Assembly: GCF_007747445.1 (NCBI RefSeq)
Contig: NZ_CP036425.1
Location: 2,030,175-2,094,174, forward strand
Direction: 5' to 3'
Source: Poriferisphaera corsica
GTDB taxonomy: Bacteria; Planctomycetota; Phycisphaerae; Phycisphaerales; Phycisphaeraceae
Length of the DNA: 64,000 bases
Within the stretch, counting starts at the first letter, position 1; each line of letters starts with the position of its first letter. The notes below the pieces were generated by a model that saw only the letters and a program-made list of their open reading frames with translations, ran no database searches and had not been told where the DNA came from. Positions 1 through 64,000 of this stretch are shown here, in pieces. A program made the position numbers and the translations under genes.

Positions 1-638
1 GCTCCGGATCACGATTCGCAATACTTTCAAGATTGATAATTCTGCAAGATGCGCCCAACGCCCCGATCTCTTTCGCTTCGACAATTTTCAAATGCCGATC
101 GTGTACTTTCTCAACACTGCCCGACGCGATGTCATCTTGAAGCCCACTCTCTTGCATCTCAAGGTATTGGTTCAACCCTCCCAAAAACGCCATATACAAT
201 GCGCCCATTGCCTGTGAATCTTCCGCAGATTTTTGCGCGCCTTCTTCAATCGTGGCTATACCCTGCATGTATTCGACCAACAAGTCTTCCGCGATATTGA
301 TCGCATCACGCAGATCTTCTGCCCCTGTTTCCTCCGCGATTTGAAGCCCCTTCTTGTTTGAAGCCTGCATCGTAGATGCTAATTCTTTCGCTTTCGCCAA
401 CACATGTTCATCAAAACTATAGGAGTACTTCATCGTTTCGAATCGCATCAACCGCGTTGTACGCTCCGCTTCTGAGCCAATATTGATCTTCGGGATCGTC
501 ATATTGGACATGATCTGTGCTTCACGTGAGATCCCGTTCATCTCGTATATGGTCAACCCGCCAAGCCCCAGAATCATTGCAATTACAACTGCAAAACCCA
601 GAATCATTTTCTTCTTGATATTCATTTTCTTCAGCATG
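1..638 (-). CDS. methyl-accepting chemotaxis protein, N-terminal part (runs off the window)
   Basis: This is the first ~212 codons of a minus-strand gene that continues past the left edge. The translation begins MLKKMNIKKKMILGF, followed by a hydrophobic segment at about residues 11-29, and then a long, mostly helical, Glu/Ala/Met-rich region. A charged N-terminus, one membrane helix and a helical periplasmic bundle are the usual front end of chemoreceptors with a four-helix or HBM-type sensor domain. The second membrane helix, HAMP domain and signalling domain would lie outside the window, so the family call is an inference. The ATG at 638 was chosen because GGAGG lies 8 nt upstream; an in-frame ATG at 653 has no such site. 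A sensor histidine kinase with the same front end is the main alternative. Confidence 0.7.
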
Positions 639-832
639 ATGTTTGCCTCCATCCTACCCCTGATATTTAGATAAATTAGTAATGTCATCTAAAGTACTTG
701 AGCTAATTTATATGACTTGCCTGTTCCGAATAAAGCCCACCGAAACAGTAAATCTTACGACACTCCCATCCCCGATATTTTTAAAGGCGACTCAAACAGC
801 CCGGCCACCTCACGAATAGAAATCTTCGATTC

Positions 833-1747
833 TCAATAACTCATCGCAAAACCAATTACACCTATCGGTTTGAATGAGTCATGTCCATCGTTGTAACTAC
901 GTGGCGAATCACCAATCAAAACAAAATCCACGCCCGCATTAACTTGCCAGTTCCCATACGACTTCGGCAGCATCGTCAAAGGCATGTCTGTCGAAACCCC
1001 AAGTTTTGCAAAACCAAAACTCGAATCATTCGTTCCGTAGTAATCGCGTAAACCAAACCCAATCGTTACCGGCAAATTCAACCGCATCGGCATAGATTTG
1101 CTATCACTCAATGTAAAACCTGGTGTGATACCCAGATCGACAAACCCACTCTTTCTTTTGCCCGGGATCCCCATAAACGTGTTGTCCACTTCAATGCTTA
1201 ACATCCCCCATGGCTGCAACCCATTAAACCCTTCTATCTCAACACCCCATGCCTCCCATAATCCGCTATCGTCATAGTTAAATTTACCATACAACTCCGT
1301 CGCCGCATCACGCGTACCACTTGGCCAACATATCGTGTGCACGCCGCCTTCAAGCATCCAGCCGCCATCCAGCACAAATTGCACCCCAGCAAAATAATCA
1401 TTCTCATAAAACTTCTCCGGCGAATTCTTCGCCGTCGTCCGCTTCTCGTGAATGCTTCCCCATCCCATCAAGTTGATATTCACCCCCTTAACCCGATCGC
1501 CCTCGCTCCCTTGATATACGTTAAAGCTTGCCACCGCCCATGGCTGCAGGATCACACCATCATCCTCAAAAATGAGGCCGCGTAAGTGATACGCGCTCAC
1601 CGTATTCGCACCAGCCATCACATGAAGTCGACCTGTATTGATAGCGGCTTCTGTATCCTGTGCGTTTAAATCGATGTCCCCGATCAAACCCGTAATCATG
1701 ACCCCCAACCCTATTGCCCTGAAAATACTCTTACATGAAAAATACAT
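833..1747 (-). CDS. exported beta-barrel-like protein of unknown function
   Basis: The protein of about 304 residues has an N-terminal signal-like segment (MYFSCKSIFRAIGLGVMITG, then a polar region ending near NAQ). The rest is rich in Gly and aromatic residues in alternating patterns such as GVQFVLDGGWMLEGGVH and VTIGFGLRDYYG, and it ends in FAMSY. Alternating strands and a C-terminal aromatic residue fit an outer-membrane beta barrel or a beta-sandwich surface protein. I do not recognise a specific family. The ATG at 1747 is preferred because GGAGG lies 7 nt upstream; the longer start at 1765 would place that site inside the gene. It is transcribed away from the long gap that precedes lipA. 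Confidence 0.6.
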   Translation of the reverse strand: MYFSCKSIFRAIGLGVMITGLIGDIDLNAQDTEAAINTGRLHVMAGANTVSAYHLRGLIFEDDGVILQPWAVASFNVYQGSEGDRVKGVNINLMGWGSIHEKRTTAKNSPEKFYENDYFAGVQFVLDGGWMLEGGVHTICWPSGTRDAATELYGKFNYDDSGLWEAWGVEIEGFNGLQPWGMLSIEVDNTFMGIPGKRKSGFVDLGITPGFTLSDSKSMPMRLNLPVTIGFGLRDYYGTNDSSFGFAKLGVSTDMPLTMLPKSYGNWQVNAGVDFVLIGDSPRSYNDGHDSFKPIGVIGFAMSY

Positions 1748-2506
1748 CGTTATGCCTCCGAACAATGAGATAGCTGACCGTCATATAGCGGTCTAACTTA
1801 CAGTTAGTTAGATAGTAATTTCTTATCTACACTACGTTGAATTATGAACGCGCATTGCCCATATATTTTTTGCGCGTGATGTTGAACACAGACGTGTAAG
1901 CATTTCCCCTACCTCTTACGCCAGCTTTTATCGTCGCATTTTCGGTTCCACATAACAGTATTAATAATTTTTACATAGTGAAACCCCGATAATATCGCTT
2001 CTGCGGCTCATTGATTCGGTATTAAATTGATACTAAAAGCCATGTTCGAATGATATTCTTAGTCGAAAATCACACATTGCTGCCTCAGCATAAAGATGTT
2101 TAGTAAAGCTGAAATTGATGCGATAGCAACAAAAGTTGCCTAGGTAAAAAAAATGTTGATGCGCAAAATCACGTTTTTCAGCCTCAAAACCTCACCATAC
2201 TTGTCCATTCTTTGGTTGTTTCTTGCCAAAGTTTCTGATTTTTGACCCAAAACTTATTCGTTTTGGATCAGTTTTTATAAGGGTAAATCACCGAATTCGA
2301 GAATTCGTGCGCACAGAATCGATGAGCATACAGGCAATTGACGATGCCGTTTCCCTCTCCCCACATCAGACCTTCAATTTACCCGAGCCACTTTCGTCGA
2401 TAAACTTCCATATCAAAGGCAACACGAATAACTTCCTCGGGTAGCAGTTGTACACTTGGAAGTTCAGAATGTATTTGTACTTACACACTGAGAGAGCAAC
2501 ATCACT
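1748..2506. other. 759-nt non-coding gap
   Basis: I see no convincing gene here. The left end must hold the minus-strand promoter of the barrel gene, and near 1792-1806 there is a small dyad (CTAAC-ttaca-GTTAG). The right end must hold the lipA promoter and leader. The centre is AT-rich. One sequence at about 1834-1842 (TTATCTACA) is one base away from the DnaA-box consensus, but it is isolated. A possible 73-codon frame at 2223-2444 has no ribosome binding site and no family resemblance. Confidence 0.5.
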
Positions 2507-3700
2507 GTGAAAAGCATTAATCTTTCCAGTCAGATCCTAGAAAACGGCGGCGCCGAATTTATCAAGCGTAAAAAACCCGATTGGCTTCGCGCAAAGCTCC
2601 CAGGCGGCAAGGGTTACGCTGATACACGCACCCTCGTCGATAAGTACAAACTCAACACCGTCTGTGAATCCGCCATGTGCCCAAATATGGGTGAATGCTG
2701 GGCTCGCCGCACCGCCACCATGATGATTCTCGGCGATGTCTGCACCCGATCCTGTGGCTTTTGCCACATAAAGACTGGCAGGCCCCCGGTTTATGATCTT
2801 GACGAACCGCGACGCGTCGGCGAAGCCGCCGCACTCATGAATCTCAAGCACATTGTCATTACTTCCGTGAACCGCGATGAACTGCCCGACGGCGGTGCTG
2901 AGATTTGGGCCGAAATGATCCGAGAAATCCGTCGTTACAGCCCGGAAACGCAGATTGAAGTTCTCATCCCCGATTTCTGTGGTGACTGGGATGCATTACA
3001 ACTCGTACTCGATGAGCGTCCTGAAATTCTCAACCACAACCTCGAAACCGTCCCCCGCCTCTACTCGGTTGTCCGTCCGCAAGCGACATATGAACGGTCA
3101 ATCGAATTGCTCAAACGTGCTAAAGTACAAGGACTTACAGTCAAGACCGGCATCATGGTCGGTATCGGCGAGGAAGATCATGAAGTGGAAACACTCATCA
3201 ACGATCTTGTCGAGGGTGTCCGCATCAAAGGTATCGGGACAAGCAATCCACAAACCGATATTGCTGGCCACGCACAGCCACCGAACCCAAACCGTAACTT
3301 CCCTGAAGGAGCTAGTTTAGAGCGATCTATCTCAGGGATCGGCGCTCCCGAAGATCACCGCGATAACATCACCAAGCGTGGTGCCTCGCTAATCGAGCAT
3401 ACCAATCCGTATTGGAACCATTCGGGCCCTGCCCCAGCTCCAGACATGACGCAGCATATCGCAGATATTTCGTATCCAAACGCCACATATCCCGGCGTAC
3501 ACGAGACTTGCGACATTCTTACCATTGGTCAATATCTGCAACCGACCCGAAATCACCTGCCTATTTCGCGCTGGGTGAAGCCAGAGCAGTTTGCCGCATT
3601 TAAGGCTTATGGCGAAATGCAAGGCGTGCGTCATGTCGAATCCGGCCCATTGGTCCGCTCTTCGTACCATGCTGATGATCAGGTTTTGCAATTGAGCTAA
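2507..3700 (+). CDS. lipA: lipoyl synthase with a ~97-residue insertion
   Basis: LipA inserts two sulfur atoms into the octanoyl group on carrier-protein lysines to make lipoate. Both iron-sulfur cluster motifs are visible: the auxiliary cluster set C53, C58, C64 (CESAMCPNMGEC) and the radical-SAM set C79, C83, C86 (CTRSCGFC). The C-terminal RSSYHAD motif, which carries the serine that ligates the auxiliary cluster, is at about 384-390. The usual length is about 300 residues; this protein has 397. The excess lies between the helix ending INDLVEG (about 237) and CDILTIGQYLQP (about 335), which are normally adjacent. The insert is rich in Pro, Asn and His. The start is GTG; no good upstream ATG is available. 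No lipB or lplA is nearby. Confidence 0.93.
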   Translation: MKSINLSSQILENGGAEFIKRKKPDWLRAKLPGGKGYADTRTLVDKYKLNTVCESAMCPNMGECWARRTATMMILGDVCTRSCGFCHIKTGRPPVYDLDEPRRVGEAAALMNLKHIVITSVNRDELPDGGAEIWAEMIREIRRYSPETQIEVLIPDFCGDWDALQLVLDERPEILNHNLETVPRLYSVVRPQATYERSIELLKRAKVQGLTVKTGIMVGIGEEDHEVETLINDLVEGVRIKGIGTSNPQTDIAGHAQPPNPNRNFPEGASLERSISGIGAPEDHRDNITKRGASLIEHTNPYWNHSGPAPAPDMTQHIADISYPNATYPGVHETCDILTIGQYLQPTRNHLPISRWVKPEQFAAFKAYGEMQGVRHVESGPLVRSSYHADDQVLQLS

Positions 3701-3957
3701 GTACGGCTCTGGTTGATGGTTGCGATTGTCGATCTTTTCGATTTGCACGGCTGCAATCGTCAAATGGTTGCTTTTCCCCAGCTTGCCAAAATGATGGCTT
3801 CGGGGTGGTTGCGATTTTGCCCTAAAGGCTTAGTGCTGATATCATTACCCCCTCAAATTTGCCGCTCGGCAGCAGGCTGTATGTACGCATGGCCTCCCTG
3901 TCCAGGGTCCCTGAAATTGTAAAAACGGGACGACCGAGCCGCTGGAGAATATGAACG

Positions 3958-4416
3958 ATGTCTGAAACAAACTACCTCTACGAAGGCCTTTTCTTGATGG
4001 GACAATCCGCTGGCGCAGATCTATCTGGCGCTATGGATCACATCAAGGGTTTGCTTGATCGTGCAAGCGCTGATGTTGTTGCGATGCACAAGTGGGACGA
4101 GCGTAAGCTTGCATACCCGATTGGCAATATGAAGCGTGGTCTTTACGTACAGGTGATCTTTAAGGCTGAAGGCCAACAGCTTGTTAAGCTCGAGCGTGAC
4201 TGCAATCTTTCTGAGCAGGTTGTGCGTGTGATGTTTACACGTGGCGAACACCTTGGTGAAGTTGAATTGAAGAACTTCATTGAGTCTGGCAGCATTACGG
4301 CTATTGAAGCAGAGCTGACGTCTGATGACGCGGAAGCAGCACCAGTGCCAGTGAAGGAAGAAGTTGCTCCTGCGAAAGTAGAAGCTGCGCCTGCAAAAGA
4401 AGAAGCTGCTGAGTAA
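3958..4416 (+). CDS. rpsF: 30S ribosomal protein S6
   Basis: Residues 1-105 match S6 (opening YLYEGLFLMG; then KWDERKLAYPI, KRGLYVQVIFKA and VVRVMFTRGE). S6 binds S18 on the platform of the small subunit. After about residue 118 there is a low-complexity tail of Ala, Pro, Glu and Lys (for example VKEEVAPAKVEAAPAKEEAAE), longer than in a typical S6. It heads a plus-strand cluster rpsF-ssb-rplI with wide gaps of 148 and 142 nt. The usual fourth member, rpsR for S18, is absent. A purine-rich ribosome binding site (GGAG) lies upstream of the ATG. Confidence 0.95.
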   Translation: MSETNYLYEGLFLMGQSAGADLSGAMDHIKGLLDRASADVVAMHKWDERKLAYPIGNMKRGLYVQVIFKAEGQQLVKLERDCNLSEQVVRVMFTRGEHLGEVELKNFIESGSITAIEAELTSDDAEAAPVPVKEEVAPAKVEAAPAKEEAAE

Positions 4417-4488
4417 TCTAAGCGGCGAATAGAAGCCTGATATATAGCATGCAATGAGAATTGTGTGTATGACATTGAACGCGAAACG

Positions 4489-4540
4489 AGATCTGAGTTT
4501 CACTGTAATCGTGGGAAAGAGAACGTACGTACTCAGGTCT
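4489..4540 (+). promoter_or_regulatory. long-range hairpin in the ssb leader
   Basis: AGATCTGAGT at 4489-4498 and ACTCAGGTCT at 4531-4540 can pair over all ten positions in RNA (one G-U), enclosing 32 nt that contain the self-complementary ACGTACGT. The hairpin ends 13 nt before the ssb Shine-Dalgarno region. It may influence ssb translation or mRNA stability; this is an inference from position only. Confidence 0.4.
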
Positions 4541-4564
4541 AAACAATGATTTGGAGAATATCCC

Positions 4565-5113
4565 ATGCCGAATTTGAATAAAGTCTTTCTGATGGGCAAT
4601 CTGACGCGTGATCCTGAATTACGTTATTTGCCTAACAGCAATATGCCGGTTGTGAATTTTGGGCTGGCGATCAATCGTACTTGGTATAACAAGAATACGA
4701 ATGAGAAGCAGGAAGAAACGACCTTTATTGATGTTGAGGGTTTTGGTAAACAGGCTGAGATCGTGAATCAGTACATAAGCAAGGGCCGCCCGATTTTTGT
4801 GGAAGGTCGCTTGAAGCTTGATCAATGGCAAGACCAGAACGGTAATAACCGTTCAAAGATCAAGATTATCATGGAGAAATTCGAGTTCTTGGGCAGCCGG
4901 GATAATAACGGCGGCGGCGGGAACCGAGGTGGCGGTGGTGGAGGTGGTGGGTATAACCGCGGCGGAAATGACGGCGGCGGTTATGGCCAGCAGGGTCAGC
5001 AGTATGAGAATCCTTCACAGGGTTACTCAGGCGGATCTAACGGTGGTGGTGGCGGAGGCGGTGGTGGTGCGGCTCCGGCTGTTGATGTCAATGATGATGA
5101 TATTCCATTCTAG
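4565..5113 (+). CDS. ssb: single-stranded DNA-binding protein
   Basis: The N-terminal ~110 residues form the OB-fold of bacterial SSB (NKVFLMGNLTRDPELRYLP, then FIDVEGFGKQAE, then KGRPIFVEGRLKLDQW). A Gly-rich linker with Asn, Arg, Gln and Tyr follows, and then the acidic tip DDDIPF, which recruits partner proteins in replication and repair. Length is 182 residues, normal for SSB. GGAG lies about 8 nt before the ATG. It sits between rpsF and rplI, a common bacterial arrangement, although here rpsR is missing. Confidence 0.97.
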   Translation: MPNLNKVFLMGNLTRDPELRYLPNSNMPVVNFGLAINRTWYNKNTNEKQEETTFIDVEGFGKQAEIVNQYISKGRPIFVEGRLKLDQWQDQNGNNRSKIKIIMEKFEFLGSRDNNGGGGNRGGGGGGGGYNRGGNDGGGYGQQGQQYENPSQGYSGGSNGGGGGGGGGAAPAVDVNDDDIPF

Positions 5114-5180
5114 AGAATGGATGATGCTGGCTGCGATTAAATGTTGTGGCTGGCGTGATAACCATGTTGGTGTACCGCTG

Positions 5181-5234
5181 AGGCCGATGTCGGCTTAAGG
5201 CAGGCGCCTAACTCAAAGTTAGTGCGAGAGCACT
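5181..5234 (+). promoter_or_regulatory. tandem hairpins in the rplI leader
   Basis: Three short hairpins are packed together just before rplI: GCCG/CGGC at about 5183-5194, CTAACT-caa-AGTTAG at 5208-5222, and GTGC-gaga-GCAC at 5222-5233 with a GNRA-type tetraloop. They end about 20 nt before the start codon of rplI. Such stacked helices suggest a structured mRNA leader, perhaps for feedback control by a ribosomal protein. No named leader family was recognised. Confidence 0.45.
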
Positions 5235-5255
5235 GTAGAAAGTAAAGAGGACAAC

Positions 5256-5771
5256 ATGAAACAGATCGAACTATTGCTGCTCGATAATGTTGCAAACTGC
5301 GGGATTGTTGGAGACGTTGTGAAGGTGAAGGCTGGTTACGCTCGTAACTACCTGGTGCCTCGCGGTCTGGCGACGATTCCATCAGAAGGCGCGATCAAGC
5401 GTTTGTCTGCACGTCGGGCAGAAGTTGAAGCAGAGATGAAGGCGCTTCGTGAGAAACACGAAGGTATCATTGGTAAGCTTGATGGTCATGAAATCACGAT
5501 GATGCGTTCTGCCAACGAGCAGGGTGTGTTGTATGGTGGTGTGACTCAGCATGAGATTGCTGAAGAGCTACGTGGTGCGGGCTTTGAGATTGAAGATCGT
5601 CACGTACGTATTGGCGACCAGATCAAGCGTTTGGATTCTTATGAAATCCCAGTTGTGATTGATAAGGATCTCAAGGTTGATATCAAGCTATGGGTTGTTT
5701 CAGACAAGCCAGCAGAAGAGCTTGAAGAAAAAGCTGAAGTTGAGGCTGAAGTTGAAGCAGATGCTGAGTAA
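5256..5771 (+). CDS. rplI: 50S ribosomal protein L9
   Basis: The N-terminal domain carries the L9 signature (LLLDNVANCGIVGDVVKVKAGYARNYLVPRGLA), followed by the long charged connecting helix (about 45-75) and the C-terminal RNA-binding domain. Residues 150-171 form an acidic Glu/Ala/Val tail that resembles the low-complexity tail on S6 in the same cluster. L9 binds 23S rRNA near the base of the L1 stalk. AGAGG is located 6 nt before the ATG. A strong intrinsic terminator follows the gene. Confidence 0.96.
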   Translation: MKQIELLLLDNVANCGIVGDVVKVKAGYARNYLVPRGLATIPSEGAIKRLSARRAEVEAEMKALREKHEGIIGKLDGHEITMMRSANEQGVLYGGVTQHEIAEELRGAGFEIEDRHVRIGDQIKRLDSYEIPVVIDKDLKVDIKLWVVSDKPAEELEEKAEVEAEVEADAE

Positions 5772-5811
5772 AGCAAGCTGTTAGGCTAAGTCTCACTTTG
5801 AGATAGATAAT

Positions 5812-5842
5812 AAAACCGCTCGGTGATTACCGAGCGGTTTTT
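5812..5842 (+). terminator. intrinsic terminator after rplI
   Basis: The stem AACCGCTCGGT pairs with ACCGAGCGGTT across a GATT loop and is followed by a run of five T. It closes the rpsF-ssb-rplI transcript. Confidence 0.9.
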
Positions 5843-5867
5843 GCATGGGTGCGTGGATTAGAGAGGT

Positions 5868-6479
5868 TTATCTTTTACGAGAAAGCGTGAGCAGACCGGC
5901 GAGGCTGAGCAGTGCGATTGAGGCAGGTTCTGGGATTTCGACTGCGGTGAAGGAGAAATCGTCGCCGAAGACAGAAAGGGCGCCGCCGGGTAGTTGCTCG
6001 CCAGGGTGCGTGAAAACAAAGCCGACATCAGCTTTATTGGCTGTATCGGGAGCCGCTGCTAAAAGTGAAGAGAGGCTATAGACGTTTGCGGCGGCCGGGA
6101 AATCGATAGCTGCTTCATCTGAAGAAAGAAGCGTGTCGTCGTTGAGCCAATTGATGATGAGCTTGCCCGACAGGCCAATGATATCTGCGGTGCTATCTTC
6201 GAAAAGAAAGTTGGCATCGAACTGATAGCCGGAGCCAGCTGTTACATCGACAGATTGGAAGGCGCTTGTGTTTGATAGGAAAGTTTTGATGAAAAGTGTG
6301 TTGGTGCCGGTTTTTGCCTTGTCGTCCCAAGGCTGAACTTCAGATTCAACAAGAACCCAAGGATCAGTTCCGTCCTCGAAGCCTGCATTAACAAATAGAT
6401 TGCTGGCTTGTGCTGAGTGCGCGGTTAGTAGAGCGGCGGCACAAATGGCGTGTGTGATAATTGGTTTGATAGATAACAT
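5868..6479 (-). CDS. PEP-CTERM sorted exported protein
   Basis: The 203-residue protein has a signal peptide (MLSIKPIITHAICAAALLTA, ending near SAQA). Its body, starting NLFVNAGFEDG, resembles beta-sandwich carbohydrate-binding-type domains. The C-terminus is a PEP-CTERM signal: IPEPASIALLSLAGLLTLSRKR, that is, a PEP motif, one membrane helix and a basic end. In this system an exosortase cleaves near PEP and hands the protein to the cell surface or matrix; no exosortase gene is in the window. GGAGG precedes the ATG. The intergenic region upstream contains two LacI-type operator-like sites, so carbon-source control is possible. Confidence 0.85.
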   Translation of the reverse strand: MLSIKPIITHAICAAALLTAHSAQASNLFVNAGFEDGTDPWVLVESEVQPWDDKAKTGTNTLFIKTFLSNTSAFQSVDVTAGSGYQFDANFLFEDSTADIIGLSGKLIINWLNDDTLLSSDEAAIDFPAAANVYSLSSLLAAAPDTANKADVGFVFTHPGEQLPGGALSVFGDDFSFTAVEIPEPASIALLSLAGLLTLSRKR

Positions 6480-6594
6480 TCTGAGCCTCCATGAAGATTT
6501 GAAAAAAATAGTAGGAGAAAAAGTAGAAACGTTCGAAAGCTGAAATTAGTGATAGATCAGTTATTAAAAAGTTCTCTGCCTAGACGCATGCAAA

Positions 6595-6608
6595 TGAAAG
6601 CGGTTACA
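6595..6608. promoter_or_regulatory. LacI/CcpA-type operator-like site 1
   Basis: TGAAAGCGGTTACA has the central CG and the TGNAA...TTNCA half-sites typical of LacI-family operators. It lies about 115 nt upstream of the PEP-CTERM gene start at 6479. Confidence 0.45.
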
Positions 6609-6651
6609 TTAATATATTTAAAATAGTATGATCGCGAGGAAAGTCAATCGT

Positions 6652-6694
6652 AATATCATATATAGTTATAAAAATCAGATATTTATATGATATT
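6652..6694. promoter_or_regulatory. long AT-rich dyad
   Basis: AATATCATATA (6652-6662) and TATATGATATT (6684-6694) are perfect reverse complements separated by 21 nt, so the half-site centres are 32 bp apart (about three helical turns). This could be a regulator site, but such AT-rich sequence makes chance symmetry more likely. Confidence 0.3.
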
Positions 6695-6752
6695 GTGATT
6701 CGTCGAGATGAGAATTTGGGCAGATTGAGTGGGATGTGTGACCGTGTATTGA

Positions 6753-6766
6753 TGTAAGCGATTACA
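6753..6766. promoter_or_regulatory. LacI/CcpA-type operator-like site 2
   Basis: TGTAAGCGATTACA has perfect TGTAA/TTACA arms around a GCGA centre, a close match to LacI-family operators. It lies in the same intergenic region as site 1, close to the 3' end of the STAS gene. Confidence 0.5.
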
Positions 6767-6789
6767 GAAAGGAGGGGGATGAAAAGGTG

Positions 6790-7131
6790 TTACTGTTCGA
6801 GAAGTTGCAACTCGGCGAGTGCGAGGGCACTGTTTTCGGTGAAGTTGAAAACCTTGTCGAGGCTGGTGCTGATCATGACAGCCCAGATGGCGTCAATGGG
6901 GGAAACGACGCGGAGTTTGGCGTCTGCGTCAATAAGTTGTTTACGGAGCCTAAGGAGAAGTGAAAGATTCGAACTGTTGATCGTGGTGAGTTCTGATAGG
7001 TCAATAATAAGGTTCGGTAGCTTTATCAGACGGGTGAGTTCGACTTGTAGGGATTGCACCTCTTCAGTGAAATCGGGGTCATCTTCGAGAGCAAGTATCC
7101 AGATTGTGTCAGACCAATGTTGAATGGGCAT
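6790..7131 (-). CDS. STAS-domain protein (anti-sigma-factor antagonist-like)
   Basis: The product of about 113 residues has the STAS fold pattern: an early strand (DTIWILALEDD), the core NLIIDLSELTTINSSNLSLL, and the following helix and strand (AKLRVVSPIDAIWAV). In SpoIIAA-like proteins a Ser or Thr in the position of INSS is phosphorylated by an HPK-type kinase, and the unphosphorylated form releases a sigma factor. No partner kinase, phosphatase or anti-sigma gene is adjacent. The ATG at 7131 (MPIQHW) is preferred, with AAGG 6 nt upstream; the start at 7182 adds 17 residues that do not look like the family. It lies downstream of gyrA on the same strand, beyond a terminator. Confidence 0.75.
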   Translation of the reverse strand: MPIQHWSDTIWILALEDDPDFTEEVQSLQVELTRLIKLPNLIIDLSELTTINSSNLSLLLRLRKQLIDADAKLRVVSPIDAIWAVMISTSLDKVFNFTENSALALAELQLLEQ

Positions 7132-7210
7132 GCTGAACCTTGTGGGGTTGAAGTTGTGTTGAATCACTGCAAGGCTATACACGTATCGCCTTGTTCTCTA
7201 GTTGAGATAT

Positions 7211-7241
7211 AAAAAAAGACAGGCTGCGTGTGCGGCCTGTC
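7211..7241 (-). terminator. intrinsic terminator after gyrA
   Basis: Read on the minus strand, GACAGGC pairs with GCCTGTC around a ten-base loop and is followed by seven T. It ends the gyrA transcript just before the STAS gene. Confidence 0.85.
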
Positions 7242-7272
7242 TTAGGTGTCTATTTTTTGTTAGGTTTAATGC

Positions 7273-9939
7273 TTATTCAGCAGTGGATTCGGTGCTGTCT
7301 GTATCGTCGGCATCATCCTCGTCAGACTCGGCGATACGTGCGATGGAGATGAGTTGATCATCTGCTTTGACATTGACAACTCGGACGCCTTGCGTATTGC
7401 GAGCGGTTTTTCGGATTGTGCCAGCGTTAATCCGGACAATCATGCCTTCACGCGTGATGAGCATCAGGTCATCTTCCTCGGAGACGAGTTGCAGGGAGAC
7501 AACGTTGCCGTTTCTTGCATTGACGACGATGTCTCGGCGGCCTTTACCGCCGCGGCCTTGAGGTTTGGGGCCATCAGCGGCTTGGACGAGGTATTCAGAT
7601 GTGTCGGTACGTTTGCCGTAGCCGTTCTCGGTGACGGTGAGTAATTCAGCTTCGCAATCTTTAGGAACTTTGATGAGGCCGACGACTTCATCGCCAGACT
7701 TGAGGTCGATGCCTTTGACGCCAGAGGCGGTTCGGCCCATGAGTCGTGCGTCATTTTCATTAAAGCGGATGGACATACCGTTTTGGGTGCCCAGGAGGAC
7801 GTGGTCTTCGCCGCTGGTCCAGGTGACGCCGATGAGGGAGTCGCCATCTCGGAGGTTGACGGCGATGAGGCCGCCAGAGTGGACGTTGCGGTATTCTTTG
7901 AGGGCGGTGCGCTTTACGCGACCAAGCTTGGTGGCAAAGAGTAGAAAGTCTTCGGATTTTTCAAAATCGCTGATCGGCATGAACTCACGGATGCGTTCGT
8001 TGGGCTGGAGGTTGAGCATGTTGATGATTGCTCGGCCTCGTGTGGTGCGTGGTGCTTCGGGGATTTCAAAGACTTTGATCTTGAAGACGCGGCCTGTGTT
8101 GGTGAAGCAGAGAAGGTCGTCGTGGGTTGAGGCAACGAATACTTGTTCGCTGAAATCGTCGTCCTTTGATTTGGCTCCAATGACGCCTTTGCCGCCCCGT
8201 CCTTGCTGCTTGTACTGTTCAACGGGGAGTCGCTTGACGTAGCCAGCATGTGTGATGGTGACGACGACTTGCTCGACTGGGGTGAGAGCGGCGAGGTCGA
8301 GTTCGCCGACTTCACCTTCTTGGATTTCGGTGCGGCGGATGTCGCCGTACTTGTTTTTGAGTTCGAGTGTATCGTCTTTGACGATGGAGAGAACGCGCGT
8401 GTGCGAGCCGAGGATATCTTCGTAGTCTTCAATTTGCTCAAGGAGTTTTGAGTAGTTTTTGACAAGCGTTTCGATTTCGAGTCCGACGAGTTGGATGAGT
8501 TGGAGCCGGCCGATGGCTTCGGCTTGGACCTTGGTGAGGATGACGTCGTTATCTGCAGATTGTGAGAGGAAACGATCGGGGATCGTTGGTGCGGCAGGGT
8601 GGTCGGTCGGGATGCGGAAGCCGCGTAACATCAGCTTTTCGATGGCTTCGTCGCGTGTGCGTGAAGAGCGGATGAGTTTGATGACTTCGTCGATGTCGCA
8701 GACGGCGTAGATGAGGCCTTCGATGCGGTGCGCTTCTTGTTGAGCTTGCCTGAGGCGGTAGGCGGTGCGTCTACGGATGACGACGATGCGGTGTTCGACA
8801 AAAAGGCTGATGAGTTGCTTGAGTCCGAGGGTTTCAGGGCGGCCGCGTACGAGTGCGATGTTGATGATAGAGAAGGTGCTCTGGAGCGGTGTCATTTGGT
8901 AGAGCTGGTTTTCAACGGTGTGCGGGTCGCCGCCGCGTTTGAGATCGATGACAACACGCATGCCGCCACGGTTGGAAGATTCGTCAACAATGTTGGCGAT
9001 GTCGGTGAGTTTGTCGTTCTTACGGAGTTGGACAATTTTGTCGACGATGCCGTTGTTTTTGGAAACTTGATATGGGATTTCGGTGACGACGAGAACATCG
9101 CGGCCGTTTTTCTTTTCTTCGTGGTGGATCTTGGCTCGGACGGTGACGCGGCCACGACCAGTGGCGTAGGCTTGTGCGATACCGGCTCGGCCGCAGATGA
9201 TACCGCCAGTCGGGAAGTCTGGGCCGGGGATGATTTGAAGAAGTTCTTGGAGTGTGATGTCGTGATTTTCAATATAGGCGATGATGCCATCACAAATTTC
9301 GCTGAGGTTATGGGGAGGCATGGAGGAGGCCATGCCGACGGCGATACCGGTGGAGCCATTGACGAGGAGGTTGGGGAATTTGGCGGGAAGGACGCGTGGT
9401 TCGTCGTACTGCTCGTCGAAGTTGGGTTGCCAATCGACGGTGTCGAGTTTGAGGTCTTCGAGCATTTCGACCGCATGGCGGTGAAGACGGGCCTCGGTGT
9501 AACGCATGGCGGCTGGTGGGTCTGGGTCGATGGAGCCGAAGTTGCCTTGCTTGTCGATGAGTAGGCCACGGGTTTTCCATTCCTGGCCCATGTTGACGAG
9601 GGTTGGGTAGATGGCGCCGTCACCATGTGGGTGATATTTTTTCATGGTCTCGCCCACGATACCGGCGCACTTGGAGTGCTTTCGGCCAGGGGTGAGATTG
9701 AGGTCATTCATTGCAACGAGGATGCGGCGTTGGGAAGGTTTGAGGCCGTCACGGACGTCTGGGAGGGCGCGATCGACGATCGTGCTCATGGCGTAGGTGA
9801 GATAGCTTTCAGCGAGTTCTTGTTCGATGGGCAGGTCAACATCGTAACCGCCGATAGCACTGCCAGTGTCCTGGTTTTCTGGTGCGTCAGGGTTTTGATT
9901 GTTGTCGCTCAAATCTTCAGGTTTATTTTCATCAGCCAT
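7273..9939 (-). CDS. gyrA: DNA gyrase subunit A
   Basis: The 888-residue protein has all GyrA parts: the winged-helix/tower domain with catalytic Tyr147 in AAMRYTEAR, the DNA-gate segment [10 protein letters not shown], a coiled-coil region, and a C-terminal beta-pinwheel beginning near the GyrA box (QQGRGGKG). A second RGGKG-type blade motif occurs in [10 protein letters not shown], and the C-terminus is acidic. With GyrB it introduces negative supercoils. The presence of the GyrA box supports GyrA rather than ParC. Positions matching E. coli Ser83 and Asp87 are Gly108 and Pro112, both non-standard. The first ~30 residues are a polar extension. gyrB is not in the window. Confidence 0.96.
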
Positions 9940-10674
9940 TGTATTGTCTCAAGGTTCTCGCTGGTGCGATACTCGGTCTTTGTCCAGCCCCATTCCCACT
10001 GATATAGACCATCTATTATACCGGAAATGACGTTGGCCTGCTTGGGTTCGGTTCAGTAAATGGATGGTATTTAAGTGTATTTATACAAAGTATTTACGAT
10101 GCTTGCCGGATGGGGTTGAGAAGGTGGTGAAAGAGGGAGTGTGAAAAGAGGTTTCTACGGGCAATCAAAAGTCATCAATTGCAGTATCGATCGACACAGC
10201 AATATGGCTGGCGGCTTTGATACGGGATTCGATCTGGATTGAATGAATTGTTAGATGTGACGTTGAAGAGATGAATACGCGGCTAGATAGAGGGTAATTG
10301 GAAATTCGAGATTACATTGGGGTATTTCGCGAATGCCACACAAAATTCGGTTTGCTGAGAACGACAACATATTGAGTCAGATGGTGATGCGGCACACTAT
10401 CTAGCGGGCGATTGAAAAGCATATCTAAAAACATTTGCGTCTTTTAAATATTGGGTATTAACATCGGGATTCTTCCACTTTTAGAGTGTCTTGCGTAGAC
10501 ACTTGCCGCGTTCACCAATAGGTCGTTGCGCATTCAATACTGTTGATGGTGGCTCGACTTCTACAGCAAGTAACGATGCAAACTGCTCTAATCCTCCGTG
10601 GTTGCTTATTTGTTCTTGTTTATAAGTATCGATTCATGTTTTCGTCTATCTAACGATAAGATAGGAATATCGCT
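9940..10674. other. 735-nt non-coding gap between gyrA and the aldehyde dehydrogenase gene
   Basis: I see no gene here. On the minus strand a TATAAT hexamer at 10015-10020 is a likely -10 element for gyrA, giving a leader of about 70 nt. On the other side, a perfect 7-bp dyad AGTGTCT-tgcgt-AGACACT spans 10485-10503, about 170 nt before the aldehyde dehydrogenase start, and could be an operator. Confidence 0.45.
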
Positions 10675-12141
10675 ATGACAGCAATGACAACAATTGCAAT
10701 GCCAACTGTGAAACAAACGAAGAACCTGATTGATGGAAAGTGGGTTGATGCTGCATCGGGTAGGACATTTAACGCTTACAACCCATCGACATCGGAGGTT
10801 ATTGCGGAGGTTGCTGAATCGGATGCAAATGATGTGGATCGCGCGGTTCGGGCGGCGCAAGATGCGTTTCAAGGGTCTTGGTCAAAGTTCACTTCGCGTG
10901 AACGAGGCAAGCTGCTTTATAAGTTGGCGGACTTGATTGAGGATAATGCGGATGAATTAGCGGCTTTGGAGACGTTGAATAATGGGAAGCCGATTTCGGA
11001 GGTGAAGGCTGCAGATGTGCCGTTGGTGATTGCGACGTTTCGATATTATGCGGGCTGGGCAGATAAGATTTACGGGGAAACTGTGCCGATTGATTCGAAT
11101 GATTTTTTTGTTTATACGAAGAAGGAAGCGGTGGGGGTTTGTGGGCAAATTATTCCTTGGAACTTCCCGATGTTGATGCTTGCGTGGAAGTGGGGGCCGG
11201 CTTTGGCCGCGGGTAATACGATTATTTTAAAACCAGCAGAGCAGACGCCGTTGACTGCTTTACGGATTGGCGAATTGGCGATGGAAGCTGGTTTTCCTAA
11301 GGGTGTGATCAATATTGTGAATGGGTTTGGTGAGTCGGCTGGTGATGCGTTAGTGAAGCATCGAGGTGTCGACAAGATTGCATTTACTGGACATTATGAA
11401 ACAGCTCAGCTGATTATGAAATCAGCTGCGGATACGCTCAAGCGGATAACGTTTGAGTTGGGAGGTAAATCGCCGAATGTTGTGTTTGCCGATGCGGACA
11501 TGGAACAGGCGGTTCAGGGGGCGATGATGGGGATTTTCTTTAATCAGGGGGAGGTTTGTTGCGCGGGTTCGCGGCTATTCGTCGAGCAATCATCGCATGA
11601 TGAGTTTATTGAGAAGTTTAAAGTGGCTGCGGAGTCACACCGAGTTGGTGATCCGTTTGATCTAAAAACGCAGCAAGGAGCACAGGTTTCAAAAGAGCAA
11701 TACGAGAAAATTCTGAGCTATATCGATATTGGTAAGAATGAGGCTGAGCTTGTGACGGGTGGTGAGCCGGCTCAGGATAAGGGTTGGTTTGTAAAGCCAA
11801 CGATATTTGCTGGAGTTTCGAATGACATGCGGATTGCCCAAGAAGAAATCTTTGGGCCTGTGGTATCAGTGATTCCGTTTAAGGATCATGATGATCTTAT
11901 TAGACAAGCGAATGATACGGTTTATGGTTTAGCGGCTGCAGTTTGGACGCAGAATATTTCAAAGGCGATGCGCTTAGCTAATGAGGTCAGGGCTGGTACG
12001 GTTTGGGTGAATTGCTATAACACGTTTGATCCGGCTGCACCTTTTGGTGGGTATAAATTCTCCGGGCACGGTCGTGAATGCGGTAAGGATGCGATTCACA
12101 ATTATGTTGAAACGAAAACAGTTTGGGTGTCGACGAAGTAA
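10675..12141 (+). CDS. NAD(P)-dependent aldehyde dehydrogenase
   Basis: The 488 residues cover the full ALDH fold. Visible are the oxyanion Asn163 in PWNFP, Lys186 in LKPAEQTP, the general base Glu261 in FELGGKSPN, and the nucleophile Cys295 in [11 protein letters not shown]. It resembles the eukaryotic ALDH1/2 and betaine-aldehyde dehydrogenase branch and would oxidise an aldehyde to an acid. The substrate cannot be told from sequence. One oddity: the loop usually reading FTGSTEVG near the NAD pyrophosphate is FTGHYETA (237-244), which lacks the second glycine. AGGA is 8 nt before the ATG. It is transcribed alone, with a terminator behind it. Confidence 0.9.
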
Positions 12142-12158
12142 CGCATATATCTGAACAG

Positions 12159-12190
12159 AAAAAACCGAGCTTATAAAAGCTCGGTTTTTT
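12159..12190. terminator. bidirectional intrinsic terminator
   Basis: CCGAGCTT pairs with AAGCTCGG across a short ATAA-type loop. There is a T run on the right and an A run on the left, so it can stop both the aldehyde dehydrogenase transcript and the minus-strand DUF488 transcript. Confidence 0.88.
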
Positions 12191-12216
12191 ATTAGTAATT
12201 GGCTGATCGTTGTAGA

Positions 12217-12570
12217 TTACAGGTTGACAAGGAAATCCTGCAAAACGTTCGCGTGGTTATGGATCTCGTCTTTGGCACCATAGACGAGGGTAAGAACTTT
12301 GTAGGGTTCGGCTTTGTTCATGAGGAGCTGAGCATCAACTTCTTTGTGTTCCAGCTCAAGGGTGTAGCGTTTTGCGAAAGAGGCGAATTTTTCGGGCTCG
12401 TGATTAAACCATTTCCGTAGTTGAGTGCTGGGAGCAAGCTCTTTGACCCATGCGTTTAGTTTGGCGGCGTCACGAGAGACTCCACGAGGCCAGAGACGGT
12501 CGATAAGAACACGGAAACCATCGTCAGGTGCTGGTGGGTCATAGATGCGTTTTATGGCGATTTCGAGCAT
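12217..12570 (-). CDS. DUF488 family protein (YeaO-like)
   Basis: The 117-residue protein shows the family motifs IKRIYDPP, VLIDRLWPRGV, LAPSTQLRKWFNHEPEKF and the C-terminal LVYGAKDEIHNHANVL. The biochemical role of DUF488 proteins is not established. It follows the deaminase gene by only 20 nt on the same strand, so the two are probably co-transcribed. No clear ribosome binding site is seen before the ATG. Confidence 0.85.
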   Translation of the reverse strand: MLEIAIKRIYDPPAPDDGFRVLIDRLWPRGVSRDAAKLNAWVKELAPSTQLRKWFNHEPEKFASFAKRYTLELEHKEVDAQLLMNKAEPYKVLTLVYGAKDEIHNHANVLQDFLVNL

Positions 12571-12590
12571 GGTGATTTTGGATGCAAAGG

Positions 12591-13607
12591 TTATTGGGGC
12601 ATGAGTTGAACATAATTATCGATCATATCGAGATATGTTTCAATTTCAGTATCGGGGAGAAATGAGGTTTGGAATGAGTTTTTCGCAAGTTGGATGATGT
12701 TTTGCTCATTGAGGCCGATGGGTGTGATGAGATCTGTGAAATTTTGGTTAATGTATCCACCAAAGTATGCGGGATCATCGGAATTGATAGTTGCTTTTAG
12801 GTTATGCTCAAGCATGGTTTTGATTGGATGTTCGGAGAGGTCTGAGACGACTTGAAGTTTATCATTGGAGAGTGGGCAAATCGTTAAGCCTATCTGGCGA
12901 TTAGATAATTCCGTAATGAGTTTGAGGTCATCAAGGCAGCGGTTGCCGTGATCGATGCGGTCAACGTTGAGGAGAGTGAGTGCTTCCCAAATGTATTCTG
13001 CTGGCCCTTCTTCTCCAGCGTGTGCGCAGAGTTTGTAGCCTTGATCGCGGGATAGAGAAAATACTTCGGCAAATTTACTAGGCGGGTTGCCGAGCTCGCT
13101 GGAGTCGAGGCCTACAGCGGTGATGTGATCACGGTATGGGAGGGATTGCTGGAGTGTTCGTATCGCGTCGTCTTCGTCAAGATGGCGGAGGTAGCTCATG
13201 ATGAGATAGCTGGAGAGATCAAGGTTTTTACGGGCATCATGAAGCGCTTCAAGAATCCCTTCGATCACAGTCTCGAATGAGATGCCGCGGTGTGTATGGG
13301 TTTGCGGGTCAAAGAAAATTTCAACGTGTTTGACGTTGTCGTTAGCGGCGCGGCAGAGGTAGGCATAAGTGAGATCGTAGAAGTCCTGTTTGTGAATGAG
13401 GACCCCTGCCCCGGCGTAATAGATGTCGAGAAATTCCTGGAGGTTATTAAAGTTGTAGGCAGCTTTGACTTCGTTGATCGAGTTGTAAGGGATAGGGATG
13501 TTGTTTCTTCTGGCGATCTCGAACATGAGTTCGGGCTCGAATGAGCCTTCGATATGGAGATGCAGCTCTGCTTTGGGGATACTCTGAGCGAATGTAATAA
13601 GGTTCAT
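12591..13607 (-). CDS. adenosine deaminase family protein, adenine-deaminase-like
   Basis: The 338-residue protein is a metal-dependent purine deaminase. Metal and catalytic motifs are visible: ELHLHIEGS (His pair), CAHAGEEGP (His plus catalytic Glu), RIDHGNR, and NSDDPAYFGG (Asp). The combination HIEGS, CPLSNDKL and DPAYFGGY is closer to adenine deaminases of the fungal Aah1 type and to related bacterial N6-purine deaminases than to classical adenosine deaminase. It would convert adenine, or an adenine derivative, to hypoxanthine plus ammonia in purine salvage. AAGGAG lies about 10 nt before the ATG. It heads a two-gene minus-strand operon with the DUF488 gene. Confidence 0.88.
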   Translation of the reverse strand: MNLITFAQSIPKAELHLHIEGSFEPELMFEIARRNNIPIPYNSINEVKAAYNFNNLQEFLDIYYAGAGVLIHKQDFYDLTYAYLCRAANDNVKHVEIFFDPQTHTHRGISFETVIEGILEALHDARKNLDLSSYLIMSYLRHLDEDDAIRTLQQSLPYRDHITAVGLDSSELGNPPSKFAEVFSLSRDQGYKLCAHAGEEGPAEYIWEALTLLNVDRIDHGNRCLDDLKLITELSNRQIGLTICPLSNDKLQVVSDLSEHPIKTMLEHNLKATINSDDPAYFGGYINQNFTDLITPIGLNEQNIIQLAKNSFQTSFLPDTEIETYLDMIDNYVQLMPQ

Positions 13608-13683
13608 GGGATTGCGGCTCCTTGTGCATGCGGGGCTGAGGCAGTGTTGCGGTAATGCCTCAAGCTCTGAACTTTTCTATTGT

Positions 13684-13689
13684 TATAAT
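13684..13689 (+). promoter_or_regulatory. extended -10 element for the Sel1-repeat gene
   Basis: TGT-TATAAT is a perfect -10 hexamer with an upstream TG. It lies about 70 nt before the preferred start of the Sel1-repeat gene. No good -35 element is seen, which is common with extended -10 promoters. Confidence 0.5.
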
Positions 13690-13757
13690 GCGTGGGAATC
13701 TGTCAAATGTTTTGTGAAAACGAGCTAATTTGAGGTGCAATGACCGGAGCAAAAGTC

Positions 13758-15524
13758 ATGAGAGATGGGTTGAGACAAGGGAACGTGTGTGGTTGGCTGG
13801 TTGTTATTTTAGTTGGCATCATGATGGGGCATTTGGGCGGTATTGCACGGGGGGATATTGTTGGCGCGAAAGAGCGATCGATTGTTGATGCTGGCAAAGT
13901 CATGATTGAGGGCGGGGAGTATACGGAGGCGAGGGCATATTTTGAAAGTGCGATTGAATCGAATCCAGAGCTTGTTGATTTGCATGTCCAATTAGGGTTG
14001 CTGCATTTGATGCTTGAGAATAAGCGGGATGCTGTTCGAGTTTTTCGTGATGGGGATCGGCTTGGCTCGATGAAATCAACGAATATGCTGGGTCGGTGCT
14101 ATCAGTCAGGTTTTGGTGTTGGGATCAATTATGAGAAGGCGTCGATTGCATTTGGAAAAGCGGCTAATGGCGGTGACTTGGATGGGATGATCAATTTAGC
14201 GTATATGTATTTGCGAGGTGAAGGGGTTGGATATGATGTGCAGAAAGCGGTGGATTGGCTAGAAAAAGCGGCGGATGCGGATGAAGGCGATGCGATTTAT
14301 ATGTTGGGGAAGTTGAACCTTTATGGTGGGCATTTCCCAAAGAATGTTGTCAAGGGAATGATGTGGTTGAATAAGGGAATTAAGATCAAGCATACGCTGT
14401 CGATGTTGGAATTGGCGCGGTGTTACCAGGAAGGGGTGGTTGTTGAGAGGGATGAAAAGAAGGCGCTTGAGCTGATTCAGGAAGCGGCAAAATTAGGCGA
14501 AGCTGAGGCCTACAAAAAATTGGCGGATCAAGCTGCGGATATGGGGATAGATTCACGCGATACGAATGAGGCAATTATCAGCAATCTGACTGCGGCGGCA
14601 GAATTGGGCAGTTACGATGCAACATATGAGCTAGCGCGATTGTATTTGGCTGGTGAGATTGTTGTGGGTGATGTTGAGGCTGCGCGCAGCATGTTTGAAT
14701 CGTTAGCAAAGCAGGAATATGCTCCAGCTTATAGCGAGTTGGGGCTAATGTACTTGAGTGGGGTCGGATTTCCGCGCGACTACAAACAGGCGGCTGAAAA
14801 TTTCAGAGAAGCGGCGGAACGTGGCGATCCGAGAGGGATGCGATTGTTGGGTATGGAATACAAGCGTGGGATGGGTATGGAGCAAGACCTTGATAAGGCA
14901 AGGTTGTTATATGAGAGGGCTATTGAGGGGGGCGATGCGAAATCGTTCTATATGCTTGGAGCTTTATATCAGCATGGGGAAGGCGTTGAGCAGGATCGTG
15001 TTTTGGCGAGGAAGCTCTATGAACAGGGCGTTGCGTTGGTTGATGAGACGGCGATGTGCGGCTTGGGATCAATGTATTTGGAAGGTGAAGGAGGGGTGAA
15101 TCGGGATGTAGATCGAGCGATTGCTTTGTTTGAGCGGGGGAGAGATCTAGGTGAGTATGGGGGAGCTCTACGGCTCGGCTTGATGTATTGGCAGGGTAAT
15201 GGTGTTAATCAGAATTTTGCCAAAGCGCGGCGGCATATGGAAGATGCTGTGCGTTTGGGATCGGCGCGTGCGTTGGTTCTCCTGGGAGAAATGGCGGCGA
15301 AAGGGCTTGGTGGAGAGCGTGATTTTTATTTAGCGAAAGCACTGTTGAGGCGTGCTGTGCTCCTGAATGAAACTAGTGCTTATATTCTTTTGGGATCCAT
15401 ACATGATGGAACGGAAGGCCACCCAACGGATTATCAGATCGCGAGAAAGATGTACTACAAGGCGTATTTGTTGGGTTCCGCTGAGGCTTGTCGAATGCTG
15501 TCCAAGTTAGCGATGAAGGGGTAA
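13758..15524 (+). CDS. exported Sel1-repeat protein, 5' part (frameshifted)
   Basis: After a signal-anchor segment (GWLVVILVGIMMG, about residues 12-24) and a TPR-like start (MIEGGEYTEARAYFESAIE), the protein consists of about a dozen or more Sel1-like repeats of roughly 36 residues, for example MINLAYMYLRGEGVGYDVQK. Such solenoids mediate protein-protein contacts. The frame stops at TAA 15522-15524 in the middle of a repeat (SKLAMKG), and the rest of that repeat continues in the +1 frame as the next entry. The two were probably one protein of about 1,050 residues. The ATG at 13758 was chosen because GGAG lies 8 nt upstream; 13740 is the alternative. Confidence 0.8.
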   Translation: MRDGLRQGNVCGWLVVILVGIMMGHLGGIARGDIVGAKERSIVDAGKVMIEGGEYTEARAYFESAIESNPELVDLHVQLGLLHLMLENKRDAVRVFRDGDRLGSMKSTNMLGRCYQSGFGVGINYEKASIAFGKAANGGDLDGMINLAYMYLRGEGVGYDVQKAVDWLEKAADADEGDAIYMLGKLNLYGGHFPKNVVKGMMWLNKGIKIKHTLSMLELARCYQEGVVVERDEKKALELIQEAAKLGEAEAYKKLADQAADMGIDSRDTNEAIISNLTAAAELGSYDATYELARLYLAGEIVVGDVEAARSMFESLAKQEYAPAYSELGLMYLSGVGFPRDYKQAAENFREAAERGDPRGMRLLGMEYKRGMGMEQDLDKARLLYERAIEGGDAKSFYMLGALYQHGEGVEQDRVLARKLYEQGVALVDETAMCGLGSMYLEGEGGVNRDVDRAIALFERGRDLGEYGGALRLGLMYWQGNGVNQNFAKARRHMEDAVRLGSARALVLLGEMAAKGLGGERDFYLAKALLRRAVLLNETSAYILLGSIHDGTEGHPTDYQIARKMYYKAYLLGSAEACRMLSKLAMKG

Positions 15525-15540
15525 AGATGCAGAGAAGACG

Positions 15541-16923
15541 TTGGCCTATCTAGAAGAAGGTGTTAAGCGGGGAGATGCGAAGTGTGCGACGAGTCTTGGT
15601 TACTTGTATGTGACAGGGAAATATGGCATTGGGGTTGATGCAGAAAAAGCATTGAAGTATTTGAAGATTGCGGAGAATCGTGGGGATCTGGACGCGGTTA
15701 TAATAAGGGCTGAAAGTTACTTTGACGGGCAAGGTGTCGAGGAGAATAAAGGCAGAGCATTAGAGATTCTTCTGGATAATGAATACCATGAGAATGCTGC
15801 CATTTTCGAGAAAATCAGCGAGTACTACTATCACGGAGCTAGCGGGCTGCAGGATTTAGCAAAGGCGAGAGAGTATGCAAAACGTGCGGTTGATATGGGA
15901 AACCCGGAAGCATGCATGATGATGGCACGTTTGGAGCATGAGGATTTTGCACCAAACAAAGAGAAGGTTGCCTATTGGCTTAATCGGGCTTCCGAATTGG
16001 GTGAACCGAACGGTCAGTACCGGTTAGCGTTGATGTATGTTCAGGGGGTTATGTTTGAAAAATCATATCTGGAAGCTGTGAATATATTGAAAAAATTGGG
16101 GCTTAAGAATTACACACCTGCGTATCGGGCTATGGCTGATATTTATATGAAGGGTGATCAGACGCTTGAGAAGAATGAAAGGATTGCGCTTCGGTATTAT
16201 CTTAAGGCTGCCCAGGCGGGTGACCTGAGTTGCGCGTATCGGCTGTATACGCTACAGCATGAATTGACGCAGTTTAAATTCACGGATGAGGAGATTGCAA
16301 AAGGGTTTGAGATTTTGAAGGCTGCTGCTGATACGGGGGATGTGATGGCGATGAGTCGTGTTGGGCGGATATCGTGGAGTAAGACGTATCGGCATTACAA
16401 CATTGCCCGAAGTGTGCGGTATTTTAAGATGGCAGCTGAGCGGGGAGATATGAAATCAGCATTTGCTGTGGGCATCGTGTATGACCTGTATTTGAAGCCA
16501 GCCCAATATGAGAAAGCGAGACAATGGTACGAGATTGCAGCTAAGGGTGGTTCTCATGAAGCACTCAATCAGTTGGGGCGGATATATCAACATGGTTTGG
16601 GTGTGGAGAAGGATTTGCAACAGGCGTTGGGGATTTATCAGATGGCGATGAAGAAAGGTGTGCCGATTGCGATGGTGAATGTGGGGTGGTTCTATGAGAA
16701 TGGCGTTGTGGTTGAGAAGGATGTACGACGTGCGATGACGTTGTACAAGAAGGCGGCGCATACTGGGAGTGCAGATGGGATGATGTCGCTGGGTAAGCTA
16801 TATTACAAGGGTATTGGTGTGGCGCGTGATCAGAAAAAGGCGTATGAATATATCAGGCAGGCTGCCCGGTTGAAGTTGGCTGAGGCGCAGACATTTTTGA
16901 CATCTAACGATGTGGCTTGGTGA
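15541..16923 (+). CDS. Sel1-repeat protein, 3' part (continuation after a frameshift)
   Basis: This frame carries about eleven further Sel1-like repeats, such as GYLYVTGKYGIGVDAEK and LGRIYQHGLGVEKDLQQ. It has no signal peptide, no ATG near its beginning (only a TTG at 15541) and no good ribosome binding site. It opens at 15517 in the +1 frame. Reading across the junction GAAGGGGTAAAG by skipping one base restores a continuous repeat (KG followed by KDAEKTLAYLEEG). It therefore looks like the second part of the preceding gene. The cause could be a base error in the G4 run, a real inactivating mutation, or +1 frameshifting at GGG-TAA. Confidence 0.75.
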   Translation: MAYLEEGVKRGDAKCATSLGYLYVTGKYGIGVDAEKALKYLKIAENRGDLDAVIIRAESYFDGQGVEENKGRALEILLDNEYHENAAIFEKISEYYYHGASGLQDLAKAREYAKRAVDMGNPEACMMMARLEHEDFAPNKEKVAYWLNRASELGEPNGQYRLALMYVQGVMFEKSYLEAVNILKKLGLKNYTPAYRAMADIYMKGDQTLEKNERIALRYYLKAAQAGDLSCAYRLYTLQHELTQFKFTDEEIAKGFEILKAAADTGDVMAMSRVGRISWSKTYRHYNIARSVRYFKMAAERGDMKSAFAVGIVYDLYLKPAQYEKARQWYEIAAKGGSHEALNQLGRIYQHGLGVEKDLQQALGIYQMAMKKGVPIAMVNVGWFYENGVVVEKDVRRAMTLYKKAAHTGSADGMMSLGKLYYKGIGVARDQKKAYEYIRQAARLKLAEAQTFLTSNDVAW

Positions 16924-16938
16924 TATGTTTGGGTAGGA

Positions 16939-16967
16939 TTTGACTTGCGTGGAATCTAAGGGACAAT
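16939..16967 (+). promoter_or_regulatory. possible ychF promoter
   Basis: TTGACT, a near-perfect -35 hexamer, is followed after about 16 nt by GACAAT, a weak -10. It is oriented towards ychF and lies about 140 nt upstream of its start. Confidence 0.35.
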
Positions 16968-17105
16968 CTGCCAATCATTTAGGGGGCTGGGAGGGGGTTA
17001 TCGTATATGGATTTTGTGGCATTGCGGCTACATAGAATGTTGTTTTAGATGTTAGTGCGGGCGTGAGAGCGGCTGCGTGTTAAGAATCCCTGGAAGGCAG
17101 TGATT

Positions 17106-18194
17106 ATGGAAGCAGGCATTGTTGGCCTCCCGAATGTCGGTAAATCGACATTGTTTAACGCTTTAACGGCGGCAGGTATACCGAGTGAAAACTATCCGTT
17201 CTGCACAATTGAGCCCAATGTCGGTGCAGTTTCTGTGCCAGATCCGAGATTAGCAAGGATTCATAAACACATTGAAACAGATCGGATTTTGCCTGCAGTT
17301 CTGAAGCTGGTCGATATTGCGGGTATTGTGAAAGGGGCGAGTGAAGGCGAGGGACTTGGCAATAAATTTTTGTCGCATATTCGAGATGTCGATGCAATTC
17401 TGCACACAGTTCGTTGCTTTGAAGATGAAGATGTGACGCATGTCGATGGCTCAATTGATCCGATACGTGATATTGAGATTATTGATATGGAATTGATGCT
17501 GGCTGATATGGCAACTGTTGATACTGCTATCAGCAAGGCGCAGCGCTTAGTGAAATCGGGTGATAAAGAAACTAAGGCACGTCTGGCTTCACTTGAAAAA
17601 TGTAAAGCTCATTTGGATCAGGAGAAGCCACTTCGTGGCTTGGATTTGGATGAAGAAGAGCAAAGGCTTCTGAAGAGTTATGGCTTGCTGACGGCGAAGC
17701 CAGTTCTATATATCGCAAATGTTGATGAAGATGCCATTTTAGAAGACAACGATCATGTTCAAGTGGTTAAAGCAAGAGCCAAAGATGAGGGTGGTGAGGT
17801 TGTTAAGGTTTGCGCGAAGCTTGAAAGCGAATTGGCAGAGCTTGATGCTGAAGATCGAAATGAACTTCTGGAATCGGTTGGTTTGGATGAACCGGCTTTA
17901 GATCTTCTGGCTAGAGCAGCGTATGAGTTGCTAGGGCTGCAAAGTTACTTCACCGCTGGTGAGATAGAAATTCGGGCATGGACAATCCCAGTTGGAGCGA
18001 CAGGCCCGCAAGCTGCGGGTGTGATTCACAGCGATTTTGAAAGAGGTTTTATTCGGGTCGAAGTCTTTTCACTCGAAGATCTTGAAGCTCATAAAACTGA
18101 GAAAGCGATTCGTGAAGCTGGCAAGTTGCGGGTTGAAGGCAAAAACTACATTGTTCAGGATGGTGATATTTGTCACTTCCTTTTTAATGTTTAG
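17106..18194 (+). CDS. ychF: YchF/OLA1-type P-loop NTPase
   Basis: This 362-residue protein is the universal YchF, an Obg-related NTPase that prefers ATP and binds ribosomes. The G1 motif GLPNVGKST, the switch region with [19 protein letters not shown], and the C-terminal TGS-like domain (about 280-362, ending [10 protein letters not shown]) are visible. The expected G4 motif is replaced by IANVDED, in line with relaxed specificity for guanine. The ATG at 17106 is preferred, with GGAAGG 8 nt upstream; a GTG at 17100 is too close to that site. It is followed by a terminator. Confidence 0.96.
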
Positions 18195-18215
18195 TGAACC
18201 TGAAATAGTATGATT

Positions 18216-18246
18216 AAGAGCTTGGAAGAAATTCCAAGCTCTTTTC
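18216..18246. terminator. intrinsic terminator after ychF
   Basis: AAGAGCTTGGAA pairs with TTCCAAGCTCTT around a GAAA loop and is followed by a short T run. It may also act for the converging minus-strand glycosyltransferase gene. Confidence 0.8.
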
Positions 18247-18316
18247 GTTTGTAGATTAATGCATGAACGAACGGAAATAAGATTCGGTTTGAGTGATCAT
18301 TGAATACGATGAGTGA

Positions 18317-20449
18317 TTATTGAATTTTGTAGAGTGTATAGATCGGTGTGTTGGTGACTATTGTCCATTTTGCTTGCTGAGCAACCTTAGTAATTGATTG
18401 TTCATTGACAGCGGGATCAAAGCCGTACGTCTCTTGTAGTCGTTTAATCTCAGGGTGGTGAACATATATATGGGTAATACCTTGAGATTTTAATGCGCTT
18501 GTTATTTGTATTGGATCATTGTTATATTTACGCATTAGCTCGCCAAGTGGGTTGATGTCGAATGCGGTGTTATATGTGATTTCAGGCTTGATAAATAGTA
18601 GTGAAGCGTTGTCAGCAATGAGAAGAACATGTGAATCAGAGGGAAGATTATTCAAAACATGATTTGGGTATAGTTCAGAATTTATTGAAGTAAAATCGTA
18701 ATAACCTGTGATGTAATAAGGGGGAACTTTGACCATTCTCCCTGTTTCGTCTTTAACTTTTGTTGTTTGCGACCAAAGCGTCATTGCTTGTGTTGCAAAG
18801 AGCATGAGAATGACAATGGAAGCAGTTAGTGGGGCAATATATGCCATGCGGTGATATGTAATACGATGCAATCTAGAAAAACCTAATGCGATAATGAGTG
18901 AAATTGGGATAAGTGTTGGGATTAAAAATCTGGATTGAAGATGCGTGCCGAGGGACCAGAACAAAAACTGGCATAACAGGAGAAGCAGGAGTGTTATTGC
19001 CGGGCGGCGAGTTTGTGAAGACGAGAGGGAGAGAATACACGCTGCGAATAACAGAATTGTTAGAAGCGGTACGCCGTTTTCAACTGTAAAGCGTGCAATG
19101 TTGTTCTTTTCAGGCGGTGTGGGCGTTCCAGACCAAGAACCATAACCACGGTTGGTGATGAATTGGCGATTGAGTGCTGTTAGATAAGAATCTGATGACA
19201 TAGCCAAGCTGTGGCCGCGTTCCCATCGTTCGTTTAAATCAGGAGAATTGTCTGAAACTGTTCCCCAATGAGCTTGACCAAATGTTGCTGTTGCAAAGGG
19301 AAAAACTGGATTGCCTGTCCAGATCGTATTACGGATCAGGTAGGGTGATAGCGTTAGGATTCCTGTGATTGCAACAATTGAAGCTGATTTGAGGCAGATT
19401 TTGGTTTGGCCATTATTCTTGGCAAAGCGTGGGTGAAGATACGGTATGAGGATGATTAAGCCAATCGGAATCGCAAAAAAGAAGCCTGCTGTCGGTTTAG
19501 CGAGCGTGGCGAGTCCAAGAAAAAAACCAATGGCTAGTAATGTAGACTTGTGATACTGATGGGAAAGTGGTTGACGTAATACTAACGCAAAAGCTGCTGA
19601 GCCGAATGCGGTCATGAACATTTCATTGTATGCAAGCGATGCTGTAATCAGTACCCAAGGTGTGGTTATAAAAATTGCAGTTGCGATTAGTGCATACATC
19701 CTGCCTGTGTATGGACGGATCGCAGTCGCAAGTAGTGCTGCGGTCAAGATCGCAAATGATGCATGGAAGAGTTGGATGGTATAGATCGATGTGATAACTG
19801 AATTGTTTAACGTGCCAACTAAGTAATAAAGTGATTCGCCAAGCGATGGTAAAAAAGAATATACATTGTGTGTGAGACCACTCATTTGGCCGTTCTGTAG
19901 CCATTCATTTGGTATTTGCAAATGGTATGACGTGACATCGTAACCAAAGGCTTCAATTTGCCATAGCGTACCCGGTGGGCAGGTAGCCGCGACTAGCAAA
20001 GCCCCGATCGCAGGTGCCGAAAGTAAGGCTAAATAATTGGGGATTTTGGGCTTAGCGGGTCGTTTAAAAAGTAGTGGTATTACGCCTACGATAAGAAATA
20101 TATATGCGATTGACTGTGTCAGTAAGCCGAATGCCGCAAGGATGTAAGTCGTAAGTGCAATAAAGCCTAAACCAGTCACAATTTGTAATGTAAATGGGAT
20201 TGAGATTGTATTTGTCGTGTGTAAACGGAGTTTAGAAAGCAGAAACGAAAATAATCTGTTATAGCCGAGGGCTGAGGCGTAGATCAGTACAATTAATGGT
20301 AATGCTGATATAGCGACCGTCATATTTTTGACGAGTGCTTCGGTATTAACAGGAATGATGCTCGTTTGCTGTACAAATGTAAGGGCTATCAGTATGACCG
20401 CTATAAAAGCTATCAAGAAAGCAAAATAGTGCGTGTATGATTTTGTCAT
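18317..20449 (-). CDS. multi-pass membrane glycosyltransferase-like protein (GT-C type)
   Basis: The ~710-residue protein has at least ten hydrophobic segments (first at YFAFLIAFIAVILIALTFV) and a soluble C-terminal part from about residue 580. A loop after an early membrane helix contains GYDVTSYHLQIPNEWL, and a later segment reads TLAKPTAGFFFAIPIGL. This layout is typical of lipid-linked-sugar transferases of the ArnT/PMT class, which move sugars from polyprenyl carriers at the membrane. The acceptor is unknown. The ATG at 20449 is chosen; the longer frame to 20551 overlaps hemA by 83 nt and its extra N-terminus is a basic, low-quality sequence. It is the last gene of the hemA operon. Confidence 0.7.
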   Translation of the reverse strand: MTKSYTHYFAFLIAFIAVILIALTFVQQTSIIPVNTEALVKNMTVAISALPLIVLIYASALGYNRLFSFLLSKLRLHTTNTISIPFTLQIVTGLGFIALTTYILAAFGLLTQSIAYIFLIVGVIPLLFKRPAKPKIPNYLALLSAPAIGALLVAATCPPGTLWQIEAFGYDVTSYHLQIPNEWLQNGQMSGLTHNVYSFLPSLGESLYYLVGTLNNSVITSIYTIQLFHASFAILTAALLATAIRPYTGRMYALIATAIFITTPWVLITASLAYNEMFMTAFGSAAFALVLRQPLSHQYHKSTLLAIGFFLGLATLAKPTAGFFFAIPIGLIILIPYLHPRFAKNNGQTKICLKSASIVAITGILTLSPYLIRNTIWTGNPVFPFATATFGQAHWGTVSDNSPDLNERWERGHSLAMSSDSYLTALNRQFITNRGYGSWSGTPTPPEKNNIARFTVENGVPLLTILLFAACILSLSSSQTRRPAITLLLLLLCQFLFWSLGTHLQSRFLIPTLIPISLIIALGFSRLHRITYHRMAYIAPLTASIVILMLFATQAMTLWSQTTKVKDETGRMVKVPPYYITGYYDFTSINSELYPNHVLNNLPSDSHVLLIADNASLLFIKPEITYNTAFDINPLGELMRKYNNDPIQITSALKSQGITHIYVHHPEIKRLQETYGFDPAVNEQSITKVAQQAKWTIVTNTPIYTLYKIQ

Positions 20450-20468
20450 GAGCTCATGTTGTTTGCGT

Positions 20469-21842
20469 TTACGATGTTGAATGCCCGTTGCGATTTGGCG
20501 TGGGTGTTTGCGAGTTGGTGGGGGTAATGTGTGGCGTAGTAGATTGCTCATCTAGATCGAAGAGCCTTCGTAGCGCGGAGGCATAGAATCCGAGTGGTGC
20601 ATCGGGATTGTTATGATCTAATTGCGAAAGCGGCATATGAAGGATTTTGTTGATGAGTCGATGCGTATGCTCATCAAGTAGCTTTTGTGCATGTGCACCC
20701 TCTTCATGCGGGTATAGGGCTGAGAGTTTATTGATTGTACGTTGGGTTTCGAGTTGGCCGATGTCTTGCAAACGATGACGAAGTTGACGTACGAGTTGCC
20801 CTAGATCACGGTTATTGATTTGTGTCATACAGGTTTTAGCAACCTGCTCAAGGTAGGATTCACAGGTTTGAATATGCTCAGCTCGCAGATCATGTGTTTC
20901 TGCAATGACAGATTGTAGATCATCAACGTTGTAGAGATATACGTTTGTGAGTGAGCCGATGGCGGGGTCAATGTCTCGAGGTACGGCAAGATCCAGCAAG
21001 AATAAGGGCCTGTTGCGGCGGCGTTTCAAGAACGGCTTAAAAGATTCTAATTCGAGTATAGGCGTTGGTGATGCCGTGGATGAAATGACGATATCTGCGG
21101 TTACGAGCAGTTCATTCATCTGTTCCCAGTTTCGCACGGGGTTATTTGCTGCAGGTAAGTGGAGTTGCTCCGCTAATTTAGTAGCATTATCGACTGATCG
21201 GTTAACGATACAGATTGATTTAGGTTTGAGATGACGCAGATGAGTGAGTGTTACTTTTGCTATTTCGCCTGCGCCAATGGCCAGTACATTTTTGTCTGTG
21301 AAGTCGGCAAAAATCTGCCTGGCAAAATCAACCGCAACCGAGCCGATTGAGATGCGCCCAGAATCGATGCCGGTTTGGGAGCGAATCTGTTTGGCCGCTG
21401 CGATTGCTTCCTGGAATACGCCGTGGAGGATGGGCCCGACTGTGTTGCTCTGTGTGGCAGTTTCGTAAGCTCGCTTTATTTGGCCAAGGATCTCGGTTTC
21501 ACCGATCACCATCGAATCAAGGCCGGTTGCGACATGAAGCAGGTGTTGGATGGCTGCCTGTTGCTCACGATGGATTGATGATGCAGTTAGCTGATCTACC
21601 GAGATTTGCTTGAGTGTTGCGAGGAATTTGCGAAGCTCGTCGATTTGTGGCGCTTCATGGGTTGAACGGGCAAAATAATACTCAGTGCGATTACATGTGG
21701 AAAGGATGACCAACTCAGTATTTGGGAATGCTTCGTTAAACGTGGTGATATCTTGAGCGAGCGAATCGCCTGTTGCAGAAAGCTGCTCACGAATGTCTAC
21801 CGGAGCTGTGCGGTGATTGATGCCGAACATGTGGATACGCAT
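20469..21842 (-). CDS. hemA: glutamyl-tRNA reductase
   Basis: HemA reduces Glu-tRNA to glutamate-1-semialdehyde, the first step of the C5 route to tetrapyrroles. The catalytic Cys50 lies in LSTCNRTEYY, and the family motifs MFGINHRTAPVDIRE, GLDSMVIGETEILGQIK and the NADPH-binding AIGAGEIAKV are present. The C-terminal dimerisation helices follow, ending in a Thr/Pro/Asn tail of about 25 residues. The start codon ATG directly follows the TAA of the upstream CcsA/HemX-like gene, so the two are translationally coupled. Length 457 is slightly longer than usual. Confidence 0.95.
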   Translation of the reverse strand: MRIHMFGINHRTAPVDIREQLSATGDSLAQDITTFNEAFPNTELVILSTCNRTEYYFARSTHEAPQIDELRKFLATLKQISVDQLTASSIHREQQAAIQHLLHVATGLDSMVIGETEILGQIKRAYETATQSNTVGPILHGVFQEAIAAAKQIRSQTGIDSGRISIGSVAVDFARQIFADFTDKNVLAIGAGEIAKVTLTHLRHLKPKSICIVNRSVDNATKLAEQLHLPAANNPVRNWEQMNELLVTADIVISSTASPTPILELESFKPFLKRRRNRPLFLLDLAVPRDIDPAIGSLTNVYLYNVDDLQSVIAETHDLRAEHIQTCESYLEQVAKTCMTQINNRDLGQLVRQLRHRLQDIGQLETQRTINKLSALYPHEEGAHAQKLLDEHTHRLINKILHMPLSQLDHNNPDAPLGFYASALRRLFDLDEQSTTPHITPTNSQTPTPNRNGHSTS

Positions 21843-22823
21843 TTACTCACCCCCTTCCGATGCATGGGTTGCATTCTGGGAAGTATGAGTGGGTAAGTTT
21901 GATGATGTTTTGCTGGCATCATGCTCAGGCATGATATTGACGATGCCATAAACCGCGAGCAAAAGTACAAGCCCAAGAATAGAAAGCCACGCTGCTCGTG
22001 AACCTCTAAATAATGTTGCGTATCGCACATTCATGATGATCGCGTAGAGCGCCCAAGCGATCAGAGCAAGCAGGATTTTGGGAATCAGCCATAGCGTTGC
22101 GCCATCTGCTTGAAGATCTGCCAGGCGTGTTGTAATAATTACAAGTCCTGTGATTAAGCCTATCGTAAATAGTGCGAAGCCAATTCTTGCCGCACGGATA
22201 ATGATGCGCTCTAATGTTTCCAATGATGTAAATCGGCCTAGTGATTTGAGAGTTGTTGGCGATTTATCTTTCAAGCGATATTGAATGAAGAGGTACATTG
22301 CACCCGTGATGGCTGCGATCGCAGCAAAAAGTGTGCCGAGGTAAACGCCGAACAGGTGGATGGTGAACCAGATCGTATCGAGCTGACTGGTGTTAAACTG
22401 TTTGTATGACCATGCTGATGCGCAGATACCCCAGCAAAGGAGTAATGCCAGCAAGGGGAGCGCGAAGGTTGCGATAGCTCGCAAGTTCGGTCTATTTTGA
22501 AAATAGAGGATGATATAACTAAACAACGAAGCAATCAGCAGTAATCCATCCACATGCGAAACCAATGGCTGCCATGTGTGATCTGACGCGATCCATCGAT
22601 AGACGAATAAGATCGTGCTTACAATGGCGGTAAACAACACCAGCACATTTTGTGAGCGGATGGACCGCTCTAAAAAGATACGTTCCGATTCACTGCCTGT
22701 GTCAGGTTGATGGCGGAATCTGCGTAGTGCGATTAGCCACGCTGCAATGGACATCAGCGTTAATATCACAAGCAGTATGCTGGTGATATGGTTCGTGTAA
22801 TGGTCAGTAATCGATTCAGTCAT
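21843..22823 (-). CDS. HemX/CcsA-family membrane protein
   Basis: The protein has about eight hydrophobic segments in the pattern of the cytochrome c assembly (CcsA/CcmC) superfamily, for example SILLVILTLMSIAAWLI, IWFTIHLFGVYLGTLFAAIA and KILLALIAWALYAIIM. The Trp-rich WGxxWxWD haem-handling motif of true CcsA and CcmC is not seen, so it is closer to HemX, a membrane protein that limits HemA levels in Bacillus. Its position directly before hemA supports this. The ATG at 22823 was chosen over a GTG at 22829; neither has a clear ribosome binding site. The gene follows the precorrin-2 dehydrogenase gene by about 30 nt. Confidence 0.8.
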   Translation of the reverse strand: MTESITDHYTNHITSILLVILTLMSIAAWLIALRRFRHQPDTGSESERIFLERSIRSQNVLVLFTAIVSTILFVYRWIASDHTWQPLVSHVDGLLLIASLFSYIILYFQNRPNLRAIATFALPLLALLLCWGICASAWSYKQFNTSQLDTIWFTIHLFGVYLGTLFAAIAAITGAMYLFIQYRLKDKSPTTLKSLGRFTSLETLERIIIRAARIGFALFTIGLITGLVIITTRLADLQADGATLWLIPKILLALIAWALYAIIMNVRYATLFRGSRAAWLSILGLVLLLAVYGIVNIMPEHDASKTSSNLPTHTSQNATHASEGGE

Positions 22824-22853
22824 GGGCACTAGTACATTGTCTCTAATGAGACA

Positions 22854-23498
22854 TTATGAATCTTGTTGATCATCTTCATTGGTGTCGGGCATGAGCGACT
22901 GGCAGAATGCCTGATATGCTTGGGCCCCCTGCTCTTTGAAGACCCGCACGGCATCAGCATTTGTAAGTTCTTTAATACGTTTGATCCTCGCTTTTGGATC
23001 GTTAATGGTAGATTGTAGCATGTGCCGGTACTTTGATGCGAGCGTGAGTAGCGGTGACCAGTCACGATCCAGATGAGTTTCCAGTTGATCTCGAATCTGG
23101 GCCGCAGCCGATGCTGATGCGCCCGAAGTCGAGACAGCAAGTGTAACGGGCCCGACCTGAGCAACCGCCGGCACAATGAAATCTGATTGTTCAGGCGAAT
23201 CTGCGCGATTAACTAAAATATCTTCAGCCCGTGCGTCCTGATGTACCATTTCGTTTACTTTGGGGTCATTGGTCGCAATGACAACCAAGAACATCCCATG
23301 TAAATCGGAGCATTGATAGTTACGTTGGTGTAATTCAATGGGTAGTGCTGCAAGTTCAGGGGTAACATTTGGTGCAACGACTGTAACCGTTGCCTCAGCT
23401 TCAAGGAGTGATTTTGCTCTTCGAAGTGCCACGCCGCCGCCGCCAATGATGATGACGTTGCGCGTTCTCAAATTGAGCATGATTGGAAAGTCAGGCAT
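22854..23498 (-). CDS. precorrin-2 dehydrogenase / sirohydrochlorin ferrochelatase-like (CysG N-terminal type)
   Basis: The 214-residue protein begins MLNLRTRNVIIIGGGGVALRRAKSLLEA, the NAD-binding Rossmann start of the CysG N-terminal, Met8 and YlnF family. VVIATNDPKVNEMV and the LVNRADSPEQSDFIVPA stretch are also diagnostic. The family oxidises precorrin-2 to sirohydrochlorin on the way to sirohaem, and some members add iron. It opens the operon that continues with the HemX-like gene and hemA. Sirohaem would serve assimilatory reductases, which fits cysH at 26.7 kb. A -10-like TAAAAT sits exactly 6 nt before the ATG, so the mRNA may be leaderless. Confidence 0.9.
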   Translation of the reverse strand: MPDFPIMLNLRTRNVIIIGGGGVALRRAKSLLEAEATVTVVAPNVTPELAALPIELHQRNYQCSDLHGMFLVVIATNDPKVNEMVHQDARAEDILVNRADSPEQSDFIVPAVAQVGPVTLAVSTSGASASAAAQIRDQLETHLDRDWSPLLTLASKYRHMLQSTINDPKARIKRIKELTNADAVRVFKEQGAQAYQAFCQSLMPDTNEDDQQDS

Positions 23499-23504
23499 GT
23501 CAAC

Positions 23505-23510
23505 ATTTTA
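23505..23510 (-). promoter_or_regulatory. -10-like hexamer immediately before the precorrin-2 dehydrogenase start
   Basis: Read on the minus strand this is TAAAAT, followed by 6 nt and the ATG. Transcription would begin at or near the start codon. Confidence 0.4.
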
Positions 23511-23640
23511 AGTGAATCCGGGCTTGGGTCTAGCATATGCGACGGAAGATGGGGATAACATCATGTGCCTTGGGATACTTTTCGTATTAAAAGCTTAGTC
23601 GAATAGAGGCGATCAGATACCAAACATAACCCGAATGTGA

Positions 23641-23646
23641 TATGAT
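23641..23646 (+). promoter_or_regulatory. extended -10-like hexamer immediately before rarA
   Basis: TGA-TATGAT is followed by 6 nt and the rarA ATG. The spacing suggests a leaderless transcript, although the 6 nt (CAGGCG) also contain AGG. Confidence 0.45.
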
Positions 23647-23652
23647 CAGGCG

Positions 23653-25005
23653 ATGAGTGGATTATGGGAAGAGAAGCGACGTGCAAACCGTAAGGCGGCC
23701 GAGCCGCTGGCTGTTAAAATGCGCCCTCGCACACTAGATGAATTTGCTGGCCAAAAGCATTTTCTTGGTGAAGGAAAGCTGCTCCGTCGTATGCTCGAAG
23801 CGGATTTACTGACTTCAGTCATTTTCTATGGCCCGCCGGGCACAGGTAAAACCACACTCGCTGAGTTGATCGCCAAGCACACAAAACGCCGTTTTGAACG
23901 GGCCAATGCCGCAGCCGTAGGCGTTAAAGATGTACGTGAAGTACTTGAGCGAGCCAAAACTTCTCTGGAAAATGATGGTATCCGCAGCATTTTTTTCCTC
24001 GACGAAATCCATCGTTTCAATAAATCACAGCAAGATGTGCTCCTCGGCGATGTTGAACGCGGTGTCATCACCCTCATTGGTGCCACGACCGAAAACCCAT
24101 TCTTCAGCGTGAACTCTGCGCTTGTGTCCCGATCACAGATTTTTCAATTTGAAAGCTTGGATGAAGATGAAATCAAAGCACTGATTTCGCGAGCGATTAA
24201 AGATTCTGACCGAGGCTACGGGAATCGTGAAATCAACATCACGGATGAAGCACTCGATCATTGGGCTGTGATGTGTGATGGTGACGCTAGGCGAGCACTG
24301 TCAGCACTTGAAATCGCAGTTCTTTCTCATGGGACCGGCGAAACTGACGGTGTCATCACAATCAATCTGGATGTGGCGCAAGACTCGATACAGCAAAAAG
24401 CAGTTAACTACGATGCAAAAGGCGATGGGCATTACGATGCAATCAGCGCTTTTATCAAATCTGTGCGTGGCAGTGATCCCGACGCTGCGGTGTATTGGTT
24501 AGCAAAAATGCTCCATGCGGGCGAAGATCCGATGTTCATCGCTCGTCGCATTGCGATACTTGCTAGCGAGGATATCGGCAATGCAGATCCAAGAGGTCTC
24601 CAAATCGCCGCTGCTGCGTATGAAATCACGCATCGCATTGGCATGCCCGAATGTCAGCTCACGCTTGCTCAGGCCGCCATCTATCTTGCATGTGCGCCAA
24701 AGAGCAATGCAACAGCAATGGCCATTTGGACTGCCATGAGTGATGTGAAAAAAGGTCGCACTGTCCCCGTCCCCAAGCATCTCAGAGACGGACATTACGC
24801 GGGTGCTAAAAAACTAGGCCACAAAGGCTATCAGTACGCACACAACTCAGAAACCGGCTTTGTCGACCAAGACTACCTGGGTGTTGACGTAAAATATTAC
24901 GAGCCCGTCGAACGTGGTTTTGAAGTAAGAATTGGTGAATTCCTAAAATGGATTGGCAGCCAAAAACAGCATGTGCCCAACTCGAAACACGACAATTCTG
25001 AGTGA
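23653..25005 (+). CDS. rarA: replication-associated recombination protein A (AAA ATPase)
   Basis: This 450-residue protein is the RarA/MgsA/WRNIP1 family ATPase, related to clamp loaders, which acts at stalled replication forks. Visible are the opening PLAVKMRPRTLDEFAGQKHFLG, Walker A YGPPGTGKTT, Walker B IFFLDEIHRFNKSQQD, sensor 1 LIGATTENPFFSVN, and the arginine finger region ALVSRSQIFQ. The C-terminal tetramerisation part includes KMLHAGEDPMFIARRI and the late motif VPKHLRDGHYAGAKKLGHKGYQYAH. It is divergent from the tetrapyrrole operon, with 154 nt between them. Confidence 0.96.
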   Translation: MSGLWEEKRRANRKAAEPLAVKMRPRTLDEFAGQKHFLGEGKLLRRMLEADLLTSVIFYGPPGTGKTTLAELIAKHTKRRFERANAAAVGVKDVREVLERAKTSLENDGIRSIFFLDEIHRFNKSQQDVLLGDVERGVITLIGATTENPFFSVNSALVSRSQIFQFESLDEDEIKALISRAIKDSDRGYGNREINITDEALDHWAVMCDGDARRALSALEIAVLSHGTGETDGVITINLDVAQDSIQQKAVNYDAKGDGHYDAISAFIKSVRGSDPDAAVYWLAKMLHAGEDPMFIARRIAILASEDIGNADPRGLQIAAAAYEITHRIGMPECQLTLAQAAIYLACAPKSNATAMAIWTAMSDVKKGRTVPVPKHLRDGHYAGAKKLGHKGYQYAHNSETGFVDQDYLGVDVKYYEPVERGFEVRIGEFLKWIGSQKQHVPNSKHDNSE

Positions 25006-25394
25006 TCTTGGTCGAAACTTGTGCCAAAATCAGGCATCTAAGTGATAGCGAGATAAAAAGTCCGAGAATATTGGTGTTTTACTGCTATCTCAGCCGATAA
25101 AAGCTATCAAATGGGTACTGCGCTTTAGGTTTAATGTGACAGTCTTGCGCGGCAATTTATGTTACATTGTATTTGGTGTCGTCACCCTTTTTTATCAGGC
25201 CAATTCTGCTTCATATATAGCGAATTTTTACCAAAAATTATCGAGTAGAGGCCCATCTGGGGATACAGAAAATTGGGTAAACAGTTAGAGTGGTGGCTAA
25301 GCCTGTGAGTCAGGGGTAATTTGTTTTGAGCCAGCGTTGATTTGGTCGTTTATCTGGCAGCAACGGAGGCTGACCAGTTCAGGAGACGCAACAC
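25006..25394. other. 389-nt non-coding leader region
   Basis: No gene is seen. The region is AT-rich in its first half and includes TTTTTTATC near 25190. It must contain the promoter of the L,D-transpeptidase gene and would give a long leader. No terminator or known riboswitch was recognised. Confidence 0.4.
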
Positions 25395-26621
25395 ATGGTA
25401 CTTGGATCGCAGACAACTCGTGATGGAATGAGCCGTCGTTACATGGTTTCACGTAAACGTAAGCCTAGCCGTTGGCCGTGGGTGCTTTTCGTCCTCGTCA
25501 TCGGTGGGGTTGTTACGTGGCTACTACTCAGCGGGAGTGGTGACAACACCACAACATCAGATCTGTCAGAGTCCTCTCAGCCGTCTACAGGTAATAATGT
25601 GATGATGCCTGTTTCGGAAGTGACACCCCAGCCATCACTACCCTCAAGAAATCCTTCAGAGATGCTTCCTTCTGCGCCGCAGCATGGTCAATTCACACTC
25701 GGTGGCAACACCAACACCGCATCAACGCCGCCTGCAATCAATCCCAATCCTCGCAGCGCGTATGAGCCGGAACCGACCCCCATTGTTGACCAGGAAATCC
25801 GTGATATTAATCGTGGATCAACTGTCAGCATTCCGCCTGCCAGTACACGCCCGCGTCCAGAGATGTATGACCAAGGCATGGGCCTCATTGCGGAAGGCAG
25901 TTATGTGGAAGGACGCAAGCTCCTCAGCGCACTTCTTTTTGAAGGCCGAGATCTTCTATCCTTGGCCGATGTTGCAGATCTTCGTTCGACACTCGACAGT
26001 GTCAACCAAGGGCTTATGTTTAGCGACAGCATCGACCCTGCCGACACGACACTCACCTGGTACAAAATCAAAAGTGGTGATGTTCTCAGCCGTATCGGCC
26101 GTAAGTTCGCCGTGCCATACCCTTTCCTTGAAAAACTCAACAATGTCAAAGCACGCACCATTCAGGCAGGCAAGCTACTAAAAGTAATCAATGGCCCTTT
26201 TCATGCACGGGTTCTCAAAAACGATTACATGATGGATGTCTATGTTCTGAATGCGGACGGTTCAAAAATATATATCGCCAGCTATATGGTGGGCATGGGT
26301 GAAAATGACTCAACCCCCAATGGTAACTGGGTCATTGAGCCAGGCCGCAAAGCAACCAATCCCCAATGGAGCAACCCGCGTACTGGTGAATACTTTAGCC
26401 CCAATGATCCCAAAAACCCGATCGGTGAATATTGGCTCGCGCTAAAGGGCATTGATGAGAATACCAGCAAAGCTCAAAGCTATGGCATCCATGGCACAAT
26501 CGACCCCGATTCTATCGGTACACAAAGTTCAATGGGTTGTATCCGTCTAGGCAACAGCGACATTAAAGAACTCTTTAATATGCTCTATGAAGGCAAGAGT
26601 ACCGTTCAGATTGGACCATAG
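25395..26621 (+). CDS. membrane-anchored LysM / L,D-transpeptidase
   Basis: The 408-residue protein has one membrane helix (about 28-46, after a basic segment), a Ser/Pro/Thr-rich spacer to about 150, a helical segment, a LysM peptidoglycan-binding module (222-264, TWYKIKSGDVLSRIGRKF), and a YkuD catalytic domain. The catalytic motif is complete: His366, then Ser379, Gly381, Cys382 and Arg384 in SSMGCIRL. The enzyme would form 3-3 cross-links in peptidoglycan or attach proteins to it, at the outer face of the inner membrane. It is notable because planctomycetes were long thought to lack peptidoglycan. AGGAG lies 9 nt before the ATG. Confidence 0.93.
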   Translation: MVLGSQTTRDGMSRRYMVSRKRKPSRWPWVLFVLVIGGVVTWLLLSGSGDNTTTSDLSESSQPSTGNNVMMPVSEVTPQPSLPSRNPSEMLPSAPQHGQFTLGGNTNTASTPPAINPNPRSAYEPEPTPIVDQEIRDINRGSTVSIPPASTRPRPEMYDQGMGLIAEGSYVEGRKLLSALLFEGRDLLSLADVADLRSTLDSVNQGLMFSDSIDPADTTLTWYKIKSGDVLSRIGRKFAVPYPFLEKLNNVKARTIQAGKLLKVINGPFHARVLKNDYMMDVYVLNADGSKIYIASYMVGMGENDSTPNGNWVIEPGRKATNPQWSNPRTGEYFSPNDPKNPIGEYWLALKGIDENTSKAQSYGIHGTIDPDSIGTQSSMGCIRLGNSDIKELFNMLYEGKSTVQIGP

Positions 26622-26637
26622 ACGTTTGTATAACGAC

Positions 26638-26668
26638 AAAAAAAGCCCGCTTTAGAGCGGGCTTTTTC
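26638..26668. terminator. bidirectional intrinsic terminator
   Basis: GCCCGCT pairs with AGCGGGC around a short loop, with a T run to the right and an A run to the left. It serves both the L,D-transpeptidase gene and cysH on the opposite strand. Confidence 0.9.
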
Positions 26669-26688
26669 ATTATATGTCTATCCGTAAA

Positions 26689-27477
26689 TTAGAGCATCGA
26701 AGCGTCACGTGATTCGCCCTCTTCCTGCGAGGTCGGTAGATGCAAACCGCATTCCTGCTTCAACCCTTTGAACCGCCCGGCCCGCTCATCTTCATCCGCA
26801 CCAATCGGCCGCGTCGAATGCCAATCTCCAATCGACTTGTAACCCTGTTCGTACAACGGATGTGTTGGCAAGTCATTTGCCTTCAAATATTCATACACAT
26901 CTTTTTGCGACCATGTCAAAATCGGATGCACCTTATAGCGCCCATCCTGTTTTGCGACTGTCTGTAAACCCGAGCGGTGAGAGGTTTGTTGCCCACGCAA
27001 CCCCGCTAACCATGATGCTGCTTCAAGCTCACTAAGCGCTCGCTGCATCGGCTCAACTTTACGCAGACGATCATACTTGTTCAGATTCGCAACGATCTCA
27101 TCATCCGTCTCACCCGCCTCCCAAAGCTTCCCATGCTTTGCTTCCATATAGGCTGGCGAAATATTGGCTTGATAAATCTTCAGATTTAAATTCAAACGTT
27201 CAGCCAAATCGTCGGCGAACTGATACGTTTCTGCAAAGTGGTAGCCTGTATCAATAAAAATGACCGGAATGTTCGGCACCACGCGTGTAACTAAATGCAA
27301 CATCAGCGCTGCTTGCGCACCAAACGATGACGTCATCACTAGGTTTGATTCGAAATTCTCATACGCCCATGCGATAATCTCCGTCGCATCCTTGCCATTC
27401 AACTGTTCGTTGACCTCCGGAAGGTCAATCGTGGCGCGTACCTCTTCTGAGCGATGATCGCTTATTGCTGGTGACAC
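26689..27477 (-). CDS. cysH: phosphoadenylyl-sulfate (PAPS) reductase
   Basis: The 262-residue protein reduces activated sulfate to sulfite. The N-terminal PP-loop-type motif is [26 protein letters not shown] marks the family, and the nucleophile Cys243 lies in KQECGLH near the C-terminus. The paired Cys-Cys motifs that hold the 4Fe-4S cluster of APS reductases are missing ([11 protein letters not shown] in their place), so the PAPS/thioredoxin type is indicated. No cysND, cysC or cysIJ is adjacent. The start is GTG at 27477, with GGAG 8 nt upstream. Confidence 0.92.
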
Positions 27478-27765
27478 TGTTGTTTCTCCATAATCCCAGA
27501 TGTTCTAAACCGCTTCAGCCATACAACGACAGGCACTTCAGTTCATATCAAGCATCCGACTCGGGACCGTGTATATCTCTCGTGTGCAGATATCATAAAG
27601 CAAATCCGCTGAAATTAAAGAACCCGTACTTACCCTGTCTTATTTCAAGTATATGACTTGTTTTACGAGAAAAGCACCTCCTACACTTCTGAGACGTATG
27701 ATTGCACTGTTCGCGCCATGCTTACGTTTGATTTAAGACACACAAACCATAAGAATGTCATGCTT

Positions 27766-28314
27766 ATGACGGATTACTACCTCGCTATCGGCAGCAACCT
27801 CGGCAATCGACAAGCTCATCTCGATTTTGCTATTGAGCAGCTCACTGAGATCGATACTTCCGATGTCATAACTGTCAGTCCAATCTATGAAACCGAACCC
27901 ATTTCTGGCGACGGCATTCCGGATGACCTTCCTTCATTTCTAAATGGTGTTGTTCATATCAAAAGCTCACTTACACCTTTAATCCTTCTTAATGAACTCC
28001 AACGCATCGAAACAGAGGCCGGGCGGCCGCCTAAAAAAGATCGCGCCTTCTGGGGCTCACGTACCCTCGACATCGATATGCTCCTCGTAGAAGACCTTGT
28101 TATCGACAAGGGCCCCGAACTTATCATCCCACATCCACGTATGTGTGAGCGATGGTTCGTTCTCAAACCACTTGCAGACATCGCACCCGATCTCATCCAC
28201 CCAACCCGTAATACCACGATTCGCACCCTTCTCGCTCAATTGGATCACCAACCCGCATCCCGCTATTCTGGCGGCAGACAAACCGATTCCTCTCCGGATC
28301 AACAACATGACTGA
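27766..28314 (+). CDS. folK: 2-amino-4-hydroxy-6-hydroxymethyldihydropteridine pyrophosphokinase
   Basis: FolK transfers pyrophosphate from ATP to hydroxymethyl-dihydropterin in folate synthesis. The start MTDYYLAIGSNLGNRQ, the central RPPKKDRAFWGSRTLDIDMLL (catalytic Asp pair) and the end PHPRMCERWFVLKPLADIAP are diagnostic. The frame extends upstream to 27658, but family alignment supports the ATG at 27766. No strong ribosome binding site is seen. Its end overlaps queE by 8 nt, so the pterin pathway and queuosine genes appear to be one operon: folK, queE, queD. Confidence 0.93.
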   Translation: MTDYYLAIGSNLGNRQAHLDFAIEQLTEIDTSDVITVSPIYETEPISGDGIPDDLPSFLNGVVHIKSSLTPLILLNELQRIETEAGRPPKKDRAFWGSRTLDIDMLLVEDLVIDKGPELIIPHPRMCERWFVLKPLADIAPDLIHPTRNTTIRTLLAQLDHQPASRYSGGRQTDSSPDQQHD

Positions 28315-28999
28315 AGCGACTTGCCGTATCAATGAAATCTTCTACTCCGTCCAAGGCGAAAGCACTTGGACCGGCGAACGCTGTGTCTTTATCCGCCTCT
28401 CAGGTTGCCATCTTCGCTGTAATTACTGTGATACCGAGTACGCCTTCCGTGAAGGCTCAACCATGACTCATACTCAAATACACGATCAAGTCCGCAGTAT
28501 GGCCCCTTCTTGCAACCTCATCGAAATCACAGGCGGAGAGCCACTTCTTCAAAAATCTATCCATCCATTGATGACTCAGCTCATCGATGCAGGCAATACC
28601 GTACTCATCGAAACCTCAGGAGCCTGCGATATCAGTACCTGCGATCCTCGCGTTATCCGTATTATGGACATCAAAACCCCCGGCAGCGGCGAGTCCCATC
28701 GTAACGATTGGAACAATATTCAACATCTCAATCAAAACGACGAGGTTAAATTCGTCATCTGCGACCGTGTTGATTATGAATGGGCCCGCAACATTCTCGA
28801 AAAATATGATCTCAGTAACCGAGCTAAAGCTGTCCTTTTCAGTGCCGCCGGTCAAATGCCCAAAAGCTCCGAGATTCAAGGCATCGAGGGCCTCAATCTC
28901 CGTCAACTCACTGACTGGGTTCTCCAAGATAACCTCCCAGTAAAACTCCAAATCCAGCTCCACAAGATCATCTGGGATCCCGCCGCACGAGGTGTGTAA
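28307..28999 (+). CDS. queE: 7-carboxy-7-deazaguanine synthase (radical SAM)
   Basis: QueE converts 6-carboxytetrahydropterin into 7-carboxy-7-deazaguanine in queuosine biosynthesis. The protein starts RINEIFYSVQGESTWTGERC and carries the radical-SAM cysteines C34, C38 and C41 in CHLRCNYCDTEYAF, then EITGGEPLLQ. Length 230 is normal. The longer frame beginning at 28097 lies inside folK in another frame and is rejected. The 8-nt overlap with folK suggests translational coupling, and queD follows 206 nt downstream. Confidence 0.94.
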   Translation: MTEATCRINEIFYSVQGESTWTGERCVFIRLSGCHLRCNYCDTEYAFREGSTMTHTQIHDQVRSMAPSCNLIEITGGEPLLQKSIHPLMTQLIDAGNTVLIETSGACDISTCDPRVIRIMDIKTPGSGESHRNDWNNIQHLNQNDEVKFVICDRVDYEWARNILEKYDLSNRAKAVLFSAAGQMPKSSEIQGIEGLNLRQLTDWVLQDNLPVKLQIQLHKIIWDPAARGV

Positions 29000-29205
29000 C
29001 GCCGTTAATCACACTAGATTTGATTCAAACCTCCAAGACTGCGATGATATCCCGCCTGTGCTAGACGCAATGGGTGGATGCTCGAGGGGTGATGCAGGGG
29101 ACAAACAGGGGTGCGGGGATTGACTAATTTCGCGACTCAACAATCCGCAGTCATCGCTGCACGCTGTGTCGTTTTCTCGCTGACCCACGCTAACAGGTAT
29201 TCGTG

Positions 29206-29568
29206 ATGAAGATTGCTCTAACCAAAAAAATTGACTTCGAAGCCGCTCATTGGCTCCCCAAATTCCCTGACGGCCACAAATGCCGCCGTCTTCATGGCCA
29301 CTCCTTCAAGGTCGACATCGTTGTCGAAGGCGAATGTGACCCTGAAATGGGCTACCTCATGGACTTCGGCGACATCAAAAAAGTCACCGCCCCTCTCGTC
29401 GATCAACTCGATCACTACTGCCTCAACGACATTCAAGGCCTGGAAAATCCCACAGCCGAAACACTCGCCAAATGGATCTACGACAAACTTATCCCTCACC
29501 TCCCCATGCTCAAACTCGTTCGCGTCCATGAAACCTGCACCTCCTCCGCAGAATACTGGGGTGAATAA
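29206..29568 (+). CDS. queD: 6-carboxy-5,6,7,8-tetrahydropterin synthase
   Basis: This 120-residue PTPS-family enzyme makes the substrate of QueE from dihydroneopterin triphosphate. Zinc ligands are the His in FEAAHWLP and the two in RLHGHSF; the catalytic Cys is in GHKCRRLHGHS, and the CxxxHGH pattern distinguishes QueD from animal PTPS. DHYCLND, PTAETLAKWI and the terminal VHETCTSSAEYWG are further family marks. The ATG at 29206 is preferred over a GTG 3 nt earlier. It completes the folK-queE-queD set; queC and queF are not in the window. Confidence 0.95.
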   Translation: MKIALTKKIDFEAAHWLPKFPDGHKCRRLHGHSFKVDIVVEGECDPEMGYLMDFGDIKKVTAPLVDQLDHYCLNDIQGLENPTAETLAKWIYDKLIPHLPMLKLVRVHETCTSSAEYWGE

Positions 29569-29611
29569 TCACCCTCCCTCTCCACTTTTCTGACAACCAA
29601 CCAAAATTCTC

Positions 29612-29638
29612 AAGCGAAGCCGTCCCCACGCTTCGCTT
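29612..29638 (+). terminator. possible terminator after queD
   Basis: AAGCGAAGC pairs perfectly with GCTTCGCTT around a nine-base loop, but only ATTTTATG follows, so the T tract is weak. Confidence 0.5.
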
Positions 29639-29755
29639 ATTTTATGTCTTAACCTCACCCCACCCATTTAGTCGATTTGTTTACCGTACCCTCATGCGTG
29701 TAACATAACTCAGCCCCATAAAGACCGATTACGCCTTTGTTCAGGAATGCCAAAA

Positions 29756-30400
29756 ATGCCTTACGGAACCATGCTTCAGGTTATCAAGCACCCCCTCATC
29801 GACCACTACCTCACTCGTATTCGTGACATCGATACCTCTTGTGCACGCTTCCGTGACCTCGTTGGCTGCGTCGGCACGCTCCTTGCCTACGAAGCGACCC
29901 GTGACGTCAAACAAGAAGAAGTGGAAGTCCAGACCCCCATGGAAAAATGCACGGGTCTGCGCTTCGCTAACAACGTCTGTATCGTCCCCATCCTCCGAGC
30001 AGGCATCGGCTTCTCCGACGCCATCGTCTCGCTCTTCCCCGACGCCCACATCGGCCACATCGGCCTCTTCCGCAACGAAGACATCCTCGAGCCTGTTGAG
30101 TACTACAAATCACTTCCCATACAGATCGGCCAAGGCCCTGTCCTACTCGTCGACCCCATGCTCGCCACCGGCGGATCTGCTATCGCCGCAGCCAAAATGC
30201 TCAAAGAAAAAGGCTGTAAAGATATCCGCTTCATCTGCTTGATCGCTGCGCCCGAAGGCATCGAAAAATTCCACATCGCTCACCCCGATGTTCCCATCTA
30301 CACCGCAGCAGTCGACCGCCAACTCGATGAGAACGGCTACATCCTACCCGGGCTCGGCGACGCCGGTGACCGCATCTTCGGCACACTCGAAAAGCATTAA
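29756..30400 (+). CDS. upp: uracil phosphoribosyltransferase
   Basis: Upp makes UMP from uracil and PRPP in pyrimidine salvage. The PRPP loop VDPMLATGGSAIAA is at about residues 131-145, and the family C-terminus DRQLDENGYILPGLGDAGDR is complete, as is PILRAGIGFSDAI. The ATG at 29756 is chosen because AGGA lies about 9 nt upstream; the ATG at 29747 directly abuts that site. It stands alone and is followed 52 nt downstream by one copy of the 33-nt palindromic repeat. Confidence 0.94.
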   Translation: MPYGTMLQVIKHPLIDHYLTRIRDIDTSCARFRDLVGCVGTLLAYEATRDVKQEEVEVQTPMEKCTGLRFANNVCIVPILRAGIGFSDAIVSLFPDAHIGHIGLFRNEDILEPVEYYKSLPIQIGQGPVLLVDPMLATGGSAIAAAKMLKEKGCKDIRFICLIAAPEGIEKFHIAHPDVPIYTAAVDRQLDENGYILPGLGDAGDRIFGTLEKH

Positions 30401-30452
30401 CCCTTACCCCCCCCTCAAAAAAATAGAATAATCACACCCGAATTGCTCTACC

Positions 30453-30485
30453 AAGCCCATGACCGCCGGTCATGGGGTGTCTTCC
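30453..30485 (+). repeat. 33-nt palindromic element, copy A
   Basis: The core CATGACCG-C-CGGTCATG is a perfect palindrome with a one-base centre. It is preceded by AAGCC and followed by GGGGTGTCTTCC. It starts 52 nt after the upp stop codon. Copy C (49501-49533, minus strand) differs at one of 33 positions, and copy B (31544-31576) is diverged. Confidence 0.7.
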
Positions 30486-30565
30486 GAACCCACAGCCTGA
30501 TGCCTGTAAAACCTGCCGTCATTGGTCTAAAGATTGTTGATGAGCCTACATCTCAAAGATGTGGG

Positions 30566-31099
30566 TTATTGTTGACCTATCAGCCCAATAATCTCATCAC
30601 TCACCTGCTCAAGTTCAGGCGCTGCCACATCCACAATCACATCCGAAGCCGCTTGATACGTTTCTACTCGCTTCGCCAAAATTTCCCTCACCTCATCCAG
30701 CCCCGTGCCCTTCCCTGTCAGGCTTGGCCGTGTCTCATCTGATTTCACATCTCCACTGATACGCTCATATAGCACTTCAGCCGGTGCGCTCAGATACACT
30801 CGCACCGCATCACAGCAACCCACAACCGCATCAAACGCGCCCTTTTGCATCACTGCCCCACCCCCTAAAGCAATCACCGCATCCCCCTTTCCATCGCAAG
30901 CTTCCTTCACGACTTCAACTTCCTTCTCTCGAAACGCCCTTTCGCCATATTCCGACCAGATCTTGGCAATACTCATCCCCCCAAACCGTTCCACAATCAC
31001 CTCATCCGTATCCACAAACGCCCACCCAAGCTTCTTGGCCACATGTTGACCGACCGTGGATTTCCCCGAACCTCGATAACCAAGCAGAATAATCTTCAT
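30566..31099 (-). CDS. aroK: shikimate kinase
   Basis: The 177-residue kinase phosphorylates shikimate in aromatic amino-acid synthesis. Walker A is GYRGSGKST (8-16), FVDTDEVIVERFG holds the Asp that binds shikimate, and ALGGGAVM and RPSLTG are the substrate and lid motifs. The open frame runs upstream to 31393, but the true start is the ATG at 31099, where family similarity begins. A perfect TATAAT sits exactly 6 nt before that ATG, with GGAGGG between them, so the message may be nearly leaderless. The gene diverges from the DciA-like gene. Confidence 0.93.
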   Translation of the reverse strand: MKIILLGYRGSGKSTVGQHVAKKLGWAFVDTDEVIVERFGGMSIAKIWSEYGERAFREKEVEVVKEACDGKGDAVIALGGGAVMQKGAFDAVVGCCDAVRVYLSAPAEVLYERISGDVKSDETRPSLTGKGTGLDEVREILAKRVETYQAASDVIVDVAAPELEQVSDEIIGLIGQQ

Positions 31100-31105
31100 C
31101 CCTCC

Positions 31106-31111
31106 ATTATA
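31106..31111 (-). promoter_or_regulatory. TATAAT hexamer immediately before aroK
   Basis: Read on the minus strand, TATAAT is followed by 6 nt and the aroK ATG. Because the local sequence ATTATAAT is self-complementary, it also offers a TATAAT on the plus strand, facing the DciA-like gene. Confidence 0.5.
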
Positions 31112-31154
31112 ATGGGCTTCAGACGAATTACCCATCCACAGGAACAATACCCCG

Positions 31155-31526
31155 ATGGACGAGCGTGTCAGCCAGCAACACCTCCAGCAACTCCGTGACA
31201 ATCGCAACTTCAGAGATCGCGATTTCTCGCTATCGTTCCTCCAAAGGCAATTCAAAAACGAGATCGAAAAGCCCTTCAAGCAGATTGCCGGCCTCGTTGA
31301 AGTCTGGAACAGGCTTGTCCCCGAACACATCGCCACACACACACGTCTCGAATCTCTCAGCCGAGGCATCCTCCGCGTCTCAGTCGAATCCAATAGTTGG
31401 CTTTACGAACTAGATAAAGCGCTCCGCAGTGGTCTGCAAAATCAAATCATTTCTGAATTCCGTGGTAAAGCCTTCCGACGTGTCCAGCTCAAAGTCGATC
31501 CCGCCCCATTCTTCCATGAAGAATAG
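31155..31526 (+). CDS. DUF721 / DciA-like protein
   Basis: The 123-residue protein contains the DUF721 core: VWNRLVPEHIATHTRLESLSRGILRVSVESNSWLYELD, with a helix after it (ALRSGLQNQII). DciA proteins of this family load the replicative helicase DnaB in bacteria without DnaC or DnaI. The N-terminal 45 residues are charged and probably helical. The family link is clear, but a helicase-loading role is inferred. It is followed 18 nt downstream by copy B of the palindromic element. Confidence 0.8.
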   Translation: MDERVSQQHLQQLRDNRNFRDRDFSLSFLQRQFKNEIEKPFKQIAGLVEVWNRLVPEHIATHTRLESLSRGILRVSVESNSWLYELDKALRSGLQNQIISEFRGKAFRRVQLKVDPAPFFHEE

Positions 31527-31543
31527 TATTTTTACATATTCTC

Positions 31544-31576
31544 AAACCCATGACCGCTAGCCATGGGGTGTTCTAC
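31544..31576 (+). repeat. 33-nt palindromic element, copy B (diverged)
   Basis: AAACCCATGACCGC, then TAGCCATGGGGTGTTCTAC. The left arm and the GGGGTGT right flank match copies A and C; the right arm of the palindrome has changed. It starts 18 nt after the stop codon of the DciA-like gene. Confidence 0.6.
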
Positions 31577-31720
31577 AACAAAATCAAAACCTGCTATTCG
31601 AATTCGATATCACACAACACAAATTCCACGCTTTACACTCAGGGAAATTCGCCCTAACGTCTGTTCAGTTATACGTCGATTATCATCACAACCGTCTTTC
31701 TTGACCACGGGGAACAACCA

Positions 31721-32533
31721 ATGCGAACCACATCTATTCTTCTTCTCGCACTCAGCGCTGCCGTTCTGATAAGCTGCGAAAACCAACAGAAAATCCCCGA
31801 TGCTGGCATGGGCTACGGAACCCCCATCAGTGAAGATGCCACACCATCCCAAACTGCCACCACATCGACCACAGCGCAAGCCAGTACAGCAAATTCAGCC
31901 AACAATACAGACAACCCGAAAACCAAAACCACGCTCCCCCCGCTCCAATCCATTGACGCTAAAACGCTTCTTCCGATTAAAAAAATTGTTGGCTCATTCG
32001 CATACACCAAAAACAATGACCCAACACGCACCCTCAATTTCACCTCAGAACCTACCCGTAACGGCTTCATTCAGACCATCGACGGCCTACGCCGCGTCTA
32101 TCTCGAATGGGATACCCAAGGCAATCTCGTCTTAAAGCGTGATGATGATTTCAAAGAAAACGTTCGTGTCATGTACACGCCCGGCATCATCGTTGTCCCC
32201 GTTAAACTCGAACAAAACGAACCCAACATCACTTCCAAATCTCGTGTTCAAGTTTTCAATCTCTCTGACGGCCACCCTCGCGCTGCCGGCACAATCAACA
32301 GCCAACTCATCGCCATCTGGCAGTCCCGTATCGAAACAAATGCCGGTCCATTCGACGCATATATCATCCGTGAAAAACGAAGTCTCGACCTCGATATCGC
32401 ACAAGTCGATCTCACGCTCGACACCGCCTACTCGCCCGGCAACGGTGAAATCTTGCAAATGGAATGGCGCACCCAAAAAACACTCGATCTTTTCATCGAC
32501 AACACCAAAGCCAAACTTCTTCGAGAAAAATAA
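31721..32533 (+). CDS. predicted lipoprotein of unknown function
   Basis: The 270-residue protein has a lipoprotein signal peptide (MRTTSILLLALSAAVLISC, Cys19 as lipidation site) and a Thr/Ser/Ala-rich linker to about residue 70. A beta-rich domain follows, with segments such as RVYLEWDTQGNLVLKRDDDF and GNGEILQMEWRTQ. I do not recognise the domain. The end of the protein contains charged residues (NTKAKLLREK). GGGGA lies 7 nt before the ATG. It is expected to be anchored to a membrane and facing the periplasm. Confidence 0.7.
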   Translation: MRTTSILLLALSAAVLISCENQQKIPDAGMGYGTPISEDATPSQTATTSTTAQASTANSANNTDNPKTKTTLPPLQSIDAKTLLPIKKIVGSFAYTKNNDPTRTLNFTSEPTRNGFIQTIDGLRRVYLEWDTQGNLVLKRDDDFKENVRVMYTPGIIVVPVKLEQNEPNITSKSRVQVFNLSDGHPRAAGTINSQLIAIWQSRIETNAGPFDAYIIREKRSLDLDIAQVDLTLDTAYSPGNGEILQMEWRTQKTLDLFIDNTKAKLLREK

Positions 32534-32802
32534 CCCAATCTGCCCAATCAATACAAAGCAAGCTCTCCTGTTATCGGAATACCAACTGCCCGTAACTTTG
32601 ATTCCGATATTTAAGTCTTTCTTGCACGATTTGATAAAGTCTTCTCGCAACCTAAACGATATCACTTAGAGTAAGGCACGGCCGATCCATGACCTTACTC
32701 ATTCAGTAACGCCACATGTCTATGTCATGATTAGTCAACCAACCAATCTGACAGCGAATGGTGTGAGAGAAAGAACCGTACCCCCATCAGGAAGATGAGC
32801 GT

Positions 32803-33036
32803 ATGAGCTCCAGTGTAATCAAACTGATCTGCCCCAATCTCCAATGCCGCAAGGTACTCTCTGTACCATCGCATGCTCGAGGTAAAAGTGTCCGTTGTCG
32901 TGCCTGTGGCATACGTGTAACTGTACCCGGCAAAAGAGCTCCTCAAATTGCACAACCCGCAACGACAGATGATTCGCAAATCATCGAAGCGACCACAGAA
33001 ACAACCGAGCAGTCAGAAGCAGAAACCCAAGAATAA
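32803..33036 (+). CDS. small zinc-ribbon protein
   Basis: The 77-residue protein has two cysteine pairs, CPNLQC and CRAC, separated by 16 residues including VPSHARGKSVR. This matches the short zinc-ribbon (MJ0042/zf-ribbon type) domains found at the front of many planctomycete proteins. The rest is a polar Thr/Glu-rich tail (ATTETTEQSEAETQE). Here it stands alone rather than being fused to another domain. The role is unknown. It is followed by a strong terminator, which supports it as a real transcription unit. Confidence 0.75.
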   Translation: MSSSVIKLICPNLQCRKVLSVPSHARGKSVRCRACGIRVTVPGKRAPQIAQPATTDDSQIIEATTETTEQSEAETQE

Positions 33037-33060
33037 TCCACAGCACAATCAAACAATCAA

Positions 33061-33089
33061 AAAAGCACCAGAATCTCTGGTGCTTTTTC
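33061..33089. terminator. bidirectional intrinsic terminator
   Basis: AAAGCACCAGA pairs with TCTGGTGCTTT around ATC, flanked by T and A runs. It can serve the zinc-ribbon gene and the opposing FHA gene. Confidence 0.88.
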
Positions 33090-33137
33090 ATTTGATATTT
33101 ATACATAATATTTCAAACCTCAGTTTGAAATAACCCC

Positions 33138-33704
33138 TCAAGATTCATCGTCATCAGCCAACTCAATATCGATCTTCTTCAAATCTTCTTCTGAGAGATC
33201 AATTGGCCCTGTGTCTGAATCATCATTGGCTAACGCTTCAAGTGCCGCAATTTGAGCATCAAGATCATTCTCCGCAATCGCTGTAGTCAGCTCAGATTCA
33301 CCTTGAGCAACCATCGTGTGGTCTCCGCCCTCTTGCGGCTTCTCAGCCGCTTCTCGCTGGCCTGATCCACCACCTGTCAGCATCGTCTTGATCGGCTTGA
33401 TATTCGTTGGTTTGCCATTCACCACAACCGTAAACACAACCGGCCCTATCGTGATCTCATCGCCAGCCTTTAGCAATGACTCCTGAACACGGTTATCATT
33501 CAGCAGCGTCCCATTACTCGAACCCAGATCCCGCAGCAAGACCTGATCACCATCAATCGTGATCTCACAATGCTGCCGCGATACGGACGAAAGAGGAATA
33601 CGCAGGTCGCAAGTGTTCTTGCGGCCAATGACCACTTTGCCTCGCGTGATCGGAAAATCACGACGAAGCCCGTCAGATTTGAACATCGCCAGTGAGACGT
33701 TCAT
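33138..33704 (-). CDS. FHA-domain protein
   Basis: The first ~95 residues form a forkhead-associated domain that binds phosphothreonine: VVIGRKNTCDLRIPLSSVSRQHCEI and LRDLGSSNGTLLND hold the conserved Gly-Arg, Ser-Arg-His and Asn residues. The remaining ~95 residues are acidic and probably disordered, with helices such as LDAQIAALEALAND and SEEDLKKIDIELADDDES. The partner kinase is not in the window. The ATG at 33704 is preferred, with GAGG 7 nt upstream; a longer start at 33725 adds only MAKRGRL. It diverges from hemW. Confidence 0.85.
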   Translation of the reverse strand: MNVSLAMFKSDGLRRDFPITRGKVVIGRKNTCDLRIPLSSVSRQHCEITIDGDQVLLRDLGSSNGTLLNDNRVQESLLKAGDEITIGPVVFTVVVNGKPTNIKPIKTMLTGGGSGQREAAEKPQEGGDHTMVAQGESELTTAIAENDLDAQIAALEALANDDSDTGPIDLSEEDLKKIDIELADDDES

Positions 33705-33769
33705 CAAACGACCTCTTTTCGCCAATAATTCAGTTAATGAGACACGAAAATTTTAACGGAGTACCGTTC

Positions 33770-34984
33770 GTGCAGCAACCTAAGCAAGTCATTTCTGGGC
33801 ACAGAGTTACCTTATTCCAACCTACGCAGAATGCGCTCGGGCTTTACCTCCATATCCCTTTCTGCTTCCATAAGTGCCATTACTGCGATTTTTACAGTAT
33901 CGTCGACTCTGACCTCCAGCATAAGTCGCGACAGAAGCATTTTACTGACGCACTCTGTTGTGAATTATTAGCTGCTAACGACCAGTCCCCACTCCCTGTT
34001 CGAACCATTTTTGTGGGTGGTGGAACCCCCACACTCTTAAAACCTCATTTTTGGCAAAAAATCCTTGAAACACTCCACAAAATCCTCGATTTCGACCTCA
34101 TAGATGAATTTACCGTCGAGGCAAATCCTGAAACCGTCACACCGGAACTAATGCGACTTTTTTCCTCCCAGGGCGTCAATCGCATCTCAATCGGGGCCCA
34201 ATCTTTCGACACCTCCCTCCTCAAAGTCCTCGAGCGTTGGCATGACCCGCAGAACGTCCTAAAAGCCATCGACACCGCTCGAGACGCCGGTATTCACAAC
34301 ATTAATCTCGACATGATCTTCGCCATCCCTTCCCAGACTCTCACCCGTCTCGAGTCCGATCTAAGCGCCGTCCTTGCCCTGCAGCCCGACCATATCTCAG
34401 ATTATTCGCTCATTTTCGAGCCGAACACACCCCTCACTCAAAAACGCAATATGGGGCTCATCGCCCCGCTCCCCGAAGACGCAGAGCGTGATATGTACCA
34501 ACTTGTGATCGATCGCCTCACTTCCGCAGGCTACGACCATTACGAAATATCCAACTACGCAAAATCTTCTAACAACCCTGATCTCCCCGCCTGGGGCAAT
34601 CAGTGCCTCCACAATCTTCTCTACTGGCATAACGCCAACTGGCTCGGTTTCGGCCCCGCCGCCGCCTCTCATATGAACGGCCATCGCTGGAAAAATCTCC
34701 CTCATCTCGGCAAATATATCGAGGGCTCACCCACGCCGCCAACCACCGACCATGAATACCTCTCACGCCGTGACCGTCTTGGCGAAGCTCTCATGTTAGG
34801 CCTCCGACTCCGTCAAGGCGTACCTATTACATGGATAGATTCAAATATCCCATCCACTGATCCGCGTCACCAAACCATTGCAGAACTCAAACAAATCAAC
34901 ATGCTCGAAGTTCGTGATCAATCACTCCGTCTCACCGATCAAGGGCTTTTTGTTGCCGATGCCGTGATCGCCAAACTCTTATAA
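33770..34984 (+). CDS. hemW: HemW-type radical SAM protein (haem chaperone, formerly oxygen-independent coproporphyrinogen III oxidase-like)
   Basis: The protein has the radical-SAM cysteines in IPFCFHKCHYCDFYS, then FVGGGTPTLL, FTVEANPETVTP and ISIGAQSFDT. The HemW-specific region WHNANWLGFGPAAASHMNG and the HemN C-terminal domain follow. HemW proteins bind haem and insert it into respiratory enzymes; true HemN would need an extra N-terminal Tyr/Cys pattern that is not seen. The GTG at 33770 is proposed as the start because GGAG lies 8 nt upstream; an ATG at 33737 (11 residues longer) is the alternative. Confidence 0.88.
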   Translation: MQQPKQVISGHRVTLFQPTQNALGLYLHIPFCFHKCHYCDFYSIVDSDLQHKSRQKHFTDALCCELLAANDQSPLPVRTIFVGGGTPTLLKPHFWQKILETLHKILDFDLIDEFTVEANPETVTPELMRLFSSQGVNRISIGAQSFDTSLLKVLERWHDPQNVLKAIDTARDAGIHNINLDMIFAIPSQTLTRLESDLSAVLALQPDHISDYSLIFEPNTPLTQKRNMGLIAPLPEDAERDMYQLVIDRLTSAGYDHYEISNYAKSSNNPDLPAWGNQCLHNLLYWHNANWLGFGPAAASHMNGHRWKNLPHLGKYIEGSPTPPTTDHEYLSRRDRLGEALMLGLRLRQGVPITWIDSNIPSTDPRHQTIAELKQINMLEVRDQSLRLTDQGLFVADAVIAKLL

Positions 34985-35019
34985 CCCCAACTTTCTTTGC
35001 ATTCCAATAGTTCAAAAAA

Positions 35020-35057
35020 AAAAGAAGCCCGCATGTTCATCGCATACGGGCTTTTTC
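35020..35057. terminator. bidirectional terminator between hemW and secA
   Basis: GCCCG pairs with CGGGC, extended by CATG/CATA, with T5 on the right and a run of ten A on the left. It can stop hemW (plus) and secA (minus). Confidence 0.8.
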
Positions 35058-35075
35058 TGTCAATCTATTTAGCGA

Positions 35076-38000
35076 TTAGCGTTTTCTGCGCCGTTGCTTA
35101 TAGGTCTTTCCAGCTGGTTTCGATGATTCTCCCCCTTCACCGCCATGCCGTCCTCTTGCCTGTTTCGCACGCCGCGCTCGGCGTGAACGTGGCGCCTCAT
35201 CCTCACCACCAGCTTTATCCGCCGCAGCCATATCCTGCTGTTGCGAATCAGTACCCTGCCCTGCAGCAGCCGATGCAAACTCTTCATGCTTCTCCTGTTG
35301 CCCAGCATAAGCATTCTGCACCTGAACATTCGGCGTCAATCTTGCTCTGAATATCAAATCCGTCACACGATCACGCACATTCTTCTGCATTTCCAAGAAG
35401 TGGTTCGCACCTTCACGCTTATACTCAATTCGAGGATCCTTCTCAGCATACCCACGTAGACCCACCGAATCTTTCAGTTGGTCCATTCCGTACAAATGAT
35501 CCTTCCAAGCCTGATCGAGAATCTGCAGTAGTACATATCGCTCCAACTGCCCTAATTCCAATCGCAGAAGTTCTTCTCCCTTCTCGATCATGAACCCTTC
35601 AATATCTTCTTTCTCTTTAAAGAGTTCATCTTCCATCTCAACATTGAACCGATCCCTGAACCACTGTGCCAGCAGCATTGGATCGTTATTTTTCTTCGAA
35701 ATTTCCTCTTTAATTTGCGTCTCAAGCTTATCACCCAAGATCCAAGGCTCGCCTTCTTTACGCAAATACTCAAACAGCTCTTTGCCATTCTTCCCATCAA
35801 CCTCTTCAGCCGACAACTCAAAATCGTAACGCTGCTTCACCCAATTGATCAGCTGGTCAACCGCCCAGTTCTGATCCTGCTGAGCACCTTGATAAACAAT
35901 ATCCAAGATAAACTCAATCGGGTAATTGAGCTCGCGCTGTTGATACGCCTCACGCGCCTTATCCAAAATCATGTCCAAGCATTCTTCCGCAGGCATATCA
36001 ACCATATCCTGAGGCACCAACTCCACACCAAATTTATTACGCGCCCAAGCCGCTAATTCTTTTTCGCCCAGATGCTTCTCTAAGTATTTCGCAACACCCG
36101 AGAAGTCCGTTTTATCAATCTGTTCGCAAGCCTTGTCACTCAGAATCGATGAAACCTCACGCGAGTTCATCTTTGAAACCTCGCCTTGGTTCAGCTTCAC
36201 ATCAAACCGCGATTTCGCCCAACTCACCAGCCCTCTCACATCCCACTCCGCAGGCGGCAAATCATCCGACAAATACTCACCAATCGTCACGTCAATAATC
36301 TGACCAATCTCACCCCGTGCATTCTTAAGCACGATCCCCTTCAACTCTTCCAAGTCCTCCAAATGCAGTCTGGATGGCTCGATCATCACGTCCATCTCAC
36401 TCTTAACCCATTCAGCAACCTGACGTTTTGCATACAATTTGTCTTTATAAAAATCTACCGCATCAGCCACGGATTCCGTGATGTACTCAAAGATAATCTG
36501 TCTCACATTCTTGCCTTCAAGCACATCCTGCCTGATCCCATAGAACGTGTTTCGCTGATACTCCATCACCTCGTCATACTCAAGCAGGTTCTTACGGATC
36601 TCATAGTTCCGCTCTTCAACCTTTCTCTGAGCACGTTCAACACTCTTCGTCACCCATCGATGCTCAATCGCGTCCCCTTCTTTCATGCCCAGTTTCGACA
36701 GCGCGCTCAGCGTCGTCTTGCCTGCAAACATCTTCATCAAATCATCTTCAAGCGAGATGAAGAATCGTGAAGAACCTTGATCACCCTGACGTCCCGAGCG
36801 ACCGCGCAACTGATTATCAATTCGGCGTGATTCATGACGTTCTGTACCAATAATGTGCAACCCGCCCATCTCTTCAATATTTGTGCAGATCGTCAATCGG
36901 TGAAGGTAATACTCAGGCAAACCATCAAGCATTTTCTCGCATTGCTCAAGGTTCATTCCCCGCGCCTTCTTGGGCTCAGTCCATGCATCCTTCGCACACA
37001 AATACCGCAGGAATTCAAGCTTCAACTCATCATCGCTCATCCCCGCCGCTTCTTTTTTGTCCAGTTCAGTCTCCGTTACAGCAAGATGACGATACGCCGC
37101 CGCGACAAGTTCCTCATCCCCCATCTCTGCATTCGCACTCTTAGGCAGCATATTTCGCAACTGCCAATGCTTCACCAACTGCTCACGACCAATCTGTCCC
37201 AAACGAATGTCCGTACCACGCCCCGCCATATTCGTTGCGATCATCACCGCACCAAGCTCACCAGCATTCGCAACGATATTCGACTCGCGCTCCGCCTGGT
37301 CAACCTTCGCGTTCAAGACCTCATGCTTAATCCCATATTTCTGTTTCAAGCCCCGAGACAACATCTCACTACGCTCAACCGAAGTCGTACCCACCAACAC
37401 CGGCCGCCCCACATCATGCGTCCGCTTGATCTCATCAACAATCGCATTCCATTTATCTTTTTCTGAAAGATAAATCAGGTCATCCCTATCCGTTCTCGAA
37501 ATCGGCAAGTTCGTCGGAATACAAATCACCTCAAGACCATAAATCTCAAGGAACTCCGTCGCCTCAGTCACAGCCGTCCCTGTCATACCCGCAAGCCGCT
37601 TGTACAGCTTGAAGAAGTTCTGGATCGTCACCGTCGCAAGTGTCTGCGTTTCTTCCTTGATCTTCACCGATTCTTTTGATTCAACCGCCTGATGTAGACC
37701 ATCCGACCACTGGCGTCCAATCATCAAGCGGCCCGTGAACTCGTCAACAATAATCACTTCCCCTTCACGCACCACATAATCCTTGTCACGCTTATATACC
37801 ACGTGAGCACGCAATGCATTTTCAAGCAGGTGTGGAAAGTCCATATTCTGCCCCACATAGAACGATCCAACCCCCGCTTCCTTTTGCGCCTCCGCAATCC
37901 CTTCATGCGTCAGATGCACTGCCTTCTTATCGATTTCTACCTCGTAATACTGCGTAAACTGATCACGATCCGCTTCAAGCTCAGGCAACTGTGTCTCCAG

Positions 38001-39113
38001 TTGCTTCATCTCATCCTTCATCGCAGGAACCGCCGCTTTGTCCCGAGCGTTACGGATATCGCCCTCCAGCCCCTTGATCTTCATAATCGTCTGCTGAACA
38101 AATTTATCCTTTGCGTCCCATTCTTTCTGCATCGCCACCAGATGAGCAGAAATCTTGTTCGCTTCACCATACTTTGGTGCATCCTGATGTGCCGGTCCCG
38201 AGATAATCAATGGCGTCCTCGCCTCGTCAACCAGAATCGAGTCGATCTCGTCAACAATCACAAAGTCACGCCTCTTCTGTACCTGCTCCTCAGCCGTCAG
38301 CTTCATATTATCACGCAGATAATCAAACCCTAACTCAGAGTTAGTCGCGTACAGCACATTACACTGATAAGCCATCACCTTTTCTTGTGGCGGCTGCATG
38401 TGATATGGATGGATCGCACCCACCGTTAAACCCAACGCATAGTAAAACGGGAACACCCAGTCACGGTCACGTTGTACCAGGTAATCATTCACCGTCACCA
38501 CATGACACTTCAAATCATCCACACACGCCACATAACAAGCCAGCGGCGCAACAATCGTCTTGCCTTCCCCCGTCTTCATCTCAGCAATCTTGCCCTCACC
38601 CAAAACCATACCACCAATCAACTGTACATCGAACGGCCGCGCCCTGAACGGAGGCTTCGATAACGGATACAACTCCCGTACCGCATCGTAAATCGCGTTC
38701 GGCACATCAACCTGCAAGTACCCCGGCGCAGGAGCACCACCCAATACCGGCTCAGGCTCAAGCGCATCTGCCTTCGCCTTGATCTCAGCATAAACACCCT
38801 GCAATTCCGCAGGAAGTTTCGATGCATCAAACTCATGCGCATCATTAAATATGTTTCGCATACCCACCGCACGGTCCATTGCCTCACGCGCAACCGCCAT
38901 CACCTCAGGCAGCATATCCACCGCATTCTCGCCACCCTTCACACGCTCCTGAAACTCCGCGGTCTTCGCCTTGATCTCCGAGTCCGTCAACTGACGAATC
39001 TGCCCTTCTAACTCATTAATCATCATCACACGCCGCTGATATTGCTTCAGCAAACGCTCATTGCGGGAACCAAATACCGAAGTAAACGCTTTACTAACGT
39101 AAGGAATAAACAT
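35076..39113 (-). CDS. secA: preprotein translocase ATPase SecA, greatly enlarged
   Basis: SecA drives secretory proteins through SecYEG. All core motifs are present: Walker A MKTGEGKT (179-186), VDEIDSILVDEARTPLI (Walker B, 287-303), DEFTGRLM, GMTGTA, TNMAGRGTDI (627-636) and GTERHESRRIDNQLRGRSGRQGD (756-778). Length is 1,345 residues against a usual ~900. Extra sequence lies in three places: about 306-398 (charged, coiled-coil-like), about 637-750, and about 899-1190. The last contains five copies of a module resembling LxxWxxxxFxVxL (near 899, 962, 1020, 1088 and 1148). The C-terminus is highly basic (ending YKQRRRKR) and lacks the zinc-binding CxC...CC motif. It is on the minus strand, the G-rich strand in this region. 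Confidence 0.95.
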   Translation of the reverse strand: MFIPYVSKAFTSVFGSRNERLLKQYQRRVMMINELEGQIRQLTDSEIKAKTAEFQERVKGGENAVDMLPEVMAVAREAMDRAVGMRNIFNDAHEFDASKLPAELQGVYAEIKAKADALEPEPVLGGAPAPGYLQVDVPNAIYDAVRELYPLSKPPFRARPFDVQLIGGMVLGEGKIAEMKTGEGKTIVAPLACYVACVDDLKCHVVTVNDYLVQRDRDWVFPFYYALGLTVGAIHPYHMQPPQEKVMAYQCNVLYATNSELGFDYLRDNMKLTAEEQVQKRRDFVIVDEIDSILVDEARTPLIISGPAHQDAPKYGEANKISAHLVAMQKEWDAKDKFVQQTIMKIKGLEGDIRNARDKAAVPAMKDEMKQLETQLPELEADRDQFTQYYEVEIDKKAVHLTHEGIAEAQKEAGVGSFYVGQNMDFPHLLENALRAHVVYKRDKDYVVREGEVIIVDEFTGRLMIGRQWSDGLHQAVESKESVKIKEETQTLATVTIQNFFKLYKRLAGMTGTAVTEATEFLEIYGLEVICIPTNLPISRTDRDDLIYLSEKDKWNAIVDEIKRTHDVGRPVLVGTTSVERSEMLSRGLKQKYGIKHEVLNAKVDQAERESNIVANAGELGAVMIATNMAGRGTDIRLGQIGREQLVKHWQLRNMLPKSANAEMGDEELVAAAYRHLAVTETELDKKEAAGMSDDELKLEFLRYLCAKDAWTEPKKARGMNLEQCEKMLDGLPEYYLHRLTICTNIEEMGGLHIIGTERHESRRIDNQLRGRSGRQGDQGSSRFFISLEDDLMKMFAGKTTLSALSKLGMKEGDAIEHRWVTKSVERAQRKVEERNYEIRKNLLEYDEVMEYQRNTFYGIRQDVLEGKNVRQIIFEYITESVADAVDFYKDKLYAKRQVAEWVKSEMDVMIEPSRLHLEDLEELKGIVLKNARGEIGQIIDVTIGEYLSDDLPPAEWDVRGLVSWAKSRFDVKLNQGEVSKMNSREVSSILSDKACEQIDKTDFSGVAKYLEKHLGEKELAAWARNKFGVELVPQDMVDMPAEECLDMILDKAREAYQQRELNYPIEFILDIVYQGAQQDQNWAVDQLINWVKQRYDFELSAEEVDGKNGKELFEYLRKEGEPWILGDKLETQIKEEISKKNNDPMLLAQWFRDRFNVEMEDELFKEKEDIEGFMIEKGEELLRLELGQLERYVLLQILDQAWKDHLYGMDQLKDSVGLRGYAEKDPRIEYKREGANHFLEMQKNVRDRVTDLIFRARLTPNVQVQNAYAGQQEKHEEFASAAAGQGTDSQQQDMAAADKAGGEDEAPRSRRARRAKQARGRHGGEGGESSKPAGKTYKQRRRKR

Positions 39114-39255
39114 GTCGTTGCCTCAATCTCTAATCGATTGGTTGTTATTTTTGTCAATCGCTGCTCATCAGAACCAAATGGCTCCGCCGCCGCTCAAATC
39201 GCACACCATTGAAATGCTCTGTATGACTCAACAGATACATCACGGGTATGATCAC

Positions 39256-39278
39256 AGGACTATCTATCGAATAGTCCT
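39256..39278 (-). promoter_or_regulatory. hairpin upstream of secA
   Basis: AGGACTAT and ATAGTCCT are perfect complements separated by 7 nt, about 145 nt upstream of the secA ATG. No T run follows, so it is more likely an operator or leader hairpin than a terminator. Confidence 0.4.
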
Positions 39279-39412
39279 ATACAAATAGTATGTTGCTTTA
39301 TTTTCGTTGCAGCCGCGAGAATCGCATCTGCTCCGCCGTAATCGGCCTGTTGTGATCACGCTGATCATGCTACGCGCATAAGCACAACACCACTCGCAAT
39401 CACACATTCAAC

Positions 39413-39784
39413 CTACATCGCAGGTGGCGGCAAATTCAGAAGTGTTTGATGTAACCGCGCCCCCGCATCCGCAGCGTTAACCCGCCGCTCCATTAACAAT
39501 CTCATCCCGCCCGTTTCGACCACACCACGATCTTTGAAATCCATCAGCAAAGCGCGTGATACCATTCGCGGTTTGAGCTGCTGAACATTCTTAGCCAGAT
39601 CGTTCATCAGATGCGCAATCAATTTCTCATCGCGCGTCTGCAGCCCCATCTCCCCGTTGCGAAGATTCAGATTCACCGTTGCCGATGACACATCCGAAAA
39701 CGCGCCAAGACAGACAAACACCGACAACGTCAGTGTCAGGTAAGGCATCGCCATTTGTGATGATCTCTTCTTCACAACAATCAT
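39413..39784 (-). CDS. small exported protein of unknown function
   Basis: The 123-residue product has a hydrophobic signal segment (MPYLTLTLSVFVCLGAF, about residues 13-29) ending near SSATVN. The mature part is helical and basic and ends LLNLPPPAM. I do not recognise a family. The ribosome binding site is weak, and internal ATGs (MAMPYL, MPYL) could be the true start. It lies upstream of secA on the same strand, about 300 nt away, so co-transcription is possible. Confidence 0.5.
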   Translation of the reverse strand: MIVVKKRSSQMAMPYLTLTLSVFVCLGAFSDVSSATVNLNLRNGEMGLQTRDEKLIAHLMNDLAKNVQQLKPRMVSRALLMDFKDRGVVETGGMRLLMERRVNAADAGARLHQTLLNLPPPAM

Positions 39785-40318
39785 TATCGACCAGACCCTT
39801 CCATATGGTCAAGCCAGCTCCCCCGGAAAACCCCGGAAGTGTATTAATTCTCAAATCTACACCAGGTTAAATTGCCTCCCCTCAAGCCCGCCACTGTCGG
39901 TGGCAGGGTGTTTTCGATTGAAATATCAATCGCCTGCAATCTGATTAATACCGATCAAACCCCTTCCTCACCTACAATTAATCTGTTCGCAGCTTAATCC
40001 CCGCAACGCATCATGAAAGACACCTTTATCCTCTAATCAGACTAGATTTATGCACCAACCTGCCCAGAATACTTCATGAGTTGGCTAGCCCAGCCGATAA
40101 CGATATCATCACTCCTACTGTAGGTTTATGACAATTTAATTGCCTCCTGAGCTGGGCCCCCTTCAGAAAACAGTCGCCCACGCAGCCGGTTACAGCTGCC
40201 GCAATTTTTATTTTTGCGATTTCTGTAATTAACTGCCAATCCATGAGTTACTGTCTTTTGAAGTCGGCCTCCAGTCAACGGTCGCGCTCTCACCCCTGTG
40301 TCACATGGAAGCAGGCTC
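39785..40318. other. 534-nt non-coding gap before sucC
   Basis: No supported gene is seen. The gap separates the minus-strand small exported gene from sucC and must hold both promoters. A possible frame at 40126-40320 on the minus strand has no family similarity and overlaps the sucC leader. Confidence 0.45.
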
Positions 40319-41521
40319 ATGAATATTCATGAATATCAATCGCGTGAAATGCTCCAAACGTTCGGAATCCCCGTTCCGCCCGGCATTTTGGTCCAGAACC
40401 CAGTCGCCGCTGAAAAAGCTTTCGATGAGCTTCAAAAACGGTACGGCTCCGCGGTTTGTGTCGTTAAAGCACAAGTCCACGCTGGCGGACGCGGCAAGGG
40501 TGGCGGGGTCAAACTCGTCAAATCAGCCGAGGAAGCGCGTAAAGCCGCAAACGATATCCTGAGCAAACCCCTGATCACGCCGCAAACACCACCTGAAGGT
40601 GTTCCAGTGACCAAACTTCTTGTCGCTGCAGGTGTTGAGATCGAAAAAGAATACTACCTCGCGATCACCGTCGACCGCGTGACCGCATGTCCCGTCCTCA
40701 TCGCTTCCAGCGAAGGTGGCATGGATATCGAGGAAGTTGCCAAAACTAACCCCGAAGCCATCATCCGCGAGCCGATCAGTGCCGTGGCAGGTCTTCGTGC
40801 GTATCAGGCACGTAAGATCGCTTATTTCCTAGGGTTTAAAGGCAAACAGGTGCGTATGGCAGGCAAGATCATGCATCAGCTTGCCGATCTGTTCCTCAAG
40901 AATGACGCGAATCTTGCTGAGATCAACCCGTTGGTCGTCACCAAAGCGACTGATGAGCATCCAGACGGCACAGTTATCGCCTTGGATGCAAAGCTAAACT
41001 TCGATGAGAATGCGATGTTTAGGCAAGACGACGTCAGAAGTTTCGAAGACCCAACCGAAGAAGAGCCAGCAGAACGTCGCGCCAAGCAATTCGGCTTGTC
41101 CTACATCAAACTCGACGGCAATATTGGTTGCCTCGTCAATGGTGCAGGCCTCGCGATGTCCACGATGGATATCATCAAACTGCACGGCGGCGAGCCTGCC
41201 AACTTCCTCGACGTCGGCGGCTCAGCGTCGGAAGAGGCTGTCACAGAAGCATTTAGGATTATCCTTGGCGATGAAACCGTGAAGGGTATCTTGGTCAACA
41301 TCTTTGGCGGCATCGCCAAATGCGATACGATTGCCAAGGCGATCATCACCGCGGCCAAAGAAGTCGGATTCAAAGTACCTTTGGTTGTCAGACTTGAAGG
41401 CACGAACGTTGAGATTGCCCGCAAGCTGCTCGAAGAAGCCAAGGGTGACATCCCGATGATGGAAATCGGCAAAGACCTCACCGATGCTGCTAAGAAGATT
41501 ACCGCCCACATCGCGGCGTGA
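40319..41521 (+). CDS. sucC: succinyl-CoA synthetase beta subunit (ADP-forming type)
   Basis: The 400-residue protein is the ATP-grasp subunit that, with SucD, makes succinate and ATP from succinyl-CoA in the TCA cycle. The start [20 protein letters not shown], the ATP-grasp loop [55 protein letters not shown] and the C-terminal [16 protein letters not shown] with RLEGTNVE are all present. The ATG at 40319 is preferred over a GTG at 40298 because similarity starts there and GGAAG lies upstream. The usual partner sucD does not follow; a terminator does. Confidence 0.93.
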
Positions 41522-41586
41522 TTTTAAGGCAATGCGGGATATTGAAGTGATTGATTCGGGGGGGGGTGAATTGTAAAAAATGTGGC

Positions 41587-41617
41587 GGGCGGCAGTTAAG
41601 ACTGCCGCTCGTTTTTT
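41587..41617 (+). terminator. intrinsic terminator after sucC
   Basis: GGGCGGCAGT pairs with ACTGCCGCTC (one G-U) around TAAG, followed by six T. It ends sucC and confirms that sucD is not in the same transcript. Confidence 0.88.
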
Positions 41618-41655
41618 AAGCGTAACCCAACCGGCTCTTAGGAAGGATAAGTCAG

Positions 41656-41859
41656 ATGAAAGTTGAACCATTTTTGGCAGAATTGAACCGATTACGCCAG
41701 GACATTGATAAAGATGATACAGACATGGAGTGGTTGACACTTCATCATGTGTTCTGCTTCGTCAGTTATAAAATGGGTGATTTTGAGAAGTATCTCAACG
41801 AGCATGAAGCGATGGGCGAGTTCGAAGCGTACAAAGAAGAGATGGGTATCGAAGACTAA
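41656..41859 (+). CDS. small acidic protein of unknown function
   Basis: The 67-residue protein (MKVEPFLAELNRLRQDID, then DMEWLTLHHVFCFVSYKMGDFEKYLNEHEAMGEF) is acidic and probably all-helical. AAGGA lies 8 nt before the ATG. It sits directly behind the sucC terminator and just before the pyrimidine-rich and palindrome-rich non-coding block. I do not recognise a family. The good ribosome binding site and protein-like composition support it as a gene. Confidence 0.65.
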   Translation: MKVEPFLAELNRLRQDIDKDDTDMEWLTLHHVFCFVSYKMGDFEKYLNEHEAMGEFEAYKEEMGIED

Positions 41860-41946
41860 TCCCCCCATCCCCCCCATCATCCCCCCTCCCCCGCATCCCT
41901 CTCTTTTTTTCTTCCCCCCATGCCCTCTTTTCTCCCTCCCTCCTCA
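41858..41946 (+). repeat. polypyrimidine tract
   Basis: About 90 nt on the plus strand are almost entirely C and T, with several runs of 5-7 C. The minus strand is therefore G-rich with multiple G runs and could form a G-quadruplex, and the plus strand an i-motif. Confidence 0.7.
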
Positions 41947-41980
41947 TTACCTACATAACTAATCAGCGCATAGGTAGGAT

Positions 41981-42310
41981 TCATGTTTGTGCGCAAATTT
42001 GGTTTTATTTAACAGTGTTAAATGACGAGAAATGCGCGCTCAAATGCGCGTTTTTTTGTTTGTTTCGGCGCGTTTGCGCGCACAGATTCTTCAAATTAGT
42101 GATTTACCCGCAACCGAAATGACTCAAAATAGATGAAAAATCGCTAGAAAAATGATCATTTTTGGCGATAACCGCGCGCTAACTGAATAATCCACACGAG
42201 TGTGAAAATAGCAAAATGCGCGTTTGTGCGCGCATTCAAAAAATTACCGTAGGCAGATTGATAGATTTAGCGAATCCGATGATTGATGGGTTGATGCTAT
42301 TTATAGCACG
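41981..42310. other. non-coding block dense in palindromes (candidate origin or chromosome landmark)
   Basis: This stretch has no gene but many perfect dyads: ATTTAACA-g-TGTTAAAT (42007-42023); GCGCG-tttg-CGCGC (42068-42081); the 16-bp AAAAATGATCATTTTT (42148-42163) inside ATCGC...GCGAT (42140-42169); CACAC-ga-GTGTG (42193-42204, approximate); AATGCGCG-tttgtg-CGCGCATT (42215-42236); TGCTAT-tt-ATAGCA (42295-42308). GCGC words recur. TAATCCACA (42188-42196) is one base from the DnaA-box consensus. It coincides with a switch from C-rich to G-rich plus strand. Confidence 0.55.
42030..42057 (+). terminator. possible terminator inside the palindrome block
   Basis: AAATGCGC pairs with GCGCGTTT (one T-G pair) around an eight-base loop and runs into seven T. 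It could end the transcript of the small acidic gene. Confidence 0.5.
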
Positions 42311-42351
42311 TCATGTATTGGGTGTGAATCATACAACTTAATGTCGACTAA

Positions 42352-43320
42352 CTAGGAGTTAGACGTGTTGGGCTGTAGGAGCTGCTCAGCGTTTGACGCG
42401 AGGTGGAGGTCGAGTTGTGGGAAGGGGATGCCGATGTCGGCGGCGTCGAGGGCGGTTTTGACATTTTGCGTGATGGCTTCACGGACGGCCCAGTAGTCAT
42501 CGGTTTTGGCCCAGACGCGGACAGACCAATCAATCGAGGATGGGCCGAGCTGGAGGAGGTAGATGGCGGGTTCGGGGTCGGTGAGGACGGCATTGGTTTG
42601 GGATGCGGCTTGAAGGAGTATTTGCCTTGTTTTTTCGAGGTCTGCGGTGTATTCGGTTCCGACGGCGACATCGACGCGGCGGGTTGGGTGATAGGTGATG
42701 TTCTCGATGGTTGAGCCAAAGATTGAGGCGTTGGGTACGATGATGCGGCGGTTGTCGGGGGTATCGAGTGTGGTGGTGAAGAGTTCGATTTCGAAGACCT
42801 TGCCGGTAGTTCCGGAAACGGTGATGACGTCGTTGACTTTGTAGGGTCGGAAGATGAGGAGCATGATGCCGGCTGCGAAGTTTGAGAGTGTGCCTTGGAA
42901 GGCGAGACCGATGGCGAGCCCAGCGGCGGCGATGAGTGCTGCAAATGAGGCGGTTGAGATGCCGAAGTATCCGAGGACGGAGATGATGGCGATGGCCATG
43001 ATTGACCAACGCGTTGATTTGGCGAAAAAGCGTGTGAGAGTTTCGTCGATTTTGGTTTTTCGCATAGAGGATGCAACGATGCGTGCGGCATAGGACGCGA
43101 TGAGGTAGGCGAAGAAGAGGAGGACTAGGAGGAGTGCGACTTGGGTGAGGATGGGGAGGAGGATGGCAAAAAGAGATTGGAAGTCACCGATTTTCAGTGC
43201 ATCGTAAGCGGCGGTGAGTGTTGAAGGGTCAGCGATGGAGTTTGTATCGGGTGTGGGATCGGGGTTTATTTGCGAGATTGTGTTGGTAACTAATAGATGA
43301 ATAGATGATGGTATGAGCAT
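42352..43320 (-). CDS. MscS-type mechanosensitive ion channel
   Basis: The 322-residue protein has three N-terminal membrane helices (about 52-78, 105-122, and the pore helix). The pore-lining helix LIAAAGLAIGLAFQGTLSNFAAGIMLL and the following RPYKVNDVITVSGTTGKV and VPNASIFGSTIENIT are typical of MscS. The C-terminal beta and alpha-beta domain is complete (SIDWSVRVWAKTDDYW, IPFPQLDLH). It opens on membrane tension to release solutes in hypo-osmotic shock. GAGGAG lies 7 nt before the ATG. Confidence 0.93.
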   Translation of the reverse strand: MLIPSSIHLLVTNTISQINPDPTPDTNSIADPSTLTAAYDALKIGDFQSLFAILLPILTQVALLLVLLFFAYLIASYAARIVASSMRKTKIDETLTRFFAKSTRWSIMAIAIISVLGYFGISTASFAALIAAAGLAIGLAFQGTLSNFAAGIMLLIFRPYKVNDVITVSGTTGKVFEIELFTTTLDTPDNRRIIVPNASIFGSTIENITYHPTRRVDVAVGTEYTADLEKTRQILLQAASQTNAVLTDPEPAIYLLQLGPSSIDWSVRVWAKTDDYWAVREAITQNVKTALDAADIGIPFPQLDLHLASNAEQLLQPNTSNS

Positions 43321-43424
43321 ATTGTTCTCCTCAATGCTGCGATGTGATGGGTCATGCGCCTATGAAATGCTTTTAGAAGGCGCGATGAAGCAGCATTATA
43401 GAGGAGGTGTGTGTGTAATTGAAG

Positions 43425-43634
43425 TTAGCGTTTTGGGTTTTCACATTGTGAGGGAATGAGGAAGAGGTCGATGATTTGGCCGATGAGAAGTAGTCCGCCT
43501 GTGAGGATCCAGATGATGCCGGTGACCCAACGACCGGAGTAGAAACGGTGGATTCCGCATAGGCCAATGAAACAGAGACACCAGAGAAGATAGGCTGTGG
43601 GCGTTGATGGTTTGTTTAGGTTGTTTACTTGCAT
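43425..43634 (-). CDS. TM2-domain protein 1
   Basis: This 69-residue protein is a TM2 domain: two membrane helices with CGIHRFYSGRWVTGIIWILTGG between them and a conserved IDLFLIP end. The function of TM2 proteins in bacteria is unknown. AAGGAAA lies 5-8 nt before the ATG. A close paralogue occurs at 49076-49321; both share GRWVTGI, LTGGL and IGQIIDL. Confidence 0.85.
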   Translation of the reverse strand: MQVNNLNKPSTPTAYLLWCLCFIGLCGIHRFYSGRWVTGIIWILTGGLLLIGQIIDLFLIPSQCENPKR

Positions 43635-43765
43635 GATTTTTCCTTGTGTTTTTCAGTATTTCCTCAGTATTGTAAGTGTTGAGTAGATGCAGGTGTGAGA
43701 GAATGAGGCGTTTCTTCCCTGATGTTGGGAGATGTGTTGTTATTGATGTTTGAAAGGATCGTGGT

Positions 43766-45055
43766 ATGCGAGTCATGATTGCGACGGTTGGATCACGGGG
43801 TGATGTGCAGCCATATGTTGCGTTGGGTGTTGGATTGAAGGAGGCGGGCCATGAGGTGGTTGTATGCTGTCCGAGTTCGTTCAAGGAGTTTGTTGAGGGG
43901 TATGGGCTGCGGTATGGGTATATGAATAATGAGGTGATCGATTTGATACAGTCGGATTTGGGAAAGGAGCTAACGGAGAATTTGACGAATATCGTGAAGA
44001 CGATTAACGCGTTTTTCCGGTTATATAAGCAGATGGGGCCGATGCAGCAGCGGATGATTGATGATGGTGGTGAGGTGGCGAAAGAATTTGAGCCTGATGT
44101 TGTGGTGTATCATCCGAAGGCGAGCGGCGGGCCGTGGTATGCGGAGCTGGTGGATGGGAAGGCGATGATGGCTGTGCCGATGGGGATGATGGTTCCGAGT
44201 GGTGAGAAGCCTTGTATAGGGTTTCCTAACTTGCGATTAGGTTGGTTAAATCGGTTGACGTATAAGCTGGTGATGTGGCTGTCGATGAAGGGGATTCGTA
44301 AGCATATTGAGGCGTGGCGGGAGAATATGGGGTTGAAGGGAAGGAGTATCTATCGGAATTTAGTGTTTAAGAGAGATGGGGAGATGTTGCCGGTGATGCA
44401 TTGTTATAGTGGACTGGTTGGAGATGAACCGAGAGATTGGCCTGAACAATCGGTGGCGACGGGGTATTGGTTTTTGGAGCGGAATGATGGGTGGATTGCT
44501 GATGAGGGGTTGGTGAAATTTTTAGAAAGTGGGGATGGGCCGATTGTGTATGTTGGGTTTGGGAGTATGTCGGGTAAAAATCCGGAACGACGAGCGAAGG
44601 CGGTGGTTGAGGGGTTGTTGAAGGCAGGTGCTCGAGGTGTGATATCGAAGGGTTGGGGTGGGATGGCGAGCGGTGAACTGCCAGACTCTATTTATGAGAT
44701 AGATGATGTGCCGCATGATTGGCTGTTTGAGAAAGTGGATGTGGTGGTGCATCATGGTGGAGCTGGATCGACGGCTGCGGGGTTGAGAGCGGGGAAGCCG
44801 ACGATTGTTTGTCCGTTCTTTGGTGATCAGCCGTACTGGGGTAAACGGGTTTGGGAGTTGGGTGTTGGACCGAGGCCGATTCCTCAGCGAAAGATAACGG
44901 GTGAGAAGTTGACTCAAGCGATAAGAGAGGTGCTGAGTGATGAGAAAATGAAACAGAAAGCGAAGGTTCTTGGAGAACAATTGCGTGTGGAGAATGGGGT
45001 TGGTGAGGGGGTGAAATTTGTAGAGAAATATGGAGCAAATGAACGGGTTTATTGA
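43766..45055 (+). CDS. GT1-family glycosyltransferase (UGT / sterol-glucosyltransferase-like)
   Basis: The 429-residue protein has the two-domain GT-B fold. MIATVGSRGDVQPYVALGVGLKEAGHEV opens the N-domain. In the C-domain are IVYVGFGSMSGKNPERR and the donor-binding signature VDVVVHHGGAGSTAAGLRAGKPTIVCPFFGDQPYW. It resembles enzymes that glucosylate sterols or other lipids and natural products; the acceptor cannot be told. AAGGA lies 7 nt before the ATG. Its end overlaps the converging beta-propeller gene by 7 nt. Confidence 0.9.
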   Translation: MRVMIATVGSRGDVQPYVALGVGLKEAGHEVVVCCPSSFKEFVEGYGLRYGYMNNEVIDLIQSDLGKELTENLTNIVKTINAFFRLYKQMGPMQQRMIDDGGEVAKEFEPDVVVYHPKASGGPWYAELVDGKAMMAVPMGMMVPSGEKPCIGFPNLRLGWLNRLTYKLVMWLSMKGIRKHIEAWRENMGLKGRSIYRNLVFKRDGEMLPVMHCYSGLVGDEPRDWPEQSVATGYWFLERNDGWIADEGLVKFLESGDGPIVYVGFGSMSGKNPERRAKAVVEGLLKAGARGVISKGWGGMASGELPDSIYEIDDVPHDWLFEKVDVVVHHGGAGSTAAGLRAGKPTIVCPFFGDQPYWGKRVWELGVGPRPIPQRKITGEKLTQAIREVLSDEKMKQKAKVLGEQLRVENGVGEGVKFVEKYGANERVY

Positions 45056-46314
45056 AGTGAGATTTTGACAAATGAGATGGTGCCGGGGCCGTATTTACCT
45101 TCGTCGCCGGTGACAGCGATGATGTGCTGTTTGTTGGTGTTGGGGTCGGTGTGTTTGATGAGTGTGAGGCCTTCAGGACGCTTGCCTACGTCAACTTTTT
45201 TGATGAATTGTGGTGAGGTTGGGTCGGTGAAATTGTAGACGAGGATGCAGTCGCCGCGTTCGACGGCGAGGACGCCGATGATGTATGAACCGAGGCGTGC
45301 GAGTTTGATTGCTTCTGGTTCACGGCGTTTGTTGGACTTTTTCTTTGATACGTCAGGACGGATATCGTGATGAGCGAGGAAGATGGGGTCGGCGGTAAGG
45401 TTGTTCGGATCGACCCAGATGAGTTCGAAGGATTGTCCACCGAGGTTGCCAAGTTTGTCGAAGGTGCCTTCTTCGGCGGCGGCGATAAGAGCACCGAGTT
45501 GTGATGGATTGTGAGGGTTTGGAATGTTGTGGAGGATATCGAGGCCATCGGGGCCAGCGTTGAGTGAAAGTGGGGTGGCGAGCGCGATGGCGGGCTTACT
45601 TTGAAGATCGACGAGGACGAGTGAAGATTGTTCTTGAATGGTGATGGCTGCGAAGCGGGAGAGCGGATCGACGGCGACAAATTCGGGCTCGATGATGCCC
45701 AGGGGTTTACGGAGGTGTTTGGCAAGGCCGGGTAGGTCGAATGCTGGGAGCGGTGGATCGTAAGCGCGGCGTGTGGTGGTGAGATTGGTGATGTCTATGA
45801 GATGAATAGAAGCGTCGGTGGTGGTGAGAGATTCGGCTTCGTTGGCGATGATGGCGTAGCGACCATCGGGTGTGATGGCGATGGAATCGGGGTGCTGACC
45901 GACGGTTTGGTTGAGTAGTATTGTGCCACGGTTTTGTGGGGTGAGATCGAAAGCGAGGACGCGCCCGGGTAGGCCGTAATCTTGAGAGAGTACTGTGACG
46001 ATAACGATGGGACGTGAGGGATGGATGGCGACGCTGGTGGGCTCGTAGGTGGTGGGAAGGCCTTGATCGCCGGGGTGCTCGTCGTCGTGATCTTCTGCGA
46101 TGAGGGTTGGGTTGAGTGGGTCAGTGAGAGTGAATATATCAAGCGTTTTCCAGTGTGAATTGGTGGAAACAAGTGTTTGAGAAGGCGCGTGATATTGGAC
46201 AATCTCCGCGGTATAGGCGGAGATGTCGATGGTTTTGAGATGGGTTGCGGTGATGGCGGGCTGAGCGGCGAGTGAGGTTGTGAGTGAAAGTGTGAGGAGG
46301 ATATATTTAAGCAT
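45049..46314 (-). CDS. exported beta-propeller protein (choice-of-anchor I-like)
   Basis: The 421-residue product has a signal peptide (MLKYILLTLSLTTSLAAQP) and a series of repeated blades with motifs such as PTSVAIHPSRPIVIVTVL, PDSIAITPDGRYAIIANEAES and PEFVAVDPLSRFAAITIQEQ. YIIGVLAVERGDCILVYNFTDPTSP and KRPEGLTLI close the propeller. These features match secreted choice-of-anchor I/LVIVD-type proteins, which often bind surfaces or carry phosphatase-like domains; no catalytic domain is attached here. It is expected in the periplasm or outside the cell. The next gene downstream on the other strand overlaps it by 7 nt. Confidence 0.75.
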   Translation of the reverse strand: MLKYILLTLSLTTSLAAQPAITATHLKTIDISAYTAEIVQYHAPSQTLVSTNSHWKTLDIFTLTDPLNPTLIAEDHDDEHPGDQGLPTTYEPTSVAIHPSRPIVIVTVLSQDYGLPGRVLAFDLTPQNRGTILLNQTVGQHPDSIAITPDGRYAIIANEAESLTTTDASIHLIDITNLTTTRRAYDPPLPAFDLPGLAKHLRKPLGIIEPEFVAVDPLSRFAAITIQEQSSLVLVDLQSKPAIALATPLSLNAGPDGLDILHNIPNPHNPSQLGALIAAAEEGTFDKLGNLGGQSFELIWVDPNNLTADPIFLAHHDIRPDVSKKKSNKRREPEAIKLARLGSYIIGVLAVERGDCILVYNFTDPTSPQFIKKVDVGKRPEGLTLIKHTDPNTNKQHIIAVTGDEGKYGPGTISFVKISLQ

Positions 46315-46337
46315 GGGATAATCGGTCTAATTGAGGG

Positions 46338-47180
46338 TTAGTCGGTGGCTGGGCCGAAGGGATTCCAGATGAGGTTGGTTTTGTTCCAGTTGTTGATGGA
46401 AGGGTTTTCGGGGTTGATTGTCTCATCTTGGGAGAAGTGCGCGGCGTGACCATCGGCGAAGACGAGGTGTCCGCCATTAGAATGACGGCCAGCGAAACGC
46501 TTCCAGTCGGTGCGACCTCGGCCTAGTTCAGATTCGTTAACGCTGTCGTAGAAGGGGTTGTCTTTGTCTACTTCATCTTGGGTTGTGCGGATTTCGAGCA
46601 TAATGATGGTTGATGATGCATTGCGGATGTTGTCGAGCATGACTCGGCAGTCCGGGTTGTGTTTGAAGGAGGATGATTCACCTCTGATTGAGGGAACTTC
46701 TTTGTTAAGCTCAGAGTTGGTGACATAGTTGAAGAAGTAGTGGCCAGAACCTGCATTGAAAGGTGCGTTGGCGGGTATGTCTGCGGAAGGGTCAAAAAAG
46801 ATTGAGTCGGATCCTTCGATAAGAATCTCGGGTTTTGTAGAAGCTTTGGCGGAGAGTTCGCGGTACTTGGGTTGGCCAACATATGGGGGGACGAGGTTGC
46901 CCCACCACTTGTCATGGAGGAGGCCGTTGTAGCCTTTTTTGACGGCGCCGGGTTCTTTTTCACCTTCCCAAGGGAGGAGTCCGCGTTCGTCGTTTGTGGC
47001 CATGGTTGTGGCGAGGCCCCACTGACGTAGATTGGACATTGATTTGAGGGCGGCAGCGGTATTGCGTGCGGAACCTAGTGCGGGGAGCAGGATACCGATT
47101 AGCATCGCAATAATCGAAATGACAACTAAAAGTTCAATGAGTGTGAATGCGTTGTTTGATTTATTTGATATGTTGTGCAT
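46338..47180 (-). CDS. prepilin-type (N-terminal methylation) protein with H-X9-DG C-terminus
   Basis: The 280-residue protein has a prepilin leader and helix: NNAFTLIELLVVISIIAMLIGILLPAL, cleaved before Phe and methylated in type IV pilin and type II secretion pseudopilins. The C-terminus GRHSNGGHLVFADGHAAHF is the H-X9-DG motif of the large planctomycete pseudopilin family. The start ATG at 47180 has GGAG 6 nt upstream; the open frame continuing to 47600 is non-coding. It lies just downstream of a PEP-CTERM gene on the same strand and may be a cell-surface component. Confidence 0.88.
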   Translation of the reverse strand: MHNISNKSNNAFTLIELLVVISIIAMLIGILLPALGSARNTAAALKSMSNLRQWGLATTMATNDERGLLPWEGEKEPGAVKKGYNGLLHDKWWGNLVPPYVGQPKYRELSAKASTKPEILIEGSDSIFFDPSADIPANAPFNAGSGHYFFNYVTNSELNKEVPSIRGESSSFKHNPDCRVMLDNIRNASSTIIMLEIRTTQDEVDKDNPFYDSVNESELGRGRTDWKRFAGRHSNGGHLVFADGHAAHFSQDETINPENPSINNWNKTNLIWNPFGPATD

Positions 47181-47298
47181 GTTTATCTCCGTGTTGTTGA
47201 GTGAGATTATGCGGTGTGAATGTTTGTATGGCGTTACGGGCATGTTAGGAGTGATAGAAATGTCTGTGATATGAGAGTTGGGGGTTAGGTTTGTAAGT

Positions 47299-47328
47299 AA
47301 AAACGCTGACCGTGAAGGCCAGCGTTTT
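47299..47328 (-). terminator. intrinsic terminator after the second PEP-CTERM gene
   Basis: AACGCTGGCC pairs with GGTCAGCGTT (one G-T) on the minus strand around TTCAC, followed by T5. It separates the PEP-CTERM gene from the prepilin gene. Confidence 0.8.
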
Positions 47329-47349
47329 GTTGTTTGGTTATGTGTGAGA

Positions 47350-48162
47350 TTATTTGCGTCGTGAGAGGATGGCGAGTGTGCCGAGGGATAGTAGTGCGAG
47401 TGAGGCTGGTTCCGGGATGGTGACGCCGAAGGCTGAGAAATCTTGTGAGAATGCGCCACTGCCCCAGGTGTTGGCTGCGCCGAAGGATGAGGATGAGCCG
47501 TCGTTGTAGTTGGCGATATCGTAGGGTATTTGCAGTGAGTTTTCGTATTTGAAGACTTCTTGGCTGTTGACGCCGCCGGATGCGCCGCCGGTATCTTCAC
47601 CGATGGGGCCGAAGAGGGTTGTGTTGTCGCTTGTGGTAAGGGTGAGGTTCCAGTTGCTGTTGCCGACGGAGAAGATGCCGCCGTCGTCGGTGGATGAGGA
47701 GGCGATGAGGTTGGTGTCGCCTGCGTAGATGTGCGCCCAGTTATCGCCTGATGCGAAGTTGGTTGTGGTGTCGGAGCCGTTGACGATGATTGAGCCGGAT
47801 TCGTGTGCGATGGTCATTTCTTCGGCGAATGTGATGATAGTGCCAGCGGTGAGCGACGACCAGAAAGCGTTGTTTGAGAGGGTAAGTGAGCCTGAGGTGC
47901 CATCTTCTTCCCATGCGAGAGTGGCGCCGGTGAGGTCGACGGTCGAGCCGGAAGTACCATCGCCGAGGACGGTGAGTTCGAACCAGTTGCCACCGTTGCC
48001 GAGGACTGTGCCGAGGGTGGTGTCTGATTTATCGTTTTTAAGAAATTTGGTTGAGCCAACAGCGTTGTATTCGTTGAGGATGACGGAGGGGCCGGAATAT
48101 GCAGCGAAGGCTGAGGTGGTGAGAAGTGCAGCTGTAGCAAGTGCGATTGATTTAGCGATCAT
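47350..48162 (-). CDS. PEP-CTERM sorted exported protein
   Basis: The 270-residue product has a signal peptide (MIAKSIALATAALLTTSAFA) and a Gly/Ser/Thr-rich beta domain beginning SVILNEYNAVGS, which resembles lamin-tail-type domains. It ends with the sorting signal IPEPASLALLSLGTLAILSRRK. The near-identical signal on the protein at 5868-6479 suggests the same exosortase handles both. ATG 48162 is preceded by GGAG 6 nt upstream, the same arrangement as the prepilin gene next to it. The frame extends to 48282 but lacks a second start with a good site. Confidence 0.87.
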   Translation of the reverse strand: MIAKSIALATAALLTTSAFAAYSGPSVILNEYNAVGSTKFLKNDKSDTTLGTVLGNGGNWFELTVLGDGTSGSTVDLTGATLAWEEDGTSGSLTLSNNAFWSSLTAGTIITFAEEMTIAHESGSIIVNGSDTTTNFASGDNWAHIYAGDTNLIASSSTDDGGIFSVGNSNWNLTLTTSDNTTLFGPIGEDTGGASGGVNSQEVFKYENSLQIPYDIANYNDGSSSSFGAANTWGSGAFSQDFSAFGVTIPEPASLALLSLGTLAILSRRK

Positions 48163-48455
48163 CTTTATCTCCATTTTGATGAATGACAGCAAAAGTTTGC
48201 TGATCGTTTCCAAGAAAGTGGTGACATGATGAGCTAGTCGCGTTTGAGATGTGTCATAGGTTTGTGAGATTTTAATGAGCAAGGTGCAGACAGCGAAAAA
48301 GAAGGCTTTTTAAAGGATATACCTGATTATTTGTGATTGCTTATGCATTAAGTCTGGGTTCTTGTCGGAAGAAGGCTTTTATTGAGTTGTGATATTCACG
48401 TAAGATGATTGATGACGTGCTTTTTTTGTGATTGCGAGTCAGAGCCAGGAGCAGT

Positions 48456-49070
48456 GTGTTGTTTATCGAATTTTTAGTTACTTCGTTGATTGTTATTTTG
48501 CTGCCTGGGACGGGCGTGCTTTACACGATCACGGTCGGGTTGAGGAATGGTGTGAGAATGAGCATATTTGCTGCGCTTGGTTGCACATTTGGAATCGTGC
48601 CGCACGTGATTGCATGTTTGACGGGGTTGGCGGTATTACTGCATGCGAGTTCGGTTGCTTTCACTGCGATCAAATACATTGGTGTTTTGTATTTGTTTTA
48701 CATGGCATGGATGACGTTTAAGGATCGTGAAGGGATGGTTATTGATGATGAGAAGTCGATGGTGAAGCGAGATTGTTTGGGTGTAGTCAGAAGTGGGGTC
48801 TTGTTGAATATATTAAACCCAAAGTTATCGCTGTTTTTCTTGGCTTTTTTGCCACAGTTTGTGCCGAGCTATGAGGTGAATCCGACGTTTCGAATGATGT
48901 GGATGGCGTTGATTTTTATGGGGATGACGTTTGTTGTCTTTATTGGATATGGTGTGTTTGCTGCGGCAGCGCGTCAGTATGTGATAAGCAAGCCGAGTGT
49001 GATGGCTTGGCTGCGGAGGGGTTTTGCTGCCACGTTTGGCGTTTTGGGTGTGCGGTTAGCGATTGATTGA
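48456..49070 (+). CDS. LysE/RhtB-family amino-acid exporter
   Basis: The ~205-residue protein has six hydrophobic segments in the LysE pattern: IEFLVTSLIVILLPGTGVLY, then AALGCTFGIVPHVI, AIKYIGVLYLFYMAWM, GVLLNILNPKLSLFFLAFLPQFV and the C-terminal pair ending VLGVRLAID. LNPK and FLPQF are the family signature. It would export an amino acid or a similar solute. AGGAG is 4 nt before the GTG at 48456 and 7 nt before a TTG at 48459; either could start the protein. Confidence 0.9.
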   Translation: MLFIEFLVTSLIVILLPGTGVLYTITVGLRNGVRMSIFAALGCTFGIVPHVIACLTGLAVLLHASSVAFTAIKYIGVLYLFYMAWMTFKDREGMVIDDEKSMVKRDCLGVVRSGVLLNILNPKLSLFFLAFLPQFVPSYEVNPTFRMMWMALIFMGMTFVVFIGYGVFAAAARQYVISKPSVMAWLRRGFAATFGVLGVRLAID

Positions 49071-49075
49071 TGGGG

Positions 49076-49321
49076 TTATGTGTATTGCCATTTGGGGTGG
49101 CGACATTGCCCGGGGATGAGGACGAGGTCGATGATTTGTCCGATGAGAAAGAGGCCGCCGGTGAGAAGCCAGAGGATGCCGGTGACCCATCTGCCGGAGT
49201 AGAAGCGATGGACTCCAAATAAGCCGAGGAAGCAGAGAAACCAGAAGATGTAAGCAAACTCCGGTTTAGGAGTGTGGATGATGGGATCGGCGTTTGGACA
49301 ATTGCAATTGGGGCAGTTCAT
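49076..49321 (-). CDS. TM2-domain protein 2 with a Cys-rich N-terminus
   Basis: The 81-residue protein carries a short N-terminal Cys motif (MNCPNCNCPNADP), then a TM2 domain: EFAYIFWFLCFLGLFGVHRF, SGRWVTGILWLLTGGLFLIG and IDLVLIPGQC. It is a paralogue of the protein at 43425-43634 and converges with the LysE-type gene, whose end lies 5 nt away. Function unknown. Confidence 0.85.
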   Translation of the reverse strand: MNCPNCNCPNADPIIHTPKPEFAYIFWFLCFLGLFGVHRFYSGRWVTGILWLLTGGLFLIGQIIDLVLIPGQCRHPKWQYT

Positions 49322-49500
49322 GAAGGAATCCCGGAGAAATTTAGGTGTGAAGATAAGGGGGTTACGTGATTGTTTGCGAACGTACTATTGGAGTTATGAG
49401 CTTACGTTGTGACACATCACTCGTATGTATTATTGAAGTATGTGGATTTTCACGTCGCGATTAATTGTGGTGATTTTTGCAGGCACTTGATCATTGATTG

Positions 49501-49533
49501 GGAAGACACCTCATGACCGGCGGTCATGGGCTT
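49501..49533 (-). repeat. 33-nt palindromic element, copy C
   Basis: On the minus strand: AAGCCCATGACCGCCGGTC, then ATGAGGTGTCTTCC. It differs from copy A at one of 33 positions and lies 23 nt after the stop codon of the ABC ATPase gene, in the same orientation relative to that gene as copies A and B to theirs. Confidence 0.7.
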
Positions 49534-49556
49534 GAAGTTGATCTGATGAACAATCC

Positions 49557-50264
49557 TTAGGCGGTGGTGGGTTGCATCATTTCGTCGCGGTCAAGTTTGC
49601 CGTCTTTGAGGCGGATGATGCGCTGGCAGCGGTCGGCGACGGATTCGTCGTGGGTGACCATGATGATGGTGAGGCCACCGCGGTGAAGGTCGTCGAACAT
49701 GTTGAGAATGTCGTTGCCGGTTTTGGAGTCGAGGTTGCCGGTGGGTTCGTCTGCAAGGAGGATGGCGGGTTTGTTGACGAGTGCGCGAGCGATGGCGACA
49801 CGCTGCATCTGGCCACCTGAGAGTTGTGATGGGCGGTGTGTGAGCCGATCGGAGAGGCTGACTTTTGAGAGTGCGTCTTTGGCGGCTTCCTCGCGTAGGT
49901 GTTTGGGTAGGCCTTGATAGAAGAGGGGGACTTGTACGTTTTCGAGAACGGTGAGTTGTGGGATGAGATTGAAGGCTTGGAAGACGAAGCCGAGTTTTTG
50001 GCCGCGGATTTGTGAGAGATCTTCGTCGTTCATTTGGGCGACATTGGTGCCATCGACAAGATAATCGCCTTTGGTGGGTCGATCGAGACAACCAAGCATG
50101 TTCATGAGGGTGGATTTGCCGGAGCCTGAGGGTCCCATGATGGCGAGGTATTGGCCTTCGGGGATGGTGACGGATACGCCGTCGAGTGCGTGGACTGCAG
50201 GGGCGTCTTTGTTCTTTTGGTAGATTTTGTAGACGTCATTGATGACAGCGACTGGCTTGGACAC
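49557..50264 (-). CDS. ABC transporter ATP-binding protein (MacB/LolD-like)
   Basis: The 235-residue ATPase has Walker [10 protein letters not shown], the Q-loop [13 protein letters not shown], the signature [15 protein letters not shown], Walker [13 protein letters not shown] and the switch His in MVTHDES. The closest group is the MacB/LolD/FtsE type, which moves lipoproteins, antibiotics or peptides and has an FtsX-like permease partner. No permease gene is adjacent, so it is an orphan here. The start is GTG with AAGG 7 nt upstream. A TATAAT on the minus strand at 50300-50305 gives a leader of about 30 nt. Confidence 0.92.
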
Positions 50265-50352
50265 GGAATGGCCTTTCGTTGGAAGCGGGCGAGATTTTTA
50301 TTATACAGGCTGAGGCATGGGGATGCGTGCGACTTTTGTGCGGATTTTGGGT

Positions 50353-51279
50353 TTAAACGGGTGCTGCAACGGATTCGATGATTTGTTGCATGATGCGTTG
50401 CGAGGTGATGCCGCCGGTGTCGTGGATGTAGTTTTTGGGTGTGATGCGGTGAGCGAGGACGGGGATGATGTTGTCGGCGATGTCGTCAGGTGTGACGTAG
50501 TCGCGGGAGTTGAGGAGTGCGGTTGCTTTGGCAGCGTGGATGAGTGCGAGTGAACCGCGGGTTGAGACGCCGATTTGGATTTGGTCGTTGGTGCGTGAAG
50601 CATTGGCGATGGCGACGATATAGTCGATGAGTGTTTGATCAATGGTGATGTTCTGGGCTTGTTGCTGAAGCTCGATGATGGTCTGGATGGACATGACGGG
50701 TTTGAGGCTTTTGAGTTCGGTGCGTGAAGGGTCGCGTGTGAGGACTTGTGCTTCGTCTTCGGGTGAGGGGTAGCCGAGGGAGATGCGCATGAGGAACCGG
50801 TCGAGCTGGGATTCGGGGAGGAAGTATGTGCCTTCGAATTCATAGGGGTTTTGTGTGGCGATGACGCAGAATGGTGGTGGGAGGTGGTGTGTCGTGCCGT
50901 CGATTGAGATTTGTGATTCAGACATGACTTCAAGGAGGGCTGATTGGGTTCTCGGTGTTGTGCGGTTGATTTCGTCGGCGAGGACGATGTTGGCGAAGAT
51001 GGGGCCGGGCTTGAAGTTGAATTCAGTTTTGTGCTGATCGAAGATGGTGACGCCGAGGATGTCTGCGGGGAGCATGTCTGGGGTGAGTTGTATGCGGGCG
51101 ATGGAGCCGTCGATTGATTTGGCGAGTGCGGATGCGAGCATGGTTTTGCCAACGCCGGGGACGTCCTCAATGAGGAGGTGTCCTTGAGCGATGAGGCAGG
51201 TGATGATTCGGTCAACGGCCTTGGGGTTGCCGAAGAAGCATCGGGCGATATTGTCACGAAGTGGTTGTAGGCTTTGCAT
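50353..51279 (-). CDS. MoxR-family AAA+ ATPase
   Basis: The 308-residue protein carries Walker A LIEDVPGVGKT, Walker B NIVLADEINRTTPRTQSALLE, sensor 1 VIATQNPYEFEGTYFLPESQLDRF and the MoxR C-terminal lid with GVSTRGSLALIHAAKA. MoxR ATPases are chaperones that activate metal enzymes or secreted complexes and usually lie beside DUF58 and von Willebrand A genes; these are missing here. It follows a 408-nt gap. Confidence 0.93.
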   Translation of the reverse strand: MQSLQPLRDNIARCFFGNPKAVDRIITCLIAQGHLLIEDVPGVGKTMLASALAKSIDGSIARIQLTPDMLPADILGVTIFDQHKTEFNFKPGPIFANIVLADEINRTTPRTQSALLEVMSESQISIDGTTHHLPPPFCVIATQNPYEFEGTYFLPESQLDRFLMRISLGYPSPEDEAQVLTRDPSRTELKSLKPVMSIQTIIELQQQAQNITIDQTLIDYIVAIANASRTNDQIQIGVSTRGSLALIHAAKATALLNSRDYVTPDDIADNIIPVLAHRITPKNYIHDTGGITSQRIMQQIIESVAAPV

Positions 51280-51687
51280 GTTTGTGGTGTCGTCCCGGGG
51301 AAAAATTACAGGCTAAGAACACTATCGATGATTACTGACGTCAATAGATGAGGGTGTGCGTTAATTCGCGTGAGGAATTGGGTAGATTGAGGATAATGAA
51401 AAAGTGGGAAAGTGTGAAGAGGTAAATCGTTTGCGGATTACCGGACGGGTGTGGTGTGTTATCGGGCGAGAAAAGTGGTGTAGTGGTTGAATTTAGGGAT
51501 GGTTGGGGGGAATTAGGGCCCAAGGGAGGGAGGTTGCCGATAGAATGATAGTGAATGGATTCAATTATTGGGGCGAGAATTGTATCGATCGGGGATGGCG
51601 AAGGATCGCATTGTTGGGAGGGGAACCAGTCTAGGGCAGTGAAGATGTGAGAAACTGTCTACAAAAGGATGCAAGTAAGAGGCGCGC
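51280..51687. other. 408-nt non-coding gap before cdaA
   Basis: I see no gene. It is the divergent promoter region of the MoxR gene (minus) and cdaA (plus). No intrinsic terminator or known riboswitch was recognised. Confidence 0.4.
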
Positions 51688-52596
51688 GTGTCAGAACGTT
51701 TTAACCAGCTTTGGGGGCGAATTGAGAGCTATGTGAGCACCCAGCCGTTCCAGGTGTTTGTGGAGCTGGCGATCATATGGTTGGTTGTATACGTGATATG
51801 GCGATTTTTGAGGGGTACGAGGGGGGCGCGTGTAATTAAAGGGCTGGCGGTCATTCTTGTTGCGGTGGTGTTGATCAATTTTATTAGTAGCGGTAGCAAG
51901 TTTGAGCGGCTGGATTTTTTGTCGAGCAACTTTTTGACGGTCGTTTCGTTGATGCTGGTGATTGTGTTTCAGCCAGAATTAAGGCGAGCGTTGGTTCGGT
52001 TGGGTGAAGCGAATTTCTTCAAGCAGACAGGTCTTAGGAAGGCAAGGTTGATTGAGGAGGTTTTGGCGTCAGTGGCGTATATGTCACGGAACAAGATTGG
52101 GGCACTGATCGCGATTGAGCGCCAGGTAGGATTACGCGGGGTCGTTGAGGCGGGGACGAGCTTGAATGCAGAGATTAGCCGAGAGTTGCTGCAGACGATA
52201 TTCTGGCCGGGGAGTGCGCTGCATGATATGGGGGTTGTGATTCGGGGTGATCATATTGCAGCGGCAGGTGTGCAGTTCCCACTAGCTGAGGGGGAGAAAA
52301 TACCTTCAGAATTGGGTTCACGGCACAGAGCAGCGATTGGATTGTCACAAGAGGCGGATGCGCTGGTAATTGTGGTGAGTGAGGAGACGGGGATCATCGG
52401 GCTGGCAGAACGGGGGGAATTACGTCGCGGCTTCACGATTGACGAGCTACGCCCTGTGTTGACGAAAGAACTTGGGAAGCTGAATATTGATGTGGTGGAT
52501 GATGAGATTGCAGCTGGTGTGGGCGGGGTCGAGAGTGGTGGTGTTGAGGGGAAGAAAAAGAAGGTGAAGGAAAAGAAGACTGAAGAGGGTGGATGA
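51688..52596 (+). CDS. cdaA: CdaA-type diadenylate cyclase with altered DGA motif
   Basis: CdaA makes cyclic di-AMP from two ATP at the membrane. Three hydrophobic segments (about 23-39, 50-65, 82-94) precede a DisA_N catalytic domain. The RHR motif (Arg212, His213, Arg214 in GSRHRAAIGLS) is intact. The DGA motif, normally LHDGAVIIRGD, reads LHDMGVVIRGD: Asp180 is kept, but Gly-Ala is replaced by Met181-Gly182. The C-terminus is a lysine-rich tail. It starts with GTG after GAGG. Its stop overlaps or nearly touches the start of the next gene, as in cdaA-cdaR operons of Firmicutes. Confidence 0.92.
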   Translation: MSERFNQLWGRIESYVSTQPFQVFVELAIIWLVVYVIWRFLRGTRGARVIKGLAVILVAVVLINFISSGSKFERLDFLSSNFLTVVSLMLVIVFQPELRRALVRLGEANFFKQTGLRKARLIEEVLASVAYMSRNKIGALIAIERQVGLRGVVEAGTSLNAEISRELLQTIFWPGSALHDMGVVIRGDHIAAAGVQFPLAEGEKIPSELGSRHRAAIGLSQEADALVIVVSEETGIIGLAERGELRRGFTIDELRPVLTKELGKLNIDVVDDEIAAGVGGVESGGVEGKKKKVKEKKTEEGG

Positions 52597-52610
52597 TCCA
52601 GGTTTGTAAC

Positions 52611-53654
52611 ATGAAGAAAAAGTTGCTGGACAATCTGACGACGATATTTGCTGTGACGGCGATCACACTACTTGTGTGGTTGTGGGCGGAGAGTCGTAAT
52701 ATTGTGCAGGACAAGTTGCCGGATGTGCGGGTGAGGTTTGTGTCATCGCAAGCAGATGAGCCGTTACGCATTACGGTGGACGGAAAGTCAGGCGAGAAGG
52801 CTGACGAGCAGACGGTTTCTGTGACGTATCGCGCATCGAGGGGAGAGGAATCACAATTATTAGATGCGATTTCGAAGATGGGCACGATCATGTTGCCGGT
52901 GCATGAGGGGGACACGGTTGTGTCGTTGAAGACGTTGTTGAGTGAGAGTGAGGTTTTTAAGCCTTACGTTGTGAATATTGTGTCGACGGATCCGGCGTCA
53001 GCAGAAGTGACGGTATTGCCATTGGTGACGAAGATTGTGCCAGTGAAGGTGAAAGCGAATGGGCCGATCAAGCTTGAGGCAACGGCTGAACCGAGTGAGG
53101 TTGCGGTGACGTTACCGGGGATGTATGCATCGCAGTTGACGGAGATGACGGCTTATTTACAGCAAGAGGTTTATGGCGATGCTGAGGAGAATGTGCCGCA
53201 GAGTGAGCGTGGTGTGCCGTTGAGTGGGCCGTATTGGTTCCATGAGGTTGACCCGATTGTGAACCCGAGTACGGTGCAGGTAAATTTTACGGTGACGAAG
53301 CAGACGGAGAAGTACACGTTGCCGACGGTTCCGATTTATGTGAGCGCGGCGCCATCACTGTTGCAACGGTATGAGATTAATTTGCCTGAGGATCAGCAGG
53401 TATTGAAGAATGTTGAGTTGGAAGGGCCTGCGGATGTGATTGGGATGATCAAGCGGGGAGAGAAGCGAATTGTGGCGGAGATTCGGCCGACAGCGGCTGA
53501 GTTGGAGGGTGGGATTAAGTATGTGGCATTGCATATCAATACGCCGGATCAAGTGAAGGTGATCTCGCCGTTGCCGCAGATTCCGGTGACGGTAGTGGTG
53601 AGAGAGGGTAGCGGTGCGGTGCAGGGATTGGGAAGCAGTATGCAGTTGCGGTGA
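52611..53654 (+). CDS. YbbR/CdaR-like membrane protein
   Basis: The ~347-residue protein begins MKKKLLDNLTTIFAVTAITLLVWLWAES, one membrane anchor. The extracytoplasmic part contains repeated beta domains with the YbbR pattern (for example VVTKIVPVKVKANGPIKLEA, VTLPGMYASQLTEM, NVELEGPADVIGMIKRGE). CdaR-type proteins regulate the adjacent diadenylate cyclase. The ATG at 52611 fits the usual short cytoplasmic start; an in-frame ATG at 52593 overlaps the cdaA stop (ATGA). The following gene, proA, is 78 nt away instead of glmM, the usual neighbour in Firmicutes. Confidence 0.85.
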   Translation: MKKKLLDNLTTIFAVTAITLLVWLWAESRNIVQDKLPDVRVRFVSSQADEPLRITVDGKSGEKADEQTVSVTYRASRGEESQLLDAISKMGTIMLPVHEGDTVVSLKTLLSESEVFKPYVVNIVSTDPASAEVTVLPLVTKIVPVKVKANGPIKLEATAEPSEVAVTLPGMYASQLTEMTAYLQQEVYGDAEENVPQSERGVPLSGPYWFHEVDPIVNPSTVQVNFTVTKQTEKYTLPTVPIYVSAAPSLLQRYEINLPEDQQVLKNVELEGPADVIGMIKRGEKRIVAEIRPTAAELEGGIKYVALHINTPDQVKVISPLPQIPVTVVVREGSGAVQGLGSSMQLR

Positions 53655-53717
53655 TATGGGGTGTGTTGGGTTTATTGTGGTGTAGGGGCGTGATGTGATG
53701 CGTGGGGGCATGTCTGC

Positions 53718-53723
53718 TAGAAT
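53718..53723 (+). promoter_or_regulatory. extended -10-like hexamer before proA
   Basis: TGC-TAGAAT is followed by 9 nt and the proA ATG. Transcription could begin at or just before the start codon. Confidence 0.4.
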
Positions 53724-53732
53724 GTTGCTGAT

Positions 53733-55007
53733 ATGAGTACAGCAGCAATGAATATACCGGCTTATTGTGAAGAATTGGGATTGAAAGCTCAGGCGGCAAG
53801 TCGTGCGCTGGCGGATGTGTCAGGCGCGAGGCGTGATGATGCGCTTCGGGCGATCGCAGCGGCGATACGTGCGAATGCACAGACGCTGAAGCGTGAGAAT
53901 AAGAAAGATCTTGAGGCGGGTGAAGCGAACGGGCTTAGCTCGGCGATGCTTGACCGGCTGAAGATTGATGATGCGGGTGTGGAGAAGATTGCGAAAGCGG
54001 TTGAGGAAGTTGCGGCTCAGGGAGATCCGCTGGGTGCTGTGCTTGAGGGGAAGGTGTTGCCGAACGGGATCAAGTTGCAGAAACTTCGGGTGCCGATCGG
54101 TGTGGTGCTGATTATTTTTGAAAGTCGGCCGAATGTTACGAGCGACGCGGCGGCGCTGTGTCTGAAGAGTGGGAATGCTTGTGTACTGCGCGGCGGTAAG
54201 GAAGCGGTGCACTCAAATAAGGCGATTGCGAAGTGTGTACAGGAAGGGCTGTCGAAGGCCGGCCTTGATCCGAATGCTGTGCAGTTGGTTGAGACGACAG
54301 ATCGTGCGGCGGTGGGTGAACTGCTACGCCAAGAAGAGACGATCGATTTGTGTATACCACGCGGTGGCAAGAGCTTGATTCGTGCGGTTGTTGAGCAGGC
54401 ACATATTCCTGTGATTAAGCATTACAACGGGATCTGCCATACGTATGTGGATGGGGATTGTGATGAGCAGATGGCTGTTGATTTGTGTGTGAATGGCAAA
54501 ACGCAACGGACGGGTGTTTGCAATGCAACCGAGACGATCTTGCTTCACAATGATGTGGTTGAAAGCGGATTAGCGAAGAAGATTTGTGATGCACTTGTTG
54601 CGAAGAGTTGTGAGATTCGCGGATGTGAGAAGACTCAGGCGATTTGCAGTGCGGCGAAGGCTGCGACGGAAGAGGATTGGGGTGAAGAGTATCTGGACCT
54701 GATCGTGTCGATCAAAATTGTGGACTCGATTGATGAAGCAATCGGGCATATTAATCAGTATGGTTCAAAGCATACGGATGCGATTGTGACAACGCAGATT
54801 AAGGCAGCAGAGAAGTTTACGAAGCTGGTTGATACGGCGAATGCTTTTGTTAATTGTTCGACGCGATTCAGTGATGGTGGTGAGTATGGATTAGGTGCTG
54901 AGATTGGTATCAGTACTGACAAACTGCATTCACGCGGGCCGATGGGTGCGGCGGATTTGACGACGTATAAGTGGGTGGCGTATGGCGATGGCCAGATACG
55001 TGGGTGA
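53733..55007 (+). CDS. proA: glutamate-5-semialdehyde dehydrogenase (gamma-glutamyl phosphate reductase)
   Basis: ProA reduces gamma-glutamyl phosphate to the semialdehyde in proline synthesis. It has the ALDH-like fold with catalytic Cys in KTQRTGVCNATETIL, plus family motifs PIGVVLIIFESRPNVTSDAAALCLKSGN, LRGGKEA, IPRGGKSLI and NASTRF-type NCSTRFSDGGEYGLGAEIGIS. Length 424 is normal. No Shine-Dalgarno sequence is clear; a -10-like TAGAAT lies 9 nt upstream. proB is not in the window. Confidence 0.95.
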   Translation: MSTAAMNIPAYCEELGLKAQAASRALADVSGARRDDALRAIAAAIRANAQTLKRENKKDLEAGEANGLSSAMLDRLKIDDAGVEKIAKAVEEVAAQGDPLGAVLEGKVLPNGIKLQKLRVPIGVVLIIFESRPNVTSDAAALCLKSGNACVLRGGKEAVHSNKAIAKCVQEGLSKAGLDPNAVQLVETTDRAAVGELLRQEETIDLCIPRGGKSLIRAVVEQAHIPVIKHYNGICHTYVDGDCDEQMAVDLCVNGKTQRTGVCNATETILLHNDVVESGLAKKICDALVAKSCEIRGCEKTQAICSAAKAATEEDWGEEYLDLIVSIKIVDSIDEAIGHINQYGSKHTDAIVTTQIKAAEKFTKLVDTANAFVNCSTRFSDGGEYGLGAEIGISTDKLHSRGPMGAADLTTYKWVAYGDGQIRG

Positions 55008-55053
55008 TTAAAATTTCAAAGATGAATCAATTGATTAACCATCGGAGTCGTGT

Positions 55054-55662
55054 ATGACAAATGCCGAATCGTCGACTATAGCGCACATTGGTGAGCAGAA
55101 GTATCATGTCAAACGGAAGATTTTGAAACTCTTTGGTGGCGAGTTTTATGTTTGGAATGAATCTGAAGATTTGGTGATGTATTCGAAGATGAAGGCCTTC
55201 AAATTGAAGGAAGATATTCGGATTTACACTGACGAAGGCATGCTTGAGGAGTTGCTCACGATCAAAGCCCGTAATGTGATTGATCTTGGTGCGACGTATG
55301 ATGTGGTTGACGCGAAGACGGGTGATAAGATTGGCGCTTTGAGGCGGAAGGCGTTGAAGTCTTTCATCCAAGATGAGTGGTTGATTCTTAATGAGGAGGA
55401 TGGTGAGGTTGGGAAGATTGTTGAGGATTCGACGGTGTTGGCGATTATCAGGCGTTTCGTGAGTTTTGCGACGTTATTCATGCCGCAGAAATATCACATT
55501 GAGATATGCGGAGAGATGATTGCAACGTTGCAGCAAAACAGGAACCCCTTGGTTTACAGGCTCAATGTCGATTTTTCGATGGATGCTTCGCAGCAGTTGG
55601 ATAAACGGTTAGGAATAGCGGCCGCGATTTTACTGGCTGCAATCGAAGGCAAACAGGGGTGA
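55054..55662 (+). CDS. LURP-one-related (Tubby-C-like) protein
   Basis: The 202-residue protein shows the LURP-one/scramblase-like pattern: YHVKRKILKLFGGEFYVWN, DLVMYSKMKAFKLKEDIRIYTDE, LLTIKARNVIDLGATYDVVDAKTGDKIGALRRKALKS and DEWLILNEEDGE. The fold binds phosphoinositides or acts in membrane lipid handling in other organisms; the bacterial role is unknown. GGAG lies 6 nt before the ATG. It sits 46 nt after proA and could be in the same transcript. Confidence 0.82.
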   Translation: MTNAESSTIAHIGEQKYHVKRKILKLFGGEFYVWNESEDLVMYSKMKAFKLKEDIRIYTDEGMLEELLTIKARNVIDLGATYDVVDAKTGDKIGALRRKALKSFIQDEWLILNEEDGEVGKIVEDSTVLAIIRRFVSFATLFMPQKYHIEICGEMIATLQQNRNPLVYRLNVDFSMDASQQLDKRLGIAAAILLAAIEGKQG

Positions 55663-55742
55663 TTGAAGTTTGTTTGAGTCTTATGACAATAGACGCAGTA
55701 TGCTGAGTGTGTGCTGCGTTTTTTTTATTGAGGAATCCGGTG

Positions 55743-56438
55743 ATGTGTGATTGTAAGATTGAGCTTGTGGTTTTTGATTTGGGGCGGGTGTTGGTGCGGA
55801 TTTGTGATGACTGGGGGGAAGCATTTGAGCGGGCGGGGTTTGTGGTGCCTGAGGAGGTGAAGGGGCTATTGGAGACGGGGGTTGTTGGGGAGGCGAAGGA
55901 GGCGTTATTGAAAAATGAAGTAGGGGCGATTGGCTCTGAGGCTTTTTATGAAATCTATGGGCAACTGTTTGGGGTAGAGAAGGATGTAGTTGCAAAGGTG
56001 GGCAAGTGTTATTTGCAAGGGAAGTTTGAGGGAGTGGATGAATTGATTGCGGATTTGAAGGCTGTCGGGGTAAAGACGGCATGTTTGTCGAATACGAATG
56101 AAGCGCATTGGGAAATTATGATGGGGCGGGATGTGGGGTGTGGGTGTGATGAGGATCAAGGAGGGGAACTGGGTGGGAATAGTGCCCTGCCCTTGGGGGA
56201 ATTGGATTTTGCGTGGGCGAGTCATTTGATGGGAGATCGGAAGCCGAATGAGAGTATTTACTGGATGGCGGAGAGCTTGGCGGGCATAAAAGGGGAGCGG
56301 ATTTTGTTTTTTGATGATCTGCTTAAGAATGTGGAGGCGGCGAAAGGCTGCGGATGGCGGGCGGAGCGGATTGGTGATCGGGATGATCCGGTGGGTGAGA
56401 TGCGTGGGCATCTGCGGGCATATGGGTTGCTGGATTGA
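55743..56438 (+). CDS. HAD-superfamily hydrolase (YihX-like)
   Basis: The 231-residue protein has motif I VVFDLGRVLV (nucleophile Asp), motif II TACLSNTNEAHW, motif III with Lys in GDRKPNESIYWMAE and motif IV ILFFDDLLKNVEAAKGCGW. The second residue after the nucleophile is Gly, as in YihX-type phosphatases. About 20 residues around DVGCGCDEDQGGELGGNSAL are an atypical insertion. The substrate is unknown. GAGG lies 9 nt before the chosen ATG; the frame begins at 55707. Confidence 0.85.
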   Translation: MCDCKIELVVFDLGRVLVRICDDWGEAFERAGFVVPEEVKGLLETGVVGEAKEALLKNEVGAIGSEAFYEIYGQLFGVEKDVVAKVGKCYLQGKFEGVDELIADLKAVGVKTACLSNTNEAHWEIMMGRDVGCGCDEDQGGELGGNSALPLGELDFAWASHLMGDRKPNESIYWMAESLAGIKGERILFFDDLLKNVEAAKGCGWRAERIGDRDDPVGEMRGHLRAYGLLD

Positions 56439-56510
56439 TAAGATGTGGAGACTGGTGTGGGGCGTTTACGGGGCGATTATTGAGGAGGGGGATCATGATG
56501 GAGATCAGGC

Positions 56511-57320
56511 ATGGTGAATAAGCGAGATGATGAGATTCAGGGGCTGAAGAGCGGGAAAAAGGTGTTTTTATTGACGCTTGTGATCTGTGTGGTTGTGCCG
56601 CTGCTGGGGGTGGTGGTTGCGTTGTATATGAGTAATGACCTGAAGGGTGTGAGTGATGTGGATGAGATGAAGGTCGAGCCATTGATTTGGGGCGAGCGGG
56701 GGGCATGGGAGGTGATGAAGGTGAATCCGACAGAGATTGTGAAGAAGCCGGGGCACCGACCTCCGTTTGAGGGGCGGGTGCGGAAGAATTTGGATTTTGA
56801 GATTGGAGCGGATGAGCTGGCTGTGATTGAGGAGGTGAAAGGTGGTGAGGGCATGGGGATTGAGGGGGCGGAGGCTGAGTTGGAAGAGGTTGGGCTAGGT
56901 GATGGTTTGTTTTATGCGGAATATGTGGCTGGGCGAAGGCTAGAGCGATCTGGTGATGTGGAGAAGGGGCAAGAACGGCTTGAGAGGGCGTTTGCTTGGA
57001 CGGAGAAGGTGCTGCGGATTCGATTTAAGGATGCTGCTGGGCGTCCGTTACGGGGTGTTGAGGTGGGGTTGGTGAGTGTGATTTGTGCGCAGAAGCGTGG
57101 TGGTGTGCTGAATGAGGATGTGGAATTGGTGTTCGCGAATGAAAAGACGGACGAAAAAGGCTATATTTACTTGCCTGTGTATGACACGGTGCTGCGGTTT
57201 GGTGAATTTCCGGAGCAATTGGGGGCGGGAGAGGTGATCAAGCGGGGTTGGGGGTATGAGTGGTTTGAGGTGCCGGGGCGTGTGGGTGATGTGGGGGACG
57301 CGGTTGTGGTAGGACGGTGA
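56511..57320 (+). CDS. single-pass membrane protein of unknown function
   Basis: The 269-residue protein has a short cytoplasmic start, one membrane helix (KVFLLTLVICVVVPLLGVVVALYM, about 17-40), an acidic Glu/Gly-rich helical middle, and a C-terminal beta domain (LRIRFKDAAGRPLRGVEVGLV through TDEKGYIYLPVYDTVLRFG). That last part resembles Ig-like or carboxypeptidase-regulatory-like domains with a plug-type PLRGVEV...TDEKG pattern. No family is recognised. GGAG lies 7 nt before the ATG. The gene lies just before purL. Confidence 0.65.
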   Translation: MVNKRDDEIQGLKSGKKVFLLTLVICVVVPLLGVVVALYMSNDLKGVSDVDEMKVEPLIWGERGAWEVMKVNPTEIVKKPGHRPPFEGRVRKNLDFEIGADELAVIEEVKGGEGMGIEGAEAELEEVGLGDGLFYAEYVAGRRLERSGDVEKGQERLERAFAWTEKVLRIRFKDAAGRPLRGVEVGLVSVICAQKRGGVLNEDVELVFANEKTDEKGYIYLPVYDTVLRFGEFPEQLGAGEVIKRGWGYEWFEVPGRVGDVGDAVVVGR

Positions 57321-57416
57321 GAAAGCAAACAGACAACAGTGATCGTGGCTGCGAGGCTATGGTCAATCAAAACGCAATAATCCAACAGTGATCCGTGAAA
57401 GGATCAGGGAGCAGTG

Positions 57417-60400
57417 ATGACGACCCCGACCGATGCTGATCGTGCAAATGTGAGTGAGATGATGAAGGTGGCAAGGGTCGAGGTCCGGCCGAAGGCTGGC
57501 GAGATTGATCCTGAGGGGATGAAGGTGCTGGCTGAGGCGCAGGGTGTGCTGGCGGGTGTGAAGGAAGTGAAGGCTCGGGGATTGTATTTGGTTGAGGGGC
57601 CGCTGAGTGACGAGCAGATTGATAAGGTGGCGGGCGAACTTCTGGCAGATCAGGTCAATCAGCGATATACGATTGGCGCGGATGCCATTGGTGATGATGC
57701 TGTGAGTGTTGAAGTGCATTTCAAGCCAGGTGTGATGGATCCAGTCGCTCAATCGACCAAAGATGCAATTGTTGAAATGTTGAATGGGGTGGATGTTGAT
57801 ACGGTTGATGTCAGCACAGGTAAGCGGTTTGATTTTGTGATGGAAGCTGGAGCGGCGAAGCTAAGTGAAGCAGAGCTGGATGCGTTTGCTGAGCGGTATC
57901 TGGCGAACCCGGTGATTCAGGATATTCATCATGATCAATATCACCCGAGTGAGTTTGTTCACGGTCATCGATACGAATTGAATCTGGGGCATGTGGCTAT
58001 TCGTGAGTTAGATGATGAGGGGCTGATGAAGCTGTCTCGCGAGGGGCATTTGTTCCTGAGCTTGACGGAGATGAAGTGTGTCCAGGAGTACTATCAGAAG
58101 GCAGATCGTGAGCCAACGGATATTGAGCTTGAAACGTTGGCACAAACGTGGTCGGAACATTGTGTGCACAAGACGCTGAAGTCGTCTGTGAGATTAAGTG
58201 AAGAAGGTGGGGTTTCGATTCCGACTTTGAAGAAGGAAACGATTGGTGATCGTAAAGGGCATAAGGTCAATGAAGATGGGTCGGTGACAGTTGATAATTT
58301 GCTGAAGTATACGGTTGCTGCGGCAACGTTTGAGTTGATGGAGGAGGAGCCGTATAAGAGTTGGTGTATCAGCGTGTTTGAAGACAATGCGGGGATTGTG
58401 AAGTTTGATGAAGAGGATGCGGTCTGTATTAAGGTTGAGACGCATAACCATCCCTCGGCGATCGAGCCATATGGTGGTGCGGCGACAGGGATTGGTGGGT
58501 GTATTCGAGATATTATGGGTACGGGGTTATCTGCGAAGCCTATAGCGAATACGGATTCATTTTGTGTGGCGATGCCTGATACGGCGAAGTTGCCGAAAGG
58601 TGTGATTCATCCTAAGCGAACATTAGAACAAATTACGGCTGGGGTACGCGATTACGGGAATAGGATGGGGATCCCAACAGTGAACGGGATGGTTTATTTT
58701 CATGAAGATTTCGTTGGTAATCCGCTGGTTTTTGCGGGTTGTGTTGGGCTGATGCCAAATGATAAATGTTTTGGTGATGCGGCACCGGGTGACAGGATCA
58801 TAGCGTTGGGTGGCGCGACAGGACGTGATGGGATTCATGGGGCGACGTTCTCAAGTGCGGAGTTGACGGATACTCATGCGGATGAGTTTTCACATGCGGT
58901 TCAGATCGGTAATGCGATCACGCAGAAGAAGACGATGGATGTGATTCTGCAAGCGAGAGATCAGGAGGATGGCCCGTTATATAGCGCGATCACAGACTGT
59001 GGTGCTGGCGGGTTTAGTAGTGCTGTTGGTGAGATGGGTGAGAAAGTCGGGGCTAATGTCCAGTTAGACCAAGCGCCATTGAAATATCGAGGGCTGAGTT
59101 ATACTGAGATTTGGATCAGTGAGGCTCAAGAGCGGATGGTGATGTCGGTGCCGGTTGAAAAAATTGATCGGCTAAAGGCGATGTGTGCTGCTGAGAATGT
59201 TGATTTCTGCGATCTCGGTGAGTTTGGTTGTGTTGAAAATGACGAGCCGATGTTGACGCTGAATTATCGGGGGACAGAGGTTGGCAAGCTGAGTATGAAG
59301 CTGATGCATGAAGGGATTCCGACGCCGTTACGTGAGGCGAAGTGGGATTCAGAGAAGGCGGGTGGTTTTGCTTCCGGTAAGGGTGATGTGAAGGACTTGC
59401 CGGGGGAATTGAAGGGTGTGTTGAAGGGAATGCTGGGGTCGCCGAATATTGCTTCGAAGCATTGGATCGTGCGGCAGTATGATCATGAGGTGCAGGGCGG
59501 CTCGGCGGTGAAACCGTTGGTTGGTCCGTGTCAAGATGGGCCAGGAGATGCATCTGTTGTGCGGCCGAAGCTGGGTAGTATGAAAGGGATTGCGCTGTCA
59601 TGCGGTATGGGGGCGCATATGAGCGAGAAGGCAACGGCGGCTGGTGTTGCGAAGGATGGTGACTCCTATTGGGCGACGCTTGCTGCAATCGATGAAGCGG
59701 TAAGGAATGCGGTGTGTGTGGGTGCTGATCCAACGCATATTGCGATTTTGGACAACTTCTGTTGGCCGGGTTGTGATGATGCATACTTGATGGGGTCATT
59801 GGTTAGAGCGGCTGAGGCTTGTTATGACGGTGCGATGGCGTATAAGACGCCATTCGTTTCGGGCAAAGATTCGCTAAACAATCAGTTCACGACCGATGAG
59901 GGTGTGCGATATACGATCCCGCAGACACTCTTGTTGAGTGCGATGGGGATGGTCGAGGATGTGCGGAAGTGCGTGACGATGGATGCAAAAGCGGCGGGCA
60001 ATGTATTGCTCGTTGTTGGCAAAACGGATAGTGCAATGGGCGGGTCGAGCTACTGTACTGTTTATGGGGATCAGTCAAGGAATATGATGATTCCGAAGGT
60101 TGATCTTGAGATTGGGCCGCGAACGGCAAGAGCGGTGGCGGGGCTGATTGATCGTGGACTAGTGAAGTCGGCTCACGACTGTAGCGAGGGTGGTATGCTT
60201 GTTGCGGCGGCAGAGATGGCTTTTGCAGGGCGTGTGGGATTGGATCTTGAAATTAAAGGCGTGCCGAGCGATGAAGCACTAGACACGATAGCGGCTTGTT
60301 ATGCGGAGACGCCGAGCCGCTACCTGATTGAGGTTGCGAGTGAGGATGTGAATGCTGTTGTGAGTCAGCTCAAAGAGGCAGGTATTGCATTTGGGCAGGT

Positions 60401-60515
60401 TGGCGTTTTTGGCGAAGGAGACCGGCTAACGGTCGCGTCAGAGAAGGACGGTCGGGTGATGGATGCGTCGCTGGCTGAGCTTGTTGAAGCTTGGCGTGAG
60501 ACGCTGGATTGGTAA
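57417..60515 (+). CDS. purL: phosphoribosylformylglycinamidine synthase, PurS-PurS-PurL fusion without glutaminase domain
   Basis: The 1,032-residue protein is the small-type PurL ATPase/synthase. VETHNHPSAIEPYGGAATGIGG (near 340), TDCGAGGFSSAVGEMG and VSGKDSLNNQF are the family motifs. The first ~165 residues are not part of usual PurL: they contain two PurS-like units (VARVEVRPKAGEIDPEG... and VSVEVHFKPGVMDPVAQ...), each ending with a helix like LADQVNQ or ERYLANPVIQD. PurQ is absent, so ammonia would come from a separate PurQ. It converts FGAR to FGAM in purine synthesis. The ATG at 57417 is preferred, since AGGGAG lies upstream; a GTG at 57414 is close by. Confidence 0.93.
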   Translation: MTTPTDADRANVSEMMKVARVEVRPKAGEIDPEGMKVLAEAQGVLAGVKEVKARGLYLVEGPLSDEQIDKVAGELLADQVNQRYTIGADAIGDDAVSVEVHFKPGVMDPVAQSTKDAIVEMLNGVDVDTVDVSTGKRFDFVMEAGAAKLSEAELDAFAERYLANPVIQDIHHDQYHPSEFVHGHRYELNLGHVAIRELDDEGLMKLSREGHLFLSLTEMKCVQEYYQKADREPTDIELETLAQTWSEHCVHKTLKSSVRLSEEGGVSIPTLKKETIGDRKGHKVNEDGSVTVDNLLKYTVAAATFELMEEEPYKSWCISVFEDNAGIVKFDEEDAVCIKVETHNHPSAIEPYGGAATGIGGCIRDIMGTGLSAKPIANTDSFCVAMPDTAKLPKGVIHPKRTLEQITAGVRDYGNRMGIPTVNGMVYFHEDFVGNPLVFAGCVGLMPNDKCFGDAAPGDRIIALGGATGRDGIHGATFSSAELTDTHADEFSHAVQIGNAITQKKTMDVILQARDQEDGPLYSAITDCGAGGFSSAVGEMGEKVGANVQLDQAPLKYRGLSYTEIWISEAQERMVMSVPVEKIDRLKAMCAAENVDFCDLGEFGCVENDEPMLTLNYRGTEVGKLSMKLMHEGIPTPLREAKWDSEKAGGFASGKGDVKDLPGELKGVLKGMLGSPNIASKHWIVRQYDHEVQGGSAVKPLVGPCQDGPGDASVVRPKLGSMKGIALSCGMGAHMSEKATAAGVAKDGDSYWATLAAIDEAVRNAVCVGADPTHIAILDNFCWPGCDDAYLMGSLVRAAEACYDGAMAYKTPFVSGKDSLNNQFTTDEGVRYTIPQTLLLSAMGMVEDVRKCVTMDAKAAGNVLLVVGKTDSAMGGSSYCTVYGDQSRNMMIPKVDLEIGPRTARAVAGLIDRGLVKSAHDCSEGGMLVAAAEMAFAGRVGLDLEIKGVPSDEALDTIAACYAETPSRYLIEVASEDVNAVVSQLKEAGIAFGQVGVFGEGDRLTVASEKDGRVMDASLAELVEAWRETLDW

Positions 60516-60534
60516 GTTGAATTTTTGGAATGTA

Positions 60535-60564
60535 AAGGCTGACGCCAAGGTGTCAGCCTTTTTT
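60535..60564 (+). terminator. intrinsic terminator after purL
   Basis: AAGGCTGAC pairs with GTCAGCCTT around an eight-base loop and is followed by six T. Confidence 0.9.
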
Positions 60565-60607
60565 CATGGACGTACGGTTGGGATGACATGGAAGATGCTG
60601 GTGTGGT

Positions 60608-60613
60608 TATAAT
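60608..60613 (+). promoter_or_regulatory. TATAAT immediately before polA
   Basis: A perfect TATAAT is followed by exactly 6 nt and the polA ATG. A -35-like ATGACA lies 19 nt upstream. Transcription would begin on or near the A of the start codon. Confidence 0.5.
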
Positions 60614-60619
60614 CTTGGC

Positions 60620-63493
60620 ATGACAGCAGAGAAGAACAAGAAACGTACGTTGTATTTGATTGATGGTCATGCGCAGATTTTCCGTGCGTACTATGCGATT
60701 CAGAATGGGATGACGAGCCCTGTAACTGGGGAAGCGACAGGTGCGACGTTTGCGTTTACGAACATGCTGTTCAAATTTTTTGAGGGTAGTCAGCCTGAAC
60801 ATGTGGTGATGGCAATTGATATGCCAGGGAAGACATTTCGTGATGATTTGTTTGGAGAGTACAAGGCGAATCGCAAGTCGCCACCAGAGGATTTTGCGGA
60901 GCAGGTGCCGCGTATACTTGAGGTGACGGAAAAATTTGGAATCCAGGTGATCGGTGTTGAAGGTTTTGAAGCGGATGATGTGATTGCAACGATTGTTCAG
61001 AAGACACTTGATGATTCGTCGCTTGAGGATGTAGAGATCAAGATTGTGTCGCGGGATAAAGACCTTGAGCAGTTGCTTCATAAGCGTGTGAGTATGTATG
61101 ACATCCATAAGGATGAGACGATTACGATTGATGATTTGATGGCTAAGAAGGGGATCAAGCCCGAGCAAGTGGTGGAGTTGCAAACATTGACCGGTGATAG
61201 TGTAGATAATATTCCGGGTGTTGAGGGGATTGGGCCTAAAACCGGGATTGCATTGGTACAGCAGTATGGAACGGTTGAAAATCTTGTGGCACATCTTGAT
61301 GAATTGAAGGGTAAGCGGAAAGAGAAGATTGAGGCTGCAAAAGAAATGCTCCCTGTATATCGAGAGTTAGTGACATTGAAGCGTGATATGTCATTGGAAG
61401 AGTATGCATGGGAAGGAACAACACCGAAAGCGATCGAGACGGAAGAACTACGAAAAATATTCATGGATTTGGGATTTAAGCGGCATATAAACGACTTAAA
61501 TAAGCTGAGTGGAAAAGAAATTGTGACGGAGCCGGTCAAAAAGAAAAAGCCAGTGAAATCAAGTGGCAGGTTTGGTGGCACATTATTTGATATGGTTGAT
61601 GACGTAGAGGAGGTTCAGCAAGCAACACGGACGCCGGGGATGACGTACACAGAAGATTATGCCTATCGTGCTGTCGTGACGAGTGACGAATTAAATGAGG
61701 TGATCGAGGAACTGAAGAAGGCTGGCCGGTTTAGTATTGATACTGAAACGGTGGGGCTCGGGCATCGCACAAAAATATGTGGGATCTGCTTGAGTTGGAA
61801 GGTTGGTGAAGGGGTTTATGTTCCGATTCTATCGCCTGAATCCAATGGACATTTGAATGAAGCAACGGTACTGAATGCACTTCGAGATGTGTTAACGGAT
61901 GAGAAAATTCTGAAGTTTGGACACAATATTAAGTATGACTATCTGGTGCTTAGATATGCGGGGGTAAAGATGGAAGGGGTGGCTTTTGATTCGATGATTG
62001 CGGCATGGTTGATGGAGCAGCCAGGATTAGGGATGGATGATTTGTCGTATGCGATCTTGAATCATGAGGCGATGCCGATCAGCGATTTGATTGATACGAA
62101 AGCAAGTCGGGGAAAGAAAAAGACGAGTGATAAGCCGAGTACGATGGATCTGGTGCCACTAGAGCAAATTACGCGCTATGCTGCAGAGGACGCTGATTTG
62201 ACTTTGCGGTTGTGTGAGCATTTTGAGAACGAGCTGAAAGAGCATGATTTGATAGGGCTGGCAGATGACCTAGAGATGCCGTTGATTGAAGTGCTTGCAG
62301 AGATGGAATTTAATGGGATTCGTGTTGATCCAGAAGAACTTGATCGGCAGTGTGAGAAGTTACGTAAAAAAGTTGATGAGCTACGGATTACGATTTTAGA
62401 TTTATGTGGGTGTGATTTTAATGTGGATTCGCCGAAACAGTTGGGGGATGTGTTGTTCAATCAACTTGGGTTCCCGGTAATCCGTAAAACTAAGACGGGA
62501 GTATCCACGAGTGCGGAGGTGCTTGAGAAACTGGTTGGTCATGAAAAGTCGCCTGAGGGTAAAGAAGCGTTACCTGGCATGATTATTGAATATCGGCAGA
62601 TGACGAAGTTAGTGAATACATACTTGATTGCACTCAAGGACGCGATTGATCCTGAAAGTAAGCGGATTCATGCTTCGTTTAACCAAACAGGTACATCGAC
62701 GGGACGACTATCTTCAAGTAATCCTAACTTGCAGAATATTCCTATCCGTACAGAGATGGGGCGTGAGATACGCAAAGCATTTAAGGCTGAGGATGGTAGC
62801 GTATTGGTGAGTGCGGATTACTCGCAGATTGAGCTGCGGGTTTTGGCTCATCTCAGTGGCGATGAAAATCTAGTAACCGCGTTTAAAGACGGAGCTGATA
62901 TTCATGCAGCGGTCGCATCACAAGTCTATGGGGTTGACGTGCACGAGGTGAGTAGCGAGCAGCGTAGTCATGCAAAAACGATTAATTTTGGGATTATCTA
63001 TGGCATAACGCCGTATGGTTTGGCGAGGCGAATTGAATCTCTTGATAATGATGGCGCAAAGCAGTTGATTAATGATTATAAGCGTAAGTTTCCTGGCATT
63101 GATTCTTTTTTGCAGCAATGCGTTGAAGAGGCAGAAACGGATGGGTATGTAAAGACGATCATGGGACGTCAGCGTTCAATTGGACATCTTGATTCGAAAA
63201 ACCCACAAACCCGTGCATTGGGTGAGAGGCTTGCGATTAATTCAGTGGTTCAAGGGTCGGCCGCGGATTTGATTAAAATTGCGATGGTGAATTTGCAAAG
63301 ACGGATTGAGCGAGAATCGCTACCCATGAAGTTACTGCTACAGATTCATGACGAACTGGTGATTGAATGCGCAGCAGAAGATGAGAAGGCTATGGCGAGT
63401 ATTCTGAAAAAAGAGATGGAGACAGCGATCGAGTTGCACGTCCCGTTGCGTGTAGATGTAGGATCTGGACCAGATTGGTATGATGCTAAATAG
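60620..63493 (+). CDS. polA: DNA polymerase I with 5'-3' and 3'-5' exonuclease domains
   Basis: The 957-residue enzyme is complete. The 5'-3' exonuclease (1 to about 300) shows LIDGHAQIFRAYYA, IVSRDKDLEQLL and LTGDSVDNIPGVEGIGPKT. The proofreading domain is active by motif: FSIDTETVGL (Asp, Glu), GHNIKYDYL and YAAEDADL. The polymerase has motif A SADYSQIELRVLAHLSGD (Asp733), motif B KTINFGIIYGITPYGL and motif C QIHDELVIE (Asp911). It fills gaps and removes RNA primers. No Shine-Dalgarno sequence is seen; TATAAT lies 6 nt before the ATG. It converges on the asparaginase gene with only 2 nt between stops. Confidence 0.97.
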   Translation: MTAEKNKKRTLYLIDGHAQIFRAYYAIQNGMTSPVTGEATGATFAFTNMLFKFFEGSQPEHVVMAIDMPGKTFRDDLFGEYKANRKSPPEDFAEQVPRILEVTEKFGIQVIGVEGFEADDVIATIVQKTLDDSSLEDVEIKIVSRDKDLEQLLHKRVSMYDIHKDETITIDDLMAKKGIKPEQVVELQTLTGDSVDNIPGVEGIGPKTGIALVQQYGTVENLVAHLDELKGKRKEKIEAAKEMLPVYRELVTLKRDMSLEEYAWEGTTPKAIETEELRKIFMDLGFKRHINDLNKLSGKEIVTEPVKKKKPVKSSGRFGGTLFDMVDDVEEVQQATRTPGMTYTEDYAYRAVVTSDELNEVIEELKKAGRFSIDTETVGLGHRTKICGICLSWKVGEGVYVPILSPESNGHLNEATVLNALRDVLTDEKILKFGHNIKYDYLVLRYAGVKMEGVAFDSMIAAWLMEQPGLGMDDLSYAILNHEAMPISDLIDTKASRGKKKTSDKPSTMDLVPLEQITRYAAEDADLTLRLCEHFENELKEHDLIGLADDLEMPLIEVLAEMEFNGIRVDPEELDRQCEKLRKKVDELRITILDLCGCDFNVDSPKQLGDVLFNQLGFPVIRKTKTGVSTSAEVLEKLVGHEKSPEGKEALPGMIIEYRQMTKLVNTYLIALKDAIDPESKRIHASFNQTGTSTGRLSSSNPNLQNIPIRTEMGREIRKAFKAEDGSVLVSADYSQIELRVLAHLSGDENLVTAFKDGADIHAAVASQVYGVDVHEVSSEQRSHAKTINFGIIYGITPYGLARRIESLDNDGAKQLINDYKRKFPGIDSFLQQCVEEAETDGYVKTIMGRQRSIGHLDSKNPQTRALGERLAINSVVQGSAADLIKIAMVNLQRRIERESLPMKLLLQIHDELVIECAAEDEKAMASILKKEMETAIELHVPLRVDVGSGPDWYDAK

Positions 63494-63495
63494 TG

Positions 63496-64000
63496 TTAGT
63501 AGTTATAGAAATACTCTTGTAATTGCTTTGGATTTTTGGTTTTAGTAATTGCGAATTTGAGGAGTATGCGTGCTTTTTGTGGGAGAAGATCATCAGCTGT
63601 AACAGTGCCGATCTCGTCATCATTAATTTCGTTGTTGCGTTTGATAAAACCACTTGGGATACGAGATGCCCTGACAACAGGGACGCCTTCCTGAATAACG
63701 TCCTTAACCGCATCAAGTGCGGATTCTGACATGTTACCATCTCCAACGCCAGCAATAACGAGGCCATCATAGCCTAAGTCTGCTGCAGACCTAATGATAT
63801 CGCCGGACATATTCTGATTGGCATAAATGATTGCAACGCGAGGCAATGAGTTTGTGTCTTTGGAAAGCGTGAAGCCACTGTTAACTGTGTGCTTTTTGCT
63901 GATGATGCGAAGTTCACGAAAATCGCCGTAGTTAATTTCACCGAGATAGTTGTCATTCGCGGATTGGAATGTATCGGTTTGGTGAACGTTACGTTTGGTC
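63496..64000 (-). CDS. L-asparaginase, type II-like, C-terminal part (runs off the window)
   Basis: This is the 3' part (about 168 codons) of a minus-strand gene; its start lies beyond the right edge. The frame reads NVHQTDTFQSANDNYLGEI, then KKHTVNSGF, LPRVAIIYANQNMSGD, LGYDGLVIAGVGDGNMS, VPVVRASRIPSG and the C-terminal PQKARILLKFAITKTKNPKQLQEYF, matching bacterial asparaginases. It hydrolyses asparagine to aspartate and ammonia. The N-terminal catalytic Thr is not visible, so the subtype and any signal peptide cannot be checked. It ends 2 nt from the end of polA. Confidence 0.9.
   Translation of the reverse strand, partial: TKRNVHQTDTFQSANDNYLGEINYGDFRELRIISKKHTVNSGFTLSKDTNSLPRVAIIYANQNMSGDIIRSAADLGYDGLVIAGVGDGNMSESALDAVKDVIQEGVPVVRASRIPSGFIKRNNEINDDEIGTVTADDLLPQKARILLKFAITKTKNPKQLQEYFYNY

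Follow-up and report, generated by a model that had tools for sequence, protein, structure and literature searches.

Bacteria are described as having one replication origin per chromosome, and a 2023 review that treats all bacteria as restricted in this way raises the question of why they do not employ several (PMC10331603); the prior probability of dispersed origins in a bacterial genome is therefore low. Some cyanobacteria (Synechocystis, Nostoc), as outlined in PMC7198777, replicate asynchronously and independently of DnaA from multiple origins and have an irregular skew. Among archaea, Haloferax mediterranei has three active chromosomal origins, according to the part of PMC4595724 drawn on here. 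In human chromosomes, skew N-domains consist of sharp upward jumps, at which initiation zones lie, joined by roughly linear declines that are read as gradients of fork polarity between origins (PMC3320577). A 2015 opinion article on double origins cautions against equating skew minima with functional origins and warns of rearrangement (PMC4403523). Multi-origin replication is thus known in eukaryotes, archaea, and some cyanobacteria, and the newness of what we describe below is limited to bacteria.

The two cultivated planctomycetes compared here, Poriferisphaera corsica and Poriferisphaera heterotrophicis, appear to carry the evolutionary traces of long use of dozens of sequence-defined origins, beside a normal dnaA-oriC. 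Their skew resembles the human N-domains in its sharp upward jumps and roughly linear declines but is found in a bacterium, has a period of ∼40 kb rather than of a megabase, and carries a recognizable sequence element at each jump. With the multi-origin cyanobacteria the genus would share a bacterial chromosome with more than one start site, together with an unusual GC skew; whereas no defined element is described in the portion of PMC7198777 used here, the Poriferisphaera sites are sequence defined, conserved in position, and marked by skew. Poriferisphaera also keeps dnaA and a conventional candidate oriC, unlike the DnaA-independent cyanobacterial initiation outlined in that source. As on archaeal chromosomes, several origins would lie on one circle, but in place of the three of H. 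mediterranei (as given in the cited part of PMC4595724) a single short element recurs on the order of 100 times. The elements share the C-to-G upshift of the bacterial DnaA-oriC and differ from it in lacking both clusters of DnaA boxes and a dnaA neighborhood. A search of the open-access literature (subscription papers and preprints being outside its scope) found no report of the pattern or the element in Poriferisphaera, and the ∼280-bp intergenic family is previously undescribed.

The locus under study is a noncoding block at 41981 to 42310 in a window of 64 kb, the whole stretch of P. corsica DNA that was analyzed, which covers positions 2,030,175 to 2,094,174 of the chromosome. The earlier note proposed this block as a candidate oriC on the strength of its palindromes, a DnaA-like site, and a skew switch. 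The switch was confirmed (Table 1), as was the abundance of GCGC words (12 in the block; mean per 330 nt, 0.94). The G+C content of the block is 0.40, and it contains four perfect palindromes of at least 8 bp in 330 nt, compared with a window mean of 0.93 (four or more occur in 1.2% of 330-nt windows); a total of six or more perfect dyads is reached only when those with spacers are counted too. Both the 16-bp palindrome and the near-consensus DnaA box are present where the note placed them, but neither is conserved among the other copies of the element described below. The polypyrimidine tract said to lie just upstream was located as well. Tracts of this kind are rare (0.4% of random 700-bp windows), and as a unit of the family the tract was rejected, adjoining only 2 of 50 elements. 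The short open reading frame (ORF) downstream of sucC had no Pfam match. The mscS gene is directed towards the upshift, though it lies inside positive skew. Across the complete skew domain of the window, skew is positive, declines gradually, crosses zero near 25.5 kb, and becomes negative before the next upshift.

Table 1. Features of the 64-kb P. corsica window (coordinates count from its first letter)
Feature	Coordinates	Strand	Basis or remark
Second, diverged element	2144..2336	-	Model match, E 2.6e-11; own upshift at ~3570 (2033.8 kb), on its 5' side
Complete skew domain between two elements, ~38 kb	3570..41200		Skew profile
C-to-G upshift zone, 5' side of element	40000..42000		Best split ~41200; cumulative minimum ~40709
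sucC, succinyl-CoA ligase beta subunit, 5' neighbor	40298..41521	+	Pfam; same neighbor in P. heterotrophicis (synteny)
67-aa ORF between sucC and element	41656..41859	+	Also in P. heterotrophicis
Polypyrimidine tract, long, C-rich, between 67-aa ORF and element	41860..41945		Sequence
Element, copy of the dispersed family, intergenic, ~280 bp	41981..42260	+	BLAST and covariance-model matches across genome
Core word TTTGTGCGC, copy 1	41986..41994	+	Word counts across element regions
Core word/dyad copy 2, GCGCGTTTGCGCGCACA (consensus GCGCGTTTGTGCGCACAAA)	42068..42084	+	Copy alignment and repeat analysis
TTTACCC	42103..42109	+	Kept in most better copies and in P. heterotrophicis
16-bp palindrome AAAAATGATCATTTTT	42148..42163		Private to window copy
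GATAACCGCGCGCTAACTGA	42167..42186	+	Nearly invariant among ten best copies
DnaA-like TAATCCACA	42188..42196	+	One mismatch to TTATCCACA; not conserved in other copies
Core word copy 3, GCGCGTTTGTGCGCGCATT	42218..42236	+	Repeat analysis and copy alignment
MscS-type mechanosensitive channel, 3' neighbor	42352..43320	-	Pfam

When the block was searched against its own genome, ten other significant places were found. Ten copies align over ∼280 bp with a mean column identity of 67%; conserved among them are the TTTGTGCGC/GCGCACAAA words, AGTGATTTACCCGTA, and GATAACCGCGCGCTAACTGA, with TTTACCC also kept; the core of the element is TTTGTGCGCACAAA. The word TTGTGCGC occurs in 26 of 30 P. corsica and 19 of 20 P. 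heterotrophicis element regions, where 0.7 to 1.0 would be expected. A sequence-only covariance model built from the aligned copies gave 88 matches at an E value of ≤1 in P. corsica and 122 in P. heterotrophicis, some places being matched on both strands. At an E value of <0.01, at least 52 distinct places were matched in P. corsica; these genome-wide counts are model matches, and the letters themselves covered ∼1.2 to 1.3 Mb of the 4.29-Mb genome. The family in this species numbers at least 50 and probably around 100 members, which are intergenic, dispersed, and present in both orientations; P. heterotrophicis has about as many or more. Many are weakly conserved, and some upshifts carry a relic alone. 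No family match was obtained at an E value of ≤0.001 in 39 other genomes of the order.

Two other identities for the repeat were considered and rejected. An RNA gene was discounted on the grounds that there was no Rfam match, that the strongest conservation is of primary sequence, and that covariation is negligible: in the aligned copies no covarying helices were found (covariation term of −0.12; two-sided change in 2 of 25 pairs). A protein-coding repeat was dismissed as well: although some of the copies do share short antisense frames, these are interrupted by single-base indels, and no position of the conserved core varies.

The skew of the surrounding chromosome has the shape of a factory roof. 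Over a contiguous 464 kb of P. corsica (1,890,175 to 2,354,174), each cycle of GC skew begins with an abrupt rise, over a few kilobases, from about −0.3 to about +0.3 or +0.4; a slow fall follows, which passes zero and ends near −0.3, where the next rise sets in. There are 11 such upshifts, about one per 40 kb, and extrapolation to the whole chromosome would give ∼100 skew domains. The same sawtooth was seen over 400 kb of P. heterotrophicis, again with 11 upshifts.

Every one of the 11 P. corsica upshifts in the 464 kb carries an element, significant (E < 0.01) in nine cases and weak in two, and no significant element lies elsewhere in that region. The window copy scored 202 bits in this search (E = 9.5e-61). 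All nine significant elements lie 143 to 1,616 bp from an upshift; 12.9% of intergenic bases are that close, and the probability of this arrangement by chance is ∼1e-8. The other two upshifts have a weak match at 2174.7 kb and a relic, TTTTGTGCGCACG, at ∼2255.3 kb. We then examined 20 further elements per species, picked by model score alone and with skew ignored. Skew was higher on the right in 20 of 20 cases in P. corsica (means, −0.25 on the left and +0.24 on the right) and in 20 of 20 in P. heterotrophicis (−0.27 and +0.19). When the profiles are oriented by the element, the mean is nearly identical in the two species: GC skew is about −0.28 (P. corsica) or −0.24 (P. heterotrophicis) up to −2.2 kb, crosses zero ∼1.1 kb on the 5' side of the element, and is about +0.3 from the element onward, while AT skew shifts from about +0.07 to about −0.1. 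The upshift thus lies on the 5' side whichever strand carries the element (median, −1.1 kb), with few exceptions. One strong P. heterotrophicis upshift, at 2,591,351, showed no element by either the model or word clusters. The notion of an origin-like site, as distinct from a single oriC, thus has stronger support than the block by itself could give: the block belongs to a dispersed family whose members sit at C-to-G upshifts in every examined case in two species.

The sign of the skew is set by position relative to the element and not by gene strand or transcription. In P. corsica, GC skew on the coding strand at 4-fold degenerate sites within 0 to 5 kb of an upshift was +0.51 for genes reading away from it and −0.72 for genes reading towards it; within 8 kb in P. 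heterotrophicis, the values were +0.71 and −0.71 (both sets rest on simple ORF calls and not on curated annotation). Intergenic DNA of P. corsica behaves similarly, with a GC skew of +0.31 and −0.29 on the two sides of the upshift, and the 4-fold-site bias weakens with distance from it. The strand running outwards from the element is rich in G and T. The usual leading-strand signature is likewise G- and T-rich.

Beneath the sawtooth, the chromosome retains the marks of a conventional origin. The P. corsica KS4 genome is a single contig of 4,291,168 bp in which dnaA starts at or just before base 361. The block, at 2,072,155, is 48% of the circle away from dnaA, nearly diametrically opposed to it and close to the expected position of the terminus, and its neighbors are sucC and mscS rather than dnaA or other replication genes. 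A candidate conventional oriC is situated beside dnaA at ∼7 kb, 2.07 Mb from the block, with a pair of DnaA boxes (TTATCCACA at 6984 and, on the opposite strand, TTATGCACA at 6998) and a strong upshift at 7 to 8 kb, where raw skew plateaus reach about −0.5 and +0.6. Mean sampled skew has opposite signs on the two arms, in agreement with a dnaA-proximal origin, and upshift midpoints differ between the arms (+0.076 versus −0.058; Mann-Whitney P = 4e-4). This weaker arm polarity is superposed on the local sawtooth and points to the dnaA region, and the skew minimum at the block is local only. DnaA boxes are scarce at the elements: the block has its one unconserved single-mismatch site, only 4 DnaA-box words were found in the 600 bp around 49 elements, almost none of which has a recognizable box, and no TTATNCACA site occurs in the 64-kb window. 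A XerC/D dif site had been considered because the block is near the expected terminus and shows a loose resemblance at 41986 to 42015; it was rejected, the sequence being a genome-wide repeat and the sign of the switch that of an origin and not of a terminus.

Repeated ATAACTGCGCGAGCGC and TTACCGACA words were noted in the candidate oriC region (6370 to 7240 of the P. corsica record). A weak element-like match lies just beside it, at 6.5 kb, and on this account the dispersed element may have arisen from oriC or may act together with it.

We consider it quite probable that the block is one of a numerous set of bidirectional replication origins that are scattered over the chromosome and specified by sequence, the strand asymmetry pointing to active multi-origin replication. 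The sequences show the family itself, its link to the upshifts, a skew that ignores gene strand, conserved positions, and the superposed arm polarity; that DNA replication is the asymmetric process, that many elements fire within a single cell cycle, and which part of the element is bound are inferred from them. That a bacterium with a normal dnaA-oriC uses dozens of simultaneous sequence-defined origins ∼40 kb apart, each a genus-specific ∼280-bp element served presumably by its own initiator, seems to us reasonably likely. A putative initiator would recognize the conserved core together with the TTTGTGCGC(ACAAA) words. Forks would then set out in both directions from a zone of ∼2 kb located 5' of the element, to meet those of neighboring elements at variable places ∼20 kb away. 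The leading strand in this genus is predicted to turn strongly G-rich and mildly T-rich, so that repeated firing would imprint an abrupt C-to-G switch at every element and a slow fall in skew from one element to the next; the fall would arise because fork meeting positions vary, the reasoning applied to human N-domains (PMC3320577). The ordinary DnaA-oriC beside dnaA would still be active and would supply the weaker chromosome-wide polarity.

How often the elements fire may be judged from the size of the jumps. Since a large jump is found at every element, each would start a large share of the replication rounds that pass it, and since there are on the order of 100 elements, many would be active in each round. 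A single origin wandering among ∼100 sites would be expected to give jumps only ∼1% as large. By a rough model estimate, a typical element might be used in about half of the rounds if the raw plateaus at oriC represent the maximum. A second DnaA-domain protein (PF00308; P. corsica position 230859) was considered as the genus-specific initiator and rejected: it is present in nearly all examined genomes of the order, and an array confined to the genus is therefore not explained by it. If dispersed origins are indeed at work, multi-origin replication in bacteria becomes testable at named sites, and the genus offers a compact system for the evolution of origin spacing, firing, and termination. The single-origin assumption built into skew-based oriC finders, peak-to-trough growth rate estimates, and assembly checks would mislead in Poriferisphaera.

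An unlikely alternative is that the elements launch some other bidirectional strand-asymmetric process reaching ∼20 kb, such as local re-replication or recombination-associated synthesis, and not regular replication. The data do show asymmetry and not replication itself, and an arm polarity of the oriC type persists. Against such a process, the outward G- and T-rich sign is that of a leading strand, whereas resection of 5' ends from a break followed by cytosine deamination would predict the opposite sign, and an amplitude of 0.5 to 0.7 at 4-fold sites calls for something that operates in most generations. Should replication prove not to be responsible, there would still be a bacterial element to explain that gives rise to a GC skew of ±0.3 (up to 0.7 at silent sites) over ∼20 kb to either side.

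We regard it as very unlikely that the skew is selected or structural, made up of oriented signals for a DNA translocase or for a nucleoid or segregation protein with the elements as centers of protein-binding domains. The palindromic GC-rich core words are plausible protein sites, but the very high bias extends across 4-fold sites and intergenic DNA and is far above what sparse motifs could yield.

REPIN, BIME, and MITE families are short, palindrome-rich intergenic repeats with many copies in both orientations. The element shares these traits, and it might be asked whether a mobile repeat of this kind, dispersed, intergenic, and ∼280 bp long, merely prefers to insert at existing skew upshifts. 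Comparison of the two species makes this highly improbable. Among the sampled elements, at least nine pairs are common to both, with the same gene neighbors, the same orientation, and a similar offset; the window copy has its counterpart at 5,089,707 in P. heterotrophicis, with sucC on the left in both. The chromosomes are rearranged, and the positions of the shared pairs on them differ widely. The paired sequences have diverged to ∼65%, and retention of neighbors, orientation, and offset despite this divergence argues against recent mobility and for constraint on position. Unlike REPIN-like repeats, then, the element is strictly associated with upshifts and occupies conserved orthologous positions, which appear to be old and constrained rather than recently mobile; insertion preference would moreover leave the sawtooth itself unexplained. 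Of the two outcomes that the earlier note had named as telling against an origin, one is borne out, the skew putting the main origin in another part of the chromosome; the other is not, the sister species having the block in the corresponding position, downstream of sucC.

An ordinary two-replichore chromosome scrambled by many inversions is hardly credible as the source of the dispersed upshifts. Irregular skew often does come from inversions or misassembly (PMC4403523, PMC7111523). Inversions should give down-steps as sharp as the up-steps, with no slow fall in between, whereas the large steps in P. corsica are strongly one-sided, up-steps of >0.4 being common and down-steps of <−0.4 absent at any flank length. 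There is, furthermore, an element at every upshift in 464 kb, and a second, independently sequenced species is alike. We give next to no weight to transcription-coupled skew from divergent operons: the sign fits divergent transcription, and of the 75 genes that lie within 5 kb of an upshift, 46 are directed away from it, but for messenger transcription the explanation is refuted by the opposite sign, at 4-fold sites, of the genes reading towards the upshift. As for the single chromosomal oriC suggested by the upshift, the dyads, and the one DnaA-like site, the block is a real element but is not the oriC, dnaA and true DnaA boxes lying far off at 0.4 to 7 kb with an upshift of their own and at least 52 similar blocks existing.

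No comparable sawtooth appeared in the stretches, 2 to 140 kb long, that were sampled from ∼50 relatives. Single sharp C-to-G upshifts of moderate size do occur in two genomes from another family of the order (G046, at 1,056 to 1,076 kb, and G058, on contig 22); these may represent the same phenomenon in a sparser form, or the oriC of those genomes, or the product of rearrangement.
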